A stretch of 64,000 nucleotides of DNA, taken from NCBI RefSeq assembly GCF_014764445.1, contig NZ_CP061721.1, positions 3,844,001-3,908,000 on the forward strand, in the 5' to 3' direction. The notes below the pieces were generated by a model. The model did not search any database and had not been told where the DNA came from. It saw only the letters and a list, made by a program, of their open reading frames with translations. The stretch is from Pseudarthrobacter sp. BIM B-2242. Lineage in GTDB: Bacteria; Actinomycetota; Actinomycetes; Actinomycetales; Micrococcaceae. A program made the translations under genes and the position numbers. Each line of letters opens with the position of its first letter. Position 1 is the first letter of the stretch. Positions 1-64,000 of this stretch are shown in pieces.

Positions 1-86
1 GTGACGTTGACGGCCGGGAACGCATAGCCGCCGGCCTTGGCACGGTCAATCATCTCGGAGTAGATCTCTGGGGTTGCAATGGGCAT
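1..86 (-). CDS. fba: Class II fructose-bisphosphate aldolase, N-terminal part only
   Basis: The first 28 codons of a minus-strand gene are present; the rest lies outside the window. They read MPIATPEIYSEMIDRAKAGG followed by YAFPAVNVT, the characteristic start of actinobacterial class II (zinc) fructose-bisphosphate aldolase, which interconverts fructose 1,6-bisphosphate with dihydroxyacetone phosphate and glyceraldehyde 3-phosphate. The ATG at 84-86 has a strong ribosome site (AGGAG) about 6 bases upstream. It lies downstream of tkt-tal-rpe-rpiB but behind a strong rpiB hairpin, so it may have partly separate expression. In ribulose monophosphate metabolism the aldolase belongs to the cleavage branch. 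The family call is firm for so short a piece; the rest of the gene cannot be judged. Confidence 0.85.
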   Translation of the reverse strand, partial: MPIATPEIYSEMIDRAKAGGYAFPAVNV

Positions 87-126
87 GCTGACTCCTGCTG
101 TTGGTTTTGGTTGTTAAAAGAAAGCG

Positions 127-170
127 GCCACGTCATAGCCCCGCCGCATGGGACGGGGCTATGACGTGGC
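127..170 (-). terminator. Strong hairpin terminator after rpiB
   Basis: A perfect 17-bp inverted repeat (127-143 with 154-170) and a 10-base loop lies 8 bases past the rpiB stop. Read on the minus strand it is followed by a T-rich stretch, as for an intrinsic terminator. It would separate, at least partly, fba from the upstream pentose-phosphate genes. Confidence 0.8.
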
Positions 171-177
171 CAGGGTT

Positions 178-651
178 TTACTCGGCCACCTCACCGGTGG
201 TTTCGTAGGTTGCGATCTTGCCGATGCGGCGCTCATGGCGCTCGGCATTGCTGAAGGGTTCCGCCAGGAACGCTTCGATCAGTTCGGTGGCCTCCTGAAC
301 GGTGTGCTGCCGCCCGCCCACCGCCACAACGTTGGCGTTGTTGTGCTCGCGGGCAAGCTTCGCCGTGTCGAGGTTCCAGGCCAGCGCGGCGCGGACCCCC
401 TTAACCTTGTTTGCGGCGATCTGCTCACCGTTGCCCGAGCCGCCCAGCACAATCCCGAGGGCGTCAACGCCGGCGGCCTGATCGGCCACAACAGCTGCTG
501 CTGCGTTAATACAGAACGACGGGTAGTCGTCCTCGGGATCATAGGCGGCCGGCCCGTGGTCCACCATCTCGTAGCCGCTGGCAGACAGTGCATCGATGAG
601 GTGGGAGCTTAGCTCCAGACCGGCGTGGTCGGTTGCGATATGAACGCGCAT
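178..651 (-). CDS. rpiB: Ribose-5-phosphate isomerase B
   Basis: The 157-residue protein interconverts ribose 5-phosphate and ribulose 5-phosphate. It starts MRVHIATDHAG, with the Asp8-His9 pair typical of RpiB, and carries GGSGNGEQIAANK at about residues 70-82. This is the actinobacterial form in which a glutamate (here Glu76) stands in for the catalytic cysteine of the E. coli-type enzyme, as known for Mycobacterium tuberculosis RpiB. An upstream in-frame extension to 804 exists but overlaps rpe and looks like frame noise, so the ATG at 649-651 is chosen. It follows rpe by 10 bases in the tkt-tal-rpe-rpiB operon and supplies ribulose 5-phosphate, the precursor of the formaldehyde acceptor pathway. 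Confidence 0.93.
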   Translation of the reverse strand: MRVHIATDHAGLELSSHLIDALSASGYEMVDHGPAAYDPEDDYPSFCINAAAAVVADQAAGVDALGIVLGGSGNGEQIAANKVKGVRAALAWNLDTAKLAREHNNANVVAVGGRQHTVQEATELIEAFLAEPFSNAERHERRIGKIATYETTGEVAE

Positions 652-661
652 GAGGGGTCCT

Positions 662-1381
662 TCAGACTGGTTGGGGTGCAGGGTTGCTGAGGTTGAGGGC
701 CGTCCGGCCGAAGGCGAGCTGCCCGTTGGTGCGCAGTGACTCGATGGCATCCTCCGGTGAGGCCTTGCCGTACACGGCGGACCCGGCCACGAAGACGTTG
801 GCACCTGCCTCCGCGGCCCGGGTGATGGTTTCCTCGGTGATGCCGCCGTCCACCTGGATGGCCACGTTCACCCCTGAACCGTCCACCGCAGCGCGGGCGC
901 GGCGGATCTTCGGCAGCATAACGTCCAGGAATGCCTGGCCGCCAAAGCCCGGTTCAACGGTCATGATCAGCAGCATGTCCAGTTCGGAGAGCATGTCCAG
1001 GTAGGGCTCCACAGGGGTGGCCGGGCGAAGTGCCATGCCCGCCTTGGCCCCGCGGGCCCGCAGTTCCCGGGCCAGTTTGATGGGGGCTTCCGATGCCTCC
1101 ACGTGGAAGGTCACCGAGCTGAGGCCGGCGTCGGCGTACAGCGGTGCCCAGCGGTCCACATTGGCGATCATCAGGTGGGCGTCCAGGGGGACGGGGCTGA
1201 CTTTCTGGATACGTTCCACAACAGGCAGGCCGATGGTCAGGTTCGGCACAAAGTGGTTGTCCATAACATCCACGTGCACGGCATCGGCGTTGCTGATGCG
1301 GGCGAGCTCGGCCTCGAGGTTGACGAAGTCGGCCGAGAGGATGCTGGGGTTGATGCAGCAGTTCAGGGGTGATGCGGACAT
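662..1381 (-). CDS. rpe: Ribulose-phosphate 3-epimerase
   Basis: The 239-residue TIM-barrel enzyme interconverts ribulose 5-phosphate and xylulose 5-phosphate. Family motifs are visible in order: [10 protein letters not shown] near the N terminus, [14 protein letters not shown] with the catalytic aspartate, [16 protein letters not shown], and QVDGGI with the second catalytic aspartate followed by [10 protein letters not shown]. The start ATG at 1379-1381 gives the usual family length; longer in-frame starts run into tal. It lies 34 bases after tal and 10 bases before rpiB in one operon. In ribulose monophosphate assimilation this enzyme regenerates ribulose 5-phosphate from the xylulose 5-phosphate made by transketolase. 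Confidence 0.93.
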
Positions 1382-1415
1382 GATGTCTGCCTTTCGGTAG
1401 CAGTCAGAGCTCGGG

Positions 1416-2537
1416 TCAGGATGCCTTCCGTGCGGTGGCGAGGGCGCCTTCGACGTCGGCCAGCAGTTCCTTCCAGCTGGCAACAAACTTGTCCAGGCCT
1501 TCGGATTCGAGAAGGGCAACCACCTCGTTGTAGGAAACGCCCAGCGCGTCCAGTGCGTACAGCACTGCCTTGGACTCCGCGTAGGTGGCGGTGATGGTGT
1601 CCCCGGTGACCACGCCGTGGTCGAACGTGGCGTCGAGGGTCTTCTCCGGCATGGTGTTGACGATGTCGGCAGCAACCAGTCCCGTCACGTACAGGGTGTC
1701 AGGGTAAGCCGGGTCCTTGACGCCGGTGGAAGCCCACAGGGGACGCTGCGGACGGGCTCCGGCTTCGGCCAGGGCCTCCCACCGGTCGGTGGAGAAGAGC
1801 TGCTCGTAGACCTGGTAGGCCAGGCGGGCGTTGGCCACGCCGGCCTTGCCCTTGAGGGCCTTGGCTTCATCGGTGCCGAGGGCGTCAAGGCGCTTGTCGA
1901 TCTCGGAGTCCACGCGGGAGACGAAGAACGAGGCCACCGAGTGGATCGTGGACAGGTCGTGCCCGTTTTCCCTGGCCAGTTCCAGGCCGGACTGGAAGGC
2001 GTTGATGACGGCGCGGTAGCGGTCCAGGGAGAAGATCAGGGTCACGTTGACGCTGATGCCTTCGCCCAGGGTTGCCGTGATGGCTTCGAGGCCTTCGAGC
2101 GTTGCGGGGATCTTGATGAGGACGTTGTCCTTGTCCACCTTTTTGTAGAGGTTCTTGGCCTCGGCGATGGTGCCTGCCGTGTCCCAGGCCAGCCGGGGAT
2201 CAACCTCAATGGACACACGGCCGTCGACGCCGTTGGTGGCGGCTGCGATCGGTGCGAACAGGTCGCAGGCGTCAGCGACGTCGGTGGTGGTGATTTCGAA
2301 GATGGTCTCCTCGACGCCGGCGCCCTGGGCCGCGAGTTCTGCGATCTTTGCGTCGTAGTCCGAGCCGGAGGTGATCGCGGCCTGGAAGATGGACGGGTTG
2401 GTGGTCACGCCCACCACGTTCTTTTCGTCGATGAGCTTCTGCAGGCTGCCGCTGGCGAGACGCTCACGCGAGAGGTCATCAAGCCAGATGGACACACCGG
2501 CGTCGGACAGCTGTGCAGTGGGGGTTGCGTTGGTCAT
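1416..2537 (-). CDS. tal: Transaldolase
   Basis: The 373-residue protein transfers dihydroxyacetone units between sugar phosphates in the non-oxidative pentose phosphate pathway. It has the long actinobacterial transaldolase form: [12 protein letters not shown] at the N terminus, [13 protein letters not shown], the Schiff-base lysine in [16 protein letters not shown], and [14 protein letters not shown] prefer the ATG at 2535-2537 because it has a purine-rich site (GAAGGAAG) upstream and the preceding seven codons are not family-like. It sits between tkt and rpe. Together these genes carry out the rearrangement stage that turns fructose 6-phosphate back into the formaldehyde acceptor. Confidence 0.93.
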
Positions 2538-2587
2538 GGCTTCTGCTACTTCCTTCAAAAATTGTGGACTGGTGACAATTCGCGGCC

Positions 2588-2626
2588 GCGCCGCGGGACG
2601 TCCCCCATGAGGCCGTCCCGCGGCGC
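2588..2626 (-). terminator. Hairpin between tkt and tal
   Basis: A perfect 13-bp G+C-rich inverted repeat (2588-2600 with 2614-2626) lies in the 110-base gap between tkt and tal. No T run follows on the minus strand. It may be an attenuator or an mRNA-processing and stability hairpin that sets the tkt to tal ratio, not a full terminator. Confidence 0.5.
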
Positions 2627-2647
2627 TGGCCGCAGTGCTGGTTTTGG

Positions 2648-4801
2648 TCAGTTGCGGGCAGCGGCCAGGGAGTCCTTGGCTGCGGCGGCGACTGCCTCCG
2701 CGGTGATGCCGAACTCCTTGAACAGGCGCTTGTAGTCAGCCGAAGCGCCGTAGTGCTCAAGCGAGATGGAGCGGCCGGCGTCGCCGACGAACTCCCGCCA
2801 GCCCAGGGCAAGGCCGGCTTCGACCGAGACGCGGGCCTTGACGGCGGCGGGCAGCACGGACTCGCGGTAAGCGGCGTCCTGCTTGTTGAACCACTCGACG
2901 CACGGCATGGAGATGACGCGGGCGGCGATGCCTTCGGCCTGGAGGGCTTCGCGGGCCTGGACGGCCAGCTGGACCTCGGAACCGGTAGCGATCAGCAGCA
3001 CGTCCGCCGGAACGGTGGCGCCGTCCTTGGCCGCTTCGGCCAGCACGTAGCCGCCCTTGGCCACACCCGCCGGGGAGGCAAAAGTGTCACCCTGTGCCGC
3101 ACCGTTGCCACGGGCGAAGGTGGGGACGTTCTGACGGGTGAGGACGATGCCGGCCGGGTTCTCGTGGTTCTCCAGCATGGTCTTCCACGCGATGCCCACC
3201 TCGTTCGCGTCACCGGGGCGGACAACGTCCAGGCCCACGATGGCACGGAGGGTGGAGAGCTGTTCCACCGGCTGGTGGGTGGGTCCGTCTTCGCCCAGGC
3301 CGATGGAGTCGTGCGACCAGACGTAGATGGACGGGACACCCATCAGGGCGGAAAGGCGGATGGCCGGGCGCTGGTAGTCGCTGAAGATCAGGAACGTGCC
3401 GGAGAACGCGCGGGTCCGGCCATGCAGCGAGATGCCGTTCACGATTGACGCCGCGGCGTGCTCGCGGATGCCGAAGTGCAGGACACGGCCGTACGGGTTA
3501 CCCTTCCAGGCATCGGTGGAGCGGGAAACCGGGATGAACGACGCCGATCCTTCGATGGTGGTGTTGTTGGATTCGGCGAGGTCAGCCGAGCCGCCCCAGA
3601 GTTCGGGCATGACCGGGCCGAGTGCGTTCAGGACCTTGCCGGACGCTGCACGGGTGGAAACGTCCTTGCCTGCTTCGAACACCGGCAGGGCGGCGTCGAT
3701 TCCCGCGGGAAGCTGCTTGGCTTCGATCCGCTCCAGCAGGGCTGCGCCCTCCGGGTTGGACTGCTGCCAAGCCTCGAACGAGGAATCCCATTCGCTGCGG
3801 GCGGCTGCACCGCGGTCAACCACGGCACGGGCGTGGGCCAGGACGTCCTGGTCCACCTCGAAGGACTTCTCCGGGTCGAAGCCCAGGACGGACTTCAAGC
3901 CGGCCACTTCCTCGGCGCCGAGGGCGGAACCGTGGATCTTGCCGGTGTTCTGCTTCTTCGGTGCCGGGTAGCCGATGATGGTCCGCAGCGAGATGATGGA
4001 CGGCTTGGACGTCTCTGCCTTCGCCGCGAGCAGGGCCGAGTAGAGCTCCTGCACGTCTTCGACGTACTCGCCCGTCTCGGTCCAGTCCACGCGCTGGGTG
4101 TGCCAGCCGTAGGCCTCGTAGCGCTTGAGGACATCCTCGGTGAAGGAGATGTCGGTGTCGTCCTCAATGGAGATGTGGTTCTCGTCGTAGACCACAACGA
4201 GGTTGCCCAGCTCCTGGTGGCCGGCCAGCGAGGAAGCCTCGGAGGTCACGCCTTCCTGGATGTCGCCGTCGGAGGCGATGACCCAGATGGTGTGGTCAAA
4301 CGGGGACGTGCCCTCGGCAGCGTCGGCGTCGAACAGGCCGCGCATCCGGCGCTGGGAGTACGCGAAGCCCACCGAGGAAGCCAGGCCCTGGCCCAGCGGA
4401 CCGGTGGTGATCTCCACACCGGCGGTGTGTTTGTACTCAGGGTGGCCCGGGGTCAGCGAATCCCAGGTGCGCAGCGCCTTGAGGTCGTCCAGTTCCAGGC
4501 CGTAGCCGGAAAGAAACAGCTGGATGTACAGGGTCAGCGAGGAGTGGCCGGGTGACAGGATGAACCGGTCACGTCCCAGCCAGTCCGGGTCACGGGGATC
4601 GTGGCGCATCAGCTTCTGGAAAAGAAGGTACGCGGCCGGGGCAAGGCTCATGGCCGTGCCGGGGTGGCCGTTGCCGACCTTCTCCACAGCATCCGCAGCC
4701 AGGACACGGGCGGTGTCCACCGCGCGGTCGTCTGCGGGCGTCCAGTTGAGTGTTGCTGCAGTTGCAGCACCGGGGATCGTCACATTTGTTGTCGGGTTCA
4801 C
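2648..4801 (-). CDS. tkt: Transketolase
   Basis: The 717-residue thiamine-diphosphate enzyme moves two-carbon units between sugar phosphates. Signature segments are present: [17 protein letters not shown], the cofactor motif [13 protein letters not shown], the activating glutamate in [16 protein letters not shown], and a C-terminal domain rich in family motifs. I take the GTG at 4799-4801 as start because an AAAGGA site precedes it by 6 bases; the ATG at 4879 lies inside the conserved control element. It is the first gene of tkt-tal-rpe-rpiB(-fba). The region upstream carries a two-block element that is repeated in front of hxlB, so tkt is likely induced together with the formaldehyde-fixing enzymes. 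Confidence 0.94.
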
Positions 4802-4846
4802 GGTTTGTCCTTTTGGATCTGGTCGGCCTGGAGCGGCCGGACGGAT

Positions 4847-4911
4847 GCTTTCTGGTTGATATCCATGATTGCGAACCAAATGGGCAGGGGTAACACTGTT
4901 TTCTGACGGTT
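4847..4911 (-). promoter_or_regulatory. Control element shared with the hxlB promoter (copy A)
   Basis: Two blocks, 4847-4866 (20 bases) and 4882-4911 (30 bases), recur base for base at 15060-15079 and 15095-15124 with the same 15-base spacer length but a different spacer sequence. Copy A ends 46 bases from the tkt start and copy B 48 bases from the hxlB start, both on the minus strand. Identity limited to the blocks points to a protein- or RNA-level control site. The regulator is unknown; the divergent LuxR-type gene at 5003 is a candidate. Confidence 0.8.
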
Positions 4912-5002
4912 GTTCCTACCCTTTTGGGTTGGACGGACGTTTTTGCCCGGGTAAGCTGTCCGGATGGGCAACGTCGCCCATCCGCCCGTGAAGGAATCCA
5001 TA

Positions 5003-6271
5003 ATGCCTCTTCCAGACTTGCCGTGGCCGCTGTTACAGAGCGTGGCAGCCTTGGCCGATGCCCCCCTTTCCCAGATAGCAGAACGCCTGCGCGAAGCCAC
5101 GCTGCCCTACATGGGTAGCAGCGCCTTAGTGATCTTCACCGAAGACTGCACGGGCCGGCCGCAGAAAAAAGCCGGCGATGAGGACATCATTTCCCGGGTC
5201 TCCATCACCGAACTGGACACGCTGCGCGCCACCCTTAAGGATGAGGGGCCTTGGTTCGGGGAGGCCGAGCTCGCGGGCAAGACCCGCCCCGTGCTCGCCC
5301 TGAAGCACGCCTCCAGCAACGCCCTCCTGGTCCTCACCGATCCCCCTGCCGATCCGGGGCGCAAGGACGGGCTGGAGCTGGTGACCTATCTGTGGCGGCT
5401 CACTGCGCGGAGGATCCGCGAGAAAGTGGCCGATGCGCCGCCGTCGTACCTCCTCGAATCGCGCGCGGCGTCCGCAGAACGCCTCCGCGTAACGGCGGAA
5501 CTGACCGATCTGCACTCCACCACTCTGGAGACACTCCTTGCAGCCCTGCGTTCATCCTCTTTGGAGGATGCGGCAGCCCGCACCACCGTCACCGACCTCA
5601 CCGCCAAGGCTTTGATCGGGCTCCGGACCCACAGCGACCGCACAACAGACCTGGTGAAGGAGCCTGTGGCCAAGGCTTTCGAACGCCTGCGGGATGACCT
5701 GCGGCCGCTCACACGCTACAGCGGCATCGAGATCGAATTCATCGAACCGCCACTCAACGGACGGGCCCTGCCAGGCGAGGTGGCCCACGCGGCCCGGGCG
5801 ATCGTCCGCGGACTTGTGCTGACCATGACGGAGCAGCCGGATGTCAGCCGCGTGCGGACGCAGTGGGACTGCGACGGCGAAAACCTGCTGATCAACGTCC
5901 GCGACGACGGCCGGGGTGCGCTCAAAGCCGACGCGCCGAGCATCGCGCGCCTGGACCGCCGTGTCCAGGCCCTCACCGGAACGCTGCGGATCGACGTTAT
6001 GCCGGGCTGGGGTGCGGACGTGTTTGTCACCCTCCCCCTGGACCTTAAGAAGACGAGCCCGGCCGGGGATGTCGCCGGCTGGGATCTTGCTGCCAGGGAG
6101 CTTGAAGTGCTCGAGCACCTTGTTGCCGGGCACCGCAACCGGACCATCGCGTCCACGCTGGGCATCAGTGAGAACACGGTGAAGTTCCACGTGCGGAACC
6201 TGTTCAGGAAGCTCGACGTCGGCTCCCGCACCGAGGCGATCGCCCTGGCGCACAGCCACGGACTTCGGTGA
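5003..6271 (+). CDS. LuxR-type regulator with a histidine-kinase-like sensor half
   Basis: The 422-residue protein ends in a clear LuxR/NarL helix-turn-helix (about 358-422: DLAARELEVLEHLVAG, then SENTVKFHVRNLFRKLDV). Before it, at about 295-345, comes a segment resembling a kinase ATP-binding domain (INVRDDGRGAL, then LTGTLRIDVMPGWGADVFVTLPL), and a long helical middle region; the first 140 residues look GAF-like. No transmembrane segment is seen, so it is cytoplasmic. This is an unusual joining of a kinase-like sensor to a DNA-binding output in one chain. The ATG at 5003 is preferred because GAAGGA precedes it; 4964 is an alternative. It is transcribed divergently from tkt across the shared element and could regulate it. 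The function is inferred. Confidence 0.75.
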   Translation: MPLPDLPWPLLQSVAALADAPLSQIAERLREATLPYMGSSALVIFTEDCTGRPQKKAGDEDIISRVSITELDTLRATLKDEGPWFGEAELAGKTRPVLALKHASSNALLVLTDPPADPGRKDGLELVTYLWRLTARRIREKVADAPPSYLLESRAASAERLRVTAELTDLHSTTLETLLAALRSSSLEDAAARTTVTDLTAKALIGLRTHSDRTTDLVKEPVAKAFERLRDDLRPLTRYSGIEIEFIEPPLNGRALPGEVAHAARAIVRGLVLTMTEQPDVSRVRTQWDCDGENLLINVRDDGRGALKADAPSIARLDRRVQALTGTLRIDVMPGWGADVFVTLPLDLKKTSPAGDVAGWDLAARELEVLEHLVAGHRNRTIASTLGISENTVKFHVRNLFRKLDVGSRTEAIALAHSHGLR

Positions 6272-6300
6272 CGGCTTAACCGGCTGAACAAACGCACACC

Positions 6301-6347
6301 CAACGGCCCCGCCTCCCCTTGAACTTCTTCGGAGGCCGGGGCCGTTG
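6301..6347. terminator. Bidirectional terminator between convergent genes
   Basis: A nearly perfect inverted repeat of about 16 bp (6301-6316 with 6331-6347, one bulged base) sits between the stop of the plus-strand LuxR-type gene and the stop of the minus-strand molybdoenzyme gene. It can serve both. Confidence 0.75.
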
Positions 6348-6357
6348 TGCTGTCCCG

Positions 6358-8712
6358 TCAGCCGGCAGTGGCCGCCGACAGCGAGGCCGATTCGTCTGCT
6401 GATTCCGGCTCCGCCATGTGCGGCACAAACCGGACGAACATCGCCTTGAAGCCGGGGGTGTTGGATTCCCTGGCGACGTTTTCCTTGTGGACCAGGGCGT
6501 TGGCTTCGGGGAAGTACGCCGCGGCGCAGCCCTTCGCCGTCGGGTAGGCAACGAGGCGGAACTTGTCCGCCTGCCGGTCGTGGCCGCGGAACGTGCTGAC
6601 CACGTCCACGAGGTCCCGGTCCTCGAACCCGAGTTCCGCCAGGTCCTCAGGGTGCACCAGGATCACGCGCCGGCCGCCCGAGATGCCGCGGTACCGGTCA
6701 TCCAGGCCGTAGAACGTGGTGTTGTACTGGTCGTGGCTGCGGATGGTCTGCAATACCAGGTGGCCGTCCGGCGGGGTCAGGTATTCCAGCGGGCTGACCG
6801 TGAAGCGGCCCCGGCCGATGTCCGTCTGGAAGGAGCGGGTATCGCGCGGCGGGTTGGGCAGCACAAAGCCGTTTTTGGTCCTGACCCGGGTGTTGAAATC
6901 CTCGAACCCGGGCAGGACGCGCGAGATGTGGTCGCGGACCACGTCGTAGTCCTCGGCCATGGCTTTCCAGTCCACGGAGTGGTCCGGCCCGAAGGTCGCT
7001 TCCGCCATCCGTGCCACGATGACCGGTTCGGCCAGCAGGTGCTCGGACACAGGCTGGAGCCTGCCCTGGGTGGAGTGGACCACGGACATGGAGTCCTCCA
7101 CGGACAGGAACTGCGCGCCCTTGGGGTGCTTGTCGTCCTTGTCCGTACGGCCCAGTGTGGGCAGGATCAGGGACGTGCGGCCGTGCACAATGTGGGACCG
7201 GTTGGGCTTGGTGGAGATATGCACGGTCAGGCCGATCCGCTGCATCCCGGCTTCCAGGGTTTCGGTATCCGAGCAGGCGAGCGAGAAGTTGCCGCCCATG
7301 GACACAAAAACGTCCACCTCGTCGCGCTCAAACGCTTCCATGGACTCCACGGCATCGTAGCCGTGGTGCCGCGGGGACTGGATCCCGAACTCGGTGTCCA
7401 GTGCTTCGAGGAGCCATTCCTTGGGTTTTTCCCAGATGCCCATGGTCCGGTCACCCTGGACGTTCGAGTGCCCGCGCACTGGGCAGGCGCCGGCGCCCGG
7501 CTTGCCGAAGTTGCCCTGCAGGAGCAGGACATTGACCATTTCCTTGATGGTGTCCACCGAGTGCGGCTGCTGCGTGACGCCCAGAGCCCAGCAGAAAATG
7601 GTGGCCTTGGACTTGATGAGCATCCCGGCAACGGTTTCGATCTGTCCGCGGGTCAGGCCGGTGGCCTTCTCGGTTTCTGCCCAGTCCAGCTCGCCGCGGG
7701 CGTCGCGGTAGGCATCGAACCCGTCGGTCTGCGCGTCAATGAAGGAACGGTCGACGACGGTACCGGGGTTGCGTTCTTCCTCCGCGAGGAGCAGGTGGCC
7801 CAGTGCCTGGAAGAGTGCCAGGTCACCGCCCACCTTGATCTGCAGGTACTCGTCGGCCAGCGGCGTACCGCCGCCCACCACACCCGAGACGGTCTGCGGA
7901 TCCTTGAAGTTGAAGAGGCCGGCCTCCGGCAGCGGGTTGACGGCCACCACCTTGCCGCCCTTGTCCTTGCATTCCTTCAGTGCGGAGAGCATCCGGGGAT
8001 GGTTCGTCCCGGGGTTCTGCCCCACCACAAAGATGAGTTCGGAGTCGTGGATGTCCTCCAGGGACACGGTGCCCTTGCCGATGCCGATGGTCGGGTTCAG
8101 CGCCGAACCTGAGGACTCGTGGCACATGTTGGAGCAGTCCGGGAGGTTGTTGGTACCCAGGGCGCGGGCGAACAGCTGGTACATAAACGCGGTCTCGTTG
8201 GCGGTGCGGCCTGAGGTGTAGAAGACGCAACGGTCCGGTGTGGAGGCGCGGATGTGTTCACCCACCAGGTCGAAGGCGTCGGCCCAGGAGATCGGGGAAT
8301 AGTGCGACTCCCCTTCACGGATCACTACAGGTTCGCTCAGCCGGCCCTGGTTGCCCAGCCAGTACTCCGTTTTTCCGGAGAGCTCGGCGATGGAATGCCT
8401 GGCCCAGAACTCCGCGCCCACCGTGCGGAGGGTGTTTTCCTCGGCCACCGCCTTGGCACCGTTCTCGCAGAATTCGGCTGCCTTGCGCTTGGTGGCCGAT
8501 TCCGGCCAGGCGCAGCCAGGGCAGTCGAACCCGCCCTGCTGGTTCAGCCGGAGCAGGGACTGCGCGGTCCGGGTCACGCCGGCCTGGGCCACGGCGCGTT
8601 CCAGGGCAACCAGCACAGCCTTGACACCGGCCGCTTCCTTTTTGGGCTTATGGACGGCGAGGTGGTCCTCGTTGATGTCGTCGACGGGGGCGGGCTGCTT
8701 ACCGAACTTCAT
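6358..8712 (-). CDS. FdhF/YdeP-family molybdopterin oxidoreductase (formate dehydrogenase-like)
   Basis: The 784-residue protein belongs to the bis-molybdopterin oxidoreductases of the YdeP type. DCPGCAWPES near residue 64 is the truncated N-terminal cysteine region typical of this family, and NMCHESSGSALNPTIG near 190 holds the cysteine expected to ligate molybdenum. FVVGQNPGTNHPRM and VRGHSNVQGDRTMGI are further family motifs; a molydopterin dinucleotide-binding domain forms the C terminus. No Tat signal is seen, so it is probably cytoplasmic. It lies downstream of the formaldehyde dehydrogenase and its thioesterase partner, which fits oxidation of formate as the last step of formaldehyde dissimilation. 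The family includes members of unproven substrate, so formate is an inference. Confidence 0.75.
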   Translation of the reverse strand: MKFGKQPAPVDDINEDHLAVHKPKKEAAGVKAVLVALERAVAQAGVTRTAQSLLRLNQQGGFDCPGCAWPESATKRKAAEFCENGAKAVAEENTLRTVGAEFWARHSIAELSGKTEYWLGNQGRLSEPVVIREGESHYSPISWADAFDLVGEHIRASTPDRCVFYTSGRTANETAFMYQLFARALGTNNLPDCSNMCHESSGSALNPTIGIGKGTVSLEDIHDSELIFVVGQNPGTNHPRMLSALKECKDKGGKVVAVNPLPEAGLFNFKDPQTVSGVVGGGTPLADEYLQIKVGGDLALFQALGHLLLAEEERNPGTVVDRSFIDAQTDGFDAYRDARGELDWAETEKATGLTRGQIETVAGMLIKSKATIFCWALGVTQQPHSVDTIKEMVNVLLLQGNFGKPGAGACPVRGHSNVQGDRTMGIWEKPKEWLLEALDTEFGIQSPRHHGYDAVESMEAFERDEVDVFVSMGGNFSLACSDTETLEAGMQRIGLTVHISTKPNRSHIVHGRTSLILPTLGRTDKDDKHPKGAQFLSVEDSMSVVHSTQGRLQPVSEHLLAEPVIVARMAEATFGPDHSVDWKAMAEDYDVVRDHISRVLPGFEDFNTRVRTKNGFVLPNPPRDTRSFQTDIGRGRFTVSPLEYLTPPDGHLVLQTIRSHDQYNTTFYGLDDRYRGISGGRRVILVHPEDLAELGFEDRDLVDVVSTFRGHDRQADKFRLVAYPTAKGCAAAYFPEANALVHKENVARESNTPGFKAMFVRFVPHMAEPESADESASLSAATAG

Positions 8713-8761
8713 TGTCCCAACTTCCTTTGCGGCTCGCGCCGTTCTTGTTCAAAACGCCCGT

Positions 8762-8792
8762 TGAGGCGCGCCAGCTGACCTGGCGCGCCTCA
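8762..8792 (-). terminator. Hairpin between thioesterase and molybdoenzyme genes
   Basis: A perfect 12-bp inverted repeat (8762-8773 with 8781-8792, 7-base loop) fills the 107-base gap. It could terminate or attenuate transcription from the formaldehyde dehydrogenase unit, making the molybdoenzyme less abundant or separately promoted. Confidence 0.65.
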
Positions 8793-8819
8793 TCGGAATC
8801 CTGCTGTTCAAGTCCTTGC

Positions 8820-9440
8820 TTACTGGGAAACCTTAGCCAGCGTTTCCCGTTCCGCACCAATGGTGGTGTTATCGCCATGTCCGGTGCGGACCACGGTCTC
8901 CGGCGGGAGGGTGAGGAGCCGTTCCCTGATGGACGTCAGGATGGTGGGGTAATCGCTGTAGGAGCGTCCCGTCGCTCCGGGTCCACCGTTGAAGAGGGTG
9001 TCGCCGGTGAAGACCGTCCCCTCACTTTCGAGGTAGAAGCAGGTGGAGCCCGGGGAATGGCCCGGGGTGTGGATGGCCAGCAGCGCCGTGCCGCCCACCT
9101 CGAAGACGTCCCCGTCGCCGTGGTAACGGTCCGGGTCCGCATCCGGGTAAACCTGCTTCCAGAGGACCAGGTCCTCCGGGTTCAGGATGATCGGGGCGCC
9201 GACGGCGGCCGCAACCTCGCGTGCCGCGCCGATGTGGTCGTTGTGCGCGTGGGTCAGCAGGATGGCCAGGACCTTGCGGCCGCGGACCTGGTTGATGATC
9301 GCGGCAGCATCGTGCGGGGAATCGATGATCACGCACTCATCGTCGTTGCCCACGATCCAGACGTTGTTGTCCACGTCCCAGGTGCCGCCGTCGAGCGAAA
9401 ATGTGCCCGAGGTGACCAGGTTTTCGATGGTGACTGTCAT
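8820..9440 (-). CDS. Metallo-beta-lactamase-fold hydrolase, probable S-formylmycothiol hydrolase
   Basis: The 206-residue protein has the full metal-binding signature THAHNDHIG (His64, His66, Asp68, His69), a later HTPGHSPGS histidine, and the aspartate in [10 protein letters not shown], as in glyoxalase II-like hydrolases. Its start overlaps the end of the mycothiol-dependent formaldehyde dehydrogenase gene by 4 bases (ATGA). In Corynebacterium and Arthrobacter-type genomes a hydrolase of this fold is found directly behind that dehydrogenase and is taken to split S-formylmycothiol to formate and mycothiol. The fold is certain from the motifs; the substrate rests on the context. Confidence 0.8.
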
Positions 9441-10543
9441 GAGAACTCCTTCAGTGTCTTAACTTCAACAACCGAGCGCAGGACCTTGCCGTCATGCATC
9501 TTGGCGAAGGCTTCCTCCACCTGGTCGATGGTGATCCGCTCGGTGACAAAGGCATCCAGGTCAAGGTTGCCCTGCTTGTAGTGCGCCACGAGCATGGGGA
9601 AATCGCGGGACGGCAGGCAGTCCCCGTACCAGGAGGACTTCAGCGACCCTCCCCGGCCAAAGACATCCAGCAGGGGCAGCTCAAGCTTCATGTCCGGCGT
9701 CGGGACACCCACCAGCACCACGCGGCCGGCGAGGTCGCGTGCGTAGAACGCCTGCTTGTACGTTTCCGGGCGTCCGACGGCGTCGATCACCACGTCCGCT
9801 CCGTTGCCTCCCGTGAGGGCCCGGATAGCCTCGATGGGGTCCTCTTTGCCGGAATCCACCCCGTGGGTGGCCCCCAGGGACTTGGCCATCTCCAGCTTGT
9901 TGGCGTCGATGTCCACCGCGATGATGGTGGTGGCGCCGGCCAGCTTTGCGCCGGCGATCGCGGCGATGCCCACGCCGCCGCAGCCGATGACGGCCACGGA
10001 TTCGCCGCGCTTGACCTCGCCCGTGTTAATGGCCGCTCCGATGCCGGCCATCACACCGCAGCCGAGCAGCCCGACGGCGGCGGGATCGGCGTCGTCGTCA
10101 ATCCTGGTGCACTGCCCGGCGGCAACAAGCGTTTTCTCCGCGAAGGCGCCAATGCCCAGCGCGGGCGAGAGTTCCGTACCGTCCTCGAGCGTCATCTTCT
10201 GCGTGGCGTTGTGCGTGTTAAAGCAGTACTGCGGCTGGCCCTTGGCGCAGGCGCGGCATTCCCCGCAGACGGCCCGCCAGTTCAGGATGACCCGGTCACC
10301 CGGCGCCACCTGGGTGACGTCCGGACCCACCGCGCTGACGATGCCCGTGGCCTCATGGCCCAGCAGATAAGGGAAGTCGTCGCCGATGCCGCCCTGCTTG
10401 TAGTGCAGGTCCGTGTGGCAGACCCCGCAGGTGAGAATGTCCACCAGGGCCTCCCCCGGCCCTGGATCCGGGACCAGGATGGTCTCCAGCGAAACCGGGG
10501 TGTTCTTCTCCCTGGCGATGACGGCCTGTACTTTGTGGACCAT
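9437..10543 (-). CDS. mscR: S-(hydroxymethyl)mycothiol dehydrogenase (formaldehyde dehydrogenase)
   Basis: The 368-residue zinc medium-chain dehydrogenase oxidises the adduct of formaldehyde with mycothiol, using NAD+. Catalytic-zinc ligands Cys39 and His63 ([18 protein letters not shown]), the structural-zinc quartet Cys93, Cys96, Cys99, Cys107 ([15 protein letters not shown]) and the nucleotide motif GCGGVGIAA are all visible. The sequence, from [14 protein letters not shown] onward, is characteristic of the actinobacterial MscR/AdhE2 group. It lies 105 bases after opcA and overlaps the thioesterase gene by 4 bases. It forms the detoxifying or energy-yielding branch that competes with hexulose-phosphate synthase for formaldehyde. 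Confidence 0.88.
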
Positions 10544-10648
10544 TATTCTTGTGTTCCTTTCCTGGATCCGTCCGGATCCGGTGAATCGGCACCAAGTGCC
10601 AATCTAACTGACGCGTTGGGGTTCCACGTCTTCGGTTGCGCGGTCCCG

Positions 10649-11641
10649 TTAAACGGTGATCAGTGACTGGCGGTCCTTGTTACGTTCCGGTTCCCCGCTG
10701 CACGTGAACGTCATCAGGGGGTCCTGCTGCATCGTTGCGGTGGGGAGGTTGGTAATCACTTCTCCGAAGACTTCGTCGGGGTCGAGGCGGCGGAGTTCTT
10801 CGGCGAGGCAGTCTTTGAGGCTGCGGCGGGGCAGGGAGATGCGTTGGGCGGGTTGGCCGGGCTGGGTGAGTTCGGCGATGGAGGTGCCGGGGCGGAAGAG
10901 TTGGACGTCGCCGTGGGGGCGGGTGAGCCGGACGCGGCGGATCCCGGTCCCGGCGGGGTCCGCGACGATGGTTACGGGTGCGTCCAGGGCCAGGGTCAGC
11001 CAGGCCGCGAGCAGGATCGTGGACGGGGAGTCGGAGGCGCCTTCGACGGCGACCGCGGTCACGGGGGACCCGTCGGTCTGGTCCAGGACGGCGGCGAGCT
11101 GGATCCGCCAGTTCGTGAGCCTGGTCCAGGCCAGGTCGGTGTCGCCGGCTTTGTAGGTGGCCCGGATGTTCTCGAGCGCTTTTTGGGGATCGGGTTCGTT
11201 CGCGGAATCGGTGATCCGGCGGTGCGCGATCTTCCCCACGGAGGTTTCGCAGGCGTTCTCCGGTGCCCCGTGCGGCCACCAGGCCACGATCGGGGCGTCC
11301 GGGAGGAGCAGGGCCGCGACCAGGGACTCGGACTCGTGCGCGAGTTCCCCGTAGCCGCGCAGCACGATCACTTCCGAGGCGCCGGCGTCCCCGCCGACCC
11401 GGATCTGGGCGTCGAGCCGGTTCGGGGCCTCGGCGCCGGCGTCGGCGAGCACGATGATCCGGCAGGGGTGTTCCCGGCTGGCTTCGTTCGCGGCCTCGAT
11501 CGCTTCTTCCTCGAGCCCGGACCGGGTCACGACTACCAGGGTCAGGACCCGGCCCAGGGCGATCACGCCGCCCTGCTCGCGCAGGGACATGATCTTCTTG
11601 GAGATCTTCGAGGTGGTGGTGTCCGGCAGGTCTACGATCAT
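10649..11641 (-). CDS. opcA: Glucose-6-phosphate dehydrogenase assembly protein OpcA
   Basis: The 330-residue protein begins MIVDLPDTTTSKISKKI and contains RIIVLADAG, VVAWWPHGAPEN-like and AHRRITDSA segments known from actinobacterial OpcA, a partner needed for full activity of glucose-6-phosphate dehydrogenase. Its ATG overlaps the zwf stop by 4 bases, the arrangement conserved in Corynebacterium, Mycobacterium and Arthrobacter. There is no catalytic motif. In this cluster it accompanies oxidative pentose phosphate flux, which can run a cyclic oxidation of formaldehyde together with hexulose-phosphate synthase. Confidence 0.9.
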   Translation of the reverse strand: MIVDLPDTTTSKISKKIMSLREQGGVIALGRVLTLVVVTRSGLEEEAIEAANEASREHPCRIIVLADAGAEAPNRLDAQIRVGGDAGASEVIVLRGYGELAHESESLVAALLLPDAPIVAWWPHGAPENACETSVGKIAHRRITDSANEPDPQKALENIRATYKAGDTDLAWTRLTNWRIQLAAVLDQTDGSPVTAVAVEGASDSPSTILLAAWLTLALDAPVTIVADPAGTGIRRVRLTRPHGDVQLFRPGTSIAELTQPGQPAQRISLPRRSLKDCLAEELRRLDPDEVFGEVITNLPTATMQQDPLMTFTCSGEPERNKDRQSLITV

Positions 11642-13206
11642 GGCCTTCTCCAGGTTCGTCCGTCACGGGCCAGCAGCTCATCGGCGCTGGCGGGGCCCCA
11701 GGACCCGGGGGCGTAGGGTTCGGGCTGCTCCGCCAGGGAGGCCCAGTAGTCCTCGAACGGGTCCAGGATCTTCCAGGACAGTTCCACTTCCTCATGCCGC
11801 GGGAACAACGGCGGCTCGCCCAGGAGCACGTCCAGGATCAGCCGCTCATACGCCTCCGGGGAGGACTCGGTAAACGAATGCCCGTAGCCGAAGTCCATCG
11901 TCACGTCCCGGACTTCCATCTGCGTGCCCGGGACCTTGGACCCGAACCGGATCGTCGCGCCCTCATCGGGCTGGACCCGGATGACCACCGCGTTCTGCCC
12001 GAAATCATCCTCCCCGTGGTCACGGAAGAGCAGGTTCGGGGCGCGTTTGAACACCACCGCGATCTCGGTCACCCGCCGCCCCAGCCGCTTCCCGGCCCGC
12101 AAATAAAACGGGACCCCGGCCCAGCGCCTCGTGTGGATATCGACCCGGATCGCCGCGAACGTTTCGGTCTTCGAATCCGCGGGGATCCCCTCTTCCTCCA
12201 GGTAGCCCTGGACCTGTTCCCCGCCCTGCCAGCCGCCGGCGAACTGACCCCGCGCCGAATGCGTGGACAAATCCTCCGGGAGCTTCACCGCGGCGAGGAC
12301 CTTTTCCTTCTCCGCCCGCAAATCATCGGCGTTAAAGGAGATCGGTTCCTCCATCGCCGTCAACGCGAGCAACTGCAGCAGGTGGTTCTGGATCACATCC
12401 CGCGCCGCGCCCACACCGTCGTAATACCCCGCCCGGCCGCCGGTGCCAATATCCTCGGCCATCGTGATCTGGACATGGTCCACGTAATTCGCGTTCCACA
12501 ACGGCTCGAACAACTGGTTCGCGAACCGCAACGCCAGAATGTTCTGCACCGTCTCCTTCCCCAGATAATGATCAATCCGGAACACCGCATCAGCCGGGAA
12601 CACCGACTCCACAATGTCATTCAATGCCCGGGCCGAGTCCAGGTCATGACCGAACGGCTTCTCGATCACCACCCGCCGCCACTTCTCCCCATCACCCTGC
12701 GCGAGGCCGTGCTTGGACAGCTGCCGGCAGACCTGCTCAAACGCCTTCGGCGGAATCGAGAGATAAAACGCGTGGTTCCCCCGCGTCCCGCGGACCTCAT
12801 CGAGCTCATCAATGACCTCACCAAGCCGCTCAAACGCGTCATCATCATCAAACGCGCCCCGAACAAAACGGATCCCCTCCGCGAGCTGGTTCCACACCGC
12901 CTCATCAAACGGGGTCCGCGCAGACGCCAGCACCGCAGCCTTCACCTCCGCCGCAAAATCCTCATCCGACCACTCACGCCGGCCAAACCCCACCAACGCG
13001 AAACTCGGCGGCAACAACCCCCGGTTCGCCAGGTCATACACAGCCGGCATCAGCTTCTTACGCGCCAAATCCCCCGTCACCCCAAAAAGCACCAACGAGG
13101 ACGGACCCGCAATCCGGTTGAGACGGCGATCCCGCGGATCCCGCAACGGATTACGCCCGGACTTCTGCACGGGCCTCACACTTGGATCAACGTAGGTAAG
13201 TGACAT
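11638..13206 (-). CDS. zwf: Glucose-6-phosphate dehydrogenase
   Basis: The 522-residue enzyme oxidises glucose 6-phosphate to 6-phosphogluconolactone with NADP+ (or NAD+). The nucleotide motif FGVTGDLARKK lies at about 41-51, EKPFGHDL at about 182-189, and the active-site RIDHYLGKE at about 210-218 with catalytic His213. I choose the ATG at 13204-13206 (MSLTYVDPSV); longer frames add non-family sequence. It follows a small unknown gene by 46 bases and overlaps opcA. Location directly downstream of hxlB-hxlA ties it to the formaldehyde cluster; this may be a second copy beside a housekeeping zwf, which the window cannot show. Confidence 0.94.
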   Translation of the reverse strand: MSLTYVDPSVRPVQKSGRNPLRDPRDRRLNRIAGPSSLVLFGVTGDLARKKLMPAVYDLANRGLLPPSFALVGFGRREWSDEDFAAEVKAAVLASARTPFDEAVWNQLAEGIRFVRGAFDDDDAFERLGEVIDELDEVRGTRGNHAFYLSIPPKAFEQVCRQLSKHGLAQGDGEKWRRVVIEKPFGHDLDSARALNDIVESVFPADAVFRIDHYLGKETVQNILALRFANQLFEPLWNANYVDHVQITMAEDIGTGGRAGYYDGVGAARDVIQNHLLQLLALTAMEEPISFNADDLRAEKEKVLAAVKLPEDLSTHSARGQFAGGWQGGEQVQGYLEEEGIPADSKTETFAAIRVDIHTRRWAGVPFYLRAGKRLGRRVTEIAVVFKRAPNLLFRDHGEDDFGQNAVVIRVQPDEGATIRFGSKVPGTQMEVRDVTMDFGYGHSFTESSPEAYERLILDVLLGEPPLFPRHEEVELSWKILDPFEDYWASLAEQPEPYAPGSWGPASADELLARDGRTWRRP

Positions 13207-13252
13207 GGTGGCTTCTAACTTTCGACAGAATGGCGCGGCCGCGGACCGGCGG

Positions 13253-13468
13253 TCAGGAGAGGATCTGCTCGCGGGTCTCACCGTAGGGAACGGTGTCGCT
13301 GAGGGCGAGGGTGTAACGGCTGGGAGTGTGGCGGGTGACCAGAATGCCGGAATAGCAGTGCGGCCTGGCTACCTGGCGGAGGGTGGCCTCGGCATCATCG
13401 AGCAGCTCGTAAAGACGGCTTGGCTCGGTAACAACTACTTCTAAATTATGTGTGGCCTGACTACGCAT
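13253..13468 (-). CDS. Small protein of unknown function between hxlA and zwf
   Basis: The 71-residue protein (MRSQATHNLEVVVTEPSRLY onward) has a predicted beta-alpha start and an acidic helix (YELLDDAEATLRQVA), one cysteine and no membrane segment. A good ribosome site (GGAAGGAAC) lies about 10 bases before the ATG at 13466-13468, and the gene is placed 46 bases before zwf in the same direction, so it is probably translated. I do not recognise the family. Because it sits behind the two hairpins that follow hxlA, it may open the zwf-opcA transcription unit. Confidence 0.65.
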   Translation of the reverse strand: MRSQATHNLEVVVTEPSRLYELLDDAEATLRQVARPHCYSGILVTRHTPSRYTLALSDTVPYGETREQILS

Positions 13469-13564
13469 GATGAACAGTTCCTTCCCATGGGTCTTGGTGC
13501 GCCCATGTGCCAACCCCACGTCATTGGGGTGTTGTGTTTTTGGAATCGGATTCAGCACGGAACC

Positions 13565-13600
13565 GTACTGCCCGCGGAAACGTGTCTCCGCGGGCAGTAC
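13565..13600. terminator. Hairpin in the hxlA to small-gene gap
   Basis: A perfect 14-bp inverted repeat (13565-13578 with 13587-13600, 8-base loop) is the second of two hairpins between hxlA and the 71-residue gene. No strong T run adjoins it; it may support termination or stabilise the hxlA message end. Confidence 0.6.
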
Positions 13601-13612
13601 AGGAAAGACATT

Positions 13613-13652
13613 CCGGGCTGCAGGCCCTCAAAAACGAGGTCCTGCAGCCCGG
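13613..13652 (-). terminator. Terminator-like hairpin after hxlA
   Basis: A perfect 12-bp inverted repeat (13613-13624 with 13641-13652) whose loop contains a run of A on the plus strand lies 55 bases past the hxlA stop. Together with the neighbouring hairpin it should end most hxlB-hxlA transcripts. Confidence 0.65.
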
Positions 13653-13706
13653 AGGTGGCATCCCGCGACGTGTTGGGAGTGCGGGACGCCTCCGTCAACC
13701 GGCTGG

Positions 13707-14330
13707 TTAGTTGATGGCCGCGCGGAGCTGCTTGGCTGCCAGTGCCGGGTCGGCTGCACCGTAGATGGCACCGCCGGCAACGGCGACATCAGCGCCGGCC
13801 TTCTGGACGTCACCGATGGTGGCGAGCTTTACGCCGCCTGCAACGGAGAACGGAACGCGGGCTTCAGCGCCGGCACGGAGCAGACCGTTCAGGTCGAAGC
13901 CGGGCTTTGCCTGCTCGTCCAGGCCGGCGTGCATCTCAACGAACTTCGCACCCAGGGCGCGGACTTCCTTGGCACGGGTTACCTTGTCCTCGATGCCGAT
14001 GAGGTCAACGACAACACCCTTGTTGTGGGCCTTGGCGGCCTTGACGGCACCGGCGATGGTGGAGTCATCGGCAGCACCGAGCACGGTGACCAGGTCAGCG
14101 CCGGCCTTGAACGCGATGTCCGCTTCGAGCTCGCCGGCATCCATGGTCTTGAGGTCAGCGAAGACAACCTTGTCCGGGTGGGCGTTCTTGATCGCCGTGA
14201 TGACTGAGAGGCCTTCGGCCTTGATCAGCGGGGTGCCCAGCTCGATGATGTCAACGAATTCGGCGACCTGGCCGGCGAGTTCGAGGGCGGCTTCGGTGGT
14301 CAGCAGGTCGATAGCAACTTGGAGCTTCAT
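13707..14330 (-). CDS. hxlA: 3-hexulose-6-phosphate synthase
   Basis: The 207-residue TIM-barrel enzyme condenses formaldehyde with ribulose 5-phosphate to give hexulose 6-phosphate, the fixation step of the ribulose monophosphate pathway. Motifs: MKLQVAIDLL with the phosphate/metal-site Asp8, DIIELGTPLIKAEG, VVFADLKTMDAGELEA, LVTVLGAADDSTI and KGVVVDLIGI, with VAGGVKL and VAGGAIYGA at the phosphate-binding end. The family also contains ulaD-type decarboxylases, but the adjacent phosphohexuloisomerase and the specific motifs favour the synthase. It is the second gene behind hxlB, 82 bases away. The whole amine-oxidising region to the right would feed it. Confidence 0.93.
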   Translation of the reverse strand: MKLQVAIDLLTTEAALELAGQVAEFVDIIELGTPLIKAEGLSVITAIKNAHPDKVVFADLKTMDAGELEADIAFKAGADLVTVLGAADDSTIAGAVKAAKAHNKGVVVDLIGIEDKVTRAKEVRALGAKFVEMHAGLDEQAKPGFDLNGLLRAGAEARVPFSVAGGVKLATIGDVQKAGADVAVAGGAIYGAADPALAAKQLRAAIN

Positions 14331-14412
14331 GATGGTGTTTTCCTTCTGTTGAGAAATGCGGTTGGTGTTGAAACTTGATCAGGTACTGCGGTTGGTGAAA
14401 TCTGTGTCTCGA

Positions 14413-15012
14413 TTACTCGAGGTTTGCGTGCCTGAGCCAAAGCTCCTCGGCAGGTACATCCGTGTTGTCCCACAAGGACTGGAAGATGGCTTCGGTGGCG
14501 AGGAACAGGACCTGCTCGAAGAGGGACCCTGAGTACTGGCGGGTAACGCTCGAGCCGTGGTCGGTCTTCTGTGCGGCGGGAATGATCACCACGGAGTCGG
14601 CCAGGCCGGCAAGCGGTGAGCTCGCGTTCGTGGTGAACGCGGCAATCCGCGCCCCTGCCTTGGCTGCTGTCTCGGCTGACTTGACTACGCCCGAGGTGGT
14701 TCCCGATCCGGAGGCCACCAGGAGCAGGTCGCCGGAAGCGATTGCGGGTGTGGTGGTGTCACCGGCGATGTGGACGTTCAGGCCCAGGTGCATCAGCCTC
14801 ATGGCAGCCATCCGGAGCACCAGGCCGCTGCGGCCGGCTCCGGCGACGAACACCCGGCCGGGATGGCTGAGGTGACGGGCCAGGTCGGCCAGCTGCTGCT
14901 CGTCGAGCTTGGCCGCGGTGTCCGTGATCTCGTCCCTGACAAGAGAGAGATTCCGGACAATGTCATCTGTGCTGCTGTACCCGGTACGAACTGCACTTGC
15001 TGTCGTAGTCAC
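14413..15012 (-). CDS. hxlB: 6-phospho-3-hexuloisomerase
   Basis: The 199-residue SIS-domain protein isomerises hexulose 6-phosphate to fructose 6-phosphate. The sugar-phosphate-binding segments VFVAGAGRSGLVLRMAAMRL and LLVASGSGTTSGV, and the C-terminal QYSGSLFEQVLFLATEAIF, are those of the RmpB/HxlB family. The start is taken as GTG at 15010-15012. It is the first gene of the hxlB-hxlA unit; the order (isomerase first) is the reverse of the rmpA-rmpB order known from Mycobacterium gastri. The promoter carries copy B of the two-block element that is also found before tkt. Confidence 0.92.
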   Translation of the reverse strand: MTTTASAVRTGYSSTDDIVRNLSLVRDEITDTAAKLDEQQLADLARHLSHPGRVFVAGAGRSGLVLRMAAMRLMHLGLNVHIAGDTTTPAIASGDLLLVASGSGTTSGVVKSAETAAKAGARIAAFTTNASSPLAGLADSVVIIPAAQKTDHGSSVTRQYSGSLFEQVLFLATEAIFQSLWDNTDVPAEELWLRHANLE

Positions 15013-15059
15013 GATGTTTTCCCCTTCTATTCGGTCGTTGGCCTGTGGAGCCGAACGAC

Positions 15060-15124
15060 GCTTTCTGGTTGATATCCATACTCCCGAAGGGAACGGGCAG
15101 GGGTAACACTGTTTTCTGACGGTT
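15060..15124 (-). promoter_or_regulatory. Control element shared with the tkt promoter (copy B)
   Basis: The blocks at 15060-15079 and 15095-15124 match copy A at 4847-4866 and 4882-4911 base for base, with an equal 15-base spacer. Both copies stand in the same orientation relative to the gene they precede. This is the best sequence evidence that tkt and hxlB are controlled together. Confidence 0.8.
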
Positions 15125-15264
15125 CTAACTACACTTAAGGATTGGTGCTACCTACCGGCGCAGGGTGGGTGGCCCGGACAGGGCCCGGAAAACCGCAGTT
15201 TTGAGGGATTTATTGCATAGACTCTGGGAAACGAGTTAAGTCCTGCCGATGTTGTCTGGACTGC

Positions 15265-16071
15265 TTGTCATCGAACCACCCCATATCTCATTCCCCGGAG
15301 CGCAGAATTTTGGCCTCGCCGTCCTCATTCCAGTCCCAGATCTACCGGTCACTGCCGGAAATCGAGAGGGCCGACGCGATCGTGGACAGAATTACCAAGG
15401 CCATCGGCCTGGGACTGCTCAAAGTAGGTGAACGCCTGCCGCCCGAAGCGGCGCTCTCCGAAATGTTTGGCGTTGGCGGGGCCACGCTTCGCGAAGCACT
15501 GGGGGAACTGCGTGAGAGCGGCGTTGTCGAGACCCGCAGGGGCCGCAGCGGTGGAACTTTTGTCGTCAGCCAGCCGCGTACGCAGACCGATACGATACGC
15601 GATTGGTTCCTCTCGACGTCGATCTCCGAAATCCGTGACATCGGTGACGAACATTCCGCCATCGCCGCCACCACCGTCCGCCTCGCATGTGAGCGTGCCG
15701 AAGCACATGACTGCGAACGCCTGCAGGAACTTGCCCGGGCTTTGGTCCTGGCCGATACCCCTGAACTGCGCGCACCTGCGGATAGCCGCTTCCACATAGA
15801 AATGGCCATCGCCGCACAGTCACCACGGCTTGCCAATGCCGAGATCCGGCTTCAGGAGGAAACAGTGCAGCAGCTTTGGACTCCGCTCACTGTGGCATTT
15901 GACCCTGAGCAGGCAACCGCTGAACACTTGGAACTGGTGCGGGCAGTTGCCCAGGACCAGCCGGAGAAAGCCCAGAACCTTGTCCTTGAGCACATCCGGC
16001 GGAACATTTTCCACCTCATCGACAAGAAGCTCACCCTCGGCTACGCCCAATCAACCCAGGATGGTCAATGA
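15265..16071 (+). CDS. FadR-subfamily GntR transcriptional regulator
   Basis: The protein (268 residues from the TTG at 15265, or 253 from the TTG at 15310, which has a CGGAG site before it) has an N-terminal winged helix: ADAIVDRITKAIGLGLLKVG, then ERLPPEAALSEMFGVGGATLREALGEL with the recognition helix, and a C-terminal all-helical FCD ligand domain with the metal-site pattern RFHIEMAIAAQS. Such regulators sense small organic acids or amine-derived metabolites. It is divergent from hxlB and overlaps the following Cache gene by 4 bases (ATGA). It is well placed to control both hxlB-hxlA and the amine genes downstream; that role is inferred. Confidence 0.85.
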   Translation: MSSNHPISHSPERRILASPSSFQSQIYRSLPEIERADAIVDRITKAIGLGLLKVGERLPPEAALSEMFGVGGATLREALGELRESGVVETRRGRSGGTFVVSQPRTQTDTIRDWFLSTSISEIRDIGDEHSAIAATTVRLACERAEAHDCERLQELARALVLADTPELRAPADSRFHIEMAIAAQSPRLANAEIRLQEETVQQLWTPLTVAFDPEQATAEHLELVRAVAQDQPEKAQNLVLEHIRRNIFHLIDKKLTLGYAQSTQDGQ

Positions 16072-16775
16072 TGCCCGCCGCTGAAGTCGCACACGCTGCC
16101 GCTACCCTTTCTTCCTGGCTGAGCGGCGTCTGCGCGGAGGTGAATAAACTCGCCAGCGACATTTCCTCCCTCCTGGAGGGAAATCTGGCCGGCAAGCCCG
16201 GCATCGACATGGCTGCACTGGCAGGGCTGGACGAATATCCCCGCGACTTCCTGACACGGAATACCTTTGCGGCCGGAGCCGGAACGTTCTTTGCGGTGGA
16301 CACCCTCGCGCCGGGGCTTCCGGCGTTGGACTGGTGGGCCCGCAAGGAATACGGCACCGTCGGCAGGCTCGACCTGGATGTGACTCCCGGCAGCAGCCGC
16401 TACTACGACTATGAAAAGCTGCCGTTTTTCTCCACCGCCGCGTCCACAGGTGAACAGAGCCTCTGGGGGCCGTACGTGGACTTCCTTGGCTTCGAGGAAT
16501 ACATCCTGACATTTGCGGCTCCGCTGTCTGTCCAGGGACGGTTCACCGGTGTAGCTGCCTGCGACATCAGGATCAAGGACCTGGAACCCCTCATCATGCC
16601 GACCCTGCGCGCTATCTCGGCCGACGCCGCCCTCGTCAACGCCAGCAACCGCGTCATTCTCGGCAACTCCGGTTTATATCTTGTGGGTGAGCGGATAAAG
16701 TCCGACTACCCCAGTCAGCATCGGACCGCCCTGGACGTCCCCCACCTCGGGCTTTCCTTGATCTATATCGCCTAG
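16068..16775 (+). CDS. Soluble Cache-domain sensor protein
   Basis: The 235-residue protein resembles a Cache/PDC ligand-binding domain: RNTFAAGAGTFFAVDTL, an aromatic-rich centre (WWARKEYGTVGRLDLDV, RYYDYEKLPFFSTA), SLWGPYVDF and LTFAAPLSVQGRFTGVAACDIRI. Cache domains normally sit outside the membrane on kinases or chemoreceptors; here I see neither a signal peptide nor a transmembrane helix nor an output domain. It is co-translated with the FadR-type regulator (ATGA overlap), so it may bind an amine or acid inside the cell and act on that regulator. The fold is likely; the function is not known. Confidence 0.7.
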   Translation: MMPAAEVAHAAATLSSWLSGVCAEVNKLASDISSLLEGNLAGKPGIDMAALAGLDEYPRDFLTRNTFAAGAGTFFAVDTLAPGLPALDWWARKEYGTVGRLDLDVTPGSSRYYDYEKLPFFSTAASTGEQSLWGPYVDFLGFEEYILTFAAPLSVQGRFTGVAACDIRIKDLEPLIMPTLRAISADAALVNASNRVILGNSGLYLVGERIKSDYPSQHRTALDVPHLGLSLIYIA

Positions 16776-17137
16776 CGTTCGGACTTGCGCTGCCAACGGA
16801 GCAGACCGGCAAGACGCTGGCCAGACTTATTGTGTACAAAAGCTATCGCAATAGAGGTTTTAAGCTGTAACCTCTGGGAGTGATCTGCTTCACATCGCGT
16901 TAGTGCGGAACAGTCATGAGTCCTTCGGCATAGCCCGTTGGGTCCACTCCTGAGCACCGCAGCCTCCTCGTCCTACATGCCGGCGCGCGCCGTCCGGAAA
17001 TTTCACGCGGCAGCATGTCGCCGCGGCACTACATGCCTGACTGGACAGAGCTGATCATTCACCGCCAACGGGGGATCCAAAACCGAGTTCCATAACGAAG
17101 AAGTCAGAGACGACTTCAGTAGTTTTAGGGAGATTCA
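16776..17137 (+). promoter_or_regulatory. 362-base leader of the APC permease gene
   Basis: No gene is credible here. The stretch holds one CRP/GlxR-type palindrome (16880-16893) and the ribosome site AGGGAG 7 bases before the permease ATG. A long untranslated leader or a promoter around 16850-16930 is likely. Confidence 0.55.
16880..16893. promoter_or_regulatory. CRP/GlxR-type site upstream of the APC permease
   Basis: GTGATCTGCTTCAC fits the palindrome GTGA-N6-TCAC bound by CRP/GlxR-type regulators in actinobacteria. It lies about 245 bases before the permease start. Six further matches in the window also precede catabolic genes. Confidence 0.55.
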
Positions 17138-18619
17138 ATGAGTGAAAATCGTTTAGACGGCACCGATCACCTGGAAAGGTCGATCGACTGGAAGCAGGGT
17201 TTGGCCATTGCGCTGGGCGTTCCCTTGCTGATTCTGCCCTCCTTGGGCTACCTGCCGATGTACGTGTCTGCCGCAGCAATCCTCATCTGGGGAATATCGG
17301 TCCTGCAGGGTTTTATGCAGAGCACCGCCTATGCCGAGATGGCCACCACCTTCCCCAAAGCATCCGGCCTGCCGGGCTTTGCACAGCACGTCTTCCGGAC
17401 GGAGAACTACAAGGGCAAGTACGACAAGGGCAAGCTGATCGGCGGCTTCAGCGCCTGGAGCTACTGGTTTGCCTGGAACCCTGTACTCGCCATCTTTTCC
17501 ATCCTGGTGGGCGGATACCTGCACGGGCTGTTTCCGGTGCTGGCCGAGACCTTCACCGAGTACCAGCTGGCGCTGATCTCCGGCCTGGTGATTTTCACCG
17601 GGTTGTTCGTAGTGAACTGGTTCGGCCTCAAGGATGGCGCCAAGCTGGGTTACGTCCTGGCTGCGTTCTCTCTTATACCCCTGGTGGTCCTGACCGTAGC
17701 GCCCTTCGCCACCGGGAAGGTGGAGCTCTCAAATATCACCGGCAGCTGGATGCCGGCCGACTGGGCCTGGGACATGCACCACATCCTGATCCTCTTTGGC
17801 ATCTTTGCGATCGCCCAGTGGAGTGCCTGCGCCTGGGAAACGGCAGCCATCTACGGTCCCGAGTACAAAAACCCGTCGAGAGACGTTCCCAAAGCACTCT
17901 ATGCCTGCGGCATCATCTGTTTCTTCTCGTTTGTACTGGTGCAATCTGCAGTGATCGGCGTGCTGGGAGTTGAGGGCGTACTGGCCGAGCCCTTGTCGCC
18001 GCTGATTCCAGTGGCCCTGGCTGTCTTCGGCCAAGCAGGCACCATGGTCACCATCATCATGCTGATCGCTGCCATGATCCTCATCATCCAGACGGCCTAC
18101 CTGGGCTCCTCCCGCGCCATGCACTCCATGTCGAGTGAAGGCAACCTGCCCAGGGTGTTCGGCAAAACAAACCGCCAGGGTACACCGTTTGTTGCCATGC
18201 TGGTCATCGGCGCCTTCAACCTCGTGCTGATCTCCATGGGGACGCCGGCGGCAATCCTTGCGGCGTCCGCGATCGGCTACACCTGCGCCAACGGCATCAG
18301 CCTGTTTGCCTATGTCAGGGCCAAAAATCACCCTGCCTTCAAAAACCTGGAACGGCCCTTCAAGGCACCCAAGGGCTGGAAAAAGGTTGCCCTGATCTTC
18401 GGCCTCTTTAACCTCCCCCTGTGCCTGGTGGGCGTGGTGTACCTGAACAGCCTGGAGGTCGGCTGGACTTCAACCTGGGTGGGCTTCCTCGTACTGTCGC
18501 TATACATACCCATCTGGTTGTATACCCAGCGCGAATCCCGCCGCTTAAACGGCAAGGCAGCTACCGCTCCCTCCTCGGACGAGGACGCCGGAGATCTTGA
18601 AAGGGTTCCAAGTCCCTGA
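17138..18619 (+). CDS. APC-family permease, probable amine or amino acid importer
   Basis: The 493-residue protein has about 12 hydrophobic segments and the layout of the amino acid-polyamine-organocation superfamily, including the first-helix region GLAIALGVPLLILPSLGY and the sixth-helix region LILFGIFAIAQWSACAWE. YNKNPSRDVP-like (YKNPSRDVPKALYACG) and LGSSRAMHSMSSEGNLP are typical loops. An AGGGAG site precedes the ATG. It stands alone between its CRP-type site and a strong terminator, next to the N-demethylase operon. Uptake of dimethylamine, methylamine, ethanolamine or an amino acid is possible; the sequence alone does not decide. Confidence 0.8.
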   Translation: MSENRLDGTDHLERSIDWKQGLAIALGVPLLILPSLGYLPMYVSAAAILIWGISVLQGFMQSTAYAEMATTFPKASGLPGFAQHVFRTENYKGKYDKGKLIGGFSAWSYWFAWNPVLAIFSILVGGYLHGLFPVLAETFTEYQLALISGLVIFTGLFVVNWFGLKDGAKLGYVLAAFSLIPLVVLTVAPFATGKVELSNITGSWMPADWAWDMHHILILFGIFAIAQWSACAWETAAIYGPEYKNPSRDVPKALYACGIICFFSFVLVQSAVIGVLGVEGVLAEPLSPLIPVALAVFGQAGTMVTIIMLIAAMILIIQTAYLGSSRAMHSMSSEGNLPRVFGKTNRQGTPFVAMLVIGAFNLVLISMGTPAAILAASAIGYTCANGISLFAYVRAKNHPAFKNLERPFKAPKGWKKVALIFGLFNLPLCLVGVVYLNSLEVGWTSTWVGFLVLSLYIPIWLYTQRESRRLNGKAATAPSSDEDAGDLERVPSP

Positions 18620-18653
18620 CAAGGACAACACCCAAGCTTTCCAGCGCATATTT

Positions 18654-18696
18654 CACGGCGGATGCCGGGCCTTTCCAGGGCCCGGCATCCGCCGTG
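18654..18696 (+). terminator. Strong hairpin terminator after the permease
   Basis: A perfect 17-bp inverted repeat (18654-18670 with 18680-18696, 9-base loop) lies 35 bases after the permease stop. It isolates the permease from the following operon. Confidence 0.8.
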
Positions 18697-18769
18697 AGTG
18701 CGTTCAGGGACCCCGGCCTGTCAACCGCGCCACGAAGAAATAAAACAGAATTTTGGCCTTAACTTTTAA

Positions 18770-18837
18770 AAAGTCTGGACTAGATGAATTAAGTCCCGTA
18801 GGTTTACTTGTGGGGCAGGAAGCGTGACTCACATCAC
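18770..18837 (+). promoter_or_regulatory. Promoter block of the N-demethylase operon with a CRP/GlxR-type site
   Basis: The stretch matches 21829-21893 upstream of the copper amine oxidase: both contain GACTARATGAWTTA, then a CGTAG, then CGTGAC-N6-TCAC. The CRP/GlxR-type palindrome itself is GTGACTCACATCAC at 18824-18837. The rest of the 307-base gap between permease and cupin holds the terminator (18654-18696) and a ribosome site before the cupin. Confidence 0.65.
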
Positions 18838-18926
18838 ATCTCACGCAGGTCGGCCAGGCCGGTCCTCCGGAAGACGTCCCTTCCCGAATCCCATCTTTCA
18901 CACCACCAGTCATAGGAGACAGCACC

Positions 18927-19307
18927 ATGGAAACTGCACTCGTAGGATCACTGACCAAGGCCGGATCCATCCAAAAGGTCGAAAACGGCTTCATCGGCCT
19001 GCCGTCGATGAACGAGCCCGGCACGATCTCCGCGATCGGCGACTCGCTGCACAACCCGGAGGGCTCGGTCATGTGCGCCGGCTTCTTCGAACTGAAGGCG
19101 TCCGAGCCGCTGATCTACACCTACACCTACGACGAGATGAAGGTTGTCATCAAGGGCGAATTCATCCTCACCGACCAGAGCACCGGCGAAGTCACACACG
19201 CCAAGGAACGCGACGTGCTGTTCTTCCCCAAGGGCACCACCGTGAAGTTCGAGACCCCCGAGTACGGCCTGGGGTTCTTCGCCGGCGACCGCACCTTCAA
19301 CCCGTAA
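18927..19307 (+). CDS. EutQ-like cupin protein, copy 1
   Basis: The 126-residue single-domain cupin (METALVGSLTKAGSIQKVEN onward) has a core YDEMKVVIKGEFILT and DVLFFPKGTTVKFETPEYG, resembling the ethanolamine-utilisation EutQ cupins. The metal-binding histidines of classical cupins are mostly absent, so a binding or chaperone role is as likely as catalysis. It is the first gene of the cupin-DmmA-reductase-haem demethylase operon. A second copy at 29357-29737 on the opposite strand appears to differ at a single residue (Ala4 here, Thr4 there). Its place at the head of two operons hints at a role in handling an amine or formaldehyde adduct, but no function is shown. Confidence 0.8.
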   Translation: METALVGSLTKAGSIQKVENGFIGLPSMNEPGTISAIGDSLHNPEGSVMCAGFFELKASEPLIYTYTYDEMKVVIKGEFILTDQSTGEVTHAKERDVLFFPKGTTVKFETPEYGLGFFAGDRTFNP

Positions 19308-19321
19308 GGACCGACCATGCG
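18939..19321 (+). repeat. 383-bp inverted repeat, copy 1
   Basis: This stretch, from codon 5 of the cupin to 14 bases past its stop, matches the reverse complement of 29343-29725 at the same length with no gap and no mismatch I could find by eye. Flanks diverge at once on both sides. The two copies are 10.0 kb apart in inverted orientation. Confidence 0.85.
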
Positions 19322-19799
19322 TTCCGCGTCCACGCCGCCAGCAGCCGGCAACGGCCTGGAACCTGGTTTCCGCGGTGTCATCTGTGTATCTTTCGGATCC
19401 ACAGGTGACACCGCAGTTCCAGACACCGATGGCCAGCCCCGCTACGATCTCCATTTCGAAGCAGCAACAGCCGACACCCTCTTGGAACTCAAGTCCGTAT
19501 TCAGCAGTTCCCATGTTGGCGTCCGCCTTGTCCTTGCAGGACCCCCGGCAGATATCCGGGCAGCCGCCGCCGTCGCAGCGGACTGCGGACTTCTGGGGGA
19601 GGAAGTAACGCTCCTGTCCCAGGAAACCGGACCCCGGTTTGTTTATTGTCCGCATTGCCTCTCCACCACCGCTGACCGGACAGGCGGCACCGAGGTGACG
19701 TGTCACGGGTGCTCCACCGTCCTGGCCGTCACTGATCACTTTTCCCGACGAAGAGGCGCATACCTGGGCTACTCAGCCCATGCCGAGGAGGCAGCATGA
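19317..19799 (+). CDS. DmmA-like small subunit of an N-demethylating monooxygenase
   Basis: The 160-residue protein ends in a four-cysteine zinc-ribbon pattern (Cys111-x2-Cys114, Cys129-x2-Cys132: YCPHC and TCHGC), preceded by a Rossmann-like segment (GVRLVLAGPPADIRAAAAVA). This layout matches the DmmA family linked to dimethylamine monooxygenase and haem-dependent oxidative N-demethylase. It starts 9 bases after the cupin and its stop overlaps the reductase start (ATGA). In the known system a small subunit accompanies a reductase and a haem subunit that oxidise dimethylamine to methylamine and formaldehyde. The exact substrate here is unknown. Confidence 0.75.
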   Translation: MRSASTPPAAGNGLEPGFRGVICVSFGSTGDTAVPDTDGQPRYDLHFEAATADTLLELKSVFSSSHVGVRLVLAGPPADIRAAAAVAADCGLLGEEVTLLSQETGPRFVYCPHCLSTTADRTGGTEVTCHGCSTVLAVTDHFSRRRGAYLGYSAHAEEAA

Positions 19800-20782
19800 C
19801 CGCCATAGCGCTCCAGCCCCAGGTCCACCCGGCGGTGGAGGGAGGCCTCCACCTGGAGGTGACAGACATCAGCCGCCAGACGGAATCGATTGTCAGCATT
19901 ACCTTCGCCGCTCCGGAGGGTGGACGGTTGCCCTCCTATGTCCCGGGGAGCCACCTGGTGGTCCAATACGGGAGCGGCGTCAATGCATACTCGCTGACAG
20001 GTTCAGGCAACGCACCGTCCGACTACACCATCTCTGTCCTGAGGGTCGATGAAGGCGCCGGCGGCTCGGTAGCCATGCACCGGCTCTCCGTCGGCGACCG
20101 TGTTAACGTTTCGCGCCCCCGGAGCGCATTTGCTCCCGCATCAACCGCGTCGCATCATCTGCTGGTTGCTGCAGGAATCGGGATCACGCCGATTCTTTCG
20201 CACGCCAGGGCCGCGGTGGAGCGGGGCAACACAGCATCAATGATCTACGTGCACCGGCCGGACGCCGGCGCCCACGTGACGGAAGCACGGGAACTGCTGG
20301 GGCCGGGGCTGACCGCTCTGGTGGAGTGCACCAGCCGGAGCAGTTTCCAAAGCGTTCTGGCCGAAGCGCTCATAACACAGCCCCTCGGCACCCACCTCTA
20401 CGTGTGCGGTCCCGTTGTCTTCATGGATGCGGTCCTGGAAGAGGCCCGGAGCCAGGGCTGGTCAGCCGCCCGGCTTCACTCAGAAGCCTTTGGCGCAACC
20501 GAACTGGACGCGGGTGAACCCTTTACGGTGCATCTGGCACGCAGCGGCGTTAGTTTGGAAGTTCCGGCCGGCGTTTCGCTGCTGGAGACACTCGAAACAG
20601 CAGGGAAGACCATCCCCAACATGTGCCGCAAGGGCATCTGCGGGGAATGCGTCCTGCCGGTTCTTCGTGGCGCACCGCAGCACCGCGACCTGTACCTGTC
20701 CGACCAGGAAAAAGCCGAGAACACCACAATGATGTGCTGTGTTTCGCGCAGCAACGACCCAGAATTGGAGTTGGACCTTTGA
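19796..20782 (+). CDS. Vanillate-demethylase-type reductase (FMN/NAD, plant-type 2Fe-2S)
   Basis: The 328-residue protein passes electrons from NAD(P)H to the N-demethylase. It has the flavin-binding domain first (YVPGSHLVVQY, AYSLTGS), then the nucleotide domain (LLVAAGIGITPILSHA, HLYVCGPVVFMD), then a C-terminal ferredoxin domain with Cys277, Cys282, Cys285 and Cys315 (NMCRKGICGEC, MMCC). That is the VanB/PDR domain order. It overlaps DmmA by 4 bases and the haem subunit by 4 bases (TTGA), so the three are translated together. A decayed copy of its ferredoxin domain is found at 28862-29200. Confidence 0.9.
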   Translation: MTAIALQPQVHPAVEGGLHLEVTDISRQTESIVSITFAAPEGGRLPSYVPGSHLVVQYGSGVNAYSLTGSGNAPSDYTISVLRVDEGAGGSVAMHRLSVGDRVNVSRPRSAFAPASTASHHLLVAAGIGITPILSHARAAVERGNTASMIYVHRPDAGAHVTEARELLGPGLTALVECTSRSSFQSVLAEALITQPLGTHLYVCGPVVFMDAVLEEARSQGWSAARLHSEAFGATELDAGEPFTVHLARSGVSLEVPAGVSLLETLETAGKTIPNMCRKGICGECVLPVLRGAPQHRDLYLSDQEKAENTTMMCCVSRSNDPELELDL

Positions 20783-21780
20783 GTAGCACGATCATCGAAA
20801 CCGATCCGGACGCAGTCCTTCTCCCCGAACGGATCAGGCGCTTCCCTTTTCCTTTTGCCAACGACACGTACCGGTACAGCGCTAACGTCGAACCGGCCAC
20901 CAAAACTGCACCGACAGAAGCCGGCTCCTGGGGAGCCCACCTGGTGGACATCGACGAACACTACCTGGACGAACTGTCCGAGCGCGCCAAAGTGCTGGAA
21001 CGCGACGCTTCCCGCGTGAACGTCCTCCCCCACATGCGACCGGCAGTGTGGGACGCCCTGACCACCCTGCTGTCCTCCATGGCGGATGATTACCCGGACA
21101 CGATGTCTTTCCACCGGGAAGGCAACGTCTGCCGCTGGCATAACGGCCTGCAGGATCTCGACGTCGAATTTACCGTCGGCGACGACAGCTCACTGCCTGA
21201 AGGTCCGCTGCGCTTCCTCGGCAGCCAGATCCAGGACGACATCATTCTTCTCGACGTCCGGGACGATACGCTGTGGCTTGATGCCGGCCTCGTGACCTTC
21301 GCCGCTGACTGGTCATTCGGCTTCGATGTCGGCATGAACTTCATGGAAATCCATCATCCCGTCCCGCGGGTGAAGGAAGAACGCATCATCAGCCGGGCTG
21401 AGCAGTTCCTGCTGCGCCTGCAGCCCGGCGAACAGTTCCGGCGGACCAACTGGACCATGACCATCGGCCGGCGCATGGACACCTCCACGGAAACGTACCC
21501 GGAATGGGGTCCGGACCGAAGCACCATTGCCGACGACCCTGCCATGCCGGAGAAGCTCCACCTTCGCGTGGAAGTTCAGCACCTGGTCCGCCTTCCGCAC
21601 TCCGGCGCCTTGCTGTTCCTGGTCAGGACCCACCTCCTGCCCCTTTCCGACATCGCCCGGGTACCGGCGTGGCGGGAAAAGATGGGCCATGTGCTGGCCG
21701 AACTGCCGGACGACATGGCCGAATACAAGGGCATCATCCGCTACCGCAAAGCCGCTTCTGACTGGCTGCTGGGCCGCTAG
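20779..21780 (+). CDS. Haem-dependent oxidative N-demethylase alpha subunit (DUF3445 family)
   Basis: The 333-residue protein belongs to the DUF3445/HODM alpha-subunit family: RIRRFPFPFANDTYRYS, a central FHREGNVCRWHNGLQDL, DVGMNFMEIHHPVPRV, FRRTNWTMTIGRRMDTSTE and the C-terminal YKGIIRYRKAASDWL. In the characterised Pseudomonas system this haem subunit removes a methyl group from dimethylamine-type substrates as formaldehyde. I choose the TTG at 20779-20781, which overlaps the reductase stop, because longer reading of the frame runs back through the reductase gene. The partner genes upstream support a full monooxygenase. The natural substrate (dimethylamine or another secondary or tertiary amine) is inferred. 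Confidence 0.85.
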   Translation: MSSTIIETDPDAVLLPERIRRFPFPFANDTYRYSANVEPATKTAPTEAGSWGAHLVDIDEHYLDELSERAKVLERDASRVNVLPHMRPAVWDALTTLLSSMADDYPDTMSFHREGNVCRWHNGLQDLDVEFTVGDDSSLPEGPLRFLGSQIQDDIILLDVRDDTLWLDAGLVTFAADWSFGFDVGMNFMEIHHPVPRVKEERIISRAEQFLLRLQPGEQFRRTNWTMTIGRRMDTSTETYPEWGPDRSTIADDPAMPEKLHLRVEVQHLVRLPHSGALLFLVRTHLLPLSDIARVPAWREKMGHVLAELPDDMAEYKGIIRYRKAASDWLLGR

Positions 21781-21828
21781 CTCCCGCTAGTGCGCCATAA
21801 ATAGAGCAATAAGAGAATATCCCTAAAA

Positions 21829-21893
21829 AAAGCTAGACTAAATGATTTATTTCACGTAGCTTGGCTGCAAGAGGAATACGTGACCGGCATCAC
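21829..21893 (+). promoter_or_regulatory. Promoter block of the copper amine oxidase with a CRP/GlxR-type site
   Basis: It parallels 18770-18837: GACTAAATGATTTA near 21836, then CACGTAG, then the palindrome GTGACCGGCATCAC at 21880-21893. The shared layout suggests that the N-demethylase operon and the amine oxidase answer to the same activator and the same global regulator. A leader of about 180 bases without a gene follows. Confidence 0.65.
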
Positions 21894-22071
21894 GCCAACG
21901 GAGCTCAGTGCAGAGCTCCGCTGGCAAAGCCCGGGTCCGGTCTCCTCCAGGCAGGTTTCAAGAACATGAGCGGTCTGCCAAGTACTTGCCAAACGCCACT
22001 CATGTCACGGGGCAACTCGCCTAACAGGCCATAGGGATCTTCATCCTCACGAAAGAACCAAGGAGAAAACC

Positions 22072-24015
22072 ATGACTCTCAACACTGAAATTCACACCGG
22101 GGTAGGGGTTTCCCACCCGCTTGATCCGCTCTCCCGCGAGGAGATTTCCCGGGCCGCCGCGATCCTGAAGGACGGCCCGGCCGCCGCGGAATCGTTCCGC
22201 TTCATCAGCATTGAACTGCGCGAACCGGAGAAGGAACTGCTCCGCACCGGCGCCGCTGTCACCCGTGAAGCCGACGCTGTCCTGGTCAACCGCGCCGAAG
22301 CCCGGTCCTACGAAGCGATCGTGGACCTCGAATCAGGCATCGTCTCCAAATGGACCCAGCTGCCCGCGCACATCCACCCCCCGTTCATGCTCGACGAATT
22401 CGCCGAAGGCGAAGAGTCCTGCCGCCAGAACCCCGAGGTCCAGGCCGCCCTGGCCAAACGCGGGATCACCGACATGTCCCTGGTCTGCTTCGAACCCTGG
22501 TCCGTAGGCTACTTCGGCGAAGACGACCTGGGCCGGCGCCTGATGCGCGCCCTGGTCTTCGTCCGCGAAGAAGCCGACGACAGCCCCTACGCCCACCCGA
22601 TCGAGAACTTCATCGTCATCGTGGACCTGAACTCCGGCGAAGTCGTCAAGGTCGATGACGACCAGGCCATCCCCGTCCCCTCCGCGTCCGGGAACTACCT
22701 GCCCAAATACGTCGGCGAACCCCGCACCGACCTCAAACCCATCTCCATCACCCAGCCCGAAGGCGCCTCCTTCACCGTCACCGGCAACCACGTCCAGTGG
22801 GCCGACTGGTCCTTCCGCGTCGGCTTCACCCCCCGCGAAGGCCTGGTCCTGCACCAGCTCAAATTCCGCAACAAGGGCGTCGAACGCCCCGTGATCAACC
22901 GCGCCTCCCTCTCCGAAATGGTCGTCCCCTACGGTGACACCGCCCCCGTCCAGGCCAAAAAGAACGCCTTCGACTCCGGCGAATACAACATCGGCAACAT
23001 GGCCAACTCCCTCACCCTGGGCTGTGACTGCCTCGGCGAAATCAAATACTTCGACGGCATCACCGCCGACAGCCACGGCAACCCCCTCACCATCGAAAAC
23101 GCCATCTGCATGCACGAAGAAGACGACTCCATCCTCTGGAAGCACTTCGACTTCCGCGAAGGCACCACCGAAACCCGCCGCTCCCGCAAACTCGTCATCT
23201 CCTTCATCGCCACCGTCGCGAACTACGAATACGCCTTCTACTGGCACCTCTTCCTCGACGGATCCATCGAATTCCTCGTCAAAGCCACCGGCATCCTCTC
23301 CACCGCCGGCCAGAAACCCGGCGAAAACAGCCCCTACGGCCAGAACCTGAACAACGACGGACTCTACGCCCCCATCCACCAGCACATGTTCAACGTCCGC
23401 ATGGACTTCGAAATCGACGGCCCCACCAACGCCGTCTACGAAGTCGACATGGAAATCCCCGAACACAACCCCACCCACACCGCCTTCATGGCCGTGGACC
23501 GGCTCCTGGAAACCGAACAGGCCGCCATCCGCAAAACCGACACCTCCAAACACCGCTTCTGGAAAATCGCCAACCGCGACAGCAAAAACATCGTCAACGA
23601 ACCCGTCGCCTACCGCCTGATCCCCACCGACGGCATCCAACTCGCCGCCGGCGATGAATCCTACGTCTCCAAACGAGCACAGTTCGCCCGGAACAACCTC
23701 TGGGTCACCGCCTACGACCGCACCGAACGCTTCGCCGCCGGCGAATTCCCCAACCAAGCCACCGGCGAAGACGACGGCCTGCACATCTGGACCCAAAAAG
23801 ACCGCAACATCGTCGACCAGGACCTCGTCGTCTGGTACACCTTCGGCATGCACCACGTCGTCCGCCTCGAAGACTGGCCCATCATGCCCCGCCAAAACAT
23901 CGGCTTCATGCTCGAACCCCACGGCTTCTTCGACCAAAACCCCACCCTCAACCTCCCCACCAACGAAAACCGCACCAACACCACCACCGACACCTGCTGC
24001 ACCACAGATAAATAA
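22072..24015 (+). CDS. Copper-containing primary-amine oxidase, probable methylamine oxidase
   Basis: The 647-residue enzyme oxidises primary amines to aldehyde, ammonia and hydrogen peroxide. All active-site parts are present: the topaquinone-forming Tyr385 in VANYEYAFYW, the catalytic base Asp301 in NAFDSGEYNIG, copper ligands His436 and His438 (HQHMF) and a third in MHHVVRLEDWP near 594-595. Length and motifs are close to the Arthrobacter amine oxidases (methylamine oxidase of strain P1, phenethylamine oxidase of A. globiformis). Next to the N-demethylase and the ribulose monophosphate genes, methylamine is the most sensible substrate. The second half has very C-rich third codon positions. 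A TPQ enzyme acting on phenethylamine or histamine cannot be excluded. Confidence 0.92.
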   Translation: MTLNTEIHTGVGVSHPLDPLSREEISRAAAILKDGPAAAESFRFISIELREPEKELLRTGAAVTREADAVLVNRAEARSYEAIVDLESGIVSKWTQLPAHIHPPFMLDEFAEGEESCRQNPEVQAALAKRGITDMSLVCFEPWSVGYFGEDDLGRRLMRALVFVREEADDSPYAHPIENFIVIVDLNSGEVVKVDDDQAIPVPSASGNYLPKYVGEPRTDLKPISITQPEGASFTVTGNHVQWADWSFRVGFTPREGLVLHQLKFRNKGVERPVINRASLSEMVVPYGDTAPVQAKKNAFDSGEYNIGNMANSLTLGCDCLGEIKYFDGITADSHGNPLTIENAICMHEEDDSILWKHFDFREGTTETRRSRKLVISFIATVANYEYAFYWHLFLDGSIEFLVKATGILSTAGQKPGENSPYGQNLNNDGLYAPIHQHMFNVRMDFEIDGPTNAVYEVDMEIPEHNPTHTAFMAVDRLLETEQAAIRKTDTSKHRFWKIANRDSKNIVNEPVAYRLIPTDGIQLAAGDESYVSKRAQFARNNLWVTAYDRTERFAAGEFPNQATGEDDGLHIWTQKDRNIVDQDLVVWYTFGMHHVVRLEDWPIMPRQNIGFMLEPHGFFDQNPTLNLPTNENRTNTTTDTCCTTDK

Positions 24016-24084
24016 TCCGGATCCAGCTTCAGGAAAGCCACGAACCACGGACATGAACTAAAGCTGGAAACGAACATCCTCAAA

Positions 24085-24128
24085 CAGGCGGTCCCCGGTG
24101 CTGTAAGAAAAGCACCGGGGACCGCCTG
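24085..24128 (+). terminator. Strong hairpin terminator after the amine oxidase
   Basis: A perfect 18-bp inverted repeat (24085-24102 with 24111-24128, 8-base loop) follows the stop by 69 bases and ends 27 bases before the next gene. It separates, or attenuates entry into, the DUF5134 gene. Confidence 0.8.
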
Positions 24129-24155
24129 TACCCAACCCAATCCTGTAGCGAGAGT

Positions 24156-24821
24156 GTGATCCGCGTGTTCAATATCCCCGCAATTACCTGGACCCTCACG
24201 GTAATCCTGCTGCTTAGCGGCAGCTACCACCTCCTGCAGGCTGCCAAGCCGCACCAGCTCACCGACCGGGTCAACAACACCCTCCACGCCGTCATGAACA
24301 TCCTGATGGCCGCCATGCTCTGGAACTTCGCACCTTCCACCGTGCTCGCCCAGATCGCTATCCTCGCGGGCTCAGCCCTCTGGTTCGTCATCCAGGCCGT
24401 CGCGCGGCCCGAATTCAAAATCCTCTGTGCAGGCAGCCAGGGCCGCCTGAAATGCCTGTACCACAGCTTCAGCATGGCCGGGGCCGCCGTCATGGTCACC
24501 ATGATGACCAGCCACATCACCACCGGCACTGGAGCGGTCCACGCGGACGCCTCAGCGCTTCCCGGCGCCCACCACGGAATGTCGCATTCAACCCCCGCCA
24601 TGGCCACGGCCACCCTTGACCACCTGCCCGGCCTCGCCACGCCCCTGACAATCGTCTTCGCGGCCGCGGCACTGGTCTTTGCCTCCCTCCTGGTGCGCAA
24701 CCGGAAACCGTCAACCGCAGCCCGCGGCACAGCAACGGCAATGCACTCCCCCCGAAAACAACACGGCCTCGAAGCCGTGGGCGCCGCCGCTATGGCCCTC
24801 ATGTTCGCCACCATGGCCTAG
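24156..24821 (+). CDS. DUF5134-family membrane protein with a His/Met-rich loop
   Basis: The 221-residue protein (GTG start at 24156) has five to six hydrophobic segments and the look of the actinobacterial DUF5134 family. Between the fourth and fifth segments lies a loop rich in histidine and methionine (PGAHHGMSHSTPAMATATLDH). Such loops often bind copper. Its position directly behind the copper amine oxidase suggests copper delivery or uptake for that enzyme; this is inference. A hairpin in front of it may lower its level relative to the oxidase. Confidence 0.65.
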   Translation: MIRVFNIPAITWTLTVILLLSGSYHLLQAAKPHQLTDRVNNTLHAVMNILMAAMLWNFAPSTVLAQIAILAGSALWFVIQAVARPEFKILCAGSQGRLKCLYHSFSMAGAAVMVTMMTSHITTGTGAVHADASALPGAHHGMSHSTPAMATATLDHLPGLATPLTIVFAAAALVFASLLVRNRKPSTAARGTATAMHSPRKQHGLEAVGAAAMALMFATMA

Positions 24822-24835
24822 GGGATGATCCCCCA

Positions 24836-24952
24836 ATGAACCCTGCGGTCAGCTCCTCCCCCGATGCCGGCGAACACCTCATCGAAAAGACCTGCGACTC
24901 AAACCTCGAACCCGGGGAGTGCTTCTTCTGCACCGGACCCGAGACGGATTGA
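24836..24952 (+). CDS. Possible 38-residue cysteine-containing peptide
   Basis: A short frame starting ATG at 24836, 14 bases after the DUF5134 stop, encodes 38 residues ending LEPGECFFCTGPETD with a CxxC pair and a further cysteine. A GGGGAT-type purine stretch precedes it. It could be a real small metal-binding peptide co-transcribed with the DUF5134 and amine oxidase genes, or chance. No homologue is known to me. Confidence 0.35.
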   Translation: MNPAVSSSPDAGEHLIEKTCDSNLEPGECFFCTGPETD

Positions 24953-24966
24953 GGACGCGACACAGC

Positions 24967-25021
24967 CCGGGGCCTTCCGTTCGGATAGCGGGAGGCCCCG
25001 GTTCCAACCCTTGGGAAGGTT
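24967..25021 (+). promoter_or_regulatory. Structured leader in front of the SMR exporter pair
   Basis: A perfect 9-bp stem (24967-24975 with 24993-25001, 17-base loop containing an inner CCG/CGG pairing) is followed at once by a smaller hairpin (25006-25021) about 58 bases before the first SMR start. SMR pairs are often under guanidine riboswitches, but I could not match this to the guanidine-I, -II or -III consensus. It may be an attenuator or an unlisted leader RNA. Confidence 0.4.
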
Positions 25022-25078
25022 CATCGTGAAACTGGCCACCCGCCGTCGGGCGCTGCAAGCGCAGCCAAAGGATCCGTC

Positions 25079-25402
25079 ATGTCGTGGATGATCCTCATTC
25101 TTTCCGGGTCGCTCGAGGCCGTCTGGGCCGCGGCCCTGCACCGGACCTTCCAAGCCACCGGCCGGCGCCGCATCGCCCCCGCACTCCTGTTCCTCGTCTC
25201 CGTCCTCGCCAGCATGGCCGGACTCGCCTTTGCCATGCAGACCATCCCCACCGGGACCGCGTACGCCGTCTGGGTGGGCGTGGGCGTAGTGCTGACCTCC
25301 GCCTACGCCATGATCACCAAGGCTGAACGCCCGACGACGGCGCGCCTGCTGCTGCTCACCGGCATCGCCGCGTGCGTGGTTGGCCTGAAGGTGGTGGCGT
25401 GA
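25079..25402 (+). CDS. SMR-family efflux protein, first subunit
   Basis: The 107-residue protein has four transmembrane helices and the essential membrane glutamate (Glu13 in SGSLEAVWA), with AYAVWVGVGVVLT in helix 3, as in the small multidrug resistance family. Its stop shares one base with the start of a second SMR gene, giving the paired (heterodimeric) layout of YkkCD or EbrAB. Substrates of such pairs are small cations, quaternary ammonium compounds or guanidinium. Here an overflow exporter for amines is conceivable. Confidence 0.85.
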   Translation: MSWMILILSGSLEAVWAAALHRTFQATGRRRIAPALLFLVSVLASMAGLAFAMQTIPTGTAYAVWVGVGVVLTSAYAMITKAERPTTARLLLLTGIAACVVGLKVVA

Positions 25403-25824
25403 TGACCAAGCGTTCCGTTGCGTGGCTGCTGCTGCTGGCCTCCGCCGTCCTCGAAGCCGTCTGGGCCACCGCCCTGGGCCTGTCCGACGGCCTCACCGTT
25501 CCCCTCCCCACCGCGGTGTTCGCCGTGACCACCACCCTGAGCATGATCGGCCTCGGCCTGGCCATCCGCAGCATTCCCCTCGGCACCGCCTACGCCGTCT
25601 GGGTAGGAATCGGCGCGGCCCTGACGGTGGGCTGGGCCATGGCCACCGGCGTCGAACCCTTCAGTGTCCTGAAGGTGCTGTTCATCGGGGGGATTGTGGG
25701 CTGCGCAGCAGGCCTGAAGTCCCTGCCGGCGGACACCACGCCCGCTGCGGGAGGTTCCGACGCGGACCGAACCGAGGCGGACCGATCTGATGCGGATCGC
25801 TCCGACGCCGGAATCCCCGCCTGA
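25402..25824 (+). CDS. SMR-family efflux protein, second subunit
   Basis: The 140-residue protein repeats the SMR plan with Glu18 (SAVLEAVWATA) and AYAVWVGIGAALTVGWAM, and has a hydrophilic Asp/Arg-rich tail of about 30 residues (ADRTEADRSDADRSDAG) which most SMR proteins lack. It overlaps the previous gene by one base and is convergent with the TetR gene. It should form an antiparallel heterodimer with the first subunit. The start is the ATG at 25402; an upstream in-frame start at 25372 adds nothing family-like. Confidence 0.85.
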   Translation: MTKRSVAWLLLLASAVLEAVWATALGLSDGLTVPLPTAVFAVTTTLSMIGLGLAIRSIPLGTAYAVWVGIGAALTVGWAMATGVEPFSVLKVLFIGGIVGCAAGLKSLPADTTPAAGGSDADRTEADRSDADRSDAGIPA

Positions 25825-25850
25825 GCTTCACGCTGGATCGTTCCAGCGGT

Positions 25851-26438
25851 TCAGACGCCCGCTTTGAGGAGAAGCGCGTCAATCATCATGAAGAACTGGG
25901 CGCGGTGATCAGTAGCTTTGGGGTCGGTCATGTATTGGATGGCAGCGCCGTCGTAAATCATCAGGAAAAGCCTCACCAGCGCAGGGAACTCTATGAGGCA
26001 GCGGTCGCCGTTGCTTTGGGCGGCAGCGGAGAATATGTTTCCCAGTTCCACTTCATACGCGGGATAAATCTTCGCGGCCAGCGGGCTGACTGCCGCATTA
26101 CGCGTTGCCCACAGAATGAGTTCGATCTCGGAAAGGATGCTGGCGGGCTCTTCCTCCAAAGCACGCCAGTAGCCTTCGGCCACCTGTTCCACGGCTTTTC
26201 GGAGGCCCAGATGGGCGGGAACGTCACGGGAAAAGCGGCTTAGGTTCTTAAACCAGGCCTCGGCGGCTGCGTCCATCAGTTCTTCTTTATTGCTAAAGCA
26301 ATAGTGAGCCGTGGCCAGGGGAGCGTTAGCCTCCTTGGCGATGGCCCGAATAGTCACGGACTGAACCCCCTCGCGGCGCATAAGTTCAACCGTTGCTGCA
26401 ATTAACTGTTCTTTTCGTTCTTCGGCGGATACCCGCAT
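25851..26438 (-). CDS. TetR-family regulator
   Basis: The 195-residue protein has the TetR helix-turn-helix at residues 8-54 (EQLIAATVELMRREGVQSVT, then AHYCFSNKEELMDAAAE) and a C-terminal helical ligand domain of the TetR_C type. It ends 26 bases from the end of the second SMR gene, transcribed towards it. By position it is a candidate repressor of the exporter pair, although convergent layout is not usual for that; it could also control distant genes. Confidence 0.8.
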   Translation of the reverse strand: MRVSAEERKEQLIAATVELMRREGVQSVTIRAIAKEANAPLATAHYCFSNKEELMDAAAEAWFKNLSRFSRDVPAHLGLRKAVEQVAEGYWRALEEEPASILSEIELILWATRNAAVSPLAAKIYPAYEVELGNIFSAAAQSNGDRCLIEFPALVRLFLMIYDGAAIQYMTDPKATDHRAQFFMMIDALLLKAGV

Positions 26439-26779
26439 GGCTCACTCTCCAGTCTCCCGTTTCGGCCCGACAGGGACACTTCCTTAAAGACTATTGCGTG
26501 AGCGCCCAAAAAAGGTCCAAGCCCACTGCGCAGGCTACGGGGAAGGGATTGCTTTCTGGCCGGCGCAGGCCCTGGCCCCCATGAAGGACCAGTGGCAGAA
26601 CCTGCCGATACCGGGCACCCGTCTACGCGCGCATGGTCACCGTTTACGGCCCAATCCGGACGGCGCCGAATCGCAGTCGTTCCGATACTCCGAAGTCTGA
26701 GCCACGGCAGATGCAGAAACGAACACGGTGGGCGATGAAATCGCCCACCGTGTTCGTTTGTGGCATCCGCAGGCTCCTC
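26439..26779. other. Gap between the TetR gene and BCCT gene 1
   Basis: These 341 bases hold the TetR promoter region and, at 26717-26759, a strong terminator. A frame of about 68 codons at 26494-26700 has no ribosome site or recognisable product. I see no operator with confidence. Confidence 0.5.
26717..26759 (-). terminator. Strong hairpin terminator after BCCT gene 1
   Basis: A perfect 19-bp inverted repeat (26717-26735 with 26741-26759, 5-base loop) lies 20 bases past the BCCT stop, with A/T-rich outer ends on both strands. It should terminate the BCCT transcript. Confidence 0.85.
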
Positions 26780-28876
26780 CTATGCGGGGGAACCGGTGGC
26801 CGGTGGTAGCTGTGGAGTGATGATCGAAGGATGGTCGTATTCGCTCGAGAAGGCCAGGAAGCCCAGGTGGGCCTCGTAACGGACCAGCACGTCTTCCATG
26901 ATCTGCTGCGGGGTCACGCCCATCAGGTCATAGCCCTCGGAGCCGGTCTGCGCGAACACTTCCACGCGGTAGTAGACATCGGATTCGTGTTGCATGCCGC
27001 GGCCGAATTTCGGTACTGAAGCTTCGACAGCCTGGAGCTGGTAGTGGAAGTCCCTGTGGTCCGGGATGGCCACCACGAGCACATGGCCTGAGACACCCGT
27101 GTCTTCGTTCGGGATGGTTTCCAGGGTTGCGTTATGGCCCTGTTTGGTGAACTCCTCGACAGCCTCGGCCAGCGCCGGCTGCGCAGTGAACTCAAGGAAC
27201 TTCGCAGCCTCGTCCTTGGACGGGTAGGAGCGTATCTTCGCCAGTCGCTGGCCCCACGTGCGGTCCGCCCTGTGGCCTCCGTGCACCGCTATCGACTGCC
27301 GCCGCTGGACGCGGGCCTCACGTTCGATCCGCTCCATCCGCAGCGCCTTGGTGAAGGAGACCATGACCAGCCAGGCGATGATGGTCACCGGTAGGGCGAA
27401 GATCAGGGTGGCGTACTCCATGGTGGTCACGCCGCCGGCCACCAGCATCGCGATGGTCAGCAGGGCGGTGACCAAGGCCCAGAAGATCCGCAGTCCCTTG
27501 GCGCCGTCCTGGGTGGCATTAGTGATGTTGGACGAGAAGTTGGACATCATCATGGCCCCGGAGTTGGCGCTGGTGAGGTAGAACAGCATGCCGGACAACG
27601 TGCCCAGCCCGATCAGGAGAGGAGCTCCGGGGAACATCCCGAGCAGCGCGTACCAGCCCTCTTGCGGGCTGGTAATGGCCAGCTGCGCGAACGCCTCGTT
27701 GCCGTTCAGTACCTCATGCAGGGCACTGTTACCGAAGATGCTTACGACGAGGAAGTCGCAGAGCACCGGGAAGGTGATGGCGGCGATGACGAACTCCCGC
27801 AGGGTCCGGCCACGGGAGATGCGGGCCAGGAACAGGCCCACGAACGGGCCCCAGGCCAGCCAGAAGGCCCAGAAGAACAGGGTCCAGCCACCCATCCACT
27901 CCGAACCGCCGTCCTGGTAAGCGAACGTCTGCAGGGTGCGTTCGGGCAAGGTAACGGCAAACCTGCCGATGTTCTCCACCAGGGAGTTGAGCAGGAACGA
28001 GGTTTGGCCGGTCACCAGCATGTACAACAACAGGGCAGCGGCGCTCCAGATGTTCAGCTCCGCGACCCAGCGGATCGCTTTGTCCACGCCGGAGGTGCAG
28101 GCCGCGATGGTGAGGACGACGGCGACAATGACCAGGGCGATCTGCAGGGCCAGGCCCTGCTCCAGTCCGAACATGATGGAGAATCCTACGTTCAGCAGGA
28201 CCACACCGATCCCCATGGCCGTAGCCACACCGAAGACGGTGCCCACCAGGGTGATGATGTCGATCGTGTCCCCGAGCCCGCCCCGGACGCGTTTGCCCAG
28301 CAGGGGATACAGGGCTGCGCGGATGGACAGCGGCATGCCCCACCGGTAGGCGAAGTAGCCCATGGCCATGCCGAGGAGGGCATACATGGCCCAGCCCGCA
28401 ATGCCGTAGTGGAACATCGTCCACACCACGGCTTCGCGGGCTGCCTCGGCCGTCTGGCCTGCGCCCTCCGGCGGTTTCATGTACTGGGTGATGGGTTCGG
28501 TCACGGAGTAGAACAGCATGTCGATGCCCACCCCGGCGGCGAACAGGTATGCCACCCAGGTGAACAGCTTGTACTGCGGACGGGAGTGGTCCGGGCCCAT
28601 CCGGACCGAGCCCACCTTGGAGAACGCCACCCACAGCACAAACCCGATGACGACAGTGACCGTGAGCACATAGAACCAGCCGAGGTTCTGTGCGATCCAG
28701 CCCACCACCGTCTTCATGGTGGCCTGGGCGCTGGCGGGGACCAGCATTGCCCAGACGGAGAAGGCAATAATAATGACTGCAGCGATGATAAGGACCCGCC
28801 AGTTAACCTTGGGCGCGCGGTCCTTTGCGAGTTCGGCCGGCACAGTGTCTGGCTCTTTGTCAGTGATGATACTCAA
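26780..28876 (-). CDS. BCCT-family betaine/choline transporter 1, BetT-like
   Basis: The 698-residue protein has 12 hydrophobic segments and the family signature WLAWGPFVGLFLARISRGRT with the tryptophan-rich stretch before it. About 180 hydrophilic residues follow the last helix (from about 510: QRRQSIAVHGGHRADRTW onward), the long C-terminal domain typical of BetT-type choline or betaine carriers. The only plausible start is a TTG at 28874-28876, which overlaps the TGA that ends a decayed reductase remnant. The same TTGA junction joins the intact reductase to the haem demethylase at 20779. It thus seems to be expressed from the cupin copy 2 promoter. Uptake of choline, glycine betaine or a related cation is likely. 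Confidence 0.88.
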   Translation of the reverse strand: MSIITDKEPDTVPAELAKDRAPKVNWRVLIIAAVIIIAFSVWAMLVPASAQATMKTVVGWIAQNLGWFYVLTVTVVIGFVLWVAFSKVGSVRMGPDHSRPQYKLFTWVAYLFAAGVGIDMLFYSVTEPITQYMKPPEGAGQTAEAAREAVVWTMFHYGIAGWAMYALLGMAMGYFAYRWGMPLSIRAALYPLLGKRVRGGLGDTIDIITLVGTVFGVATAMGIGVVLLNVGFSIMFGLEQGLALQIALVIVAVVLTIAACTSGVDKAIRWVAELNIWSAAALLLYMLVTGQTSFLLNSLVENIGRFAVTLPERTLQTFAYQDGGSEWMGGWTLFFWAFWLAWGPFVGLFLARISRGRTLREFVIAAITFPVLCDFLVVSIFGNSALHEVLNGNEAFAQLAITSPQEGWYALLGMFPGAPLLIGLGTLSGMLFYLTSANSGAMMMSNFSSNITNATQDGAKGLRIFWALVTALLTIAMLVAGGVTTMEYATLIFALPVTIIAWLVMVSFTKALRMERIEREARVQRRQSIAVHGGHRADRTWGQRLAKIRSYPSKDEAAKFLEFTAQPALAEAVEEFTKQGHNATLETIPNEDTGVSGHVLVVAIPDHRDFHYQLQAVEASVPKFGRGMQHESDVYYRVEVFAQTGSEGYDLMGVTPQQIMEDVLVRYEAHLGFLAFSSEYDHPSIITPQLPPATGSPA

Positions 28877-29200
28877 AGGTCCAACTCCAATTCTTGGTCT
28901 CTGCTGCGTGAACGCAGCACATCATGATGGTGTTCGCGGCCTTTTGCTGGTCAGTCAGGTAGGGGTCCCATTGCAGGAGACCTCGGATTTTTCGGCAGGG
29001 AGCAGCCGCCGGCAGATGCCTTAAGGCACAGGCGGGGGGCCACTTTCCTGCTTTTTCGAGGAGCTCCGGCAACGGGACGCCGGCCGGAACGTCCAATCTG
29101 ATGCCGCTACGGGCCAGGTTCACAGCGAACCGTTGGCCCTCGTCGATTTCGGCCATGCCGAAGGCTTATGTATGCAGCGGGCGGACTGGCCTGCTGAGAT
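28862..29200 (-). pseudogene. Remnant of the N-demethylase reductase ferredoxin domain
   Basis: Translation in shifting frames resembles the C terminus of the reductase at 19796-20782: AFGMAEIDEGQRFAVNLARS and GIRLDVPAGVPLPELLEKAG, then, after the first cysteine region is garbled, DPYLTDQQKAANTIMMCC and a frame change into SRDQELELDL-stop. At least two frameshifts and loss of the CRKGICGEC motif make it non-functional. The last 24 bases, including the TTGA junction, are identical to the junction at 20762-20785. It lies between cupin copy 2 and BCCT gene 1 and is the scar of a duplicated demethylase operon. Confidence 0.85.
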
Positions 29201-29342
29201 CCCGGATGAGCGGGAGGACGACGCGGAGGACCGGGCTGATCTTCGAGGGGGGTCAGCGCCCTGAAGGTGGAATGGGGCAACTCCGCCGATTCCCCATTCG
29301 GACGCCACCGGTTTTAGCGGCCCGCGCCGGTGGGACGCGGGC

Positions 29343-29725
29343 CGCATGGTCGGTCCTTACGGGTTGAAGGTGCGGTCGCCGGCGAAGAACCCCAGGCCGT
29401 ACTCGGGGGTCTCGAACTTCACGGTGGTGCCCTTGGGGAAGAACAGCACGTCGCGTTCCTTGGCGTGTGTGACTTCGCCGGTGCTCTGGTCGGTGAGGAT
29501 GAATTCGCCCTTGATGACAACCTTCATCTCGTCGTAGGTGTAGGTGTAGATCAGCGGCTCGGACGCCTTCAGCTCGAAGAAGCCGGCGCACATGACCGAG
29601 CCCTCCGGGTTGTGCAGCGAGTCGCCGATCGCGGAGATCGTGCCGGGCTCGTTCATCGACGGCAGGCCGATGAAGCCGTTTTCGACCTTTTGGATGGATC
29701 CGGCCTTGGTCAGTGATCCTACGAG
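29343..29725 (-). repeat. 383-bp inverted repeat, copy 2
   Basis: It is the reverse complement of 18939-19321 at equal length with no difference found by eye. It covers cupin codon 5 to 14 bases beyond the stop. Two such inverted copies could recombine and flip the 10 kb between them. Confidence 0.85.
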
Positions 29726-29737
29726 GGTGGTTTCCAT
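29357..29737 (-). CDS. EutQ-like cupin protein, copy 2
   Basis: The 126-residue protein differs from copy 1 only at residue 4 (Thr for Ala). The first 12 bases and the region upstream are different, apart from a similar TAGGAGACA ribosome site. It is now the first gene before the reductase remnant and BCCT gene 1. The promoter region carries a CRP/GlxR-type site (29935-29948) and an IclR-type site (29974-29987), unlike copy 1, which has only the former. So the same protein would be made both under amine-type control and under the control of the neighbouring IclR regulator. Confidence 0.8.
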   Translation of the reverse strand: METTLVGSLTKAGSIQKVENGFIGLPSMNEPGTISAIGDSLHNPEGSVMCAGFFELKASEPLIYTYTYDEMKVVIKGEFILTDQSTGEVTHAKERDVLFFPKGTTVKFETPEYGLGFFAGDRTFNP

Positions 29738-29934
29738 GGTGTCTCCTAAATGAAGTGTGGGAAAGATTCGTCAGAGCTGTACATCGTTGGCAGAACTGTT
29801 CAATCTTTGGCGCTTGTAAGACTGTGTCGAAGAACCGGGCTGGAGCCCGCCTGGGGCATCCTGAGGGATCGCCTGCTACCCGAAGTTGTCATTCGTACCA
29901 ACCGGCTGAGGTCTGCTAGAGAGCCACTTCCGAT

Positions 29935-29948
29935 GTGACACCAATCAC
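29935..29948. promoter_or_regulatory. CRP/GlxR-type site upstream of cupin copy 2
   Basis: GTGACACCAATCAC fits GTGA-N6-TCAC. The sequence around it on the minus strand (GACAACGTGATTGGTGTCA) is shared almost exactly with the site at 31594-31607. Confidence 0.6.
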
Positions 29949-29973
29949 GTTGTCCGTCCCACAAACTTTGACA

Positions 29974-29987
29974 TGAACAGCAGTTCA
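29974..29987. promoter_or_regulatory. IclR-type operator-like site upstream of cupin copy 2
   Basis: TGAACAGCAGTTCA is a palindrome of the TGAAC/GTTCA type with a spacer of 4, one base shorter than the other sites of this set. It lies about 237 bases before the cupin start. Confidence 0.5.
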
Positions 29988-30142
29988 AGTCAATCGTTCA
30001 AGACAAGATTTCAGAAGCTTTTTTATCTCCAAACCACGGCAATATGAACGGCCTTAAGTTGGGAGGAGTCCGGCATGGCAAAGCAGGGTAGGGAATCCCC
30101 CCTGAAGGGAAGTCACACAAGGCCTGTCGCCGCGGCTGGGTC

Positions 30143-31065
30143 TCAGCCCAGGATCCAGGCTGCTCCCAGGAGCAGGGGTACCGCGAGAAGCGTCGTAAGC
30201 ACAGCTGCGGACTGGGCTATTTTCTGGGCGACACCGTACCGGACTGCATACAGGACCACATTCTGACCCGTGGGAAGGATGGCGCAGGCCACAACGACGA
30301 AGGTGCCGAAGGGGTCGAGGTGTAAAACGAAAGCGGCCAGCAGCCAGGCCAGAAGGGGCTGGATGCCGGACTTGAGCAGCACAGCCAGGAGCGTCGGCAC
30401 CCGGTCGCCGGCGCTTTGCCCCACGGCGAGTCCGTTCAGGGACATACCGAAAATGATCAGCATCAGGGGAACGGTCAGTTGCGCGACCAGCCTCATGGGG
30501 TCCAAGAGCAGGTCAGGTACCTGCACTCCGGACGCACTGACGAGAATACCCAGCACGGCCGCCACCGTCACCGGGTTGCGCAGCGGGATGGAGAGCATGT
30601 GCCCGAGTGACACCTTTTTCCTGGCCGGATCGGTGAGATCAAGGATGGTCAGTGCCACCGGCGTCACAACGGCCAACTGGAAGAGCATGATCGGCGCCAC
30701 AAAGTGGCGCTTCCAAGGATGTACAGCGAGAGCGGGACGCCAAGGTTCGTGGAATTCACTATCCCCGTGGCCAGAGCCCCGATGGTGGTGCGGCGAACTC
30801 CCCAGCGGCCGATCGCCCCGATGACGGCGAACAGGATCATGACGGCAGCTGCCGTTACCACCGAGATCAGGCCTGTCGGGCTGAGAACCTCCGAGATGTG
30901 GCGTGAGGCGATCATGGAAAACATCAGGCTGGGTAACCCGACCAGGAACGTCAACGTGGACAGTACCTTTGTCCCCTGCGGACCCAAGGCATTCGTCTTG
31001 CCTAGGACGTACCCCACCAGCAAGACGGCGCCCACGACGAAGAAGCCCTTTAGCACTCCGTCCAA
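30143..31065 (-). pseudogene. AEC-family (auxin efflux carrier-like) transporter, frameshifted
   Basis: Two overlapping frames together encode a full carrier of about 305 residues. The first (31065-30664, TTG start with GAGGGG before it) gives the N-terminal half to GVPLSLYILGSA; the second (30700-30143) gives VAPIMLFQLAVVTPVALTIL and on to the C terminus. The break lies near 30700-30712, where one missing base would explain the shift. Each half is well conserved (NSTNLGVPLSLYI, LPTGQNVVLYAVRYG), so the lesion is recent or a sequencing error. AEC carriers export or import organic acids such as malate or malonate. It follows the small PWxGLYxE gene. Confidence 0.85.
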
Positions 31066-31252
31066 GCGTTGCCCCTCAATTCAGTTGGCGTAGAAAGAAA
31101 TGGGCCGGCCTGTGGCGTCAGGTGTTACCGGTGGCGGGCCGTCTCCGCGTGGATCAGGCATCGCCGGACAATGCGCCTGCTCAAACCAGTCCTGCGGGCG
31201 GCGTCCGGACTCCCTCGTCGATGCGGCCCGCGTTGCTCACTTGCCGCATAGC

Positions 31253-31507
31253 TCAGTCGCCATACATCAGGCTGGCGAGAAACCTCTCCAACTCCGAATC
31301 CGCGGGCAGGGCGCTGGCCGCGGCGCTGTCCTGGGACTCCTCGATTTCGAGGTAAAGCCCTTCCCAGGGAGCCGCAGTGATTCCAGCACTTCCGCCGGCG
31401 GCCGCGGCTTCCGTATGCGCAGGCGCCTGCACGGGCTGCGTGCCCCAGTGGCTCGCAGCCGGGCGGCGCAGGAAGGCGGCAGAAAAAGTGCGCGGGACGA
31501 TGGTCAT
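31253..31507 (-). CDS. Small protein with PWxGLYxE motif, long form
   Basis: The 84-residue protein starts MTIVPRTFSAAFLRRPAASH with a basic, hydrophobic N-terminal part and ends in an acidic tail (LPADSELERFLASLMYGD). In the middle, PWEGLYLEIEE matches PWAGLYVEK of the 56-residue protein at 45390-45560. An AGAGGAAG ribosome site stands before the ATG at 31505-31507, and 51 bases upstream of it lies an IclR-type operator followed by a CRP/GlxR-type site, so it is surely expressed. It heads the unit with the AEC carrier. I do not recognise the family; a transporter accessory peptide is one guess. Confidence 0.7.
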   Translation of the reverse strand: MTIVPRTFSAAFLRRPAASHWGTQPVQAPAHTEAAAAGGSAGITAAPWEGLYLEIEESQDSAAASALPADSELERFLASLMYGD

Positions 31508-31557
31508 GATGGCTTCCTCTCTGAAGCATTCGGGGCAAACTGCTGAAGATCAATAAA

Positions 31558-31572
31558 TGAACGCCACGTTCA
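31558..31572. promoter_or_regulatory. IclR-type operator upstream of the 84-residue gene
   Basis: TGAACGCCACGTTCA has perfect TGAAC/GTTCA arms and a 5-base spacer. It lies 51 bases before the start of the minus-strand 84-residue gene and 22 bases from the CRP/GlxR-type site. Confidence 0.65.
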
Positions 31573-31593
31573 CTCTCTGAACATAGAAACAGC

Positions 31594-31607
31594 ATGACAT
31601 AGGTCAC
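31594..31607. promoter_or_regulatory. CRP/GlxR-type site upstream of the 84-residue gene
   Basis: ATGACATAGGTCAC (reverse GTGACCTATGTCAT) fits the motif with one changed arm base and sits in the context GACAACGTGA shared with 29935-29948. Confidence 0.6.
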
Positions 31608-31652
31608 GTTGTCAGGCAAGAGAGTGCGCCGGACATGGGGTTGGAGGCGGAC

Positions 31653-32507
31653 TCAGTCCCGCTGGTGCATCCGGTGGCGCATCTCCCCCACGCCCCGGAC
31701 GTAGCTCACAAGTTCATCCCCGTCATGCAGGAAGCGTTGGGGAACCCGGCCCGCTCCCACTCCCGGCGGCGTACCGGTGAAGATGACGTCGCCGGGAAGC
31801 AAGGGCGTGACAGCGGAAAGCCGGGCGATGATTTCAGGAACCGGAAAGACCATATCCACTGTGTTTCCCGCCTGCACAGGTTCCCCGTTGATGGCACAGC
31901 CGAGTTCGATTGCGTCAGGGTTTTCAAACTCATCCGGAGTTACCAGCAACGGTCCCATGGGGCCGAAGCCGGGGTACGATTTCGCCAGACTGTATTGCGG
32001 CGCAGGTCCCGCGGACTGCCTTGTCCGCTCAGAGAGGTCCTGCCCGGCCGTAACGCCGGCCACGTGGCGCCATGCGTTGTCCGGGCTGATGCTCTGTCCG
32101 CCCCGTCCAATGACCACAACGAGCTCGATCTCCCAGTCGACGGTTCCCTGCGGCAGGGCTATGGCGCCGTACGGGCCGGTGAGCGCGCTGACGAACTTCG
32201 TGAAGACAGTGAGTTCCTGAGGGACTTCCAATGCTGCCTCTGCAGCGTGCGCTGCATAGTTCAGCCCGATGGCAAACACCTGGCGCGGGCGGGGAGCCGG
32301 ACTGCCGACATGACGCTGCGGCACGTCCGCCAGCGGTCGGCCGCCGTCGTCCTCCAGAGAGCCCGCGACGTCGAGAACCTCCTCCCAGCGGTCGTAGCAC
32401 TCCTGGACGCCGGGGCTGATGCGTCCGCCTGTTGCCTGCGAGACATCCACCACCATTCCGGCGTGTGTGATAAGCGACAGCCGGTCTGAGATATTGGCCA
32501 AACGCAT
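31653..32507 (-). CDS. Fumarylacetoacetate hydrolase-family protein
   Basis: The 284-residue protein has the FAH fold motifs: VFAIGLNYAAHAAEA, PYGAIALPQGTVDWEIELVVVIG with the metal-binding Glu-x-Glu, DLSERTRQ, SYPGFGPMGPLLVT and LLPGDVIFTGTPPGVGAGR. Members cleave C-C bonds or act as decarboxylase/isomerase of dicarboxylic intermediates (HpaG-type) and acylpyruvases. The ATG at 32505-32507 has AAGGAG just before it. It is the last gene of the eight-gene unit that begins with the LLM monooxygenase. With the neighbouring hydratase and aldolase it would form a lower pathway similar to that for homoprotocatechuate. Confidence 0.85.
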   Translation of the reverse strand: MRLANISDRLSLITHAGMVVDVSQATGGRISPGVQECYDRWEEVLDVAGSLEDDGGRPLADVPQRHVGSPAPRPRQVFAIGLNYAAHAAEAALEVPQELTVFTKFVSALTGPYGAIALPQGTVDWEIELVVVIGRGGQSISPDNAWRHVAGVTAGQDLSERTRQSAGPAPQYSLAKSYPGFGPMGPLLVTPDEFENPDAIELGCAINGEPVQAGNTVDMVFPVPEIIARLSAVTPLLPGDVIFTGTPPGVGAGRVPQRFLHDGDELVSYVRGVGEMRHRMHQRD

Positions 32508-32617
32508 GGGACTCCTTAGTGCTGGGCGGATGCATCGTGGAAGCGGATAGGTCGTGGAATAAGAACAGGGGCCCGGCCCCTTCCGGGGACCGGACCCCTG
32601 CGGAGGCCTTGCCTTAA

Positions 32618-33415
32618 TCAGTTGGCTGCAGCGTCTGTGACGTCGAATTCGACAGTGCCCCAGCCCTCGAATGTCCCCGTCCACCGGCCGGCTTCGTTCA
32701 TGGGGACGGCCTGCAGGCAGCTTCCCGGAAGGATGACCTGGCCGGCCTCGAACGTGACGCCGTACGCGGCGAGGCGGTTGACGAGCCAGGCGACGGCGGC
32801 AAGCGGGTTGCCGAGGATGTTTCCGGTGGAGCCGCTGATGACTTCCCGGCCGTTGAAGCGCAGGACGCCCCTGGTGTCCCGCAGGTTCAAATCCGTCACC
32901 CTGCGCGGTGTGCCGCCGAGGATGACGGCGCCGGTGGAGCCGTTGTCGGCCAGGGTGTCGCACAGCCCGATATCCCATTGCTTCACGCGGGAATCGATGA
33001 TCTCGATAGCCGGAAGGGCGAACTCGATGGCATCGATGACGTCCGCAACTGTGGTGTTGTGTCCGCCCAGAGGCTTGCGGAGCATAAATGCGGGTTCCAG
33101 TTCAACGTACGGCGCGATGAACCGGTCACGTTCGAGAGCGGTTCCCTCATAAGCAAAAGTACTGGCAAGAAGGTGTCCGTAGTCTGGCTGGTCGAGGCCA
33201 AAGGCATCCTGCATGACCTTGGCGATGTTGCCTAGCTTGTATCCGACGAGCCGGTCTCCATCTGCCAGGGCATGGTCCACATTGATCTTCTGGACCTCGA
33301 AGGCGCCGTCGGGATCCAGGCCAGGCCAGGTTTCGATCGGCGCTTCAATGGGCTGGCCCTGCCTGCGTGCTGCGCGGAGGGAGGAGGCAATGTCCTCGAG
33401 CGTAATGGTGGACAT
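32618..33415 (-). CDS. 2-keto-4-pentenoate hydratase-family enzyme
   Basis: The 265-residue protein begins MSTITLEDIASSLRAARRQG and has VGYKLGNIAKVMQDAFGLDQ, LASTFAYEGTAL, VELEPAFMLRKPLGG, AIEIIDSRVKQW and LGGTPRRVTDL, the layout of HpaH/MhpD-type hydratases that add water to 2-oxo-4-enoic acids. It lies 100 bases after the aldehyde dehydrogenase gene. The product of such a step is a 4-hydroxy-2-oxo acid, which is the substrate type of the HpcH/HpaI aldolase encoded at 39694. A few family members are decarboxylases, so the reaction is likely but not certain. Confidence 0.85.
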   Translation of the reverse strand: MSTITLEDIASSLRAARRQGQPIEAPIETWPGLDPDGAFEVQKINVDHALADGDRLVGYKLGNIAKVMQDAFGLDQPDYGHLLASTFAYEGTALERDRFIAPYVELEPAFMLRKPLGGHNTTVADVIDAIEFALPAIEIIDSRVKQWDIGLCDTLADNGSTGAVILGGTPRRVTDLNLRDTRGVLRFNGREVISGSTGNILGNPLAAVAWLVNRLAAYGVTFEAGQVILPGSCLQAVPMNEAGRWTGTFEGWGTVEFDVTDAAAN

Positions 33416-33515
33416 GTGAAGCCCTTTCAAATGGACGGTGGATTTCCGGCCCCGGACGAATGTGTTGAGGGAGTCCTGCCCGGGGCCGGAAGCTGTTGAA
33501 GTGTGTGTGCCGGCG

Positions 33516-35102
33516 TCAGTTCTGCTGCGGCTCTGCGTGGCCGTTGACCAGCCGGTGCACCTTCCAGGGATTGGCATCCTTCAGCGGCGCCGGAAGCAAC
33601 TCGTCAGGGAAGTTCTGGTACGAGACCGGCCTGAGGAACCTATCCACGGCCAAGGTTCCGACAGACGTGGTGCGGGAGTCGGACGTAGCCGGGTAGGGGC
33701 CGCCGTGAACCATGGCGTGCCCCACCTCCACTCCGGTGGGCCAGCCGTTGATGATGATCCTGCCAACCTTCCGTTCCAGGAACGGGATGAGTCTCGATGC
33801 GGCGTCATAGTCGTCGGCGTCGAGATGGAGGGAAGCCGTCAGTTGGCCTTCCAGGCGGGAAGTTGCCTCAATCAGGTCATCGGCGTCCTTGTAGCGCACA
33901 ATCAGGCTGGCCGCCCCAAAAATCTCCTCGTGGAGCGCCGCGTTGCGGGTGAAGACATCAAGGTTTGTCCCAAAGACAGCCGGGGCGGGGGCGTTTGCCG
34001 TCGTACCTGCCCGGCCCCGGGCAACCAGCTGCACATCATCGACGCCGGCAACAGAGTTGTACCCCTTATCCCACGAGGCAGCAATCCCCTGGCTGAGCAT
34101 TGTCTGGCCGGCCTGGCCGGCTACGGAGGAAGCGACGGCGGCGGCAAAACGGTCACCGGCCTCGCCCTCGGGCACGAACACCAGACCAGGCGACGTGCAC
34201 AATTGGCCCGAGCTTCCCGTCACAGAGGTGACGTACTGGGCGGCCAGGGCATCAAGATCGCCTGTGAGGGCCCCTGGCAGGACGTAGACCGGGTTGATGG
34301 AGGACATCTCCGCATAGACAGGAATGGGCTCGGGGCGTGCCGCGGCGGTGCGCATCAAAGCAGTGCCGCCGGCCCGGGACCCGGTGAATCCCACCGCTTT
34401 TATGGCGGGATCGGCAACAAGCGCCTGCCCGATGCTCGCACCGGAGCCGTAGACCAGGGAGAAAACGCCCGGGTGCAGTTCCAGGTCGCGGACGGCTTTC
34501 GCCACGGCATGCCCTACAAGCTCCGCCGTTCCCGGATGGGCATTGTGTGCCTTAACAACAACCGGGCAGCCGGCGGCGAGCGCGGAGGCGGTGTCCCCTC
34601 CCGCCACGGAGAATGCCAGCGGAAAGTTGCTGGCACCGAACACGGCCACAGGGCCCAGGGGGATCTGCCTCAGGCGGATGTCGGCGCGGGGCAGGGGTGC
34701 CCGTTCAGGGAGCGCCGGGTCTACCCGGACGCCGCGGAAGTCGCCCGTCCGGACCACGTTGGCAAAAAGGCGAAGCTGACCGACGGTGCGGGCACGTTCA
34801 CCGCGCAGACGTTCTGCTCCCAGTCCGGTCTCGGCGGAGGCACGGTTAATCAGTTCCTCGCCGACCGCGTCGATATTCTCTGCGATGGCTTCGAGGAAGC
34901 GCGCGTGGCGCTCGGGCTCCAGTGTGCTGAATGATTCGAAGGCGTCGGCGGCCGCATCTGTGGCTGCTTTCAGCTGGTCGTCGCTGACCAGCGTGTAGGC
35001 CGGCTCCAGCGCTTCGTTGGTGGCCGGGTTGATGCCGAAGGTGGAGCCGTTGGTGCCGGCCACCTCCGTCCCGGCGATGAGGGAGTTTCCGGTCAGTGTC
35101 AT
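33516..35102 (-). CDS. Aldehyde dehydrogenase of the 2,5-dioxopentanoate (alpha-ketoglutarate semialdehyde) type
   Basis: The 528-residue protein is of the ALDH superfamily and of the KGSADH-like branch: GPVAVFGASNFPLAFSVAGG, VVVKAHNAHPGTAELV, VGFTGSRAGGTALM, VYAEMSSINPVYVLPGAL with the general-base glutamate, SSGQLCTSPGLVFVPEG with the catalytic cysteine, and LHEEIFGAASLIVRY. The ATG at 35100-35102 matches the family start. It probably oxidises a semialdehyde made by the aldolase or by the flavin amine oxidase, to an acid that enters the citric acid cycle. Confidence 0.88.
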   Translation of the reverse strand: MTLTGNSLIAGTEVAGTNGSTFGINPATNEALEPAYTLVSDDQLKAATDAAADAFESFSTLEPERHARFLEAIAENIDAVGEELINRASAETGLGAERLRGERARTVGQLRLFANVVRTGDFRGVRVDPALPERAPLPRADIRLRQIPLGPVAVFGASNFPLAFSVAGGDTASALAAGCPVVVKAHNAHPGTAELVGHAVAKAVRDLELHPGVFSLVYGSGASIGQALVADPAIKAVGFTGSRAGGTALMRTAAARPEPIPVYAEMSSINPVYVLPGALTGDLDALAAQYVTSVTGSSGQLCTSPGLVFVPEGEAGDRFAAAVASSVAGQAGQTMLSQGIAASWDKGYNSVAGVDDVQLVARGRAGTTANAPAPAVFGTNLDVFTRNAALHEEIFGAASLIVRYKDADDLIEATSRLEGQLTASLHLDADDYDAASRLIPFLERKVGRIIINGWPTGVEVGHAMVHGGPYPATSDSRTTSVGTLAVDRFLRPVSYQNFPDELLPAPLKDANPWKVHRLVNGHAEPQQN

Positions 35103-35143
35103 GGTTGCGTCTCCTGGACGTAGTAAAAAGTGAATAGCTGGAC

Positions 35144-35560
35144 CTAGTTGCCTGCGCCCAGGTGCCAGATGCCGAGGGAAGAGAGAAGTTCCCGGGGGTC
35201 CCAGACCACCCATTCCTCAGCAATCTTTCCGTCCTCGAATCGAAGGAAAGACGCTCCCGTGACGGTGACGCTCCGCCCTGTGGCGGGAACGTCCATAAAA
35301 GAACCCCGGTGAGTGCCGTGGGTCTGCCAATGGATGGCTGCAGTCTCACCTTCCTCGATAATGTTCAGGATTTCCGTTGTTGTGTCCGGGAAGGCCACGT
35401 GCGTGGCTTCGATGGTCTTCCGCAGCTGCTCGACGTCTTCGGTGCCGGACTTCGAGTGGCGTACATAGCCTGGCGCGAGCAGCGCCTCGAAGACCGACAG
35501 GTCGCCGTCGCCCCAGGCGCCGTTCCAGGCTTTGAGGATCGATTCCTGCTTGGTGCTCAT
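35144..35560 (-). CDS. SnoaL-like / ester cyclase family protein
   Basis: The 138-residue protein has the NTF2-like alpha+beta fold of SnoaL-type proteins: LKAWNGAWGDGDLSVFEALLAPGYVRHS, FPDTTTEILNIIEEGETAAIHW, and FEDGKIAEEWVVWDPRELLSSLG. Members range from polyketide cyclases to small hydrolases and isomerases; the histidine/aspartate pattern does not settle which. It overlaps the flavin reductase gene upstream by 4 bases, so it is made together with it. In this operon a role in ring-opening or isomerisation of the monooxygenase product is possible. Confidence 0.78.
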   Translation of the reverse strand: MSTKQESILKAWNGAWGDGDLSVFEALLAPGYVRHSKSGTEDVEQLRKTIEATHVAFPDTTTEILNIIEEGETAAIHWQTHGTHRGSFMDVPATGRSVTVTGASFLRFEDGKIAEEWVVWDPRELLSSLGIWHLGAGN

Positions 35561-36108
35561 GATGCTGTCCTTACTGCTTCCGGTGCCGGGATTTCGATAG
35601 GAAGGTACTGGCCGAATTTGCCGCCCCGGAAAAGCAGGGCATCGCCGGTTCCTTCTTCCATGCTGGTCACTGCTCCGACCACCATGTAGTGGTCGCCCAC
35701 CACCACTTCCGCGGTGACGATGCAGTCGATATAAGCGGTGGCGCCGTCCAGGTGGGGTGTGCCAAGGGGCCCGGCAGTGCAGGGCAGGCCTTCAAACTTC
35801 TCCGGGCCCTTGCGGGAAAGGGAGCGGCAAATGCCGATCTGGTCATCCGCGAGGATGTTGGCGGTGAACTTCTGCAGCTTGCGCAGTTTCGGCCAGCTGG
35901 AGGAGGACTTGTCCACGCAGAACATCACCAGTGGAGGTTCCAGGGACAAGGACTGGAAGGTGCCCACCACCAGGCCGAGCTTCTCGTCATCGTCGTTGGT
36001 TCCTGTGATGGCTACGACGCCGGTGGGCAGCTTTCCGAGTATCTGGCGGTAGAACGCGGGGCTGATGTCCGCGGTGAGTGTATCGGCTGCTGCCGGGGTG
36101 ATGTCCAT
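35557..36108 (-). CDS. Flavin reductase family protein 1
   Basis: The 183-residue protein has the FMN-binding split-barrel fold of two-component flavin reductases: YRQILGKLPTGVVAITGTN, GLVVGTFQSLSLEPPLVMFC, SSSWPKLRKLQKFTANILAD and the C-terminal VVGDHYMVVGAVTSM. It would supply reduced FMN to the LLM monooxygenase three genes upstream. It overlaps the SnoaL gene by 4 bases. A second reductase is encoded directly before it; the two are related but clearly not copies of one another. Confidence 0.87.
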   Translation of the reverse strand: MDITPAAADTLTADISPAFYRQILGKLPTGVVAITGTNDDDEKLGLVVGTFQSLSLEPPLVMFCVDKSSSSWPKLRKLQKFTANILADDQIGICRSLSRKGPEKFEGLPCTAGPLGTPHLDGATAYIDCIVTAEVVVGDHYMVVGAVTSMEEGTGDALLFRGGKFGQYLPIEIPAPEAVRTAS

Positions 36109-36109
36109 G

Positions 36110-36649
36110 TCAATCTCCTTTGATCGATGAGGCCGGTGTGGCGCCGGGTTCGGCGAACCCGCCGAAGCGGCCGCCGTGGAAGATGAGGGGGCTGCCCTCG
36201 CCGGGGGTCATTTCCAGCACGCTGGCGATGACGATGAGATGGTCCCCGGCAACTATCTGCTGCTCGACGCGGCAGTCGAACCAGGCCAGCGAACCGTGGA
36301 TGTGCGGTGTACCCCAGAGGGACTCAGACCAGTTCACCGTGCCGAGTTTATCCGGGCCTTTGGCTGACAGTGCGCGGCAGACCTGCTGCTGGTCTTCGGC
36401 GAGCAAACTGACGCTGAACCGGTCGGCCGCGGCAATCTGCGGCCAGCTGGAGGACGTGTGCGTGACGCTGAAGGTGACCAGGGCCGGTTCCATGGACAGG
36501 GACGCGAACGTCCCAACGATCATCCCGTTCCGTGCCCCCGTGACGGGATTCGTGGAGCAGATGGCCGCTACGCCGGTGGGCAGGTGCCGCATCACGGCGC
36601 GGTAGTGGTCCGACGCGATGGGGCGGGCTTCCAGTGCCGGGGCGCTCAT
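36110..36649 (-). CDS. Flavin reductase family protein 2
   Basis: The 179-residue protein has the same fold and order of motifs as the next gene (YRAVMRHLPTGVAAICSTN, GMIVGTFASLSMEPALVTFS, SSSWPQIAAADRFSVSLLAE, VAGDHLIVIASVLEM). Its start overlaps the amine oxidase stop by 4 bases and it ends 1 base before reductase 1. Either both serve the LLM enzyme, or one has become an oxygenase-like partner. One reductase per monooxygenase is usual, so the pair is noteworthy. Confidence 0.87.
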   Translation of the reverse strand: MSAPALEARPIASDHYRAVMRHLPTGVAAICSTNPVTGARNGMIVGTFASLSMEPALVTFSVTHTSSSWPQIAAADRFSVSLLAEDQQQVCRALSAKGPDKLGTVNWSESLWGTPHIHGSLAWFDCRVEQQIVAGDHLIVIASVLEMTPGEGSPLIFHGGRFGGFAEPGATPASSIKGD

Positions 36650-37950
36650 GGCCGTACCTCCTTTAGTTCTGCGTGGATGGTGCGTCCGGCGCGGAGGGCG
36701 GACTCGATGGCGCCGTCGAAGAAGCCTGCCCAGATGTTGGCGGTGTCGCTGCTGGCGAAGTGCAGTGCGCCTTCGCTGGCCTGCTGTGCGGCATGGTACT
36801 TGGTGAGCTGGCCGGGGCGCTGGATCTGCCAGGTTTCCTCGGCGTAAGGATCTTCACCCCACTTGTGTCCGGTGACTTCGAGGACTTCCAGGTCATCCCG
36901 CCATACCCTGATGGCTTCCTTGACCTGCTCGATGTCGGTCACATCGATGCGGTTCGCATCGGCGCCGAAGCCGACCAGGACGGCGTCGTCGTCACCAATG
37001 AACTCGGTGCGGATCACGGAGAGCGGTTTGTCCTGGGCGGAGTAGGCGAAGAAGGGCTTGATCGGGCCCTTGACCCGGATCCATGCCTTGACGCCCTGGG
37101 ACGCGGTTTTTTCCCGGCTGGGGGCGAGCTTGCCCTCGGACAGGGCGGGCTGGACATCGAGTTTGTGCAGCACGTTCTGCGGCAGGGTGATGACCACCTT
37201 CGTAGCCCGGATGTCGTGGCCGGCACCGTAGGTGACGGTGGCGCCGTCGCTGTCGTGGCGGACGCTTGTCACGGGTGTGTTGAGGCGGATGTCCGCAGTG
37301 GTGTCCGCGGCGATGGCGTTGGCCAGCCCGTCGTTGCCGTTCTTCAGGCGGTAGATCGCCGAGGCCTCGTGCATCAGGTGCCAGTGGCCGGAGGATCCGG
37401 CGGTCCAGCGCAGGGCGTTGACGTAGGCGCACTGGTCCAGGGGCGCGTTGAAGTGGCCCACCCAGGCGGCCTCGTTCGCGTTCCGTTCGTCCTCGGAGAG
37501 GTCCAGCTTGTCCAGCATTTCCTGCAGGTTGTATTGGTCCACGTCGGCGAGGTTTTCCACGGTCAGGGGTGCATCGGGGCGGGGAAGCCACTTCGTGGTG
37601 TCTTCGAGCAGCCGCGTCATGCCGGGGTCGATCAGTTTCATGAAGTCGTCCAGGTTGCCGCGGCGCACCTCGTTGCCGGCCAGCCAGAAGGTTTCCTCGG
37701 AGCGCGGGCCGCGGGAGACCTCCAGGCCGTAGCTGGTCACCTCGGCCCAGACGTGGGGCTGGGTCCAGTGCAGCCAGTTGCCGCCGAGTTCGAGGTTCTG
37801 GCCCAGGCGGCGTTCGGTGTAGACGCGGCCGCCGATGCGGTCGCGGGCTTCCAGGACCACTACCTGGTGGCCCCGGTTGGTGAGTTCGCGGGCAGTGACG
37901 AGGCCTGCGAGACCGGCGCCGATGACGACGACGTCTGTTTGTTCAGTCAT
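36646..37950 (-). CDS. FAD-dependent amine oxidase (flavin monoamine oxidase family)
   Basis: The 434-residue protein begins with the dinucleotide motif VVVIGAGLAGLVTARELTNR, then LEARDRIGGRVYTE, and has ELGGNWLHW and the C-terminal FAD motif HFASSDTANIWAGFFDGAIESALRAG. It is of the family that contains putrescine oxidase, 6-hydroxynicotine oxidase and similar enzymes. It oxidises a C-N bond to an imine that hydrolyses to carbonyl plus amine. In this operon it would release ammonia or methylamine from the substrate or from its ring-opened form. It lies 35 bases after the LLM gene. Confidence 0.88.
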   Translation of the reverse strand: MTEQTDVVVIGAGLAGLVTARELTNRGHQVVVLEARDRIGGRVYTERRLGQNLELGGNWLHWTQPHVWAEVTSYGLEVSRGPRSEETFWLAGNEVRRGNLDDFMKLIDPGMTRLLEDTTKWLPRPDAPLTVENLADVDQYNLQEMLDKLDLSEDERNANEAAWVGHFNAPLDQCAYVNALRWTAGSSGHWHLMHEASAIYRLKNGNDGLANAIAADTTADIRLNTPVTSVRHDSDGATVTYGAGHDIRATKVVITLPQNVLHKLDVQPALSEGKLAPSREKTASQGVKAWIRVKGPIKPFFAYSAQDKPLSVIRTEFIGDDDAVLVGFGADANRIDVTDIEQVKEAIRVWRDDLEVLEVTGHKWGEDPYAEETWQIQRPGQLTKYHAAQQASEGALHFASSDTANIWAGFFDGAIESALRAGRTIHAELKEVRP

Positions 37951-37985
37951 GGTTGTCTCCGTTGTGATTTCTACGTCGTGAAGGG

Positions 37986-39383
37986 TCAGCGGGCCGCGGG
38001 GGCCAGCCGCGCGGTGCGGTGTTCAGTGGCGGGGTGCCCGTCCAGCGTGTACTTCTGGCCGAAGAACTTTTCGCGGAGGGTAACAGGCTCCTGGTCCTCG
38101 CCACGCGCGGGGGCAATGATGCCGTGAGCGCGGAGTTCCGGCAGGGCTAGTTCGATGAACTCTTCCCAGCCCCCGGGCTTGGTGATGTAGCTGAGGTTGA
38201 TACCGTCAATGTCGGCCTCGTCACGCCAGCGGCGCAGCTCGGCAGCGACCGTTGCCGGGGACCCGATGATCGTGGCGCCGGTGCCGCCGACAGCCAGGAA
38301 CTCGGCGATCTGACGCGGGGTCCAATCCCGGTCCGGGTCCGCCTTGGAGAACATGTCCACCATCGACTGACCCGCTTTGGTTCCAACCGACCGCAAGGGG
38401 GTATCGAGCTCGTATTCCGACATATCAATTCCGGTCCACCCGCTGAAGCGTGCCAGGATTCCATCGATCGGCGCGCTGTCCACGGCTTTCCGGTACTTCG
38501 CCTGGGCTTCTTCATCGGTGGGCGCAACCACCACGGTCAGTAGGATGACCACCTTGACGTCGCGGGGATCGCGGCCTGCATCCGCCACTGCCTGGCGCAA
38601 TTTCGCCACACTTCGCTTGGCACCCTCAACAGACGTGCTCTGAATAAAGACCGCTTCGGCGTGCTTTCCGCCAAACTCCATGCCCCTGGACGAAGAGCCG
38701 GCCTGGAACAGCACGGGAGTGCGCTGCGGAGAAGGTTCGCAGAGGTGAAAACCGGGGACCGTGAAGTGCTCTCCGGAGTGGTTGATCGAGTGCACCTTGG
38801 CGGGGTCGATGTAGGTGGCCGACTCGGCGTCCCGGACCACAGCGCCCTCTTCGAAAGAGCTTTCCCAGAGCTTGTAGACGACCTCCATGTACTCATCGGC
38901 GAGGTCGTAACGCTCTGCGGGGGTGAGCTGCTGCTGCTTTCCCAGGTTCCGGGCGGCCGCCTCGGAGTAGGAAGTGACAATGTTCCAGCCCACACGGCCG
39001 GAGGTGAGGTGGTCCAGCGAGCTGAACTTGCGGGCCAGCAGATACGGCGGCTCATACGTTGCCGAGACAGTGACCCCAAAGGTCAGGTGCTTGGTGACCG
39101 CGGCCATGCCGCTGATGAGCACCGTGGGGTCGTTGATCGGGAACTGGGCGGCGTCGCGCAGGGCGGCGTCGCCGTTACCACGGTAGACATCGTGGTAGCC
39201 GACGTTATCGGCGAAAAAGATGCCATCGAACCCGGCCTTTTCCAGCATCTGAGCGATACCGGTCCAGTACTGCAGATCCGTATAGCGGTAGCCCTGGTCG
39301 GCATCATTGCGCCAGGAGCCCGATGTCAGGTGGGCAGGTGCAAAAACATCGAAGGCAAAGAGGCTGAGAGGTTCATTTTTCAT
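37986..39383 (-). CDS. LLM-class FMNH2-dependent monooxygenase (NtaA/SnaA/DszA/DmoA family)
   Basis: The 465-residue luciferase-like protein has all landmarks of the NtaA-type group: AFDVFAPAHLTSGSWRNDAD, YTDLQYWTGIAQMLEKAGFD, FADNVGYHDVY, TSGRVGWNIVTSYSEAAARNLG, YIDPAKVHSINHSGEHFTVPG and PVLFQAGSSSRGMEFG. Known members oxygenate nitrilotriacetate, dimethyl sulfide, dibenzothiophene sulfone or N-heterocycles, using FMNH2 from a separate reductase. Two reductases follow in the operon. It is the first gene of the unit and its promoter bears an IclR-type operator. The substrate is not known; an N-heterocycle or N-substituted acid would fit the partner enzymes. Confidence 0.88.
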   Translation of the reverse strand: MKNEPLSLFAFDVFAPAHLTSGSWRNDADQGYRYTDLQYWTGIAQMLEKAGFDGIFFADNVGYHDVYRGNGDAALRDAAQFPINDPTVLISGMAAVTKHLTFGVTVSATYEPPYLLARKFSSLDHLTSGRVGWNIVTSYSEAAARNLGKQQQLTPAERYDLADEYMEVVYKLWESSFEEGAVVRDAESATYIDPAKVHSINHSGEHFTVPGFHLCEPSPQRTPVLFQAGSSSRGMEFGGKHAEAVFIQSTSVEGAKRSVAKLRQAVADAGRDPRDVKVVILLTVVVAPTDEEAQAKYRKAVDSAPIDGILARFSGWTGIDMSEYELDTPLRSVGTKAGQSMVDMFSKADPDRDWTPRQIAEFLAVGGTGATIIGSPATVAAELRRWRDEADIDGINLSYITKPGGWEEFIELALPELRAHGIIAPARGEDQEPVTLREKFFGQKYTLDGHPATEHRTARLAPAAR

Positions 39384-39448
39384 GGCAACAGTTCTTCCTT
39401 GGACTCGTGCCGAAACGTACGGACAATCCGATGTGGGTGTTCATATCT

Positions 39449-39492
39449 TGAACGCTGTGTTCAATTTAGAGTGTTGTGCACGTCACTGTCAA
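39449..39492 (-). promoter_or_regulatory. Candidate promoter and IclR-type operator of the LLM operon
   Basis: Read on the minus strand, TTGACA (39487-39492) and TAAATT (39463-39468) stand 18 bases apart as -35 and -10 boxes. The palindrome TGAACGCTGTGTTCA (39449-39463) follows directly, where a bound regulator would block initiation. The LLM ATG is 66 bases further on. Confidence 0.65.
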
Positions 39493-39544
39493 GAGGTTTA
39501 TCGCGGCGAAAGATGCCGATCTGGCCCTCCATTGACACCATGCC

Positions 39545-39558
39545 GTGACGTCTGTCAT
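39545..39558. promoter_or_regulatory. CRP/GlxR-type site between the LLM and aldolase genes
   Basis: GTGACGTCTGTCAT fits GTGA-N6-TCAY. It lies in the divergent gap and could serve the LLM operon, the aldolase gene or both. Confidence 0.55.
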
Positions 39559-39564
39559 ATTTTT

Positions 39565-39579
39565 TGAGCACCGCGTTCG
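39565..39579. promoter_or_regulatory. Degenerate IclR-type site upstream of the aldolase gene
   Basis: TGAGCACCGCGTTCG keeps 8 of 10 arm bases of the TGAAC-N5-GTTCA palindrome and has the right spacing. It is 115 bases before the aldolase start. Confidence 0.45.
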
Positions 39580-39693
39580 TTTAGGAACGTCCATCTGATT
39601 CGAGGACGGCTCCGCACCGAACTGCGCAGCAATCCCCGGCAGCCGCCCGGAGACGGCAGGCCCACACGACGTCACGCGACCCCGGAGCAAACA

Positions 39694-40488
39694 ATGAAGA
39701 TTTACGGTGACAGCGACCGCGATACCGGCCTATCAACACCACGATTGACAATCGACGACGGCGGCACCACCTTGGGCGCCTGGATCAGCTTCCGCGACCC
39801 CGCCGCTGTGGACGTCGTGGCGGCGGAGGCCTTTGACTGGATCTGCATCGACGGCCAGCACGGCGGCGCAGAAATCCATGAACTCCAGCAGTTGGTCGAG
39901 GCCGCCCACCTGTTCTCAGTGCCGTCCATGGTCCGCGTCCCCGGGCACGATCTGGGAGCTTTGGGCCGGGTCCTGGATTCGGGTGCCGGCGGCATCATCT
40001 TCCCCACCGTGGAGGATGCAGGCACAGCCCGAATATTGGTAGCGGCCTGCCGCTTCGCCCCTCGCGGCAAACGGAGCTACGGGCCAACCCGCCGCAGTCC
40101 CCGGTACCCCAAACCCACCCCGGGCAACCCGGCGGAAGACACACTCTGCATCCTGATGATTGAAACTGCAGAGGGCCTGGCCAATCTGGACAGCATCCTG
40201 GCCACACAGCCGGACGGGATTTTCGTTGGACCCTACGACCTGTCGCTCAGCCTCGGCATCACCTTGGAGGAGCTGACCGGCCAGGGCGAGGACGGGATCC
40301 TGGCCGATATTGCCCGTCGTGCCACGGCCGCCGGAGTCTCTCCGGGAATTTACACCGGGGAGGTGCCCCTCTCCGAAAAGATGCGGGCCCTCGGTTTCCG
40401 TTTTATGCCTGTCGCCTCGGATACAGGTCTGCTGGCAACGGCATCACGAAACGCCGTGTCAGCTGCCAAGCAGTTGACGGCGTACTGA
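39694..40488 (+). CDS. HpcH/HpaI-family aldolase
   Basis: The 264-residue TIM-barrel protein has TTLGAWISFRDPAAVDVVAA, FDWICIDGQHGG, a metal- and pyruvate-site MIETAEGL, and IFVGPYDLSLSLGI, all typical of class II pyruvate aldolases that split 4-hydroxy-2-oxo acids into pyruvate and an aldehyde. The invariant EHG-type motif is QHG here, a small deviation. It is transcribed divergently from the LLM operon and completes the hydratase-aldolase-dehydrogenase sequence of a lower pathway. The same family contains 2-dehydro-3-deoxyglucarate aldolases and malyl-CoA lyase relatives, so the substrate is open. Confidence 0.85.
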   Translation: MKIYGDSDRDTGLSTPRLTIDDGGTTLGAWISFRDPAAVDVVAAEAFDWICIDGQHGGAEIHELQQLVEAAHLFSVPSMVRVPGHDLGALGRVLDSGAGGIIFPTVEDAGTARILVAACRFAPRGKRSYGPTRRSPRYPKPTPGNPAEDTLCILMIETAEGLANLDSILATQPDGIFVGPYDLSLSLGITLEELTGQGEDGILADIARRATAAGVSPGIYTGEVPLSEKMRALGFRFMPVASDTGLLATASRNAVSAAKQLTAY

Positions 40489-40534
40489 CGGACGACGTAC
40501 TGGCAGGAATCAACTACGCCCCCTAAGAACTGAA

Positions 40535-40549
40535 TGAACACGGCATTCA
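40535..40549. promoter_or_regulatory. IclR-type operator in front of the IclR gene
   Basis: TGAACACGGCATTCA fits TGAAC-N5-RTTCA and lies 98 bases before the regulator start. A site in front of its own gene is what an autoregulated IclR protein would show. Confidence 0.6.
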
Positions 40550-40646
40550 ACTTCGGGACCTAAGATGGCACAAGGGTCCCTGTATGCCGTGCATCCAGTT
40601 ACGGGCAGAGGGCTCGCACCATAAGCCCCAACGAAACGGCGCAAAA

Positions 40647-41435
40647 ATGACTGACGCAGATACCGAAGAACTGACGCAGGAACCTACCGATCTGACCAAC
40701 AAATCGGTCATCAAAGCAGGCGTCCTCCTCAGGGAACTCGCCAGGCATCCGCGGGGAATCACCAATACCGAGCTTGCACAGGCCGCCGGGATGACCAGGC
40801 CCACCGCCTTCCGCCTGCTCCTGACTCTTGAGCAGATGGGCTTCGTTGACCGCGACGAGAACCTCTACAAGCTGGGCTTTGAGATCGCCCGCCTCGGCCG
40901 CCTGGCTGATCCCACCACGGGCCTGGCTGCGCGCATCCAGCCAATCCTGGATGACGTTGCTGCCGATCTCAATGAATCGGTCAGTTACGCCGTTGTTAAC
41001 GGTGATTTCGACTATGACCTCGTAGCGGAAGCCAGCAGTACCCGGATCCTCAACGTGCCGCAGCACTACGTTGGGAAAAAGTATCCCCTTCATGCCAGCG
41101 CCACCGGGAAAATCCTGCTCGCCGAGCACAGTGACGAGAAGATCGCCGAAGTACTGCCCGACGTGCTGGAAAGCTTCACGCGCCACACCATTACCCAGCG
41201 GAATGATTTGCTCCGGGAGATCCGGGACGTCAGAAAGCAGGGTTATGCCACGCTGGACAACGAACTCGAAGAGGGGCTCTTCACCGTGGGTTGCGGTGCA
41301 CGGGACGTCAAAGGACGGCTGACCGGCATCATCACGGCGAGCGGACCGGGCGAACGGCTGAGGACAGGCCGCCTGCCGGCAATTGTCGAGCGGCTGCGGC
41401 AGGCCGCCGAGGACATTTCAAAGACAGTCCTCTGA
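40647..41435 (+). CDS. IclR-family transcriptional regulator
   Basis: The 262-residue protein has an N-terminal winged helix (SVIKAGVLLRELARHPRGIT, then AGMTRPTAFRLLLTLEQMGFV) and the C-terminal IclR effector domain (YPLHASATGKILLAEHSDEK, GYATLDNELEEGLFTVGCGA). The ATG at 40647 begins the conserved part; an in-frame ATG at 40584 has no better ribosome site. It stands downstream of the aldolase gene and close to a TGAAC-N5-GTTCA site. IclR proteins bind just such palindromes, so it is the best candidate for the regulator of the eight sites scattered from 29974 to 45859. Confidence 0.88.
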   Translation: MTDADTEELTQEPTDLTNKSVIKAGVLLRELARHPRGITNTELAQAAGMTRPTAFRLLLTLEQMGFVDRDENLYKLGFEIARLGRLADPTTGLAARIQPILDDVAADLNESVSYAVVNGDFDYDLVAEASSTRILNVPQHYVGKKYPLHASATGKILLAEHSDEKIAEVLPDVLESFTRHTITQRNDLLREIRDVRKQGYATLDNELEEGLFTVGCGARDVKGRLTGIITASGPGERLRTGRLPAIVERLRQAAEDISKTVL

Positions 41436-41513
41436 TTCTGGCTGCCGCAGGCAGGTGCACGGTGCCGCTCCGCCACGCGCCGCCGTCGGACTCGCGCCGC
41501 TGAGAGTTCAGCA

Positions 41514-41998
41514 TTAGGCACGCCCCGCGGAAGGAACCAGGATGATCTTCCCGGTTGTCTGCCGGGACTCCAAGGCCGCGTGGGCGTTCAGCTGCTGCAG
41601 GTCGAAGGGCGGCACCTGTCCGGAGGCGCCGCCGAAAGGACCAGGGGCCGCGGATCCGCAGGGAATCCAGGGAACCTTCAAAGGTATCCTTGCCGACGCC
41701 GTCATAGACGACGTCGACTCCACCGCCGCCGGTCAGCGCCCGGACGCGTCCAGGTACTTCGCTGTAATCGAGGACGTGGTGGGTACCGGCCTTGCGGGCT
41801 TGTTCCGCCTTTTCCGGCGTCGAGGTCGTGGTGATGACAACAGCGCCGCGCCGCTTCAGCATCTGGATCAGCAGCAGGCCCACTCCCCCGGCCACCTCGT
41901 CCGAAACGCCATCCGGGACCCCGCAGCCTCGACACCGGGAACGAAGGGGTAGCTCGATGCGTAAACGCCCGAGCGCTGGTACGTCTCGGAGCTCCCGT
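41514..41998 (-). pseudogene. NADPH:quinone oxidoreductase-like remnant
   Basis: Pieces of a medium-chain quinone oxidoreductase are readable in different frames: TYQRSGVYASSYPFVPGVEA near 41920-41995, AGGVGLLLIQMLKRRGAVVI to TFEGSLDSLRIRG in the middle, and FGGASGQVPPFDL, ALESRQTTGKIILVP at the end (stop at 41514). About 80 residues are missing after the first piece and about 50 before the last. It is too damaged to work. It fills the gap between the IclR gene and the MFS transporter. Confidence 0.85.
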
Positions 41999-42002
41999 CG
42001 CC

Positions 42003-43340
42003 TCAGTGTGAGTAGCCCGAAGCTGCCTGGGTCAGGGTTTTGCCCTTCGTCTCGGGAGCCAGCCACTGGGATAGCCCTGCTCCTGCCAAGGCGACAGCAG
42101 CAGCGATCAGCATGGTGGGACCTGCCCCGAGGGCCTCCATTGACATTGGCATCAGGAAGATGCCGATCCCTGCCCCGACGCGGCTGACAGCGGCCGCGAA
42201 ACCTGTCCCGATTCCCCGGATCTCGGTCGGAAGAACCTCACTCGGATAGACGCCGGTCAGCGTGGTGTACATCGCGTTGAAGAACGAGAAGACCAGGAAC
42301 AGGACGAGAACAACAGGCCCGGGCGCGCCGGCCCACAGGCCGATGATGGCGAGGACTACAGCGCAAAGCCACTGCGGCGGGACGCACAGTATGCGGCGGC
42401 CCGCCTTGTCGATCAGCAGGACCGTGACCACCACCCCGGCAAGGGCGATGGCAGAGAGCCCGACTCCGCCAGCGAGTCCGCCGCCGAGGCCGTACTGGTT
42501 CAAGACGCTGTCGGCGAACGTGGCGATAGCAAAGTAGGGTGTCACAGCGCAGAACCAGAAGGCCGAGATGAACAACGTGGACCGCCAGTGCTGCTTGGAG
42601 AACAGCATGCCGAAACTGCCCTTCCGAACGTCCTCGTGCTGGACGTCGTCAAGCGCGTCATCAGGCATGTATTTTTCGGCGAGGGCGCGGGCCTCATCCT
42701 TGCGGCCCACGCTCCACAGCCAGCGTGGCGATTCCGGCAAGCCAAGCCGGGCGAGGAACAAGGCCACCGCGATAAACGTGCTGGTACCGAGGATAAAGTG
42801 CCAACTTAGGTCGGTGTATGCAGCCAGCAGATGGCCGATCAGGAACGCGACCATAAAGCCGGCGTACCAGGCGATCTCCATGGCGCCCATGAGGCGACCG
42901 CGCAGGTGGGTGGCCGAGAACTCAGCCATCAGGGGCCATCCCACCGCGTATTCGCAGCCGATTGCAATGCCCATCAGCAGCCGCACCACCAAAAGCCACA
43001 GGGGTGAGTCGATGAAGAACTGCATGCCTGACGCGATCGCAAACAGTCCGATGTCGAACATAAAGATTGGCTTCCGGCCCCACTTGTCGGCCGCCCAGCC
43101 ACCCAGAGGCGAGCCGATGAGGATGCCGATCAAGGCGGCCGCAGCGATCAGCCCCTGCCAAACCACTGAGAGCTCCAGGTCCTCTGCCATCCTCCCTGAC
43201 AACGGTCCGATGATGCCGAGGATGTAGCCGTCCAAAAACATGCCGCCGATCAGGACGGTGATCATTCTGATCATGAAGCGTTTTTTACTTGCCGCTGAGA
43301 TGACGCTCTGGCGTGCAGCTGAGTTTTTTGTTGCTGACAC
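42003..43340 (-). CDS. MFS transporter of the sugar/aromatic acid porter type
   Basis: The 445-residue protein has 12 hydrophobic segments and the MFS signatures GGWAADKWGRKPIFMFD after helix 2, MGIAIGCEYAVGWPLMAEF, GLPESPRWL and PSEVLPTEIRGIGTGFAAA in the second half. It starts with GTG at 43338-43340, only 3 bases after the BCCT stop, so the two transporters are co-transcribed behind the 56-residue PWxGLYxE gene. Substrates could be organic acids or an aromatic/heterocyclic acid connected with the LLM pathway. Confidence 0.85.
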   Translation of the reverse strand: MSATKNSAARQSVISAASKKRFMIRMITVLIGGMFLDGYILGIIGPLSGRMAEDLELSVVWQGLIAAAALIGILIGSPLGGWAADKWGRKPIFMFDIGLFAIASGMQFFIDSPLWLLVVRLLMGIAIGCEYAVGWPLMAEFSATHLRGRLMGAMEIAWYAGFMVAFLIGHLLAAYTDLSWHFILGTSTFIAVALFLARLGLPESPRWLWSVGRKDEARALAEKYMPDDALDDVQHEDVRKGSFGMLFSKQHWRSTLFISAFWFCAVTPYFAIATFADSVLNQYGLGGGLAGGVGLSAIALAGVVVTVLLIDKAGRRILCVPPQWLCAVVLAIIGLWAGAPGPVVLVLFLVFSFFNAMYTTLTGVYPSEVLPTEIRGIGTGFAAAVSRVGAGIGIFLMPMSMEALGAGPTMLIAAAVALAGAGLSQWLAPETKGKTLTQAASGYSH

Positions 43341-43343
43341 TCT

Positions 43344-45281
43344 TCAGCTCCTACCGGTTGGGTTGGATGAGATTGGCTCCGCCTTGTCGGTGGCGTAGAT
43401 GGGCGTCCCCGCTGCCGTGGCGTCGATGGCCTGGAGTTGGCCCGTCGGCGGTGCGGTGCTTTCCTTGGTGGCGAGGATGAACTTTTGGTGGCCGTGTTCA
43501 TCAACAGCGGCGCGGACTGTTCGCCGGATGACGGAATCGGAAAGTTGTTTGCGCAGCCAGATGGGGTCACGGCGGAGGTCCCGGGTCAGGGCGATGCAGA
43601 GGACCAGGAGGACGATGACGAACGGTGCTGCGGCAACGATGGTCATGCGTTGGAGTCCGCTGAGTGCTTCGGCCGGTGTGTCTCCGCCGGCCAGGAGCAT
43701 GACGATTGCGACGGTCCCCATCAGGACGCCCCAGAAGACCACGACGGGTTTGGAGGGTTTTAGGGTGCCGCGGGAACTCAGGGAGCCCATGACGATGGAG
43801 GCCGAGTCGGCGCCGGTGACAAAGAAGATTGCGGTCAGGACCATGGCCAGGACGGCCAATCCGATGGTGAGCCACTGGGGTGTGCCGAGCCCGTTGAGCA
43901 TCGCGAACAACGCGCCGTCGAAAGAGATGGTGGGTGAGCCGTCGACGATGGTGGCGATTCCGTCGGTGGTGTCGGCGGTGGCGTCGGCGGCACGCTGCTG
44001 GTGGATGGCCGTACCGCCGAACACAGCGAACCAAAGCAGGGACACCAGGGACGGCACAAAAAGGACACCGGTGACGAACTGGCGGATGGTGCGGCCGCGG
44101 CTGATACGGGCGATGAACATGCCCACGAACGGGGTCCAGGACATCCACCAGACCCAGTAGAACACTGTCCAGCTGGAGAGCCAGGCGCGCATGGTGTCAT
44201 CCCCGGTGGCTTCGGTGCGGGCTGCCATTTCGGGCAGTTGCTGGATGTAGGAGCCCAGGGCCGAGGGGATGAGGTTCAGGATAAACAGGGTGGGGCCGAC
44301 AACAAACACAACCACTGCCAGCACCACGGCGAGAATCATGTTGGTGTTGGACAGGAACTGGATGCCCTTCTCCAGGCCCGAGACTGCCGAGGCGACGAAG
44401 CAGAACGTCAGGACGGCGATGATGATCACCAGCAGCGGTGTGGCAACTTCGCCGACGACGCCGTTGAACTGCAGGCCGCTGCCGATCTGCAGCGCACCCA
44501 GGCCCAGTGACGCTGCGGAGCCGAAGAGGGTGGCAAAGATGGCGAGGATGTTGATGATTTTCCCGCCGATCCCGTCCACGGCCTTGCGGCCAAAGAGGGA
44601 GACGAACGCCTCGGAGAGCAGGTTCTTCCGGCCCAGCCGGAACGTGCTGTACGCGATCGCGATGCCAACGACGGCGTACATCGCCCACGGGTGCAGGGTC
44701 CAGTGGAACACCGAGGTGGCCATAGCGGTTTCCACCGCTTCGACCGTCTGGCCATCCACGGTGCTCGGCGGCGGGGAGATGTAGTGGTACAGGGGTTCGG
44801 CCACGCCATAGAACATCAGGCCGATCCCCATGCCGCAGGCGAACATCATGGAGATCCAGGACCCGGTTTTGAACTCGGGCCCCTCACCGTCCTTACCCAG
44901 CGGGATGTTCCCGAAGCGGCCAATGGCCAGCCACAGGACATACACCACGAAGACCGAGGACAACAGGACAAAGACCCACCCCGATGATCCCAGGACCCAG
45001 TTCAACGCAAGCGTTGATGCGGCGGCCAGGCCATCCGTATCGGTGAACCCCCACACCAGGAACGCAATCACCAGGGCGCCTGTCACAACAAAGATCGTCT
45101 TGTCGAGGCCGCCGGTATGCGCGCGGGCTTGCCCGCGCCTTTCGGCAACCCCGTCCTTTAAGTCTTCGAGGATTTTTACTTCCTCGGACTCGGTTCGGTG
45201 CAGGTGGGCAGTGTCATCCACCGGCGGCGCCGTTACCACTTCAACGGATGGCGCATCCGATGCGGAGTGCTTGGTGCTCAT
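43344..45281 (-). CDS. BCCT-family transporter 2
   Basis: The 645-residue protein has an N-terminal hydrophilic part of about 65 residues, 12 helices with the signature WWMSWTPFVGMFIARISRGR and WTLHPWAMYAVVGIAIAYST, and a short C-terminal tail. It is not a copy of transporter 1, which has a much longer tail. The ATG at 45279-45281 (MSTKHSASDAPS) has GAGAGAGG nearby. It lies in the unit 56-residue gene, BCCT, MFS, under up to three IclR-type operators. This places uptake of a betaine-like compound under the same regulator as the LLM catabolic operon. Confidence 0.88.
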   Translation of the reverse strand: MSTKHSASDAPSVEVVTAPPVDDTAHLHRTESEEVKILEDLKDGVAERRGQARAHTGGLDKTIFVVTGALVIAFLVWGFTDTDGLAAASTLALNWVLGSSGWVFVLLSSVFVVYVLWLAIGRFGNIPLGKDGEGPEFKTGSWISMMFACGMGIGLMFYGVAEPLYHYISPPPSTVDGQTVEAVETAMATSVFHWTLHPWAMYAVVGIAIAYSTFRLGRKNLLSEAFVSLFGRKAVDGIGGKIINILAIFATLFGSAASLGLGALQIGSGLQFNGVVGEVATPLLVIIIAVLTFCFVASAVSGLEKGIQFLSNTNMILAVVLAVVVFVVGPTLFILNLIPSALGSYIQQLPEMAARTEATGDDTMRAWLSSWTVFYWVWWMSWTPFVGMFIARISRGRTIRQFVTGVLFVPSLVSLLWFAVFGGTAIHQQRAADATADTTDGIATIVDGSPTISFDGALFAMLNGLGTPQWLTIGLAVLAMVLTAIFFVTGADSASIVMGSLSSRGTLKPSKPVVVFWGVLMGTVAIVMLLAGGDTPAEALSGLQRMTIVAAAPFVIVLLVLCIALTRDLRRDPIWLRKQLSDSVIRRTVRAAVDEHGHQKFILATKESTAPPTGQLQAIDATAAGTPIYATDKAEPISSNPTGRS

Positions 45282-45389
45282 GGGAGCCTCTCTCAGAAAG
45301 GGATTGGGACGTGGGTGCCCCAGCGTGGGCCACAAAGGCTTGCCGGAAGCGGCTTATCTGGGTAATGGATTGGGAGCTTGGGGCGGCAA

Positions 45390-45560
45390 CTAAGCCGCGG
45401 CGGCCTTTTCCACATAAAGACCTGCCCACGGTTCGCAGGTCACCGTGCCCTGCTCGGTGAACCGGGATGGGAGGACGGAGGGAAGTGCCCGGGGGCGCAC
45501 GGGAAGCGGACGGGACGAAGGGCACAGTGCAGTGCTTAGAAAGCGGATCGCGATACTCAC
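45390..45560 (-). CDS. Small protein with PWxGLYxE motif, short form
   Basis: A 56-residue frame starts with GTG at 45558-45560, with GAGGAG 6 bases before it, and ends in CEPWAGLYVEKAAAA. The motif PWxGLYxE is shared with the 84-residue protein at 31253-31507, and both begin with a basic, hydrophobic segment (MSIAIRFLSTAL here) and a proline/arginine-rich stretch. It is 108 bases before BCCT gene 2 and 82 bases after an IclR-type operator. It is therefore the first gene of the transporter unit. Function unknown. Confidence 0.65.
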   Translation of the reverse strand: MSIAIRFLSTALCPSSRPLPVRPRALPSVLPSRFTEQGTVTCEPWAGLYVEKAAAA

Positions 45561-45641
45561 AGTGGACTCCTCAACGCTGACGAGGAACCGGGGTTCCGGA
45601 GGCTGGACATTTCGAGTGGAAGGACAATCATCGGCCTTCTT

Positions 45642-45656
45642 TGAACGCAGTGTTCA
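45642..45656. promoter_or_regulatory. IclR-type operator, nearest to the 56-residue gene
   Basis: TGAACGCAGTGTTCA has perfect arms and a 5-base spacer, 82 bases before the GTG start. Confidence 0.65.
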
Positions 45657-45722
45657 TCTTGTGAACATTCATCAAGTGTGGCGCAGCCCACTCTTTCTGG
45701 CAAGAGCAAAACCAAACGAGGA

Positions 45723-45737
45723 TGAACGTTACGTTCG
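45723..45737. promoter_or_regulatory. IclR-type operator, middle copy
   Basis: TGAACGTTACGTTCG keeps 9 of 10 arm bases with a 5-base spacer. Confidence 0.55.
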
Positions 45738-45810
45738 AAAATGAACCCTCCGCAGTGCGTGGGCATTGGGCGCGTTATGCAGTCAACAACCGGAAGTACG
45801 AGTTCCGGGC

Positions 45811-45824
45811 GTGAGACGTGTCAT
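45811..45824. promoter_or_regulatory. CRP/GlxR-type site of the transporter unit
   Basis: GTGAGACGTGTCAT fits GTGA-N6-TCAY and lies between the middle and far IclR-type sites. Confidence 0.5.
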
Positions 45825-45844
45825 AATCTGCGCAGCAAAGTAAG

Positions 45845-45859
45845 TGAACGCCATGTTCA
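45845..45859. promoter_or_regulatory. IclR-type operator, far copy
   Basis: TGAACGCCATGTTCA has perfect arms and a 5-base spacer. It is the site closest in sequence to 31558-31572. Confidence 0.6.
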
Positions 45860-45929
45860 TTCCGTGACCCAGGCGCAATTCCTGATACCGGTTTCCGGCC
45901 CGCAACCACGAAAACTTCGAGGGCGTCAG

Positions 45930-48086
45930 TCAGCCATCGCTTTTCCGTGCGGCCTGCTCTATTAGTTCTGTCAGCCATGGCCGGTGTTCACGATGGAACG
46001 CCACCCCTTCGGGAAGTCCCTGCACGGAAGGTTCGGAGCCCGTGATATCGATGGTGATCCGGCTCCCCGCCAGGGGCGCATTGGTGATGTGCAGGTTGCC
46101 ATAGGATTCCGGGAGCGCCGGATCCATCCAGAATCCGCCGCGGGATATATGGGCGTCATACCGCATCAGGCTGGTGACCAACATGATTGGCGTGGTCGCT
46201 GCCCACGCCTGAGGAGAGCACGCGGTGGGATACGGCACGGGTTCCGCTACCTGGTCGCGGCCGAAGCCGCAGAACAGTTCCGGGAGTCGGCCCTCGGAGT
46301 AATCGGCGGCCTCAAAAAGCGCAGTGGAGATCCGCTGTGCTTCTCCGACGAATCCGTAGCGCATCAGGCCCGCGGCGATGATTGCGTTGTCATGCGGCCA
46401 AACTGATCCGTTGTGGTAACTGGCCGGGTTGTAGGCGCCCATATCACTTGAGAGGGTTCGCACGCCCCAACCACTGAACATTTCGGGTGACATAAGCCGT
46501 TCGGCCACCTGGGGCGCCTTGTCCTCATCGATAATTCCGTGCCAGAGACATTGACCCATGTTGGACGCGCATGCGTCGACCTGCCGTTTGTTGGCGTCGA
46601 GGGCGACTGCGAAGTAGCCGCGGTCAGGAATCCAGAACTCGTCGTTGAACCTTTTCTTCAACCGCACCGCTTCTTCGGTGAGCCGGGCCGCCAACGCCGG
46701 ATCGCCGGCGTCGTACGCCATCCACGCCCGGGACAAGAACGCGGAGTAGGTCAATGCCTGGACTTCGCACAGTGCGATGGGAGGCTCGGCCACGCGTCCG
46801 TCAGCGAAGTTGATCCCGTCCCAGGAGTCCTTCCAGCCTTGGTTGATAAGGCCCTGTTCGTTGAGTCGCTTATACTCGACGAACCCGTCGCCGTCCTTGT
46901 CACCGTAGTTCCTGATCCAATCCAGTGCCCGGTCTGCGTGGGGCAGCAGGGCGGCGATGGTGTCCTTGGCAAAGCCCCAGCGGCTCACTGATGCGAGGGT
47001 CATCACGAACTGTGGAGTCGCGTCCACACTGCCGTAGTAAACGGATTTTCCACCCAGGGAGAGCCCGCTGGAGACTCCCAGCCTGACTTCGTGCAGGATT
47101 TTGCCCGGTTCCTCCTCGCTCATCGGGTCCACCACGCTGCCTTGCCTGTCTGCCAGCGTCTGCAAGGTGCCAAGTGCTAGGGAGGGGTCCACCGGCAGAG
47201 CCATTTCCGAGGCCCACAACGAGTCCCGGCCGAAGAGCGTCATGAACCACGGCGCCCCGGCTGCCACTACGACCCGCTCCGGATGGGCCGGATCCTCGAT
47301 GCGAAGTGCGCCCAGATCGTCGTAGCTGCGGCGGAGGGTCCGTTCCATGGACCGGTTGCCCATGTGCAGCCTGGGAATCTTCGCCACCCATTCCTGGCGG
47401 CGACGGTCGCTCGGAGACATCTCACCATCAGCCGGGCGGACGAACGATGCCACGGGTCCGACGCCGTCGACCGTGGGCACCACGGTCAGACTGGTACTCC
47501 AGTGGCCACGCGGCGCGACCACCGTCCGGTAGGTCAGCGCCTCCGCGCTGACGTCGGCACCGCCGGCGTTAACGACAATGCCCTTCCGGACGCCCTGCCA
47601 GTGGGCGCGAATGGCCAAGGAGTCGCCTTCCGGGTGGCGGGACTGTTCCCAGAGCCGCTGGACACGCGCCTCCTTGACCTCGAACAGGTCCGCGAAGTCC
47701 GATTCGACGTCGAGGGTGACCACGCATTCGGCCTCGTCCGACGAGTAGTTCCGAATGGTGATCTCCTCCAGGATCCCCGCGCCAACTTCCCGCAACCGCT
47801 CCACGATCAGGGGGCTGTCCGCATACCCATCGGAGCGGGGAACGCGCCCAATAAACAAAGCCCGATGAGGTTCCTTCGTTGATGCGGTCAATGGCTCCAG
47901 AGCCTGCCCGTTGATGGCCAGGTTCCAGCGCGACAGGATACGGGTGTCCTCGTGGAAAACCCCGTGGGGAAGCTCCGGGTGAATGTCTCCGTTGGCGGAG
48001 GAAATGCAGAAAGATGAACCCTCCACCAAAGTAACCGTGCCGGACCCCACGGGCCCCGCAGCCGTGTCAGCATTCCAGCCAGCCAT
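45930..48086 (-). CDS. Glycogen debranching N-terminal domain protein (amylo-alpha-1,6-glucosidase type)
   Basis: The 718-residue protein has an N-terminal beta domain (LVEGSSFCISSANGDIHPEL, HGVFHEDTRILSRW) and a C-terminal (alpha/alpha)6-barrel with GAPWFMTLFGRDSLWASEMA, KDGDGFVEYKR, INQGWKDSWDG and NPASYHNGSVWPHDNAIIAAGL, where the acidic catalytic residues of this glycosidase clan lie. Such proteins cleave alpha-glucosidic bonds in storage or osmolyte glycans. It is transcribed away from the BCCT unit and shows no link to it except that both relate to stress or osmolytes. No signal peptide is seen. Confidence 0.85.
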   Translation of the reverse strand: MAGWNADTAAGPVGSGTVTLVEGSSFCISSANGDIHPELPHGVFHEDTRILSRWNLAINGQALEPLTASTKEPHRALFIGRVPRSDGYADSPLIVERLREVGAGILEEITIRNYSSDEAECVVTLDVESDFADLFEVKEARVQRLWEQSRHPEGDSLAIRAHWQGVRKGIVVNAGGADVSAEALTYRTVVAPRGHWSTSLTVVPTVDGVGPVASFVRPADGEMSPSDRRRQEWVAKIPRLHMGNRSMERTLRRSYDDLGALRIEDPAHPERVVVAAGAPWFMTLFGRDSLWASEMALPVDPSLALGTLQTLADRQGSVVDPMSEEEPGKILHEVRLGVSSGLSLGGKSVYYGSVDATPQFVMTLASVSRWGFAKDTIAALLPHADRALDWIRNYGDKDGDGFVEYKRLNEQGLINQGWKDSWDGINFADGRVAEPPIALCEVQALTYSAFLSRAWMAYDAGDPALAARLTEEAVRLKKRFNDEFWIPDRGYFAVALDANKRQVDACASNMGQCLWHGIIDEDKAPQVAERLMSPEMFSGWGVRTLSSDMGAYNPASYHNGSVWPHDNAIIAAGLMRYGFVGEAQRISTALFEAADYSEGRLPELFCGFGRDQVAEPVPYPTACSPQAWAATTPIMLVTSLMRYDAHISRGGFWMDPALPESYGNLHITNAPLAGSRITIDITGSEPSVQGLPEGVAFHREHRPWLTELIEQAARKSDG

Positions 48087-48372
48087 CCCCGCCTCCTATA
48101 ACGGCTCAAGACCGGGCGGCGGCATGCGGCCCAAGGCCGAACCGTCGATCGCCGCCATACTCCGTTGGCTACGCTACGCCTCTGTCAGCGCTTTGGTAAT
48201 AAGCACTGCGCCCGTCCGAAAATCGTGGCCGGGTAAGGTCCGTCTGATACCAGTGGGGGCACTGGAAATGCCCTGCGGGACTGGCCGCAGGGATTACCGG
48301 AGGATATGCTAAGCATACTGATGAATTTTTGGTTCCCTCATCAGCCCCGGTTCAACTCTCGAAGGAGATGTC

Positions 48373-49326
48373 ATGAGCACGAAGGTCGAAAAACGCATTC
48401 TGGTGAATGTGCCGGTGAGCACCGCCTACAACCAGTGGACGCAGTTCGAGGAATTCCCGCACTTCATGGGCGGCGTGAAAAGCGTCAAGCAGATCACTGA
48501 TGACCGGCTTGAATGGGTGGCGGAGATTGCCGGCGTCCGCAGGCAGTGGACAGCGAAGATCCTGGAGCAGATCCCAGACCGCAAAGTGGCATGGGCCGCC
48601 ACGGAAGGTGCCACCAACGCGGGGGCGGTGGAATTCGAGGACGTCGGAGGCGGCCAGACCTCGCTGCGGCTCACGCTCGAGTACGATCCCGAGGGCCTCA
48701 TCGAAAAAGTCGGCGACAAGCTCCACGTCGTGGACCGCCAGGCCGAAGCCGACCTGAAGCGCTTCAAGGAGTTCATTGAAGATGCCGGCTACGCCAGCGG
48801 CGCTTGGCGCGAGTCAGTCAACAGGGGCGCTTCCGTAGGCACTCCGGGAGTGGAGGATGCCGCAGCCTCACGCGGAGACTCGGGCAACGCCGGGATCTCC
48901 GGCAAGATGGCCGCAGGGCTGGGCGTCGCAGCGGCCGCCGGCGCCGCAGCTGCCATGAGCGCTGGCACCAACAAGGATTCGCACGAGGCCCGGGACGAAA
49001 CCATCACACCTCCGGTCCGGCCCGTTACGGTCGAGCCCACACCGGTACAGCATGTTCCCGCCGATTCTGTAACAACCACGACGGCGGCCGGCGGCTCAGT
49101 GGCAGGCGCTGCGGCAGGCGCCGGGGCGGCAACCCCCGTGCCCGGCTCCGAAACCGTGGGCAGCGATCGCGCGCCGGGCAGGCCCTTCGACCAGACGAAC
49201 GGCCTGGTGGATTTCGAGGGTGAGTCCGACGGAACTGCTGAAGGTGAGATTCACAGCGCGGCCGAGCGCCGCGAGGATGACGAGCCCGGGACGATTCCTC
49301 CGCTGGGAGGCCACGTCCAGCGCTAA
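48373..49326 (+). CDS. SRPBCC-family protein with a long Ala/Gly-rich tail
   Basis: The first 150 residues form a START-like (polyketide cyclase/coenzyme Q-binding) domain: KRILVNVPVSTAYNQWTQFE, FPHFMGGVKSVKQI, LEYDPEGLIEKVGDKL, VDRQAEADLKRFKEFIE. The remaining 165 residues are of low complexity, with a hydrophobic Ala/Gly segment (MAAGLGVAAAAGAAAAMS) and an acidic end. GAAGGAGATG precedes the ATG. Related proteins occur in actinobacterial stress regions next to CsbD-like or general stress genes. The ligand is unknown, and the tail may be a surface or membrane-proximal linker. Confidence 0.8.
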   Translation: MSTKVEKRILVNVPVSTAYNQWTQFEEFPHFMGGVKSVKQITDDRLEWVAEIAGVRRQWTAKILEQIPDRKVAWAATEGATNAGAVEFEDVGGGQTSLRLTLEYDPEGLIEKVGDKLHVVDRQAEADLKRFKEFIEDAGYASGAWRESVNRGASVGTPGVEDAAASRGDSGNAGISGKMAAGLGVAAAAGAAAAMSAGTNKDSHEARDETITPPVRPVTVEPTPVQHVPADSVTTTTAAGGSVAGAAAGAGAATPVPGSETVGSDRAPGRPFDQTNGLVDFEGESDGTAEGEIHSAAERREDDEPGTIPPLGGHVQR

Positions 49327-49347
49327 ACGTCCACGCGGATTGTCCGC

Positions 49348-49384
49348 CCGGGAGTGGCAGCGAAATCCGGGAGTGGCAGCGAAA
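49348..49384 (+). repeat. Tandem 18-base repeat before the terminator
   Basis: CCGGGAGTGGCAGCGAAA occurs at 49348-49365 and again at 49367-49384, one base apart, after the SRPBCC gene. It looks like a local slippage duplication. Confidence 0.85.
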
Positions 49385-49425
49385 ATGGCCCTGCCCCGCA
49401 CTCAGGTGCGGGGCAGGGCCATTTT
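49382..49425. terminator. Strong bidirectional terminator
   Basis: A perfect 19-bp inverted repeat (49382-49400 with 49407-49425, 6-base loop) with a T run on the plus-strand side ends the SRPBCC transcript. A second hairpin at about 49450-49490 (arms GGAAGCCCC/GGGGCTTCC) may serve the minus-strand transporter gene. Confidence 0.85.
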
Positions 49426-49612
49426 TTACGTGTCGGAGGCTGATTGGTAGGAAGCCCCCGCGCGAGGTGAACTCCAGCGCAGGGGCTTCCAGGTTTCGTT
49501 GGGGGGCCGAAACCGAGATCAATCTACCGGCTCGGCGCGGGTGATAAGCCCGGCAACAGGGGGTTCGTGGAAATCTTGAGTGAACCTTGAGCCCGCCGCG
49601 CCATGGCGGGAA

Positions 49613-50947
49613 TTAGTGGTGGTGGCTGATGCCCAGCGGGCGGCCCCTTGTCTCCTTGGCCAGCAGCACACCGATGGCGGAGATGACGCAGAGGATCATG
49701 ATGTAGATGCCAATGGATCCAGTCCACTTGGTGCTCTGCAGCAGGGTCTCTGCGATGGTGGCCGCGAACGCCCCACCGAGGATGGCACCGAAGGCGTACC
49801 CGATGGAGATGCCCGAGTAGCGCACGTTGGCAGGGAACATTTCGGCGTACATGGCGGACATCGGTCCGTACGAGAGGCCGAGCCCGACTGTCAGGACGAA
49901 CAGTGCCACGCCGTAGAGCGTGATGTTCCTGGTGTCGATCAGGGCGAACATCGGGATCATCCACACAAAGACGATTGCGTAGCCGATCAGGAACGTCTTG
50001 ACCCTGCCGATCTTGTCCGAGAGCCAGCCGCCCACCAGGGTAAAGATCAACCAGCCAAAGGACGCCAGCGTGGTGGCCAGCAGGATTTCCGGGACCGGCA
50101 TCTTCAGCGTCCGGGTGGCGTAGGAGATGAAGAAAGCAATCAGGAGGTAGCCGGCAGCGTTGTTGCCGATGAAGATCATGGTGGAGTACAGAACGGGCAG
50201 CTTGTGGTTCCGGATGAGCACGCCGAGCGGCGCCTTGCTTTCTTCCTTGCGGGCAGCCATTTCCTTGAAGACCGGGCTCTCGGCAACGGCACGGCGGATC
50301 AGGTAGCCAACAACGATCAGAACGATGGACAGCAGGAACGGCACCCGCCAGCCCCAGGACGCGAAGTCTTCCCTGGACATGTTCGAGTTGAGAACGAAGA
50401 GCAGGCCGGTGGCAAGGATCATGCCCACCGGAACGCCGATCTGGGGGTACGCACCGAAGAGGCCGCGCTTGCTCTTGGGCGCGTGCTCCACAGCCATCAG
50501 GGCCGCGCCGCCCCATTCTCCGCCGGCAGAGAAGCCCTGGATGATCCGCAGGAGGATCAGCAGGACCGGAGCCCAGAAGCCAATCTGTGCGTAGGTGGGG
50601 AGCATACCGATCAGCGCCGTGGCGGCACCCATCATGATCAGCGTGAAGACCAGCATGGCCTTGCGGCCAAGACGGTCGCCCAGGTGGCCGGCAACAATGG
50701 CGCCCAGCGGCCGGAACAGGAAGCTGATGCCGATCAGCGCGAAGGAGAGGATCTGCGCCAGGCCCGGATTGGAGTCATTCAGTGGCGCGAGGAACAGCGG
50801 CGACAGCAGCGTCCCGGTCAGCTGGGCAAAGATGAAGAAGTCGTACCACTCGATGGTGGTGCCCACGAGGGTCCCGGCAAGGACTTTTCGTTCCTCGTGC
50901 TTGCTGCTGGGGCCCATCTCGGAATCGACGCGTGAAGTTGCGGTCAT
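49613..50947 (-). CDS. MHS-type MFS transporter, candidate phenylacetate importer
   Basis: The 444-residue protein begins MTATSRVDSEMGPSSKHEER and has GTTIEWYDFFIFAQLTGTLL, FRPLGAIVAGHLGDRLGRKA, RIIQGFSAGGEWGGAALMAVEHAP and ETRGRPLGI, the signature of metabolite:proton symporters (ShiA/ProP type). A PaaR-type operator lies 55 bases before its ATG and it follows paaG in the same direction. This makes phenylacetate, or a related aromatic acid, the likely substrate. Confidence 0.82.
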   Translation of the reverse strand: MTATSRVDSEMGPSSKHEERKVLAGTLVGTTIEWYDFFIFAQLTGTLLSPLFLAPLNDSNPGLAQILSFALIGISFLFRPLGAIVAGHLGDRLGRKAMLVFTLIMMGAATALIGMLPTYAQIGFWAPVLLILLRIIQGFSAGGEWGGAALMAVEHAPKSKRGLFGAYPQIGVPVGMILATGLLFVLNSNMSREDFASWGWRVPFLLSIVLIVVGYLIRRAVAESPVFKEMAARKEESKAPLGVLIRNHKLPVLYSTMIFIGNNAAGYLLIAFFISYATRTLKMPVPEILLATTLASFGWLIFTLVGGWLSDKIGRVKTFLIGYAIVFVWMIPMFALIDTRNITLYGVALFVLTVGLGLSYGPMSAMYAEMFPANVRYSGISIGYAFGAILGGAFAATIAETLLQSTKWTGSIGIYIMILCVISAIGVLLAKETRGRPLGISHHH

Positions 50948-51001
50948 TGGAACTCCATGGCTGGGGGCAGCGATGCTGCCCGGGGTGGTGTCAAGCTATT
51001 T

Positions 51002-51019
51002 ACTGATCGAACGTTCAGT
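51002..51019. promoter_or_regulatory. PaaR-type operator before the MHS transporter
   Basis: ACTGATCGAACGTTCAGT is a near-perfect 18-base palindrome of the same type as five others in this region. It places the transporter under the local TetR regulator. Confidence 0.7.
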
Positions 51020-51081
51020 TACCGATGATAGTACTATGGATGTGGCCCAGCGCACATCCAAAAACCTTCGGAGGGGAAGAA

Positions 51082-51873
51082 TTAGCGCGACGCCGTCCCG
51101 GTGAACACCGGTGAACGCTTTTCCTGGAACGCGCGGAATCCCTCGGCGTAGTCTTCGCTCTTGCAGAGCCGCGCCTGCTCGGCATTTTCCTCTGCCATGG
51201 CGTCCCAGAGTCCCAGCCGCTGGTCGCGGATGTGCGCTACCAGCTCCTTGCTCGCGTTGAACGCCTCAGTGGCCCCCGAGGCCACGGTGGACACGATGGC
51301 CCGTGTGCCCGGCAGAAGTTCATCCGCCGGCATGGCCCGGCTGAACATCCCGCGCGCCACAGCCTCTGTGCCGGAGATCAGCTCGGCCGTGTAGATCAGG
51401 TCCAGCGTCCGGTGCATGCCCAGCCGCTCCGTGAAGTACCAGTGCCCGCCCGAATCCAGGGTGGCGCCGAGCTTGGCAAAGGGCGAGCCGAACTTCGCAT
51501 TCTCCGCCACGTACACCACGTCGGTGGCGAGCAGCAGACCCAGTCCCACGCCGAGGCACGCACCCTGGGCGGCCGCAAACGTCGGCGCCGGGAACGCACT
51601 CATCTTTGTCAGCAACGGCTGGACCAGACCGGCCAGGTAAGCCTCGGCGTCGTCGCTCTCCGGCGTCACGTTCTGAATGTCACGACCCGCGCAGAAGGCG
51701 CGGCCCTCGCCCCTGAGAAGCAGCGCCCGCACCTCCCCGCGCGCGGCGGCGGCAGCAGCGTCGTCGTACGCCTGTGCTAAATCCGCCAGCGCCTGCTCGT
51801 CGAGCGAGTTCAGCTTGTGGGGCGCGTCCAGCACTACTTCGGCGACGTTGTTGGCGATGGAGAGGGAAATCAT
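51082..51873 (-). CDS. paaG: Enoyl-CoA hydratase/isomerase, PaaG-type
   Basis: The 263-residue crotonase-fold protein has RGEGRAFCAGRDIQNV with an oxyanion-hole glycine, AQGACLGVGLGLLLATDVVY, and KLGATLDSGGHWYFTERLG with the aspartate that in PaaG does the acid-base work of isomerising ring-1,2-epoxyphenylacetyl-CoA to oxepin-CoA. The ATG at 51871-51873 has TAAGGAG just upstream. It is the last of the paaABCDE-paaG unit (20 bases after paaE). The aspartate in place of a glutamate pair favours isomerase over hydratase. Confidence 0.82.
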   Translation of the reverse strand: MISLSIANNVAEVVLDAPHKLNSLDEQALADLAQAYDDAAAAAARGEVRALLLRGEGRAFCAGRDIQNVTPESDDAEAYLAGLVQPLLTKMSAFPAPTFAAAQGACLGVGLGLLLATDVVYVAENAKFGSPFAKLGATLDSGGHWYFTERLGMHRTLDLIYTAELISGTEAVARGMFSRAMPADELLPGTRAIVSTVASGATEAFNASKELVAHIRDQRLGLWDAMAEENAEQARLCKSEDYAEGFRAFQEKRSPVFTGTASR

Positions 51874-51893
51874 GGGGCTCCTTAAGTTAGTAC

Positions 51894-53135
51894 TTACACG
51901 TCGAAGTCGACGGTGACTTCCTTGCTGGTGGGGTGGCTCTGGCACGTCAGCACGTAACCCTTGTCCAGTTCATCCTGTTCAAGGGCGTAGTTCTCGTCCA
52001 TGGTTACGCTGCCGGTAACCACCTTGGCGCGGCAGGTGCCGCACACTCCCCCGGCGCACGCGAACGGTACGTCCGGGCGCACCCGCAGCGCGGCGTTGAG
52101 GATGGATTCGCGGGCGTGCGTGGGGCTGGCCACTTCGCCCTGCAGGCCGTCGAGCTTGAACGTAATCTTGTACGTCTCCTTGGCCTCGTCCACCAGCACG
52201 GGACGGCCTGCGTTGCCTTCCGGGCGGTCCGGCTTTCCCGAGCTGAACAGCTCAAACCGGATGGTGTCCGGGCTGACGCCACGCTCGGCCAGGGTGTCCC
52301 GGCACAGCTGCACCAGTTCGAAGGGCCCGCACAGGAACCACTCGTCCACATCATCGGCGTGGATGGCCGTGCCCAGCAGCTGCTGGAGCTTTTCGGAATC
52401 GATGCGGCCGCTGAGCAGCGGCGCAATCCGCTGCTCGCGGGACAGCACGTGGTGGATGGCGAGGCGCTGCGGGTATCTGTCCTTCAGATCCGCCAGTTCC
52501 TCCAGGAACATCACGTCCATGGCGGCCTTGTTGGCGTAAATCAGGTCGAACCTGCTGTCCGGGTTGGCTGCCAGAAGCGTGCGGGCGATGGCGATCACCG
52601 GAGTAATGCCTGAGCCCGCGGCGATTGCCACGAAGCTGGCCTCACCGGTCGCAGCGATTTCCCCGGCCAGTTCCTCAGGGTGGTTCATGGAGTTCATGCG
52701 GTTCTGCTCCACCGCTTTGCCGTCCCGGCCGTGCTTGGACACAAACGCGCCCATGGGGCTCATAACATCCAGGGTGTCCCCCGCCTTCAGCTCGGCGTTG
52801 GCCCACGTGGAAAACAGCCCGCCGAGGTCCTTCTTGACGGCGACACGGATCTCGCTGCTGCCGTCCTCGAAGCTGCGCGGCTCGGCGCAGATGGAGTAGC
52901 TGCGGCGAACCTCATGCAGCTCACCGGTCTCGTCCGGCAGCTTGGTGCGAAGGGCCACGTACTGGCCGGGCAGGTAGTCGAACTGGCCGGCGAGGCCGGC
53001 CGGAACATGGAAGGAGACTTCAATGGCGTCTTCGGTGAGCCGGCGCACCTCCTTGACGGCGAGCGTGTGGAAGGACGGACGACGGCGGCCGGTGGCCTGC
53101 GCCGTCTCGGCGGCGGTCTGGCGGACAACAGGCAT
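51894..53135 (-). CDS. paaE: Phenylacetyl-CoA epoxidase reductase subunit
   Basis: The 413-residue protein has a flavin domain (YLPGQYVALRT, RRSYSICAEP), a nucleotide domain (AIAAGSGITPVIAIAR, WFLCGPFELVQLC) and a C-terminal ferredoxin domain (PFACAGGVCGTCRAKVVTGS, TCQSHP) with four cysteines. It feeds electrons to the diiron PaaAC core. It lies 9 bases after paaD. It is somewhat longer than E. coli PaaE because of an insertion of about 40 residues before the nucleotide domain (HGRDGKAVEQNRMNSMNHPE). Confidence 0.92.
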   Translation of the reverse strand: MPVVRQTAAETAQATGRRRPSFHTLAVKEVRRLTEDAIEVSFHVPAGLAGQFDYLPGQYVALRTKLPDETGELHEVRRSYSICAEPRSFEDGSSEIRVAVKKDLGGLFSTWANAELKAGDTLDVMSPMGAFVSKHGRDGKAVEQNRMNSMNHPEELAGEIAATGEASFVAIAAGSGITPVIAIARTLLAANPDSRFDLIYANKAAMDVMFLEELADLKDRYPQRLAIHHVLSREQRIAPLLSGRIDSEKLQQLLGTAIHADDVDEWFLCGPFELVQLCRDTLAERGVSPDTIRFELFSSGKPDRPEGNAGRPVLVDEAKETYKITFKLDGLQGEVASPTHARESILNAALRVRPDVPFACAGGVCGTCRAKVVTGSVTMDENYALEQDELDKGYVLTCQSHPTSKEVTVDFDV

Positions 53136-53144
53136 GGGGTTTCC

Positions 53145-53669
53145 TTACAGGACTTTGAAGTAGTCGAACGGTTCCTTGCAGTCCTGGCACACGTAGAGCG
53201 CTTTGCAGGAGGTGGAACCGAAGCGGGTGAGTTCCTTGGTGTTCAGCGACGAGCACTGCGGGCATTTGACGGCCATTGTCAGGCGGATGGGTCCTGCGTG
53301 CCGGGCGGCATTGGACATCCCCGACGGCGGGGCGATCCCGTACTCCTGCAGCTTGGCCTTCCCGGCATCGGTCATCCAGTCGGTGGTCCACGCCGGGGCA
53401 AGGACCAGGTCCACGTCCACGCTGGCGTAGCCTTCCTTGGCGAAAGCGGCCTTCAGGTCGTCGCGGATGGCATCCATCGCGGGGCAGCCCGAGTAGGTGG
53501 GTGTAATGGTGACCCGCACTGCATCCTGCGTGACCTGGACGTCCCGCAGGATGCCCAGGTCCGCGATGGTGAGGACGGGGATTTCCGGATCGCAGACCGT
53601 GGCGGCGATGTCCCAGGCTTTCTGCCGTTGGTCGACCTGCCGGTCTGTACGTGTAGCCACGGCGGTCAC
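53145..53669 (-). CDS. paaD: Phenylacetyl-CoA epoxidase assembly subunit
   Basis: The 174-residue protein combines a MIP18/SufT-type domain (KAWDIAATVCDPEIPVLTIA, YSGCPAMDAI) with a C-terminal four-cysteine zinc ribbon (KCPQCSS, YVCQDCKEPF). PaaD is thought to help load iron-sulfur or diiron centres. The GTG start overlaps the paaC stop by 4 bases. Confidence 0.92.
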   Translation of the reverse strand: MTAVATRTDRQVDQRQKAWDIAATVCDPEIPVLTIADLGILRDVQVTQDAVRVTITPTYSGCPAMDAIRDDLKAAFAKEGYASVDVDLVLAPAWTTDWMTDAGKAKLQEYGIAPPSGMSNAARHAGPIRLTMAVKCPQCSSLNTKELTRFGSTSCKALYVCQDCKEPFDYFKVL

Positions 53670-54580
53670 CAGCTTGCCCCGGGATGCTCCCGGGCCAGCA
53701 CCTGCATCTCCGCGAGGATGTAGCCCAGGTGCTCCGAGTGCTTGCCGCTTCTCCCGCCGCCGGGGGCGGCCGGAACGTCCGGAACGTCCAGTCCGGCTTC
53801 GGCGAGGATCTCACCGGTCAGGCGGTCAAACTCGGGGCGCAGGCTGGAAGGCTCGACGGCGGCGCCCGCCGCGGCGAGGCGGCCGGTCAGTTCGTCGTCG
53901 CGGAAGAGTTCCTCCACGTACGGCCACAGCATTTTCAGGCCGTGGATTATCCGGCGGCGGGATTCGTCCGTGCCGCCGGCAAGGCGGAGGATCCACTGGG
54001 CGCTGTGGTCCCGGTGGTAGTCCACTTCCTTCACGGCCTTGGCTGAGATGGCGGCCAGCGTGGCGTCGGTGGACTGGGTGAGCCTGCGGTACAGCTCGTA
54101 CTGGTAGTAGCTCACCACGAACTGGCGGGCGATGGTGGCCGCGAAGTCGCCGTTGGGCTGCTCGAAGATCTGAATGGACCGGAACTCGGTTTCGCTGCGG
54201 AAGTACGCGAGCTCGTCCTCGGTCTTGTCCCAGGCGCCGCCGGCGTAGCTCAGGAAGCTGCGGGCGTGGCCCAGCTGGTCCAGGGCGATGTTACCCAGGG
54301 CAATATCCTCCTCCAGCTCCGGTGCGCGGGAAATCCAGTGGCCCAGGCGCTGGGACAGGATCAGGGCGTCGTCCCCCAGGCGCAGCGCGAACTCGGCCGC
54401 GTCTTCGGTGGGTTTGGCCAGGCCGGTGCGGACCTCCAGGGCGATGTCCTCGGGGCGGAGGGCGTTGCCGGGGGTGATGCGGGTGGCGGAGGCGTTACTG
54501 TCGCCGCCGGCTACACCGGTGGAGATGTCACCGTGGCCGTGCGTCTCGGCTGCTTCGGTGTTCGTTGCGGGGGTGCTCAC
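53666..54580 (-). CDS. paaC: Phenylacetyl-CoA epoxidase structural subunit
   Basis: The 304-residue helical protein has LGDDALILSQRLGHWISRAP, EDIALGNIALDQLGHARSFL and the family motif KEVDYHRDHSAQWILRLAGG. PaaC is the inactive partner that stabilises PaaA in the multicomponent epoxidase. An N-terminal extension of about 45 residues ([20 protein letters not shown]) is not usual in enterobacterial PaaC. It overlaps paaB by 4 bases (GTG start). Confidence 0.93.
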   Translation of the reverse strand: MSTPATNTEAAETHGHGDISTGVAGGDSNASATRITPGNALRPEDIALEVRTGLAKPTEDAAEFALRLGDDALILSQRLGHWISRAPELEEDIALGNIALDQLGHARSFLSYAGGAWDKTEDELAYFRSETEFRSIQIFEQPNGDFAATIARQFVVSYYQYELYRRLTQSTDATLAAISAKAVKEVDYHRDHSAQWILRLAGGTDESRRRIIHGLKMLWPYVEELFRDDELTGRLAAAGAAVEPSSLRPEFDRLTGEILAEAGLDVPDVPAAPGGGRSGKHSEHLGYILAEMQVLAREHPGASW

Positions 54581-54960
54581 AGGTGCTTCACCCCTTCGCT
54601 CTTGGTGTAGTACGTGGCGTGCCGGTAGTCCTTGCCCTGGGGCGACTCGAAGAAGGAACCCTTGGAATCAGGATCGCTGGCTGCGATGGCGTCTGCCGGG
54701 ACCACCCAGATGGAGACGCCCTCGTTACGGCGGGTGTAGAGGTCACGGGCATTGCGCAGGGCCATGGCGGCGTCCGGCGCGTGCAACGAACCGGCGTGCA
54801 CGTGGCTCAGGCCGCGGCTGGACCGGACGAAGACCTCCCATAGGCCCCACGCACGCGTAGGGGCCTGCGCCTCGACAGGCGCCGGGCTGACTTTTTCCGC
54901 ACTGCGGTTGATTTCGGTGGCCGAGCTGGCCGGGACTTCCGGGTTGCCGTGGGGGCTCAT
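54577..54960 (-). CDS. paaB: Phenylacetyl-CoA epoxidase small subunit
   Basis: The 127-residue protein has the PaaB core [40 protein letters not shown] and [14 protein letters not shown]. It is a needed small subunit of the epoxidase that bridges PaaAC dimers. An N-terminal extension of about 35 residues precedes the core. It overlaps paaA and paaC by 4 bases each. Confidence 0.93.
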
Positions 54961-55982
54961 GCTGCGTATTCCTTCGTCTCCATTGACTGCTTTGCCTGCT
55001 GTTTTGCCGCATATGCGGCGGCTGCCTCGCGGACCCAGGCGCCGTCGTCGTGCGCCTCCCGGCGGCGCTCAAGCCGCTGGGAGTTGCAGGGTCCCCGGCC
55101 GGCGAGGACCTCGTGGAACTCGTCCCAGTCCAGCGGCCCGTGCTCCCACTTCTTGGTTTCCTCGTTGAAGCGGACCTGGTCATCGGGGAGGGTGAGACCC
55201 AGGACCTTGACCTGCTCGGCCATCATGCCCACGAAGCGGTGACGGAGTTCATCGTTGCTGAAGCGCTTGATGTTCCAGGCCATGGACTGCTTGGAGTTGG
55301 GCGAATCGTCGTCCGGCGGGCCGAACATCATCAGGGCCGGGGCGTACCAGCGGTTGACGGCCTCCTGCGCCATCTGCTTCTGCTCGGGGGTGCCGTTGGC
55401 GAGTTCCAGCAGGATCTCGAAACCCTGGCGCTGGTGGAAGGACTCTTCCTTGCAGACCCGGACCATGGCGCGGCCGTATGGACCATAGGACGCCCGGCAG
55501 AGCGGCACCTGGTTGCAGATGGCGGCGCCGTCCACCATCCAGCCGATGGCACCCATGTCCGCCCAGGTTCGCGCCGGGTAGTTGAAGATGGACGAGTAGC
55601 GGGCCTTGCCGGCTATCAGCGCATCCATCATCTCGTCGCGGGACTGGCCCAGCGTCTCGGCGGCTGAGTAGAGGTACAGGCCGTGGCCTGCCTCGTCCTG
55701 GACCTTGGCCATCAGGATGGCCTTGCGCTTAAGGCTGGGGGCGCGGGAAATCCAGTTGGCTTCCGGCTGCATCCCGATGATCTCCGAGTGCGCGTGCTGG
55801 GAGATCTGGCGCAGGAGGGTCTTGCGGTAGGCCGCCGGCATCCAGTCCTTCGGCTCGATCCGCGAATCGTCGGCGATTACGCGGTCAAAGTTTGCCTGCC
55901 CCTCGGCGTCACGCCGGGCAGCCGCATCCAGTTCTTCCGGGGACAGTTCAGCGGTCACTGACTGCAGATTCTGCACTGCCAT
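54957..55982 (-). CDS. paaA: Phenylacetyl-CoA epoxidase catalytic subunit
   Basis: The 341-residue diiron protein epoxidises the ring of phenylacetyl-CoA. It has the diiron-site motifs: [40 protein letters not shown], and [19 protein letters not shown], which contain the Glu and His metal ligands. It is the first gene of paaABCDE-paaG, with a GAGGAG ribosome site and a PaaR-type operator 45 bases before the ATG. Confidence 0.94.
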
Positions 55983-56026
55983 GGTTGCTCCTCTAGCAAA
56001 GGCCTTCGAAAGGCGCTCAATTATTT

Positions 56027-56044
56027 ACCGACCGTTCGTTCAGT
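56027..56044. promoter_or_regulatory. PaaR-type operator before paaA
   Basis: ACCGACCGTTCGTTCAGT has the arms of the shared 18-base palindrome and lies 45 bases before the paaA start. Confidence 0.75.
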
Positions 56045-56089
56045 ATATGGGCCGATGGTGATGCGGGCAAGTGACGCGGGCTTTTTTGT

Positions 56090-58201
56090 TCAGCCCTTTT
56101 CCACGAGCGTGAGGACGTCGTAGGTGGCCACGATCTCGTCCTTCTGGTTGGTCAGTACCGCGTCCCAGGCAACTTCGCCGTACTCGTCCGTTTCGCGCGG
56201 GGTGATTTTCTTGGCCGTCAGGGTGACGCGGATGGAATCGCCGGCGGCCACGGGCGTGATGAAGCGAAGGTTCTCAAGCCCGTAGTTGGCCAGGACCGGG
56301 CCCGGCGCCGGCTCCACGAACAGCCCCGCGCCCCAGGCCAGGAGCAGGTAGCCGTGCGCCACGATACCCGGGAAGAATGGGTTGGCTTCGGCCGCTTCCT
56401 GGTTGGTGTGGGCGTAGAACGTGTCCCCGGTGGAGTTGGCGAACTTGGTGATTTCCTCCAAGGTCACCTCGCGCAGTTCCGAGCGGATGGCGTCGCCGAT
56501 ATGGAGGGTCGACAGCGACTTCCGGAACGGGTGCGTGCCCTCGGTGTTCGCCGTGAAGTTCCGGTCAGCACCGGTATGCCACACCCCGGTGACTGCGGTG
56601 AGCATGTTGGGTGAGCCCTGGATGGCGGTGCGCTGCATGTGGTGCATGACCGAGCGGATGCCGCCCAGTTCCTCGCCGCCGCCGGCCCGGCCGGGGCCGC
56701 CGTGGACCAGGTGCGGGACCGGGGAGCCGTGGCCTGTGGAGCTGCGGGCATCCTCGCGGTTGAGCATCAGGACACGGCCGTGGTGGGCTGCGATCCCGGT
56801 GACCAGTTCCCGTGCGACGGCCGGATCATTGGTGCAGACGGTGGCAACCAGGGAGCCGCCACCCCGGGCGGCGAGGCGGACGGCGTCGGGAAGGTCCTTA
56901 TAGCCGATCACCGACGCGACGGGACCGAACGCCTCCAGCGAGTGGATCGCCTCCGCTTCCGGGTCATTCCAGCCCAGGACAACGGGTGACATAAAGGCAC
57001 CCTCCGCCACAACGCCGGTGGTGCCGTCCGCAGAGGTGACCGACGGCGAATCGAGCGTTCCGTACGCAAGCTCACCGCCGGCGTCGATCATGGACTGCAC
57101 CGCCGCACGCACATCGGCGAGCTGCTCGACGGACGCCAGGGCACCCATGGTGACACCCTCGGCGCGCGGGTCACCGAGGACAACACGCTCCTGGATGCGC
57201 TTACCGACGGCGGCAATCACCGCCGGAACCAGCCCCTCCGGAACGATGGCGCGCCGGATGGACGTGCACTTCTGCCCCGCCTTAACGGTCATCTCCGTGA
57301 CCACGGACTTGATGAAGGCATCAAACTCCGGCGTACCCTCCACCGCGTCCGTGCCCAGGATCGCGGCGTTGAGGGAGTCCGTTTCCGAGGTGAACCGGAC
57401 GCCGCCTTCCACCACGTTGCGGTGCGACTTCAGGGTCAGGGCGGTGGAGGCGGAACCGGTGAACGCCACCAGGTCGCGGTAGTCCAGGACGTCCAGCAGG
57501 CCGCGTACGGAGCCGGAGATCAGCTGCAGCGAGCCCGCGGGCAGGATGTTGGATTCGATGATCGCCTTCACCACGGCCGCGGCCACGTACCCGGTGGGTG
57601 TGGCGGGCTTGACGATGGTGGGTACCCCGGCGATAAAGGCGGGGGCGAGCTTCTCCAGCATGCCCCACACCGGGAAATTGAATGCGTTGATCTGGACTGC
57701 GACGCCCGGGATGCGGGTGTAGATGTGTTCGCCTGCGAACGAGCCGTCCTTGGACAGCACCTCCATGGGGCCGTCCACCACCACCTGGGAGTTGGGGAGT
57801 TCGCGCCGGCCCTTGGAGCCGAAGGTGAACAGCACGCCGATGCCGCCGTCGATGTCGATCATCGAGTCGATCTTGGTGGCGCCGGTCTGGGCGGAGAACG
57901 TGTAGAAGTGCTCGCGGCGGGCGTTCAGGTACTGCGCCAACTCCTTGAGCTTGAGCGCGCGCTGGTGAAAGGTCAGCTTGCCCAGCTCCGCCTGGCCGGT
58001 GGTGCGGCCGTACTCCACGACGGCGGCCAGGTCCAGGCCGTCGGCGCTTACCTTGGCCAGGACTTCCCCGGTGCTCGCATCGCGGACAGGGACGGCGGAA
58101 GCTGCCGAACCGGCATCAGGCGTCCACCAGGAATCCTGCACGAAGCTGGGGACGGTCTCGACGGTATTGACTGCGGCTTCAGCCGTTGCGGTGGTGGTCA
58201 T
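56090..58201 (-). CDS. paaZ: Bifunctional oxepin-CoA hydrolase / aldehyde dehydrogenase
   Basis: The 703-residue protein opens the oxepin ring and oxidises the resulting semialdehyde. The N-terminal 520 residues are aldehyde dehydrogenase (PVWGMLEKLAPAFIAGVPTI, FTGSASTALTLKSH, VKAGQKCTSIRRAIVPEG with the catalytic cysteine); the C-terminal 150 residues are a MaoC-type hotdog hydratase (STGDTFYAHTNQEAAEANPF, IVAHGYLLLAWG). The ATG at 58199-58201 gives the normal PaaZ length. It is transcribed alone behind its own PaaR-type operator. Confidence 0.93.
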   Translation of the reverse strand: MTTTATAEAAVNTVETVPSFVQDSWWTPDAGSAASAVPVRDASTGEVLAKVSADGLDLAAVVEYGRTTGQAELGKLTFHQRALKLKELAQYLNARREHFYTFSAQTGATKIDSMIDIDGGIGVLFTFGSKGRRELPNSQVVVDGPMEVLSKDGSFAGEHIYTRIPGVAVQINAFNFPVWGMLEKLAPAFIAGVPTIVKPATPTGYVAAAVVKAIIESNILPAGSLQLISGSVRGLLDVLDYRDLVAFTGSASTALTLKSHRNVVEGGVRFTSETDSLNAAILGTDAVEGTPEFDAFIKSVVTEMTVKAGQKCTSIRRAIVPEGLVPAVIAAVGKRIQERVVLGDPRAEGVTMGALASVEQLADVRAAVQSMIDAGGELAYGTLDSPSVTSADGTTGVVAEGAFMSPVVLGWNDPEAEAIHSLEAFGPVASVIGYKDLPDAVRLAARGGGSLVATVCTNDPAVARELVTGIAAHHGRVLMLNREDARSSTGHGSPVPHLVHGGPGRAGGGEELGGIRSVMHHMQRTAIQGSPNMLTAVTGVWHTGADRNFTANTEGTHPFRKSLSTLHIGDAIRSELREVTLEEITKFANSTGDTFYAHTNQEAAEANPFFPGIVAHGYLLLAWGAGLFVEPAPGPVLANYGLENLRFITPVAAGDSIRVTLTAKKITPRETDEYGEVAWDAVLTNQKDEIVATYDVLTLVEKG

Positions 58202-58249
58202 CGTTGACAGGTCCTTCCAAAACGGGGACAAACGGTACACCAGATCATT

Positions 58250-58267
58250 ACTGACCGGCCGTTCGGT
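58250..58267. promoter_or_regulatory. PaaR-type operator between paaZ and the thioesterase gene
   Basis: ACTGACCGGCCGTTCGGT is the most regular copy of the 18-base palindrome. It sits between the divergent genes paaZ (49 bases) and the thioesterase gene (76 bases) and could control both. Confidence 0.75.
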
Positions 58268-58342
58268 AATATACCTACAGTACATGAATGCGCTGTGCTG
58301 CACACTGAAAGTTCGAGCGCCGCCGCCTACCAAGGAGAGTCC

Positions 58343-58789
58343 ATGAACACCGCATCCCAGAAGAGCTCAGACGCAGCCCCCGAACTGGACGAACACACCC
58401 CCTGGAAGATCACCCTGGGCGAGCTCGACGAGAAGATGGGCGTGAAGATCATCGAGGAATCGGTGCAGCGCGTTGTGGCCACCATGCCCGTGGAGGGGAA
58501 CAGGCAGTCGTTCGGACTGCTGCACGGCGGGGCCTCCCTGGCCGTCGGTGAGGCCGTGGGTTCCTGGGCCGCGGTGATCCATGCCAGCACGTTGGGGAAA
58601 ACCGCGGTGGGCGTGGACGTGTCCGCCACCCACCACCGCTCAGCCCGCGAGGGCATGATCACCATCACCGCCACCCCCATCCATCTCGGCGGGACGCTGA
58701 CCACCCACGAAGTCCTGATTACCAACGAGGCAGGCCAGCGGCTCTGCACCCTCCGCATCACCAACCTGCTGATGAAGCGGAAGCACTAG
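58343..58789 (+). CDS. Hotdog-fold thioesterase (EntH/MenI-like)
   Basis: The 148-residue protein has SFGLLHGGASLAVGEAVGSW and GKTAVGVDVSATHHRSAREG, the signature of the PaaI/YbdB/MenI hotdog thioesterases, with an acidic catalytic residue in the helix after HGG. AAGGAGAGT precedes its ATG at 58343. A second thioesterase is encoded 97 bases further on. It probably rescues CoA from dead-end aromatic CoA esters of the paa pathway, but a broader housekeeping role is possible. Confidence 0.83.
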   Translation: MNTASQKSSDAAPELDEHTPWKITLGELDEKMGVKIIEESVQRVVATMPVEGNRQSFGLLHGGASLAVGEAVGSWAAVIHASTLGKTAVGVDVSATHHRSAREGMITITATPIHLGGTLTTHEVLITNEAGQRLCTLRITNLLMKRKH

Positions 58790-58843
58790 GCCGGAAGGCC
58801 TGCAGGCCGCCCCACTCTTGACACCGGCACCCCATGTGGGATT

Positions 58844-58861
58844 ACCTAATGAACATTCGGT
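58844..58861. promoter_or_regulatory. PaaR-type operator before paaI
   Basis: ACCTAATGAACATTCGGT is a weaker copy of the palindrome, 25 bases before the paaI start. Confidence 0.55.
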
Positions 58862-58885
58862 AAATAAAGCTGGAGGCAATGACGC

Positions 58886-59368
58886 ATGACTGAAGCAGCC
58901 CTCTCCGGGGTCACCCATCCGATCCTGGAAAACGACTACGCCTCCGAATGGATGGGCATCGAAGTCCTCGCCGTCAGCGATGGCCATGCCACCATCCGCA
59001 TGACCCTTCGGCAGGAAATGCTCAACGGGTTCGGCATGGCCCACGGCGGAATGATCTTCGCCTTCGCCGATACCGCATTCGCCCTCGCCTGCAACCCTGT
59101 GCACCCGGGACCCGGTGACACGGACAGCATCACCGTGGCTGCCGGCGTGGACATCAACTTCCTCAAACCTGCCTACCGCGGCCAGGTGGTCACGGCGGTG
59201 GCTGACCGCCGCTCCAGCGCAGGACGCAGTGGACTGTATGACATCCAAATTTTCGCCGCAGATCCCGTGCAAACCGGTTCTTCGCCCGATTCCCCGCTTG
59301 GCGCCGGCCAGCCGGGTGAACTCATCGCCGAGTTCCGCGGCCGCAGCCGCACCATCCCCAAGAAGTAG
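58886..59368 (+). CDS. paaI: Hydroxyphenylacetyl-CoA thioesterase
   Basis: The 160-residue hotdog protein has MLNGFGMAHGGMIFAFADTAFALACN, the PaaI-type catalytic HGG and aspartate, and DSITVAAGVDINFLKPAYRG. PaaI removes CoA from hydroxylated and other blocked intermediates of phenylacetate degradation. An insertion of about 15 residues near the C terminus (PVQTGSSPDSPLGAGQPG) is a local feature. It lies 6 bases before paaK, so the two are co-translated. Confidence 0.9.
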   Translation: MTEAALSGVTHPILENDYASEWMGIEVLAVSDGHATIRMTLRQEMLNGFGMAHGGMIFAFADTAFALACNPVHPGPGDTDSITVAAGVDINFLKPAYRGQVVTAVADRRSSAGRSGLYDIQIFAADPVQTGSSPDSPLGAGQPGELIAEFRGRSRTIPKK

Positions 59369-59374
59369 GAAACC

Positions 59375-60739
59375 ATGAGCCTCCACGTCCCCGAAACGCC
59401 CACCTCCCAGTCCACCAAAGCAGGCACCGATGCCGTGCTGGACCCTGAGGAAACCATGTCCCGCGACGAGCTCGAGGCCCTCCAGCTGGGCCGCCTGCAG
59501 CACACCGTGGCCTACGCCTATGACCGCGTCCCGCTGTACAAGCGCAAATTCGACGACGCCGGCATCCACCCCAATGACCTGCGCGAACTCAGCGACCTGG
59601 GCAACTTCCCCTTCACCACCAAGGATGACCTGCGCGAGGAATACCCGTTCGGCATGTTCGCCGTCGCGCAGGCAGAAGTAGCCCGCGTGCACGCCAGCTC
59701 CGGCACCACCGGCCGGCCCACCGTCGTCGGATACACCAAAAAGGACCTGGCTGACTGGGCAAAGCTGGTGGCCCGTTCGCTGCGCGCCTCCGGCGTCCGC
59801 CCCGGCATGAAGGTCCATAATGCCTACGGCTACGGCCTGTTCACCGGCGGCCTGGGCGCCCACGCCGGCGCCGAAGCACTCGGCTGCACCGTCATCCCCA
59901 TTTCCGGCGGCCAGACCGAACGCCAGATCCAGCTCATCCAGGACTTCAAGCCGGACGCCATCCTGGCCACCCCCACGTACCTGCTCACCATCGCCGATGC
60001 GATGGCGCACATGGGCATCGACCCGACGTCGACCTCCCTGAAGTACGCCGTCCTGGGTGCCGAGCCGTGGACCGAGGAGATGCGGCACGAGCTCGAGGTC
60101 ACCATGAACATCAAGGCCTGCGACATCTATGGCCTCTCCGAAGTGATGGGCCCGGGCGTCGCCGGCGAGGCCGTGGAAACCCAGGACGGCAGCCACATCT
60201 GGGAGGACCACTTCCGTCCTGAGATCATCGACGCCTTCAACCCCGAGGTGGGCAAAGAGAACGTGCTGCGCGACGGCGAACACGGCGAACTGGTGTTCAC
60301 GTCCCTGACCAAGGAAGCGCTGCCGATCATCCGGTACCGCACCAAGGACCTCACCCGCCTGCTCCCGGGCACCGCCCGCCCCGGGCACCGCCGGATGGGC
60401 CGCATCACCGGGCGCAGTGACGACATGATCATCCTCCGCGGCGTGAACGTTTTCCCGTCCCAGATCGAGGAGATCGCGCTCCGCATCCCGGAGTTGAGCC
60501 CGCACTTCCAGCTCGAACTCACCCGTCCGGAGGGCCAGCGGATGGACCAGATGACCGTCAAGATTGAACGCCGTGAGACCGTCTCGTTTGAACAAAGCAC
60601 GACGGCGGCGCGCACCCTGCAGGAGCAGATCAAGATCCACGTGGGTTCTTCGTGCCGGGTGGACGTTGTGGAGCCCGGCTCCCTTGAGCGGTCCAACGGC
60701 AAGCTGCGCCGGATCTACGACATGCGGCCACAGCAGTAA
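59375..60739 (+). CDS. paaK: Phenylacetate-CoA ligase
   Basis: The 454-residue enzyme activates phenylacetate with ATP and CoA, the first step of the pathway. It has the adenylate-forming motifs HASSGTTGRPTVVGYTKKDL, YGLSEVMGPGVAGE, TGRSDDMIILRGVNVFPSQI and the C-terminal lysine segment SNGKLRRIYD. It lies 6 bases after paaI. The promoter upstream of paaI carries a PaaR-type site. Confidence 0.94.
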   Translation: MSLHVPETPTSQSTKAGTDAVLDPEETMSRDELEALQLGRLQHTVAYAYDRVPLYKRKFDDAGIHPNDLRELSDLGNFPFTTKDDLREEYPFGMFAVAQAEVARVHASSGTTGRPTVVGYTKKDLADWAKLVARSLRASGVRPGMKVHNAYGYGLFTGGLGAHAGAEALGCTVIPISGGQTERQIQLIQDFKPDAILATPTYLLTIADAMAHMGIDPTSTSLKYAVLGAEPWTEEMRHELEVTMNIKACDIYGLSEVMGPGVAGEAVETQDGSHIWEDHFRPEIIDAFNPEVGKENVLRDGEHGELVFTSLTKEALPIIRYRTKDLTRLLPGTARPGHRRMGRITGRSDDMIILRGVNVFPSQIEEIALRIPELSPHFQLELTRPEGQRMDQMTVKIERRETVSFEQSTTAARTLQEQIKIHVGSSCRVDVVEPGSLERSNGKLRRIYDMRPQQ

Positions 60740-60790
60740 AAGGTTCAGGCGGCGCAGCCTCCCGCTGCGCCGCCTGACCGGCACAGCCTG

Positions 60791-60808
60791 ACCGACCGTT
60801 CGTGAGAA
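60791..60808. promoter_or_regulatory. PaaR-type operator before paaR
   Basis: ACCGACCGTTCGTGAGAA keeps the left arm of the palindrome and part of the right. It is 11 bases before the paaR start, so self-control is likely. Confidence 0.55.
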
Positions 60809-60818
60809 ACTAGGCACC

Positions 60819-61439
60819 ATGCCCAGCACCACCGATACCGCCAGTACCACCACCACCAAGCGCGGCCGCCCCGGCTACGACCAGCAGTCTGTGCTGCTCA
60901 TCGCCGTCGATGTCTTTAACCGGCACGGCTATGACGCCACCTCCATGGGCATCCTGGCCGAGAACCTGGGCATCTCCAAATCGGCCATCTACCACCACGT
61001 GCCCTCCAAGGGCGACCTCCTCAAGCTCGCGCTGGATCACGCCCTGGGCGGCCTCGAAGCCATCCTGGAACAGCCCGAGGCCACCTCCGGCCCGGCCGAT
61101 TCCCGGCTCGAGTTCGTGCTGCGGCAGACCGTGGCCGTGCTTGTGGAGCGCCTGCCGTTCGTCACGCTCCTCCTGCGCCTTCGCGGCAACACCGAAATTG
61201 AGCGCGACGCCCTCGAACGCCGCCGCACGTTCGACCACGAGGTGGCGGCGCTCATCTCTGCTGCCCGCGACGAAGGATCACTGCGCCAGGACATCGATCC
61301 GCGCACCGTGACCCGCCTGCTGTTCGGCACCATCAACTCGATCGTGGAATGGTACAAACCCGGCGGATCCCTCTCCCCCGAAAAACTGGCCGACGATGTC
61401 ATCACCATCGCTTTCGACGGGCTTCACGCACCGCGCTAA
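60819..61439 (+). CDS. paaR: TetR-family regulator of phenylacetate genes
   Basis: The 206-residue protein has the TetR helix-turn-helix at about residues 14-62 (YDQQSVLLIAVDVFNRHGYD, then NLGISKSAIYHHVPSKGDL) and a C-terminal ligand domain. Its place between paaK and the thiolase gene, and the six similar palindromes in front of paa genes, agree with the actinobacterial PaaR repressor, which is released by phenylacetyl-CoA. The ligand is known for the family and not seen in this sequence. Confidence 0.87.
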   Translation: MPSTTDTASTTTTKRGRPGYDQQSVLLIAVDVFNRHGYDATSMGILAENLGISKSAIYHHVPSKGDLLKLALDHALGGLEAILEQPEATSGPADSRLEFVLRQTVAVLVERLPFVTLLLRLRGNTEIERDALERRRTFDHEVAALISAARDEGSLRQDIDPRTVTRLLFGTINSIVEWYKPGGSLSPEKLADDVITIAFDGLHAPR

Positions 61440-61472
61440 CAGTTGACCTCCACGGCTGGGCATGCAATCTTT

Positions 61473-61490
61473 ATAGAACGAACGGTCGGT
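61473..61490. promoter_or_regulatory. PaaR-type operator before the thiolase gene
   Basis: ATAGAACGAACGGTCGGT (reverse ACCGACCGTTCGTTCTAT) matches the paaA site nearly exactly and lies 48 bases before the thiolase start. Confidence 0.7.
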
Positions 61491-61537
61491 AACTAATTCA
61501 AGTCCGGCCCCGGTTGCGGTGTAAAGGATCTGTTCTT

Positions 61538-62749
61538 ATGGTTGAGGCTTTTCTTGTTGGCGGCGTCCGGACGCCGGTTGGCCGTTACGGCGGCGCGCTG
61601 TCCTCTGTCCGCCCGGATGACCTGGCCGCGCTGGTGGTCCGTGAGGCCGTCTCCCGCGCCGGGCTGGATCCGGACAGCATCGAGGAGGTTATCCTCGGCA
61701 ATGCCAACGGCGCCGGCGAGGAAAACCGCAACGTGGCCCGGATGGCCACCCTGCTGGCGGGACTCCCCCTCCACATCCCCGGGATCACGGTCAACCGGCT
61801 CTGCGCGTCCGGGCTGAGCGCCATCATCCAGGCAAGCCACATGATCAAGTCCGGCGCTGCGGACGTTGTGATCGCCGGCGGCGTGGAATCCATGAGCCGC
61901 GCGCCGTGGGTCCAGGAAAAGCCCGCCACCGCCTTTGCCAAGCCCGGCCAGATCTTTGATACCTCCATCGGCTGGCGGTTCGCCAACCCGAAGTTCCAAA
62001 AGGGTGACCTGGCACGCGACGGCAAGATGACCTACTCCATGCCCGAAACCGCGGAAGAACTGGCCCGCGTGGACAGCATCTCCCGCGAGGACGCGGACGC
62101 CTTCGCGGTCCGGTCCCATGAGCGGTCCCTCGCCGCCATCGCCGGGGGCCGGTTCACGGACGAAATCGTTCCGGTGACGGTCAGGACCCGCAAGGCCGAA
62201 ACCGTGGTGGACACCGATGAGGGCCCCCGGGCCGGCACCACCATGGACGTGCTCGCCGGCCTGCGCCCCGTCATCCCGGGCGGCTCGGTGGTCACCGCCG
62301 GCAACTCCTCCACCCTGAACGACGGCGCCTCCGCGATCATCGTCGCGTCCGAAGCTGCCATCGAACGGCTGGGCCTGACTCCCCGCGCCCGCATCATCGA
62401 CGGCGCCTCGGCCGGCTGCGAACCGGAAATCATGGGCATCGGGCCCGTCCCCGCCACGCAGAAGATCCTCAAGCGGAGCGGGCTCAGCGTCGGCGACCTG
62501 GGCGCCGTCGAACTCAACGAAGCGTTCGCCACGCAGTCCCTCGCGTGCATGCGCCGGCTGGGCCTGGATCCGGAGATTGTGAACAACGACGGCGGCGCCA
62601 TCAGTTTGGGGCACCCGCTTGGTTCCAGCGGATCACGGATCGCCATCACCCTTCTGGGCAGGATGGAGCGCGAGGACGCGAAGATCGGCCTCGCCACCAT
62701 GTGCATCGGCGTGGGCCAGGGCACTGCCATGCTGCTGGAGCGCGTCTAG
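61538..62749 (+). CDS. paaJ: Acetyl-CoA acyltransferase of the 3-oxoadipyl-CoA thiolase type
   Basis: The 403-residue thiolase has VNRLCASGLSAIIQA with the nucleophilic cysteine near 90, ELNEAFATQSLACMR, ISLGHPLGSSGSRI and the second cysteine in ATMCIGVGQGTAM. It cleaves 3-oxoadipyl-CoA, and in phenylacetate degradation also the dehydrosuberyl intermediate, to acetyl-CoA and succinyl-CoA. The ATG at 61538 has AAAGGA before it. It is the first gene of thiolase-paaF-paaH. Confidence 0.9.
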   Translation: MVEAFLVGGVRTPVGRYGGALSSVRPDDLAALVVREAVSRAGLDPDSIEEVILGNANGAGEENRNVARMATLLAGLPLHIPGITVNRLCASGLSAIIQASHMIKSGAADVVIAGGVESMSRAPWVQEKPATAFAKPGQIFDTSIGWRFANPKFQKGDLARDGKMTYSMPETAEELARVDSISREDADAFAVRSHERSLAAIAGGRFTDEIVPVTVRTRKAETVVDTDEGPRAGTTMDVLAGLRPVIPGGSVVTAGNSSTLNDGASAIIVASEAAIERLGLTPRARIIDGASAGCEPEIMGIGPVPATQKILKRSGLSVGDLGAVELNEAFATQSLACMRRLGLDPEIVNNDGGAISLGHPLGSSGSRIAITLLGRMEREDAKIGLATMCIGVGQGTAMLLERV

Positions 62750-63537
62750 TGGCGGCCGCGGATCTCGCGTCCGAACAGTTCAGCACCCTCCTGGTGGAAG
62801 AGCGCGACGACCGGGTAGTGGTTCTCCTCAACCGCCCGGAGGTCCGGAACGCCATTGACCAGCAGATGGTGGATGAACTGCACCTGGTCTGTGCTGCGCT
62901 GGAGCAGAATCCCAAGGTCCTGATCATCGCGGGCGTGGATGGCGTGTTTGCCTCCGGGGCGGACATCGCCCAGCTCCGTGAGCGCCGCCGGGATGACGCG
63001 CTGCAGGGCATCAACTCAACCATCTTCGTCCGGATCGCCAAGCTGCCCATGCCGGTCATCGCAGCCTTGGACGGCTACTGCCTGGGCGGCGGCGCCGAAC
63101 TTGCCTACGCTGCGGACTTCCGGATCGGCACGCCCAGCGTGCGGATCGGCAACCCCGAGACCGGGCTGGGCATCCTTGCCGCGGCAGGTGCAAGCTGGCG
63201 GCTGAAGGAACTGGTGGGCGAACCGCTGGCCAAGCAGATCCTGCTCGCCGGTCTGGTGCTCCGGGCAGAGGACGCGCTGGCCGCAAACCTCATCACCGAA
63301 ATCCACGAGGCCCCTGAGCTGATGGACGCCGCCCACAACCTCGCGGACCGGATCGGCCGCCAGGACCCGCTGGCCGTACGGATCACCAAGTCGGTGTTCC
63401 ATGCCCCGGCCGAGGCGCATCCCCTGATTGATCAGCTGGCGCAGGGAATCCTGTTTGAATCCCAGGCCAAGTTCGACCGCATGCAGGCGTTCCTGGACAA
63501 GAAGAAAACGGACAAGACAGAGAAGAAGCAGCCATGA
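62749..63537 (+). CDS. paaF: Enoyl-CoA hydratase, PaaF-type
   Basis: The 262-residue crotonase has LLNRPEVRNAIDQQMVDELH, GVDGVFASGADIAQLRER, IAALDGYCLGGGAELAYAAD and NPETGLGILAAAGASWRLKE with the catalytic glutamate. It hydrates the 2,3-dehydroadipyl-CoA intermediate. The GTG start at 62749-62751 shares one base with the thiolase stop (TAGTG), and the stop overlaps paaH by 4 bases. An E. coli-type PaaF is expected at this place. Confidence 0.86.
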   Translation: MAAADLASEQFSTLLVEERDDRVVVLLNRPEVRNAIDQQMVDELHLVCAALEQNPKVLIIAGVDGVFASGADIAQLRERRRDDALQGINSTIFVRIAKLPMPVIAALDGYCLGGGAELAYAADFRIGTPSVRIGNPETGLGILAAAGASWRLKELVGEPLAKQILLAGLVLRAEDALAANLITEIHEAPELMDAAHNLADRIGRQDPLAVRITKSVFHAPAEAHPLIDQLAQGILFESQAKFDRMQAFLDKKKTDKTEKKQP

Positions 63538-64000
63538 AAAACCCGAACCTCCCCTCCACCGTCGGCGTCCTCGGCGGTGGCCGCATGGGTGCGGGAATCG
63601 CCCACGCCTTCCTGCTCAACGGGGCCAACGTGCTGGTGGTGGAGCGTGATGAAGAGTCCGCCGAAGCCGCCCGCGAACGCGTGGAATCCGCCGCAGCCAA
63701 GAGCATCGAACGCGGCGCCACCGATGCCAACCTGGATGAGATGGTGTCCCGGCTCGCGGTCACGGTGGATTACGACGACTTCAAGGACCGCCAGTTGGTT
63801 GTGGAGGCTGTCCCCGAAGACTGGGACCTGAAGGTCACGGCGCTCCGGGGCATCGAAGCGCGGCTGGCCGAGGACGCCTTCCTGGCGTCCAACACGTCGT
63901 CCCTGTCCGTCAACGGCCTGGCCCGTGAGCTGAAGCGGCCGCAGAACTTCCTGGGCCTGCACTTCTTCAATCCCGTCCCCGCGTCCACCCTCATCGAAGT
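63534..64000 (+). CDS. paaH: 3-hydroxyacyl-CoA dehydrogenase, N-terminal part (cut by window end)
   Basis: The first 155 residues are present. They show the NAD-binding GVLGGGRMGAGIAHAFLLNG, VVERDEESAEAARERV, VEAVPEDWDLKV and ASNTSSLSVNGLA, then GLHFFNPVPASTLIEV at the window end, the signature of the 3-hydroxyacyl-CoA dehydrogenase family. It would oxidise 3-hydroxyadipyl-CoA. It overlaps paaF by 4 bases. Confidence 0.9.
   Translation, partial: MKNPNLPSTVGVLGGGRMGAGIAHAFLLNGANVLVVERDEESAEAARERVESAAAKSIERGATDANLDEMVSRLAVTVDYDDFKDRQLVVEAVPEDWDLKVTALRGIEARLAEDAFLASNTSSLSVNGLARELKRPQNFLGLHFFNPVPASTLIE

Follow-up and report, generated by a model that had tools for sequence, protein, structure and literature searches.

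The stretch of DNA analysed here (the window: 64,000 nucleotides of contig NZ_CP061721.1 from Pseudarthrobacter sp. BIM B-2242) carries eight adjacent minus-strand genes and a divergent aldolase gene, all nine of which are open frames, some with start codons chosen from alignments:

39694..40488, plus strand: HpcH/HpaI-type pyruvate aldolase, divergent from the operon (PF03328, 86 bits)
37986..39383, minus strand: LLM-class FMN-dependent monooxygenase, operon gene 1 (TIGR03860, 503.5 bits)
36646..37950, minus strand: MAO/Pnao-type flavin amine oxidase, operon gene 2
36110..36649, minus strand: flavin reductase 2 (PF01613, 124 bits)
35557..36108, minus strand: flavin reductase 1, a paralogue of flavin reductase 2 (PF01613, 116 bits)
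35144..35560, minus strand: SnoaL-like protein (PF07366, 99 bits)
33516..35102, minus strand: NADP-type aldehyde dehydrogenase (closest solved structures 3v4c at 475 bits and 1eyy at 455 bits)
32618..33415, minus strand: 2-oxo-4-enoate hydratase family protein (HpaH profile, 200.5 bits; 1sv6, 165 bits)
31653..32489, minus strand: FAH-fold hydrolase/decarboxylase of 278 aa, last operon gene (PF01557, 204 bits; 6v77, 298 bits)

Adjacent genes overlap by 4 nt in two cases, and no intergenic gap exceeds 128 nt, so the eight genes likely form a single operon. This arrangement, an eight-gene operon with a divergent aldolase, had been proposed in an earlier note on this DNA and is borne out by the nine open frames and their family matches. 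For the FAH-fold protein, a longer ORF reaching 32978 would overlap the hydratase gene. The genes of the two flavin reductases have a direct repeat, D2, in common.

The window also holds a regulator gene, a transport unit, two genes for small proteins and several sites resembling a candidate operator palindrome, TTGAAC-N5-GTTCAA:

45641..45657, unstranded: operator preceding the unit of small protein, BCCT2 and MFS transporter, 1 mismatch
45390..45560, minus strand: small protein, short PWxGLY form with a GTG start (own-genome profile match, E 5.1e-19; alignment)
43344..45281, minus strand: BCCT transporter 2 (TIGR00842, 477 bits, above the cut-off of 407.6)
42003..43340, minus strand: MFS transporter downstream of BCCT2 (all NCBIfam matches below cut-off)
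40647..41435, plus strand: IclR-family regulator (PF01614, PF09339)
40534..40550, unstranded: operator-like site preceding the IclR gene, 2 mismatches
39448..39464, unstranded: operator preceding the LLM operon, TTGAACGCTGTGTTCAA, 0 mismatches
31557..31573, unstranded: weak operator-like site preceding the gene of the second small protein, 2 mismatches under a relaxed pattern and 3 under a stricter one
31253..31507, minus strand: second small protein, with the long PWxGLY form (matched by the own-genome profile at E 1.7e-7)

The palindrome is common to the LLM operon, the IclR gene and the unit of small protein, BCCT2 and MFS genes. With up to 3 mismatches allowed, the pattern matches the window 9 times against 1.74 expected, and none of 100 shuffles reaches 9. 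In 35 loci picked for comparison by LLM protein similarity, sites with at most 1 mismatch number 44, spread over 28 loci, whereas none of 5 control palindromes has any; in 21 of the 35, such a site lies 30-78 nt upstream of the oxygenase gene. The island may be under IclR control, with the palindrome as the predicted binding site. It had been suggested that the BCCT transporters stand under the same operators as the operon: this holds for BCCT2, as for the LLM operon and the IclR gene, but control of BCCT1 is uncertain, the nearest site, at 31557, being weak and separated from BCCT1 by a cupin gene and a broken AEC gene. BCCT2 is found downstream of an operator in locus L017 as well.

BCCT2 would suit a betaine-like substrate. 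It scores 507 bits with the glycine betaine BCCT profile NF047988, the cut-off of 650 not being reached, and it carries motifs of the HW..PW..Y and WW..W kinds (FHWTLHPWAMY and WTVFYWVWWMSW), of which BCCT1 has Y and F variants. These motifs would correspond to the betaine-binding aromatic box that BetP has in TM4 and TM8. For the MFS transporter downstream of BCCT2, the best NCBIfam matches were sugar porter (147 bits), aromatic acid symport (139 bits) and cation transport (120 bits). Sequence comparison gave no assignment for the divergent MFS protein. The PWxGLY small proteins, an undescribed family to which the listings examined assign no role, have the predicted operator in common with the LLM operon.

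The earlier note had proposed a search for the gene set in other genomes, and the core set does recur. Oxygenase and amine oxidase occur together in 34 of the 35 loci, the exception (L032) being a 3-kb contig, and in 0 of 52 control loci with LLM proteins 45-51% identical, several of these being short contigs. The LLM proteins of the core loci are 61-93% identical to that of the window, and across 34 loci the identity of the oxygenase rises with that of the amine oxidase (r = 0.90). Any flavin reductase was present in 33/35 loci, an IclR homologue in 30/35, the aldehyde dehydrogenase in 28/35 and the SnoaL-like protein in 19/35; the hydratase (18/35), the FAH hydrolase (11/35) and the aldolase (8/35) are optional parts of the gene set. 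Genes for betaine/choline-type transporters or resembling N-demethylases lie nearby in 9/35 loci versus 0/52 controls, which is a biased count; with the window's BCCT proteins alone as query, the figures are 4/35 and 0/52. The gene set is patchily distributed. In phylum-wide samples of 396 genomes, with about four candidates scored per listed genome, only the window's own genome matched at E 1e-175 and 1e-140, and a plasmid search for close annotated relatives returned 349 records at E 1e-80, every one below 60% identity.

The LLM protein, previously labelled "NtaA-type", falls well within the NtaA/DmoA family TIGR03860 (cut-off 279.7). Among solved structures, however, DmoA (6ak1) comes nearest, with 472 bits over an almost full-length alignment with few gaps, followed by LadA (404 bits), against 208 bits for 3sdo, named a nitrilotriacetate monooxygenase, and 107 bits for the EDTA monooxygenase 5dqp, which weakens a pure NtaA/EDTA analogy. 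Like DmoA, NtaA, EmoA and LadA, the window protein combines this subfamily with a separate flavin reductase gene, here two PF01613 genes in the same operon. Unlike those systems, the LLM genes of the core loci adjoin an amine oxidase gene (34/35 loci).

The amine oxidase carries the PF01593 domain and has the MAO fold. Its closest sequence match among solved structures is the C. ammoniagenes MAO (284 bits), and Pnao, NicA2 and 6-hydroxynicotine oxidase, which use N-methylated amines as substrates, are among the best listed matches of its model. It resembles Pnao, NicA2 and the C. ammoniagenes MAO in fold and is about 32-36% identical to them along almost its full length; unlike the setting of Pnao and NicA2, however, the operon has no recognised nicotine-pathway gene, and the oxidase sits in a conserved cluster with the LLM oxygenase instead. 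In a protein search with the amine oxidase, the best 120 of 465 matches carried no names other than generic or automated ones, among them "Pseudooxynicotine oxidase".

The aldehyde dehydrogenase, hydratase, FAH-fold protein and aldolase had been likened to the lower part of homoprotocatechuate (HPC) degradation. The four enzyme families are indeed those of HpaE/G/H/I, but the window proteins are only distant relatives, all four scoring below the curated cut-offs: 114.9 bits for HpaE (cut-off 638.35), 124.2 for the HpaG C-terminal profile (276.4), 200.5 for HpaH (351.5) and 124.5 for the aldolase with HpaI (368.8). The hydratase also scored 195 bits with the 2-keto-4-pentenoate hydratase profile (cut-off 350). 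As the earlier note had stated, family profiles find no ring-cleaving dioxygenase HpaD among the operon genes. The same genome has a separate HPC cluster, with HpaD at G000:C1:159848 and paralogues of the lower enzymes, to which the four window proteins are 28-34% identical. We therefore rejected the operon as the lower branch of the HPC pathway.

We tentatively favour, at somewhat less than even chances, a catabolic island under IclR control that would break down a small betaine-class compound with a quaternary or zwitterionic nitrogen; this substrate class, the order of the steps and every reaction are inferred. The substrate would be taken up by BCCT2 and the MFS protein. The LLM oxygenase with its flavin reductases would oxidise the carbon adjoining the nitrogen, releasing the alkyl group as an aldehyde, as suggested by the DmoA and NtaA relatives. 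Since flavin amine oxidases do not attack quaternary nitrogen, the LLM step would have to precede the amine oxidase, an order that would explain the joint occurrence of the two genes. The amine oxidase would then oxidise the amine left by this step, now tertiary or secondary, and hydrolysis of the imine would give an amine (e.g. methylamine) and a carbonyl compound. Finally, the aldehyde dehydrogenase, together with the hydratase, FAH-fold enzyme and pyruvate aldolase where present, would convert the 2-oxo acid or semialdehyde to pyruvate and central metabolites.

In soil, betaines of plant and microbial origin make up sizeable pools of nitrogen and carbon, and the catabolism of glycine betaine and proline betaine uses GbcA-type Rieske demethylases and dimethylglycine oxidases. 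Betaine-type transporters are common to that catabolism and the window, as would be stepwise N-alkyl removal; unlike the GbcA-type route, the operon is without a Rieske enzyme and has the LLM oxygenase and MAO-type oxidase instead. To our knowledge, the demethylation steps described so far rely either on Rieske oxygenases or on folate-linked or corrinoid enzymes. A bolder version, which we consider doubtful, is that of a Rieske-independent module: an FMN oxygenase resembling DmoA would strip one alkyl group from the quaternary or betaine nitrogen, which would thereby become accessible, and the MAO-type oxidase would complete deamination, the whole having spread as an accessory island among soil actinobacteria, where the PWxGLY proteins, a new family under the same operator, would serve uptake or enzyme assembly. 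If true, the oxygenase-oxidase pair would be a new solution to betaine demethylation, and a group of unassigned LLM proteins would gain a function. Literature listings at abstract level, with thin coverage of subscription journals and preprints, contained no description of the gene set, which is a weak negative.

Opening of an N-heteroaromatic ring (trigonelline, homarine or pyridine carboxylates), in which the LLM enzyme would cleave the ring, the amine oxidase remove the amine and the HPC-like enzymes yield pyruvate and a semialdehyde, is the model of the earlier note and appears unlikely to us; the interpretation given there thus finds partial support only. The lower-pathway gene types and the flavin reductases fit such a route, and betaine-type uptake would suit N-methylpyridinium acids. 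The Acinetobacter trigonelline route TgnA-E likewise has a flavin-dependent two-component oxygenase and a semialdehyde dehydrogenase. However, a ring-cleavage route would call for a hydrolase acting on the amide or formamide that ring opening yields, and the operon genes include no amidase or formamidase; unlike TgnA-E, the operon has an amine oxidase and is without an amide hydrolase. Moreover, the LLM protein is nearest to DmoA and LadA and reaches only 82.6 bits with the RutA profile (cut-off 498.3), and many loci keep the oxygenase and oxidase yet are without the lower enzymes.

We give equally little credence to a primary or secondary amine route, in which the amine oxidase would act first, on an arylalkylamine or similar compound, the aldehyde dehydrogenase would form the acid, and the LLM enzyme would hydroxylate or cleave it. 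Consistent with this order are the C. ammoniagenes MAO as best solved-structure match, the frequency of the aldehyde dehydrogenase, uptake by an MFS protein and the IclR protein, whose nearest profile is PcaR/PcaU/PobR (147 bits, below the cut-off of 285); the BCCT2 unit under the operator and the betaine-linked neighbours would nevertheless be left unexplained.

Genes flanking the core were surveyed as 106 non-core ORFs (locus L108 left out), 75 of which were profiled in batches of 43 and 32, the families displayed being the 25 commonest of 64 and of 41, respectively. Amidohydrolase families match 2 of the 32 flanking proteins of one batch (A5). An amino-sugar, imino-sugar or sugar-acid route, with the dehydrogenase, aldolase and linked dehydratases as a non-phosphorylative sugar-acid path, is improbable: it would draw on the sugar-porter-like MFS matches, on a sugar-acid dehydratase gene that follows the operon at about 130 nt, seen in locus L110 only, and on an enolase-superfamily gene (c9) paired with a dehydrogenase gene (c10) in 7/35 loci, but c9 comes closest to the hydroxyproline dehydratase profile, with 291-311 bits against a cut-off of 500, and scores much lower with the listed sugar-acid profiles.

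The operon described in the earlier note, eight minus-strand genes with a divergent aldolase gene, is borne out in its positions: reading frames are open and family domains recognisable in both the operon (31653-39383) and the aldolase gene (39694-40488, plus strand). Neighbouring genes are at most 128 nt apart, and two adjoining pairs share 4 nt. For the FAH-fold gene the most probable start is 32489, since the resulting 278-aa protein can be aligned with its nearest solved relative from residue 3 onward. Between the IclR regulator gene (40647-41435, plus) and the MFS transporter gene (42003-43340, minus), quinone-oxidoreductase-like gene pieces (41571-41987, minus) are 79-91% identical to a homologue at L024 (L numbers denote related loci in other genomes); they apparently represent a decayed copy of a gene found near the aldolase in several relatives.

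The same note had called for a search for this gene set elsewhere, and the cluster indeed recurs in 35 core loci. Genome contigs were scanned for the LLM-class oxygenase (DmoA/NtaA family), and the best 80 of 237 loci were kept; 28 of these (L017-L044) have the cluster in common with the window, and 7 further loci complete the core set. As controls we used 52 loci (L045-L096) with oxygenases 45-51% identical; no amine oxidase match was found in them at E 1e-8, several being on short contigs. Since some core contigs are also short, the following counts are lower bounds: amine oxidase 34/35, flavin reductase 33/35, IclR 30/35, aldehyde dehydrogenase 28/35, divergent MFS 22/35, SnoaL 19/35, hydratase 18/35, FAH 11/35 and aldolase 8/35. 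Pairwise identities, which include host relatedness, correlated with those of the oxygenase for hydratase (0.97), amine oxidase and aldehyde dehydrogenase (0.90 each), reductase 1 (0.88) and IclR (0.87), and more weakly for reductase 2 (0.53; the two reductase queries cross-match), SnoaL (0.47) and MFS (0.35). The aldehyde dehydrogenase of Streptomyces and some other loci is only 41-45% identical to the window's. We read the oxygenase, reductase and amine oxidase as a fixed core with exchangeable finishing steps. At one locus a sugar-acid dehydratase gene (IlvD/EDD type, L110:16677-18470) directly follows the operon; at L033 the core is followed, at 13471-18980, by genes resembling those for dienelactone hydrolase and lactate/malate dehydrogenase and by a benzoylformate decarboxylase gene (613 bits, cut-off 493).

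A palindromic operator precedes the oxygenase and other units:

39448-39464: operator TTGAACGCTGTGTTCAA, 64 nt upstream of the oxygenase start

Matches to TTGAACNCNGNGTTCAA with up to three mismatches number 9 in the window against 1.74 expected. With up to one mismatch, the relaxed palindrome gave 44 sites in 28 loci (529,885 bases), and five control palindromes gave 0. In 21 of the 35 core loci the distance from it to the oxygenase is 30-78 nt; two others have it 332 and 365 nt upstream, and in the remaining 12 the 600 nt before the oxygenase contain none. The window's own genome holds two perfect matches (window 39448 and 45641) and seven one-mismatch sites, one before the IclR gene and six elsewhere, against one for the reversed control pattern. 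The strict form occurred in one of 295 family genomes (G053), with no operon genes in the surrounding 14 kb. Sites in relatives also precede c10/c9 (medium-chain dehydrogenase and enolase-superfamily genes; L018, L025), aldehyde dehydrogenase (L028) and transporters (L017, L028). We infer that the IclR protein binds the operator.

The genome has two convincing copies of a small-protein gene, both of them in the window and just downstream of operator-like sites with one mismatch in one case and two in the other:

45390-45560, minus strand: PWxGLY small protein
31253-31507, minus strand: PWxGLY small protein

Alignment of 10 sequences defined proteins of 53-94 aa whose N-terminus is conserved (MSxxHR-like) and whose C-terminal part carries the motif [CS]xPWxGLY; an extra tail resembling LDxFLxxLMYGE is present in one form. 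Among the 14 motif ORFs in the core loci, 12 have an operator (up to one mismatch) within 450 nt. We found 156 relatives at E <= 0.01; the 120 of them listed contained no Pfam domain, were named hypothetical or uncharacterized except for one automated molybdenum-reductase name, and came, where organisms were named, from Arthrobacter and Pseudarthrobacter. The PWxGLY proteins are an undescribed family, and dN/dS values of 0.28, 0.17 and 0.25 in three pairs suggest purifying selection.

Strong oxygenase matches (E 1e-160) came from 11 of the 295 genomes of the family, counting the own one, and from 5 of 32 genera; one was only 55% identical, and the window's genus is represented among the 11 by the own genome alone. 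Of 396 genomes sampled across the phylum, one, again the own genome, had a match at E 1e-175. Per genus, the oxygenase was present in 6 of 10 genomes (genus of G038) and 1 of 15 (genus of G104). The gene set is probably accessory and horizontally moved.

The gene set is real and recurrent, and the portions of the literature retrieved by searching hold no description of it; its substrate and reactions we infer as follows. MAO-type enzymes cannot oxidise a quaternary nitrogen, which has no lone pair. DmoA/NtaA-like oxygenases can hydroxylate the carbon next to the nitrogen, which releases the alkyl group as an aldehyde, and Pnao, a relative of the operon's amine oxidase, frees methylamine. The oxygenase would act in this way on the carbon beside a quaternary nitrogen, and the amine oxidase could act once this has happened. 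This order would explain both the gene pairing and a betaine-type transporter under the operator: BCCT2 (43344-45281, minus) and its MFS neighbour come after the 45641 site. BCCT2-related genes occur at L017, L018 and L022, a gene like BCCT1 (the window's other BCCT gene) at L113, ProP-type genes at L017 and L028, and ChoXWV/ProVWX-type ABC genes at L028 and L030. L035 has a Rieske oxygenase resembling GbcA (414 bits against a cut-off of 670). The DAO-GCV_T protein at L029 scores best with the profiles of sarcosine oxidase alpha (180 of 1164 bits) and TMAO demethylase (178 of 1100). L021, about 2.3 kb past the FAH gene, has a protein like the sarcosine/N-methyltryptophan oxidases (231 of 480 bits and 223 of 257). 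Betaine/choline-type transporter or N-demethylase-like genes were counted in 9/35 core vs 0/52 control loci, a biased comparison, as 6 of the 8 counted query proteins came from core loci, controls are largely other taxa, and ProP matches about 30-32% identical (3 core, 5 control loci) are omitted. With the window's two BCCT proteins as sole queries, the counts were 4/35 and 0/52.

A 4-hydroxy-2-oxo acid or a semialdehyde would suit the finishing genes. Hydroxylated proline betaines are one family of candidate substrates, and no more than a lead: the linked gene c9 scores 291-311 bits, under the cut-off of 500, with a cis-3-hydroxyproline dehydratase profile. This gene is present in 7/35 core loci, an eighth having a 35% identical paralogue, and is paired with c10 at L018, L025, L030, L034, L035, L107 and L109; the L018 copy has 2pce as nearest solved structure (462 bits). 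A less probable alternative to dealkylation is opening of a pyridinium ring, for which the operon has no amide hydrolase. Among flanking genes of relatives, 2 of 32 proteins were amidohydrolases and 1 of 43 phenol-hydroxylase-like. The homoprotocatechuate pathway is ruled out, since the genome has a separate cluster with the ring-cleaving dioxygenase HpaD (C1:159848; profile match, 449 bits, cut-off 321), outside the operon, whose lower enzymes are 28-34% identical to the window's (aldolase and aldehyde dehydrogenase 28%, FAH 32%, hydratase 34%).

Further amine and quaternary-ammonium genes lie beside the island at 22072-29737: a copper amine oxidase, two SugE/SMR-like proteins, a BetI-like TetR, BCCT1 (BetT type) and an EutQ-like cupin. 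An AEC-type (auxin efflux carrier) transporter gene at 30143-31065 (minus) is split into two overlapping ORFs in different frames, and is either broken or reflects a sequencing error.
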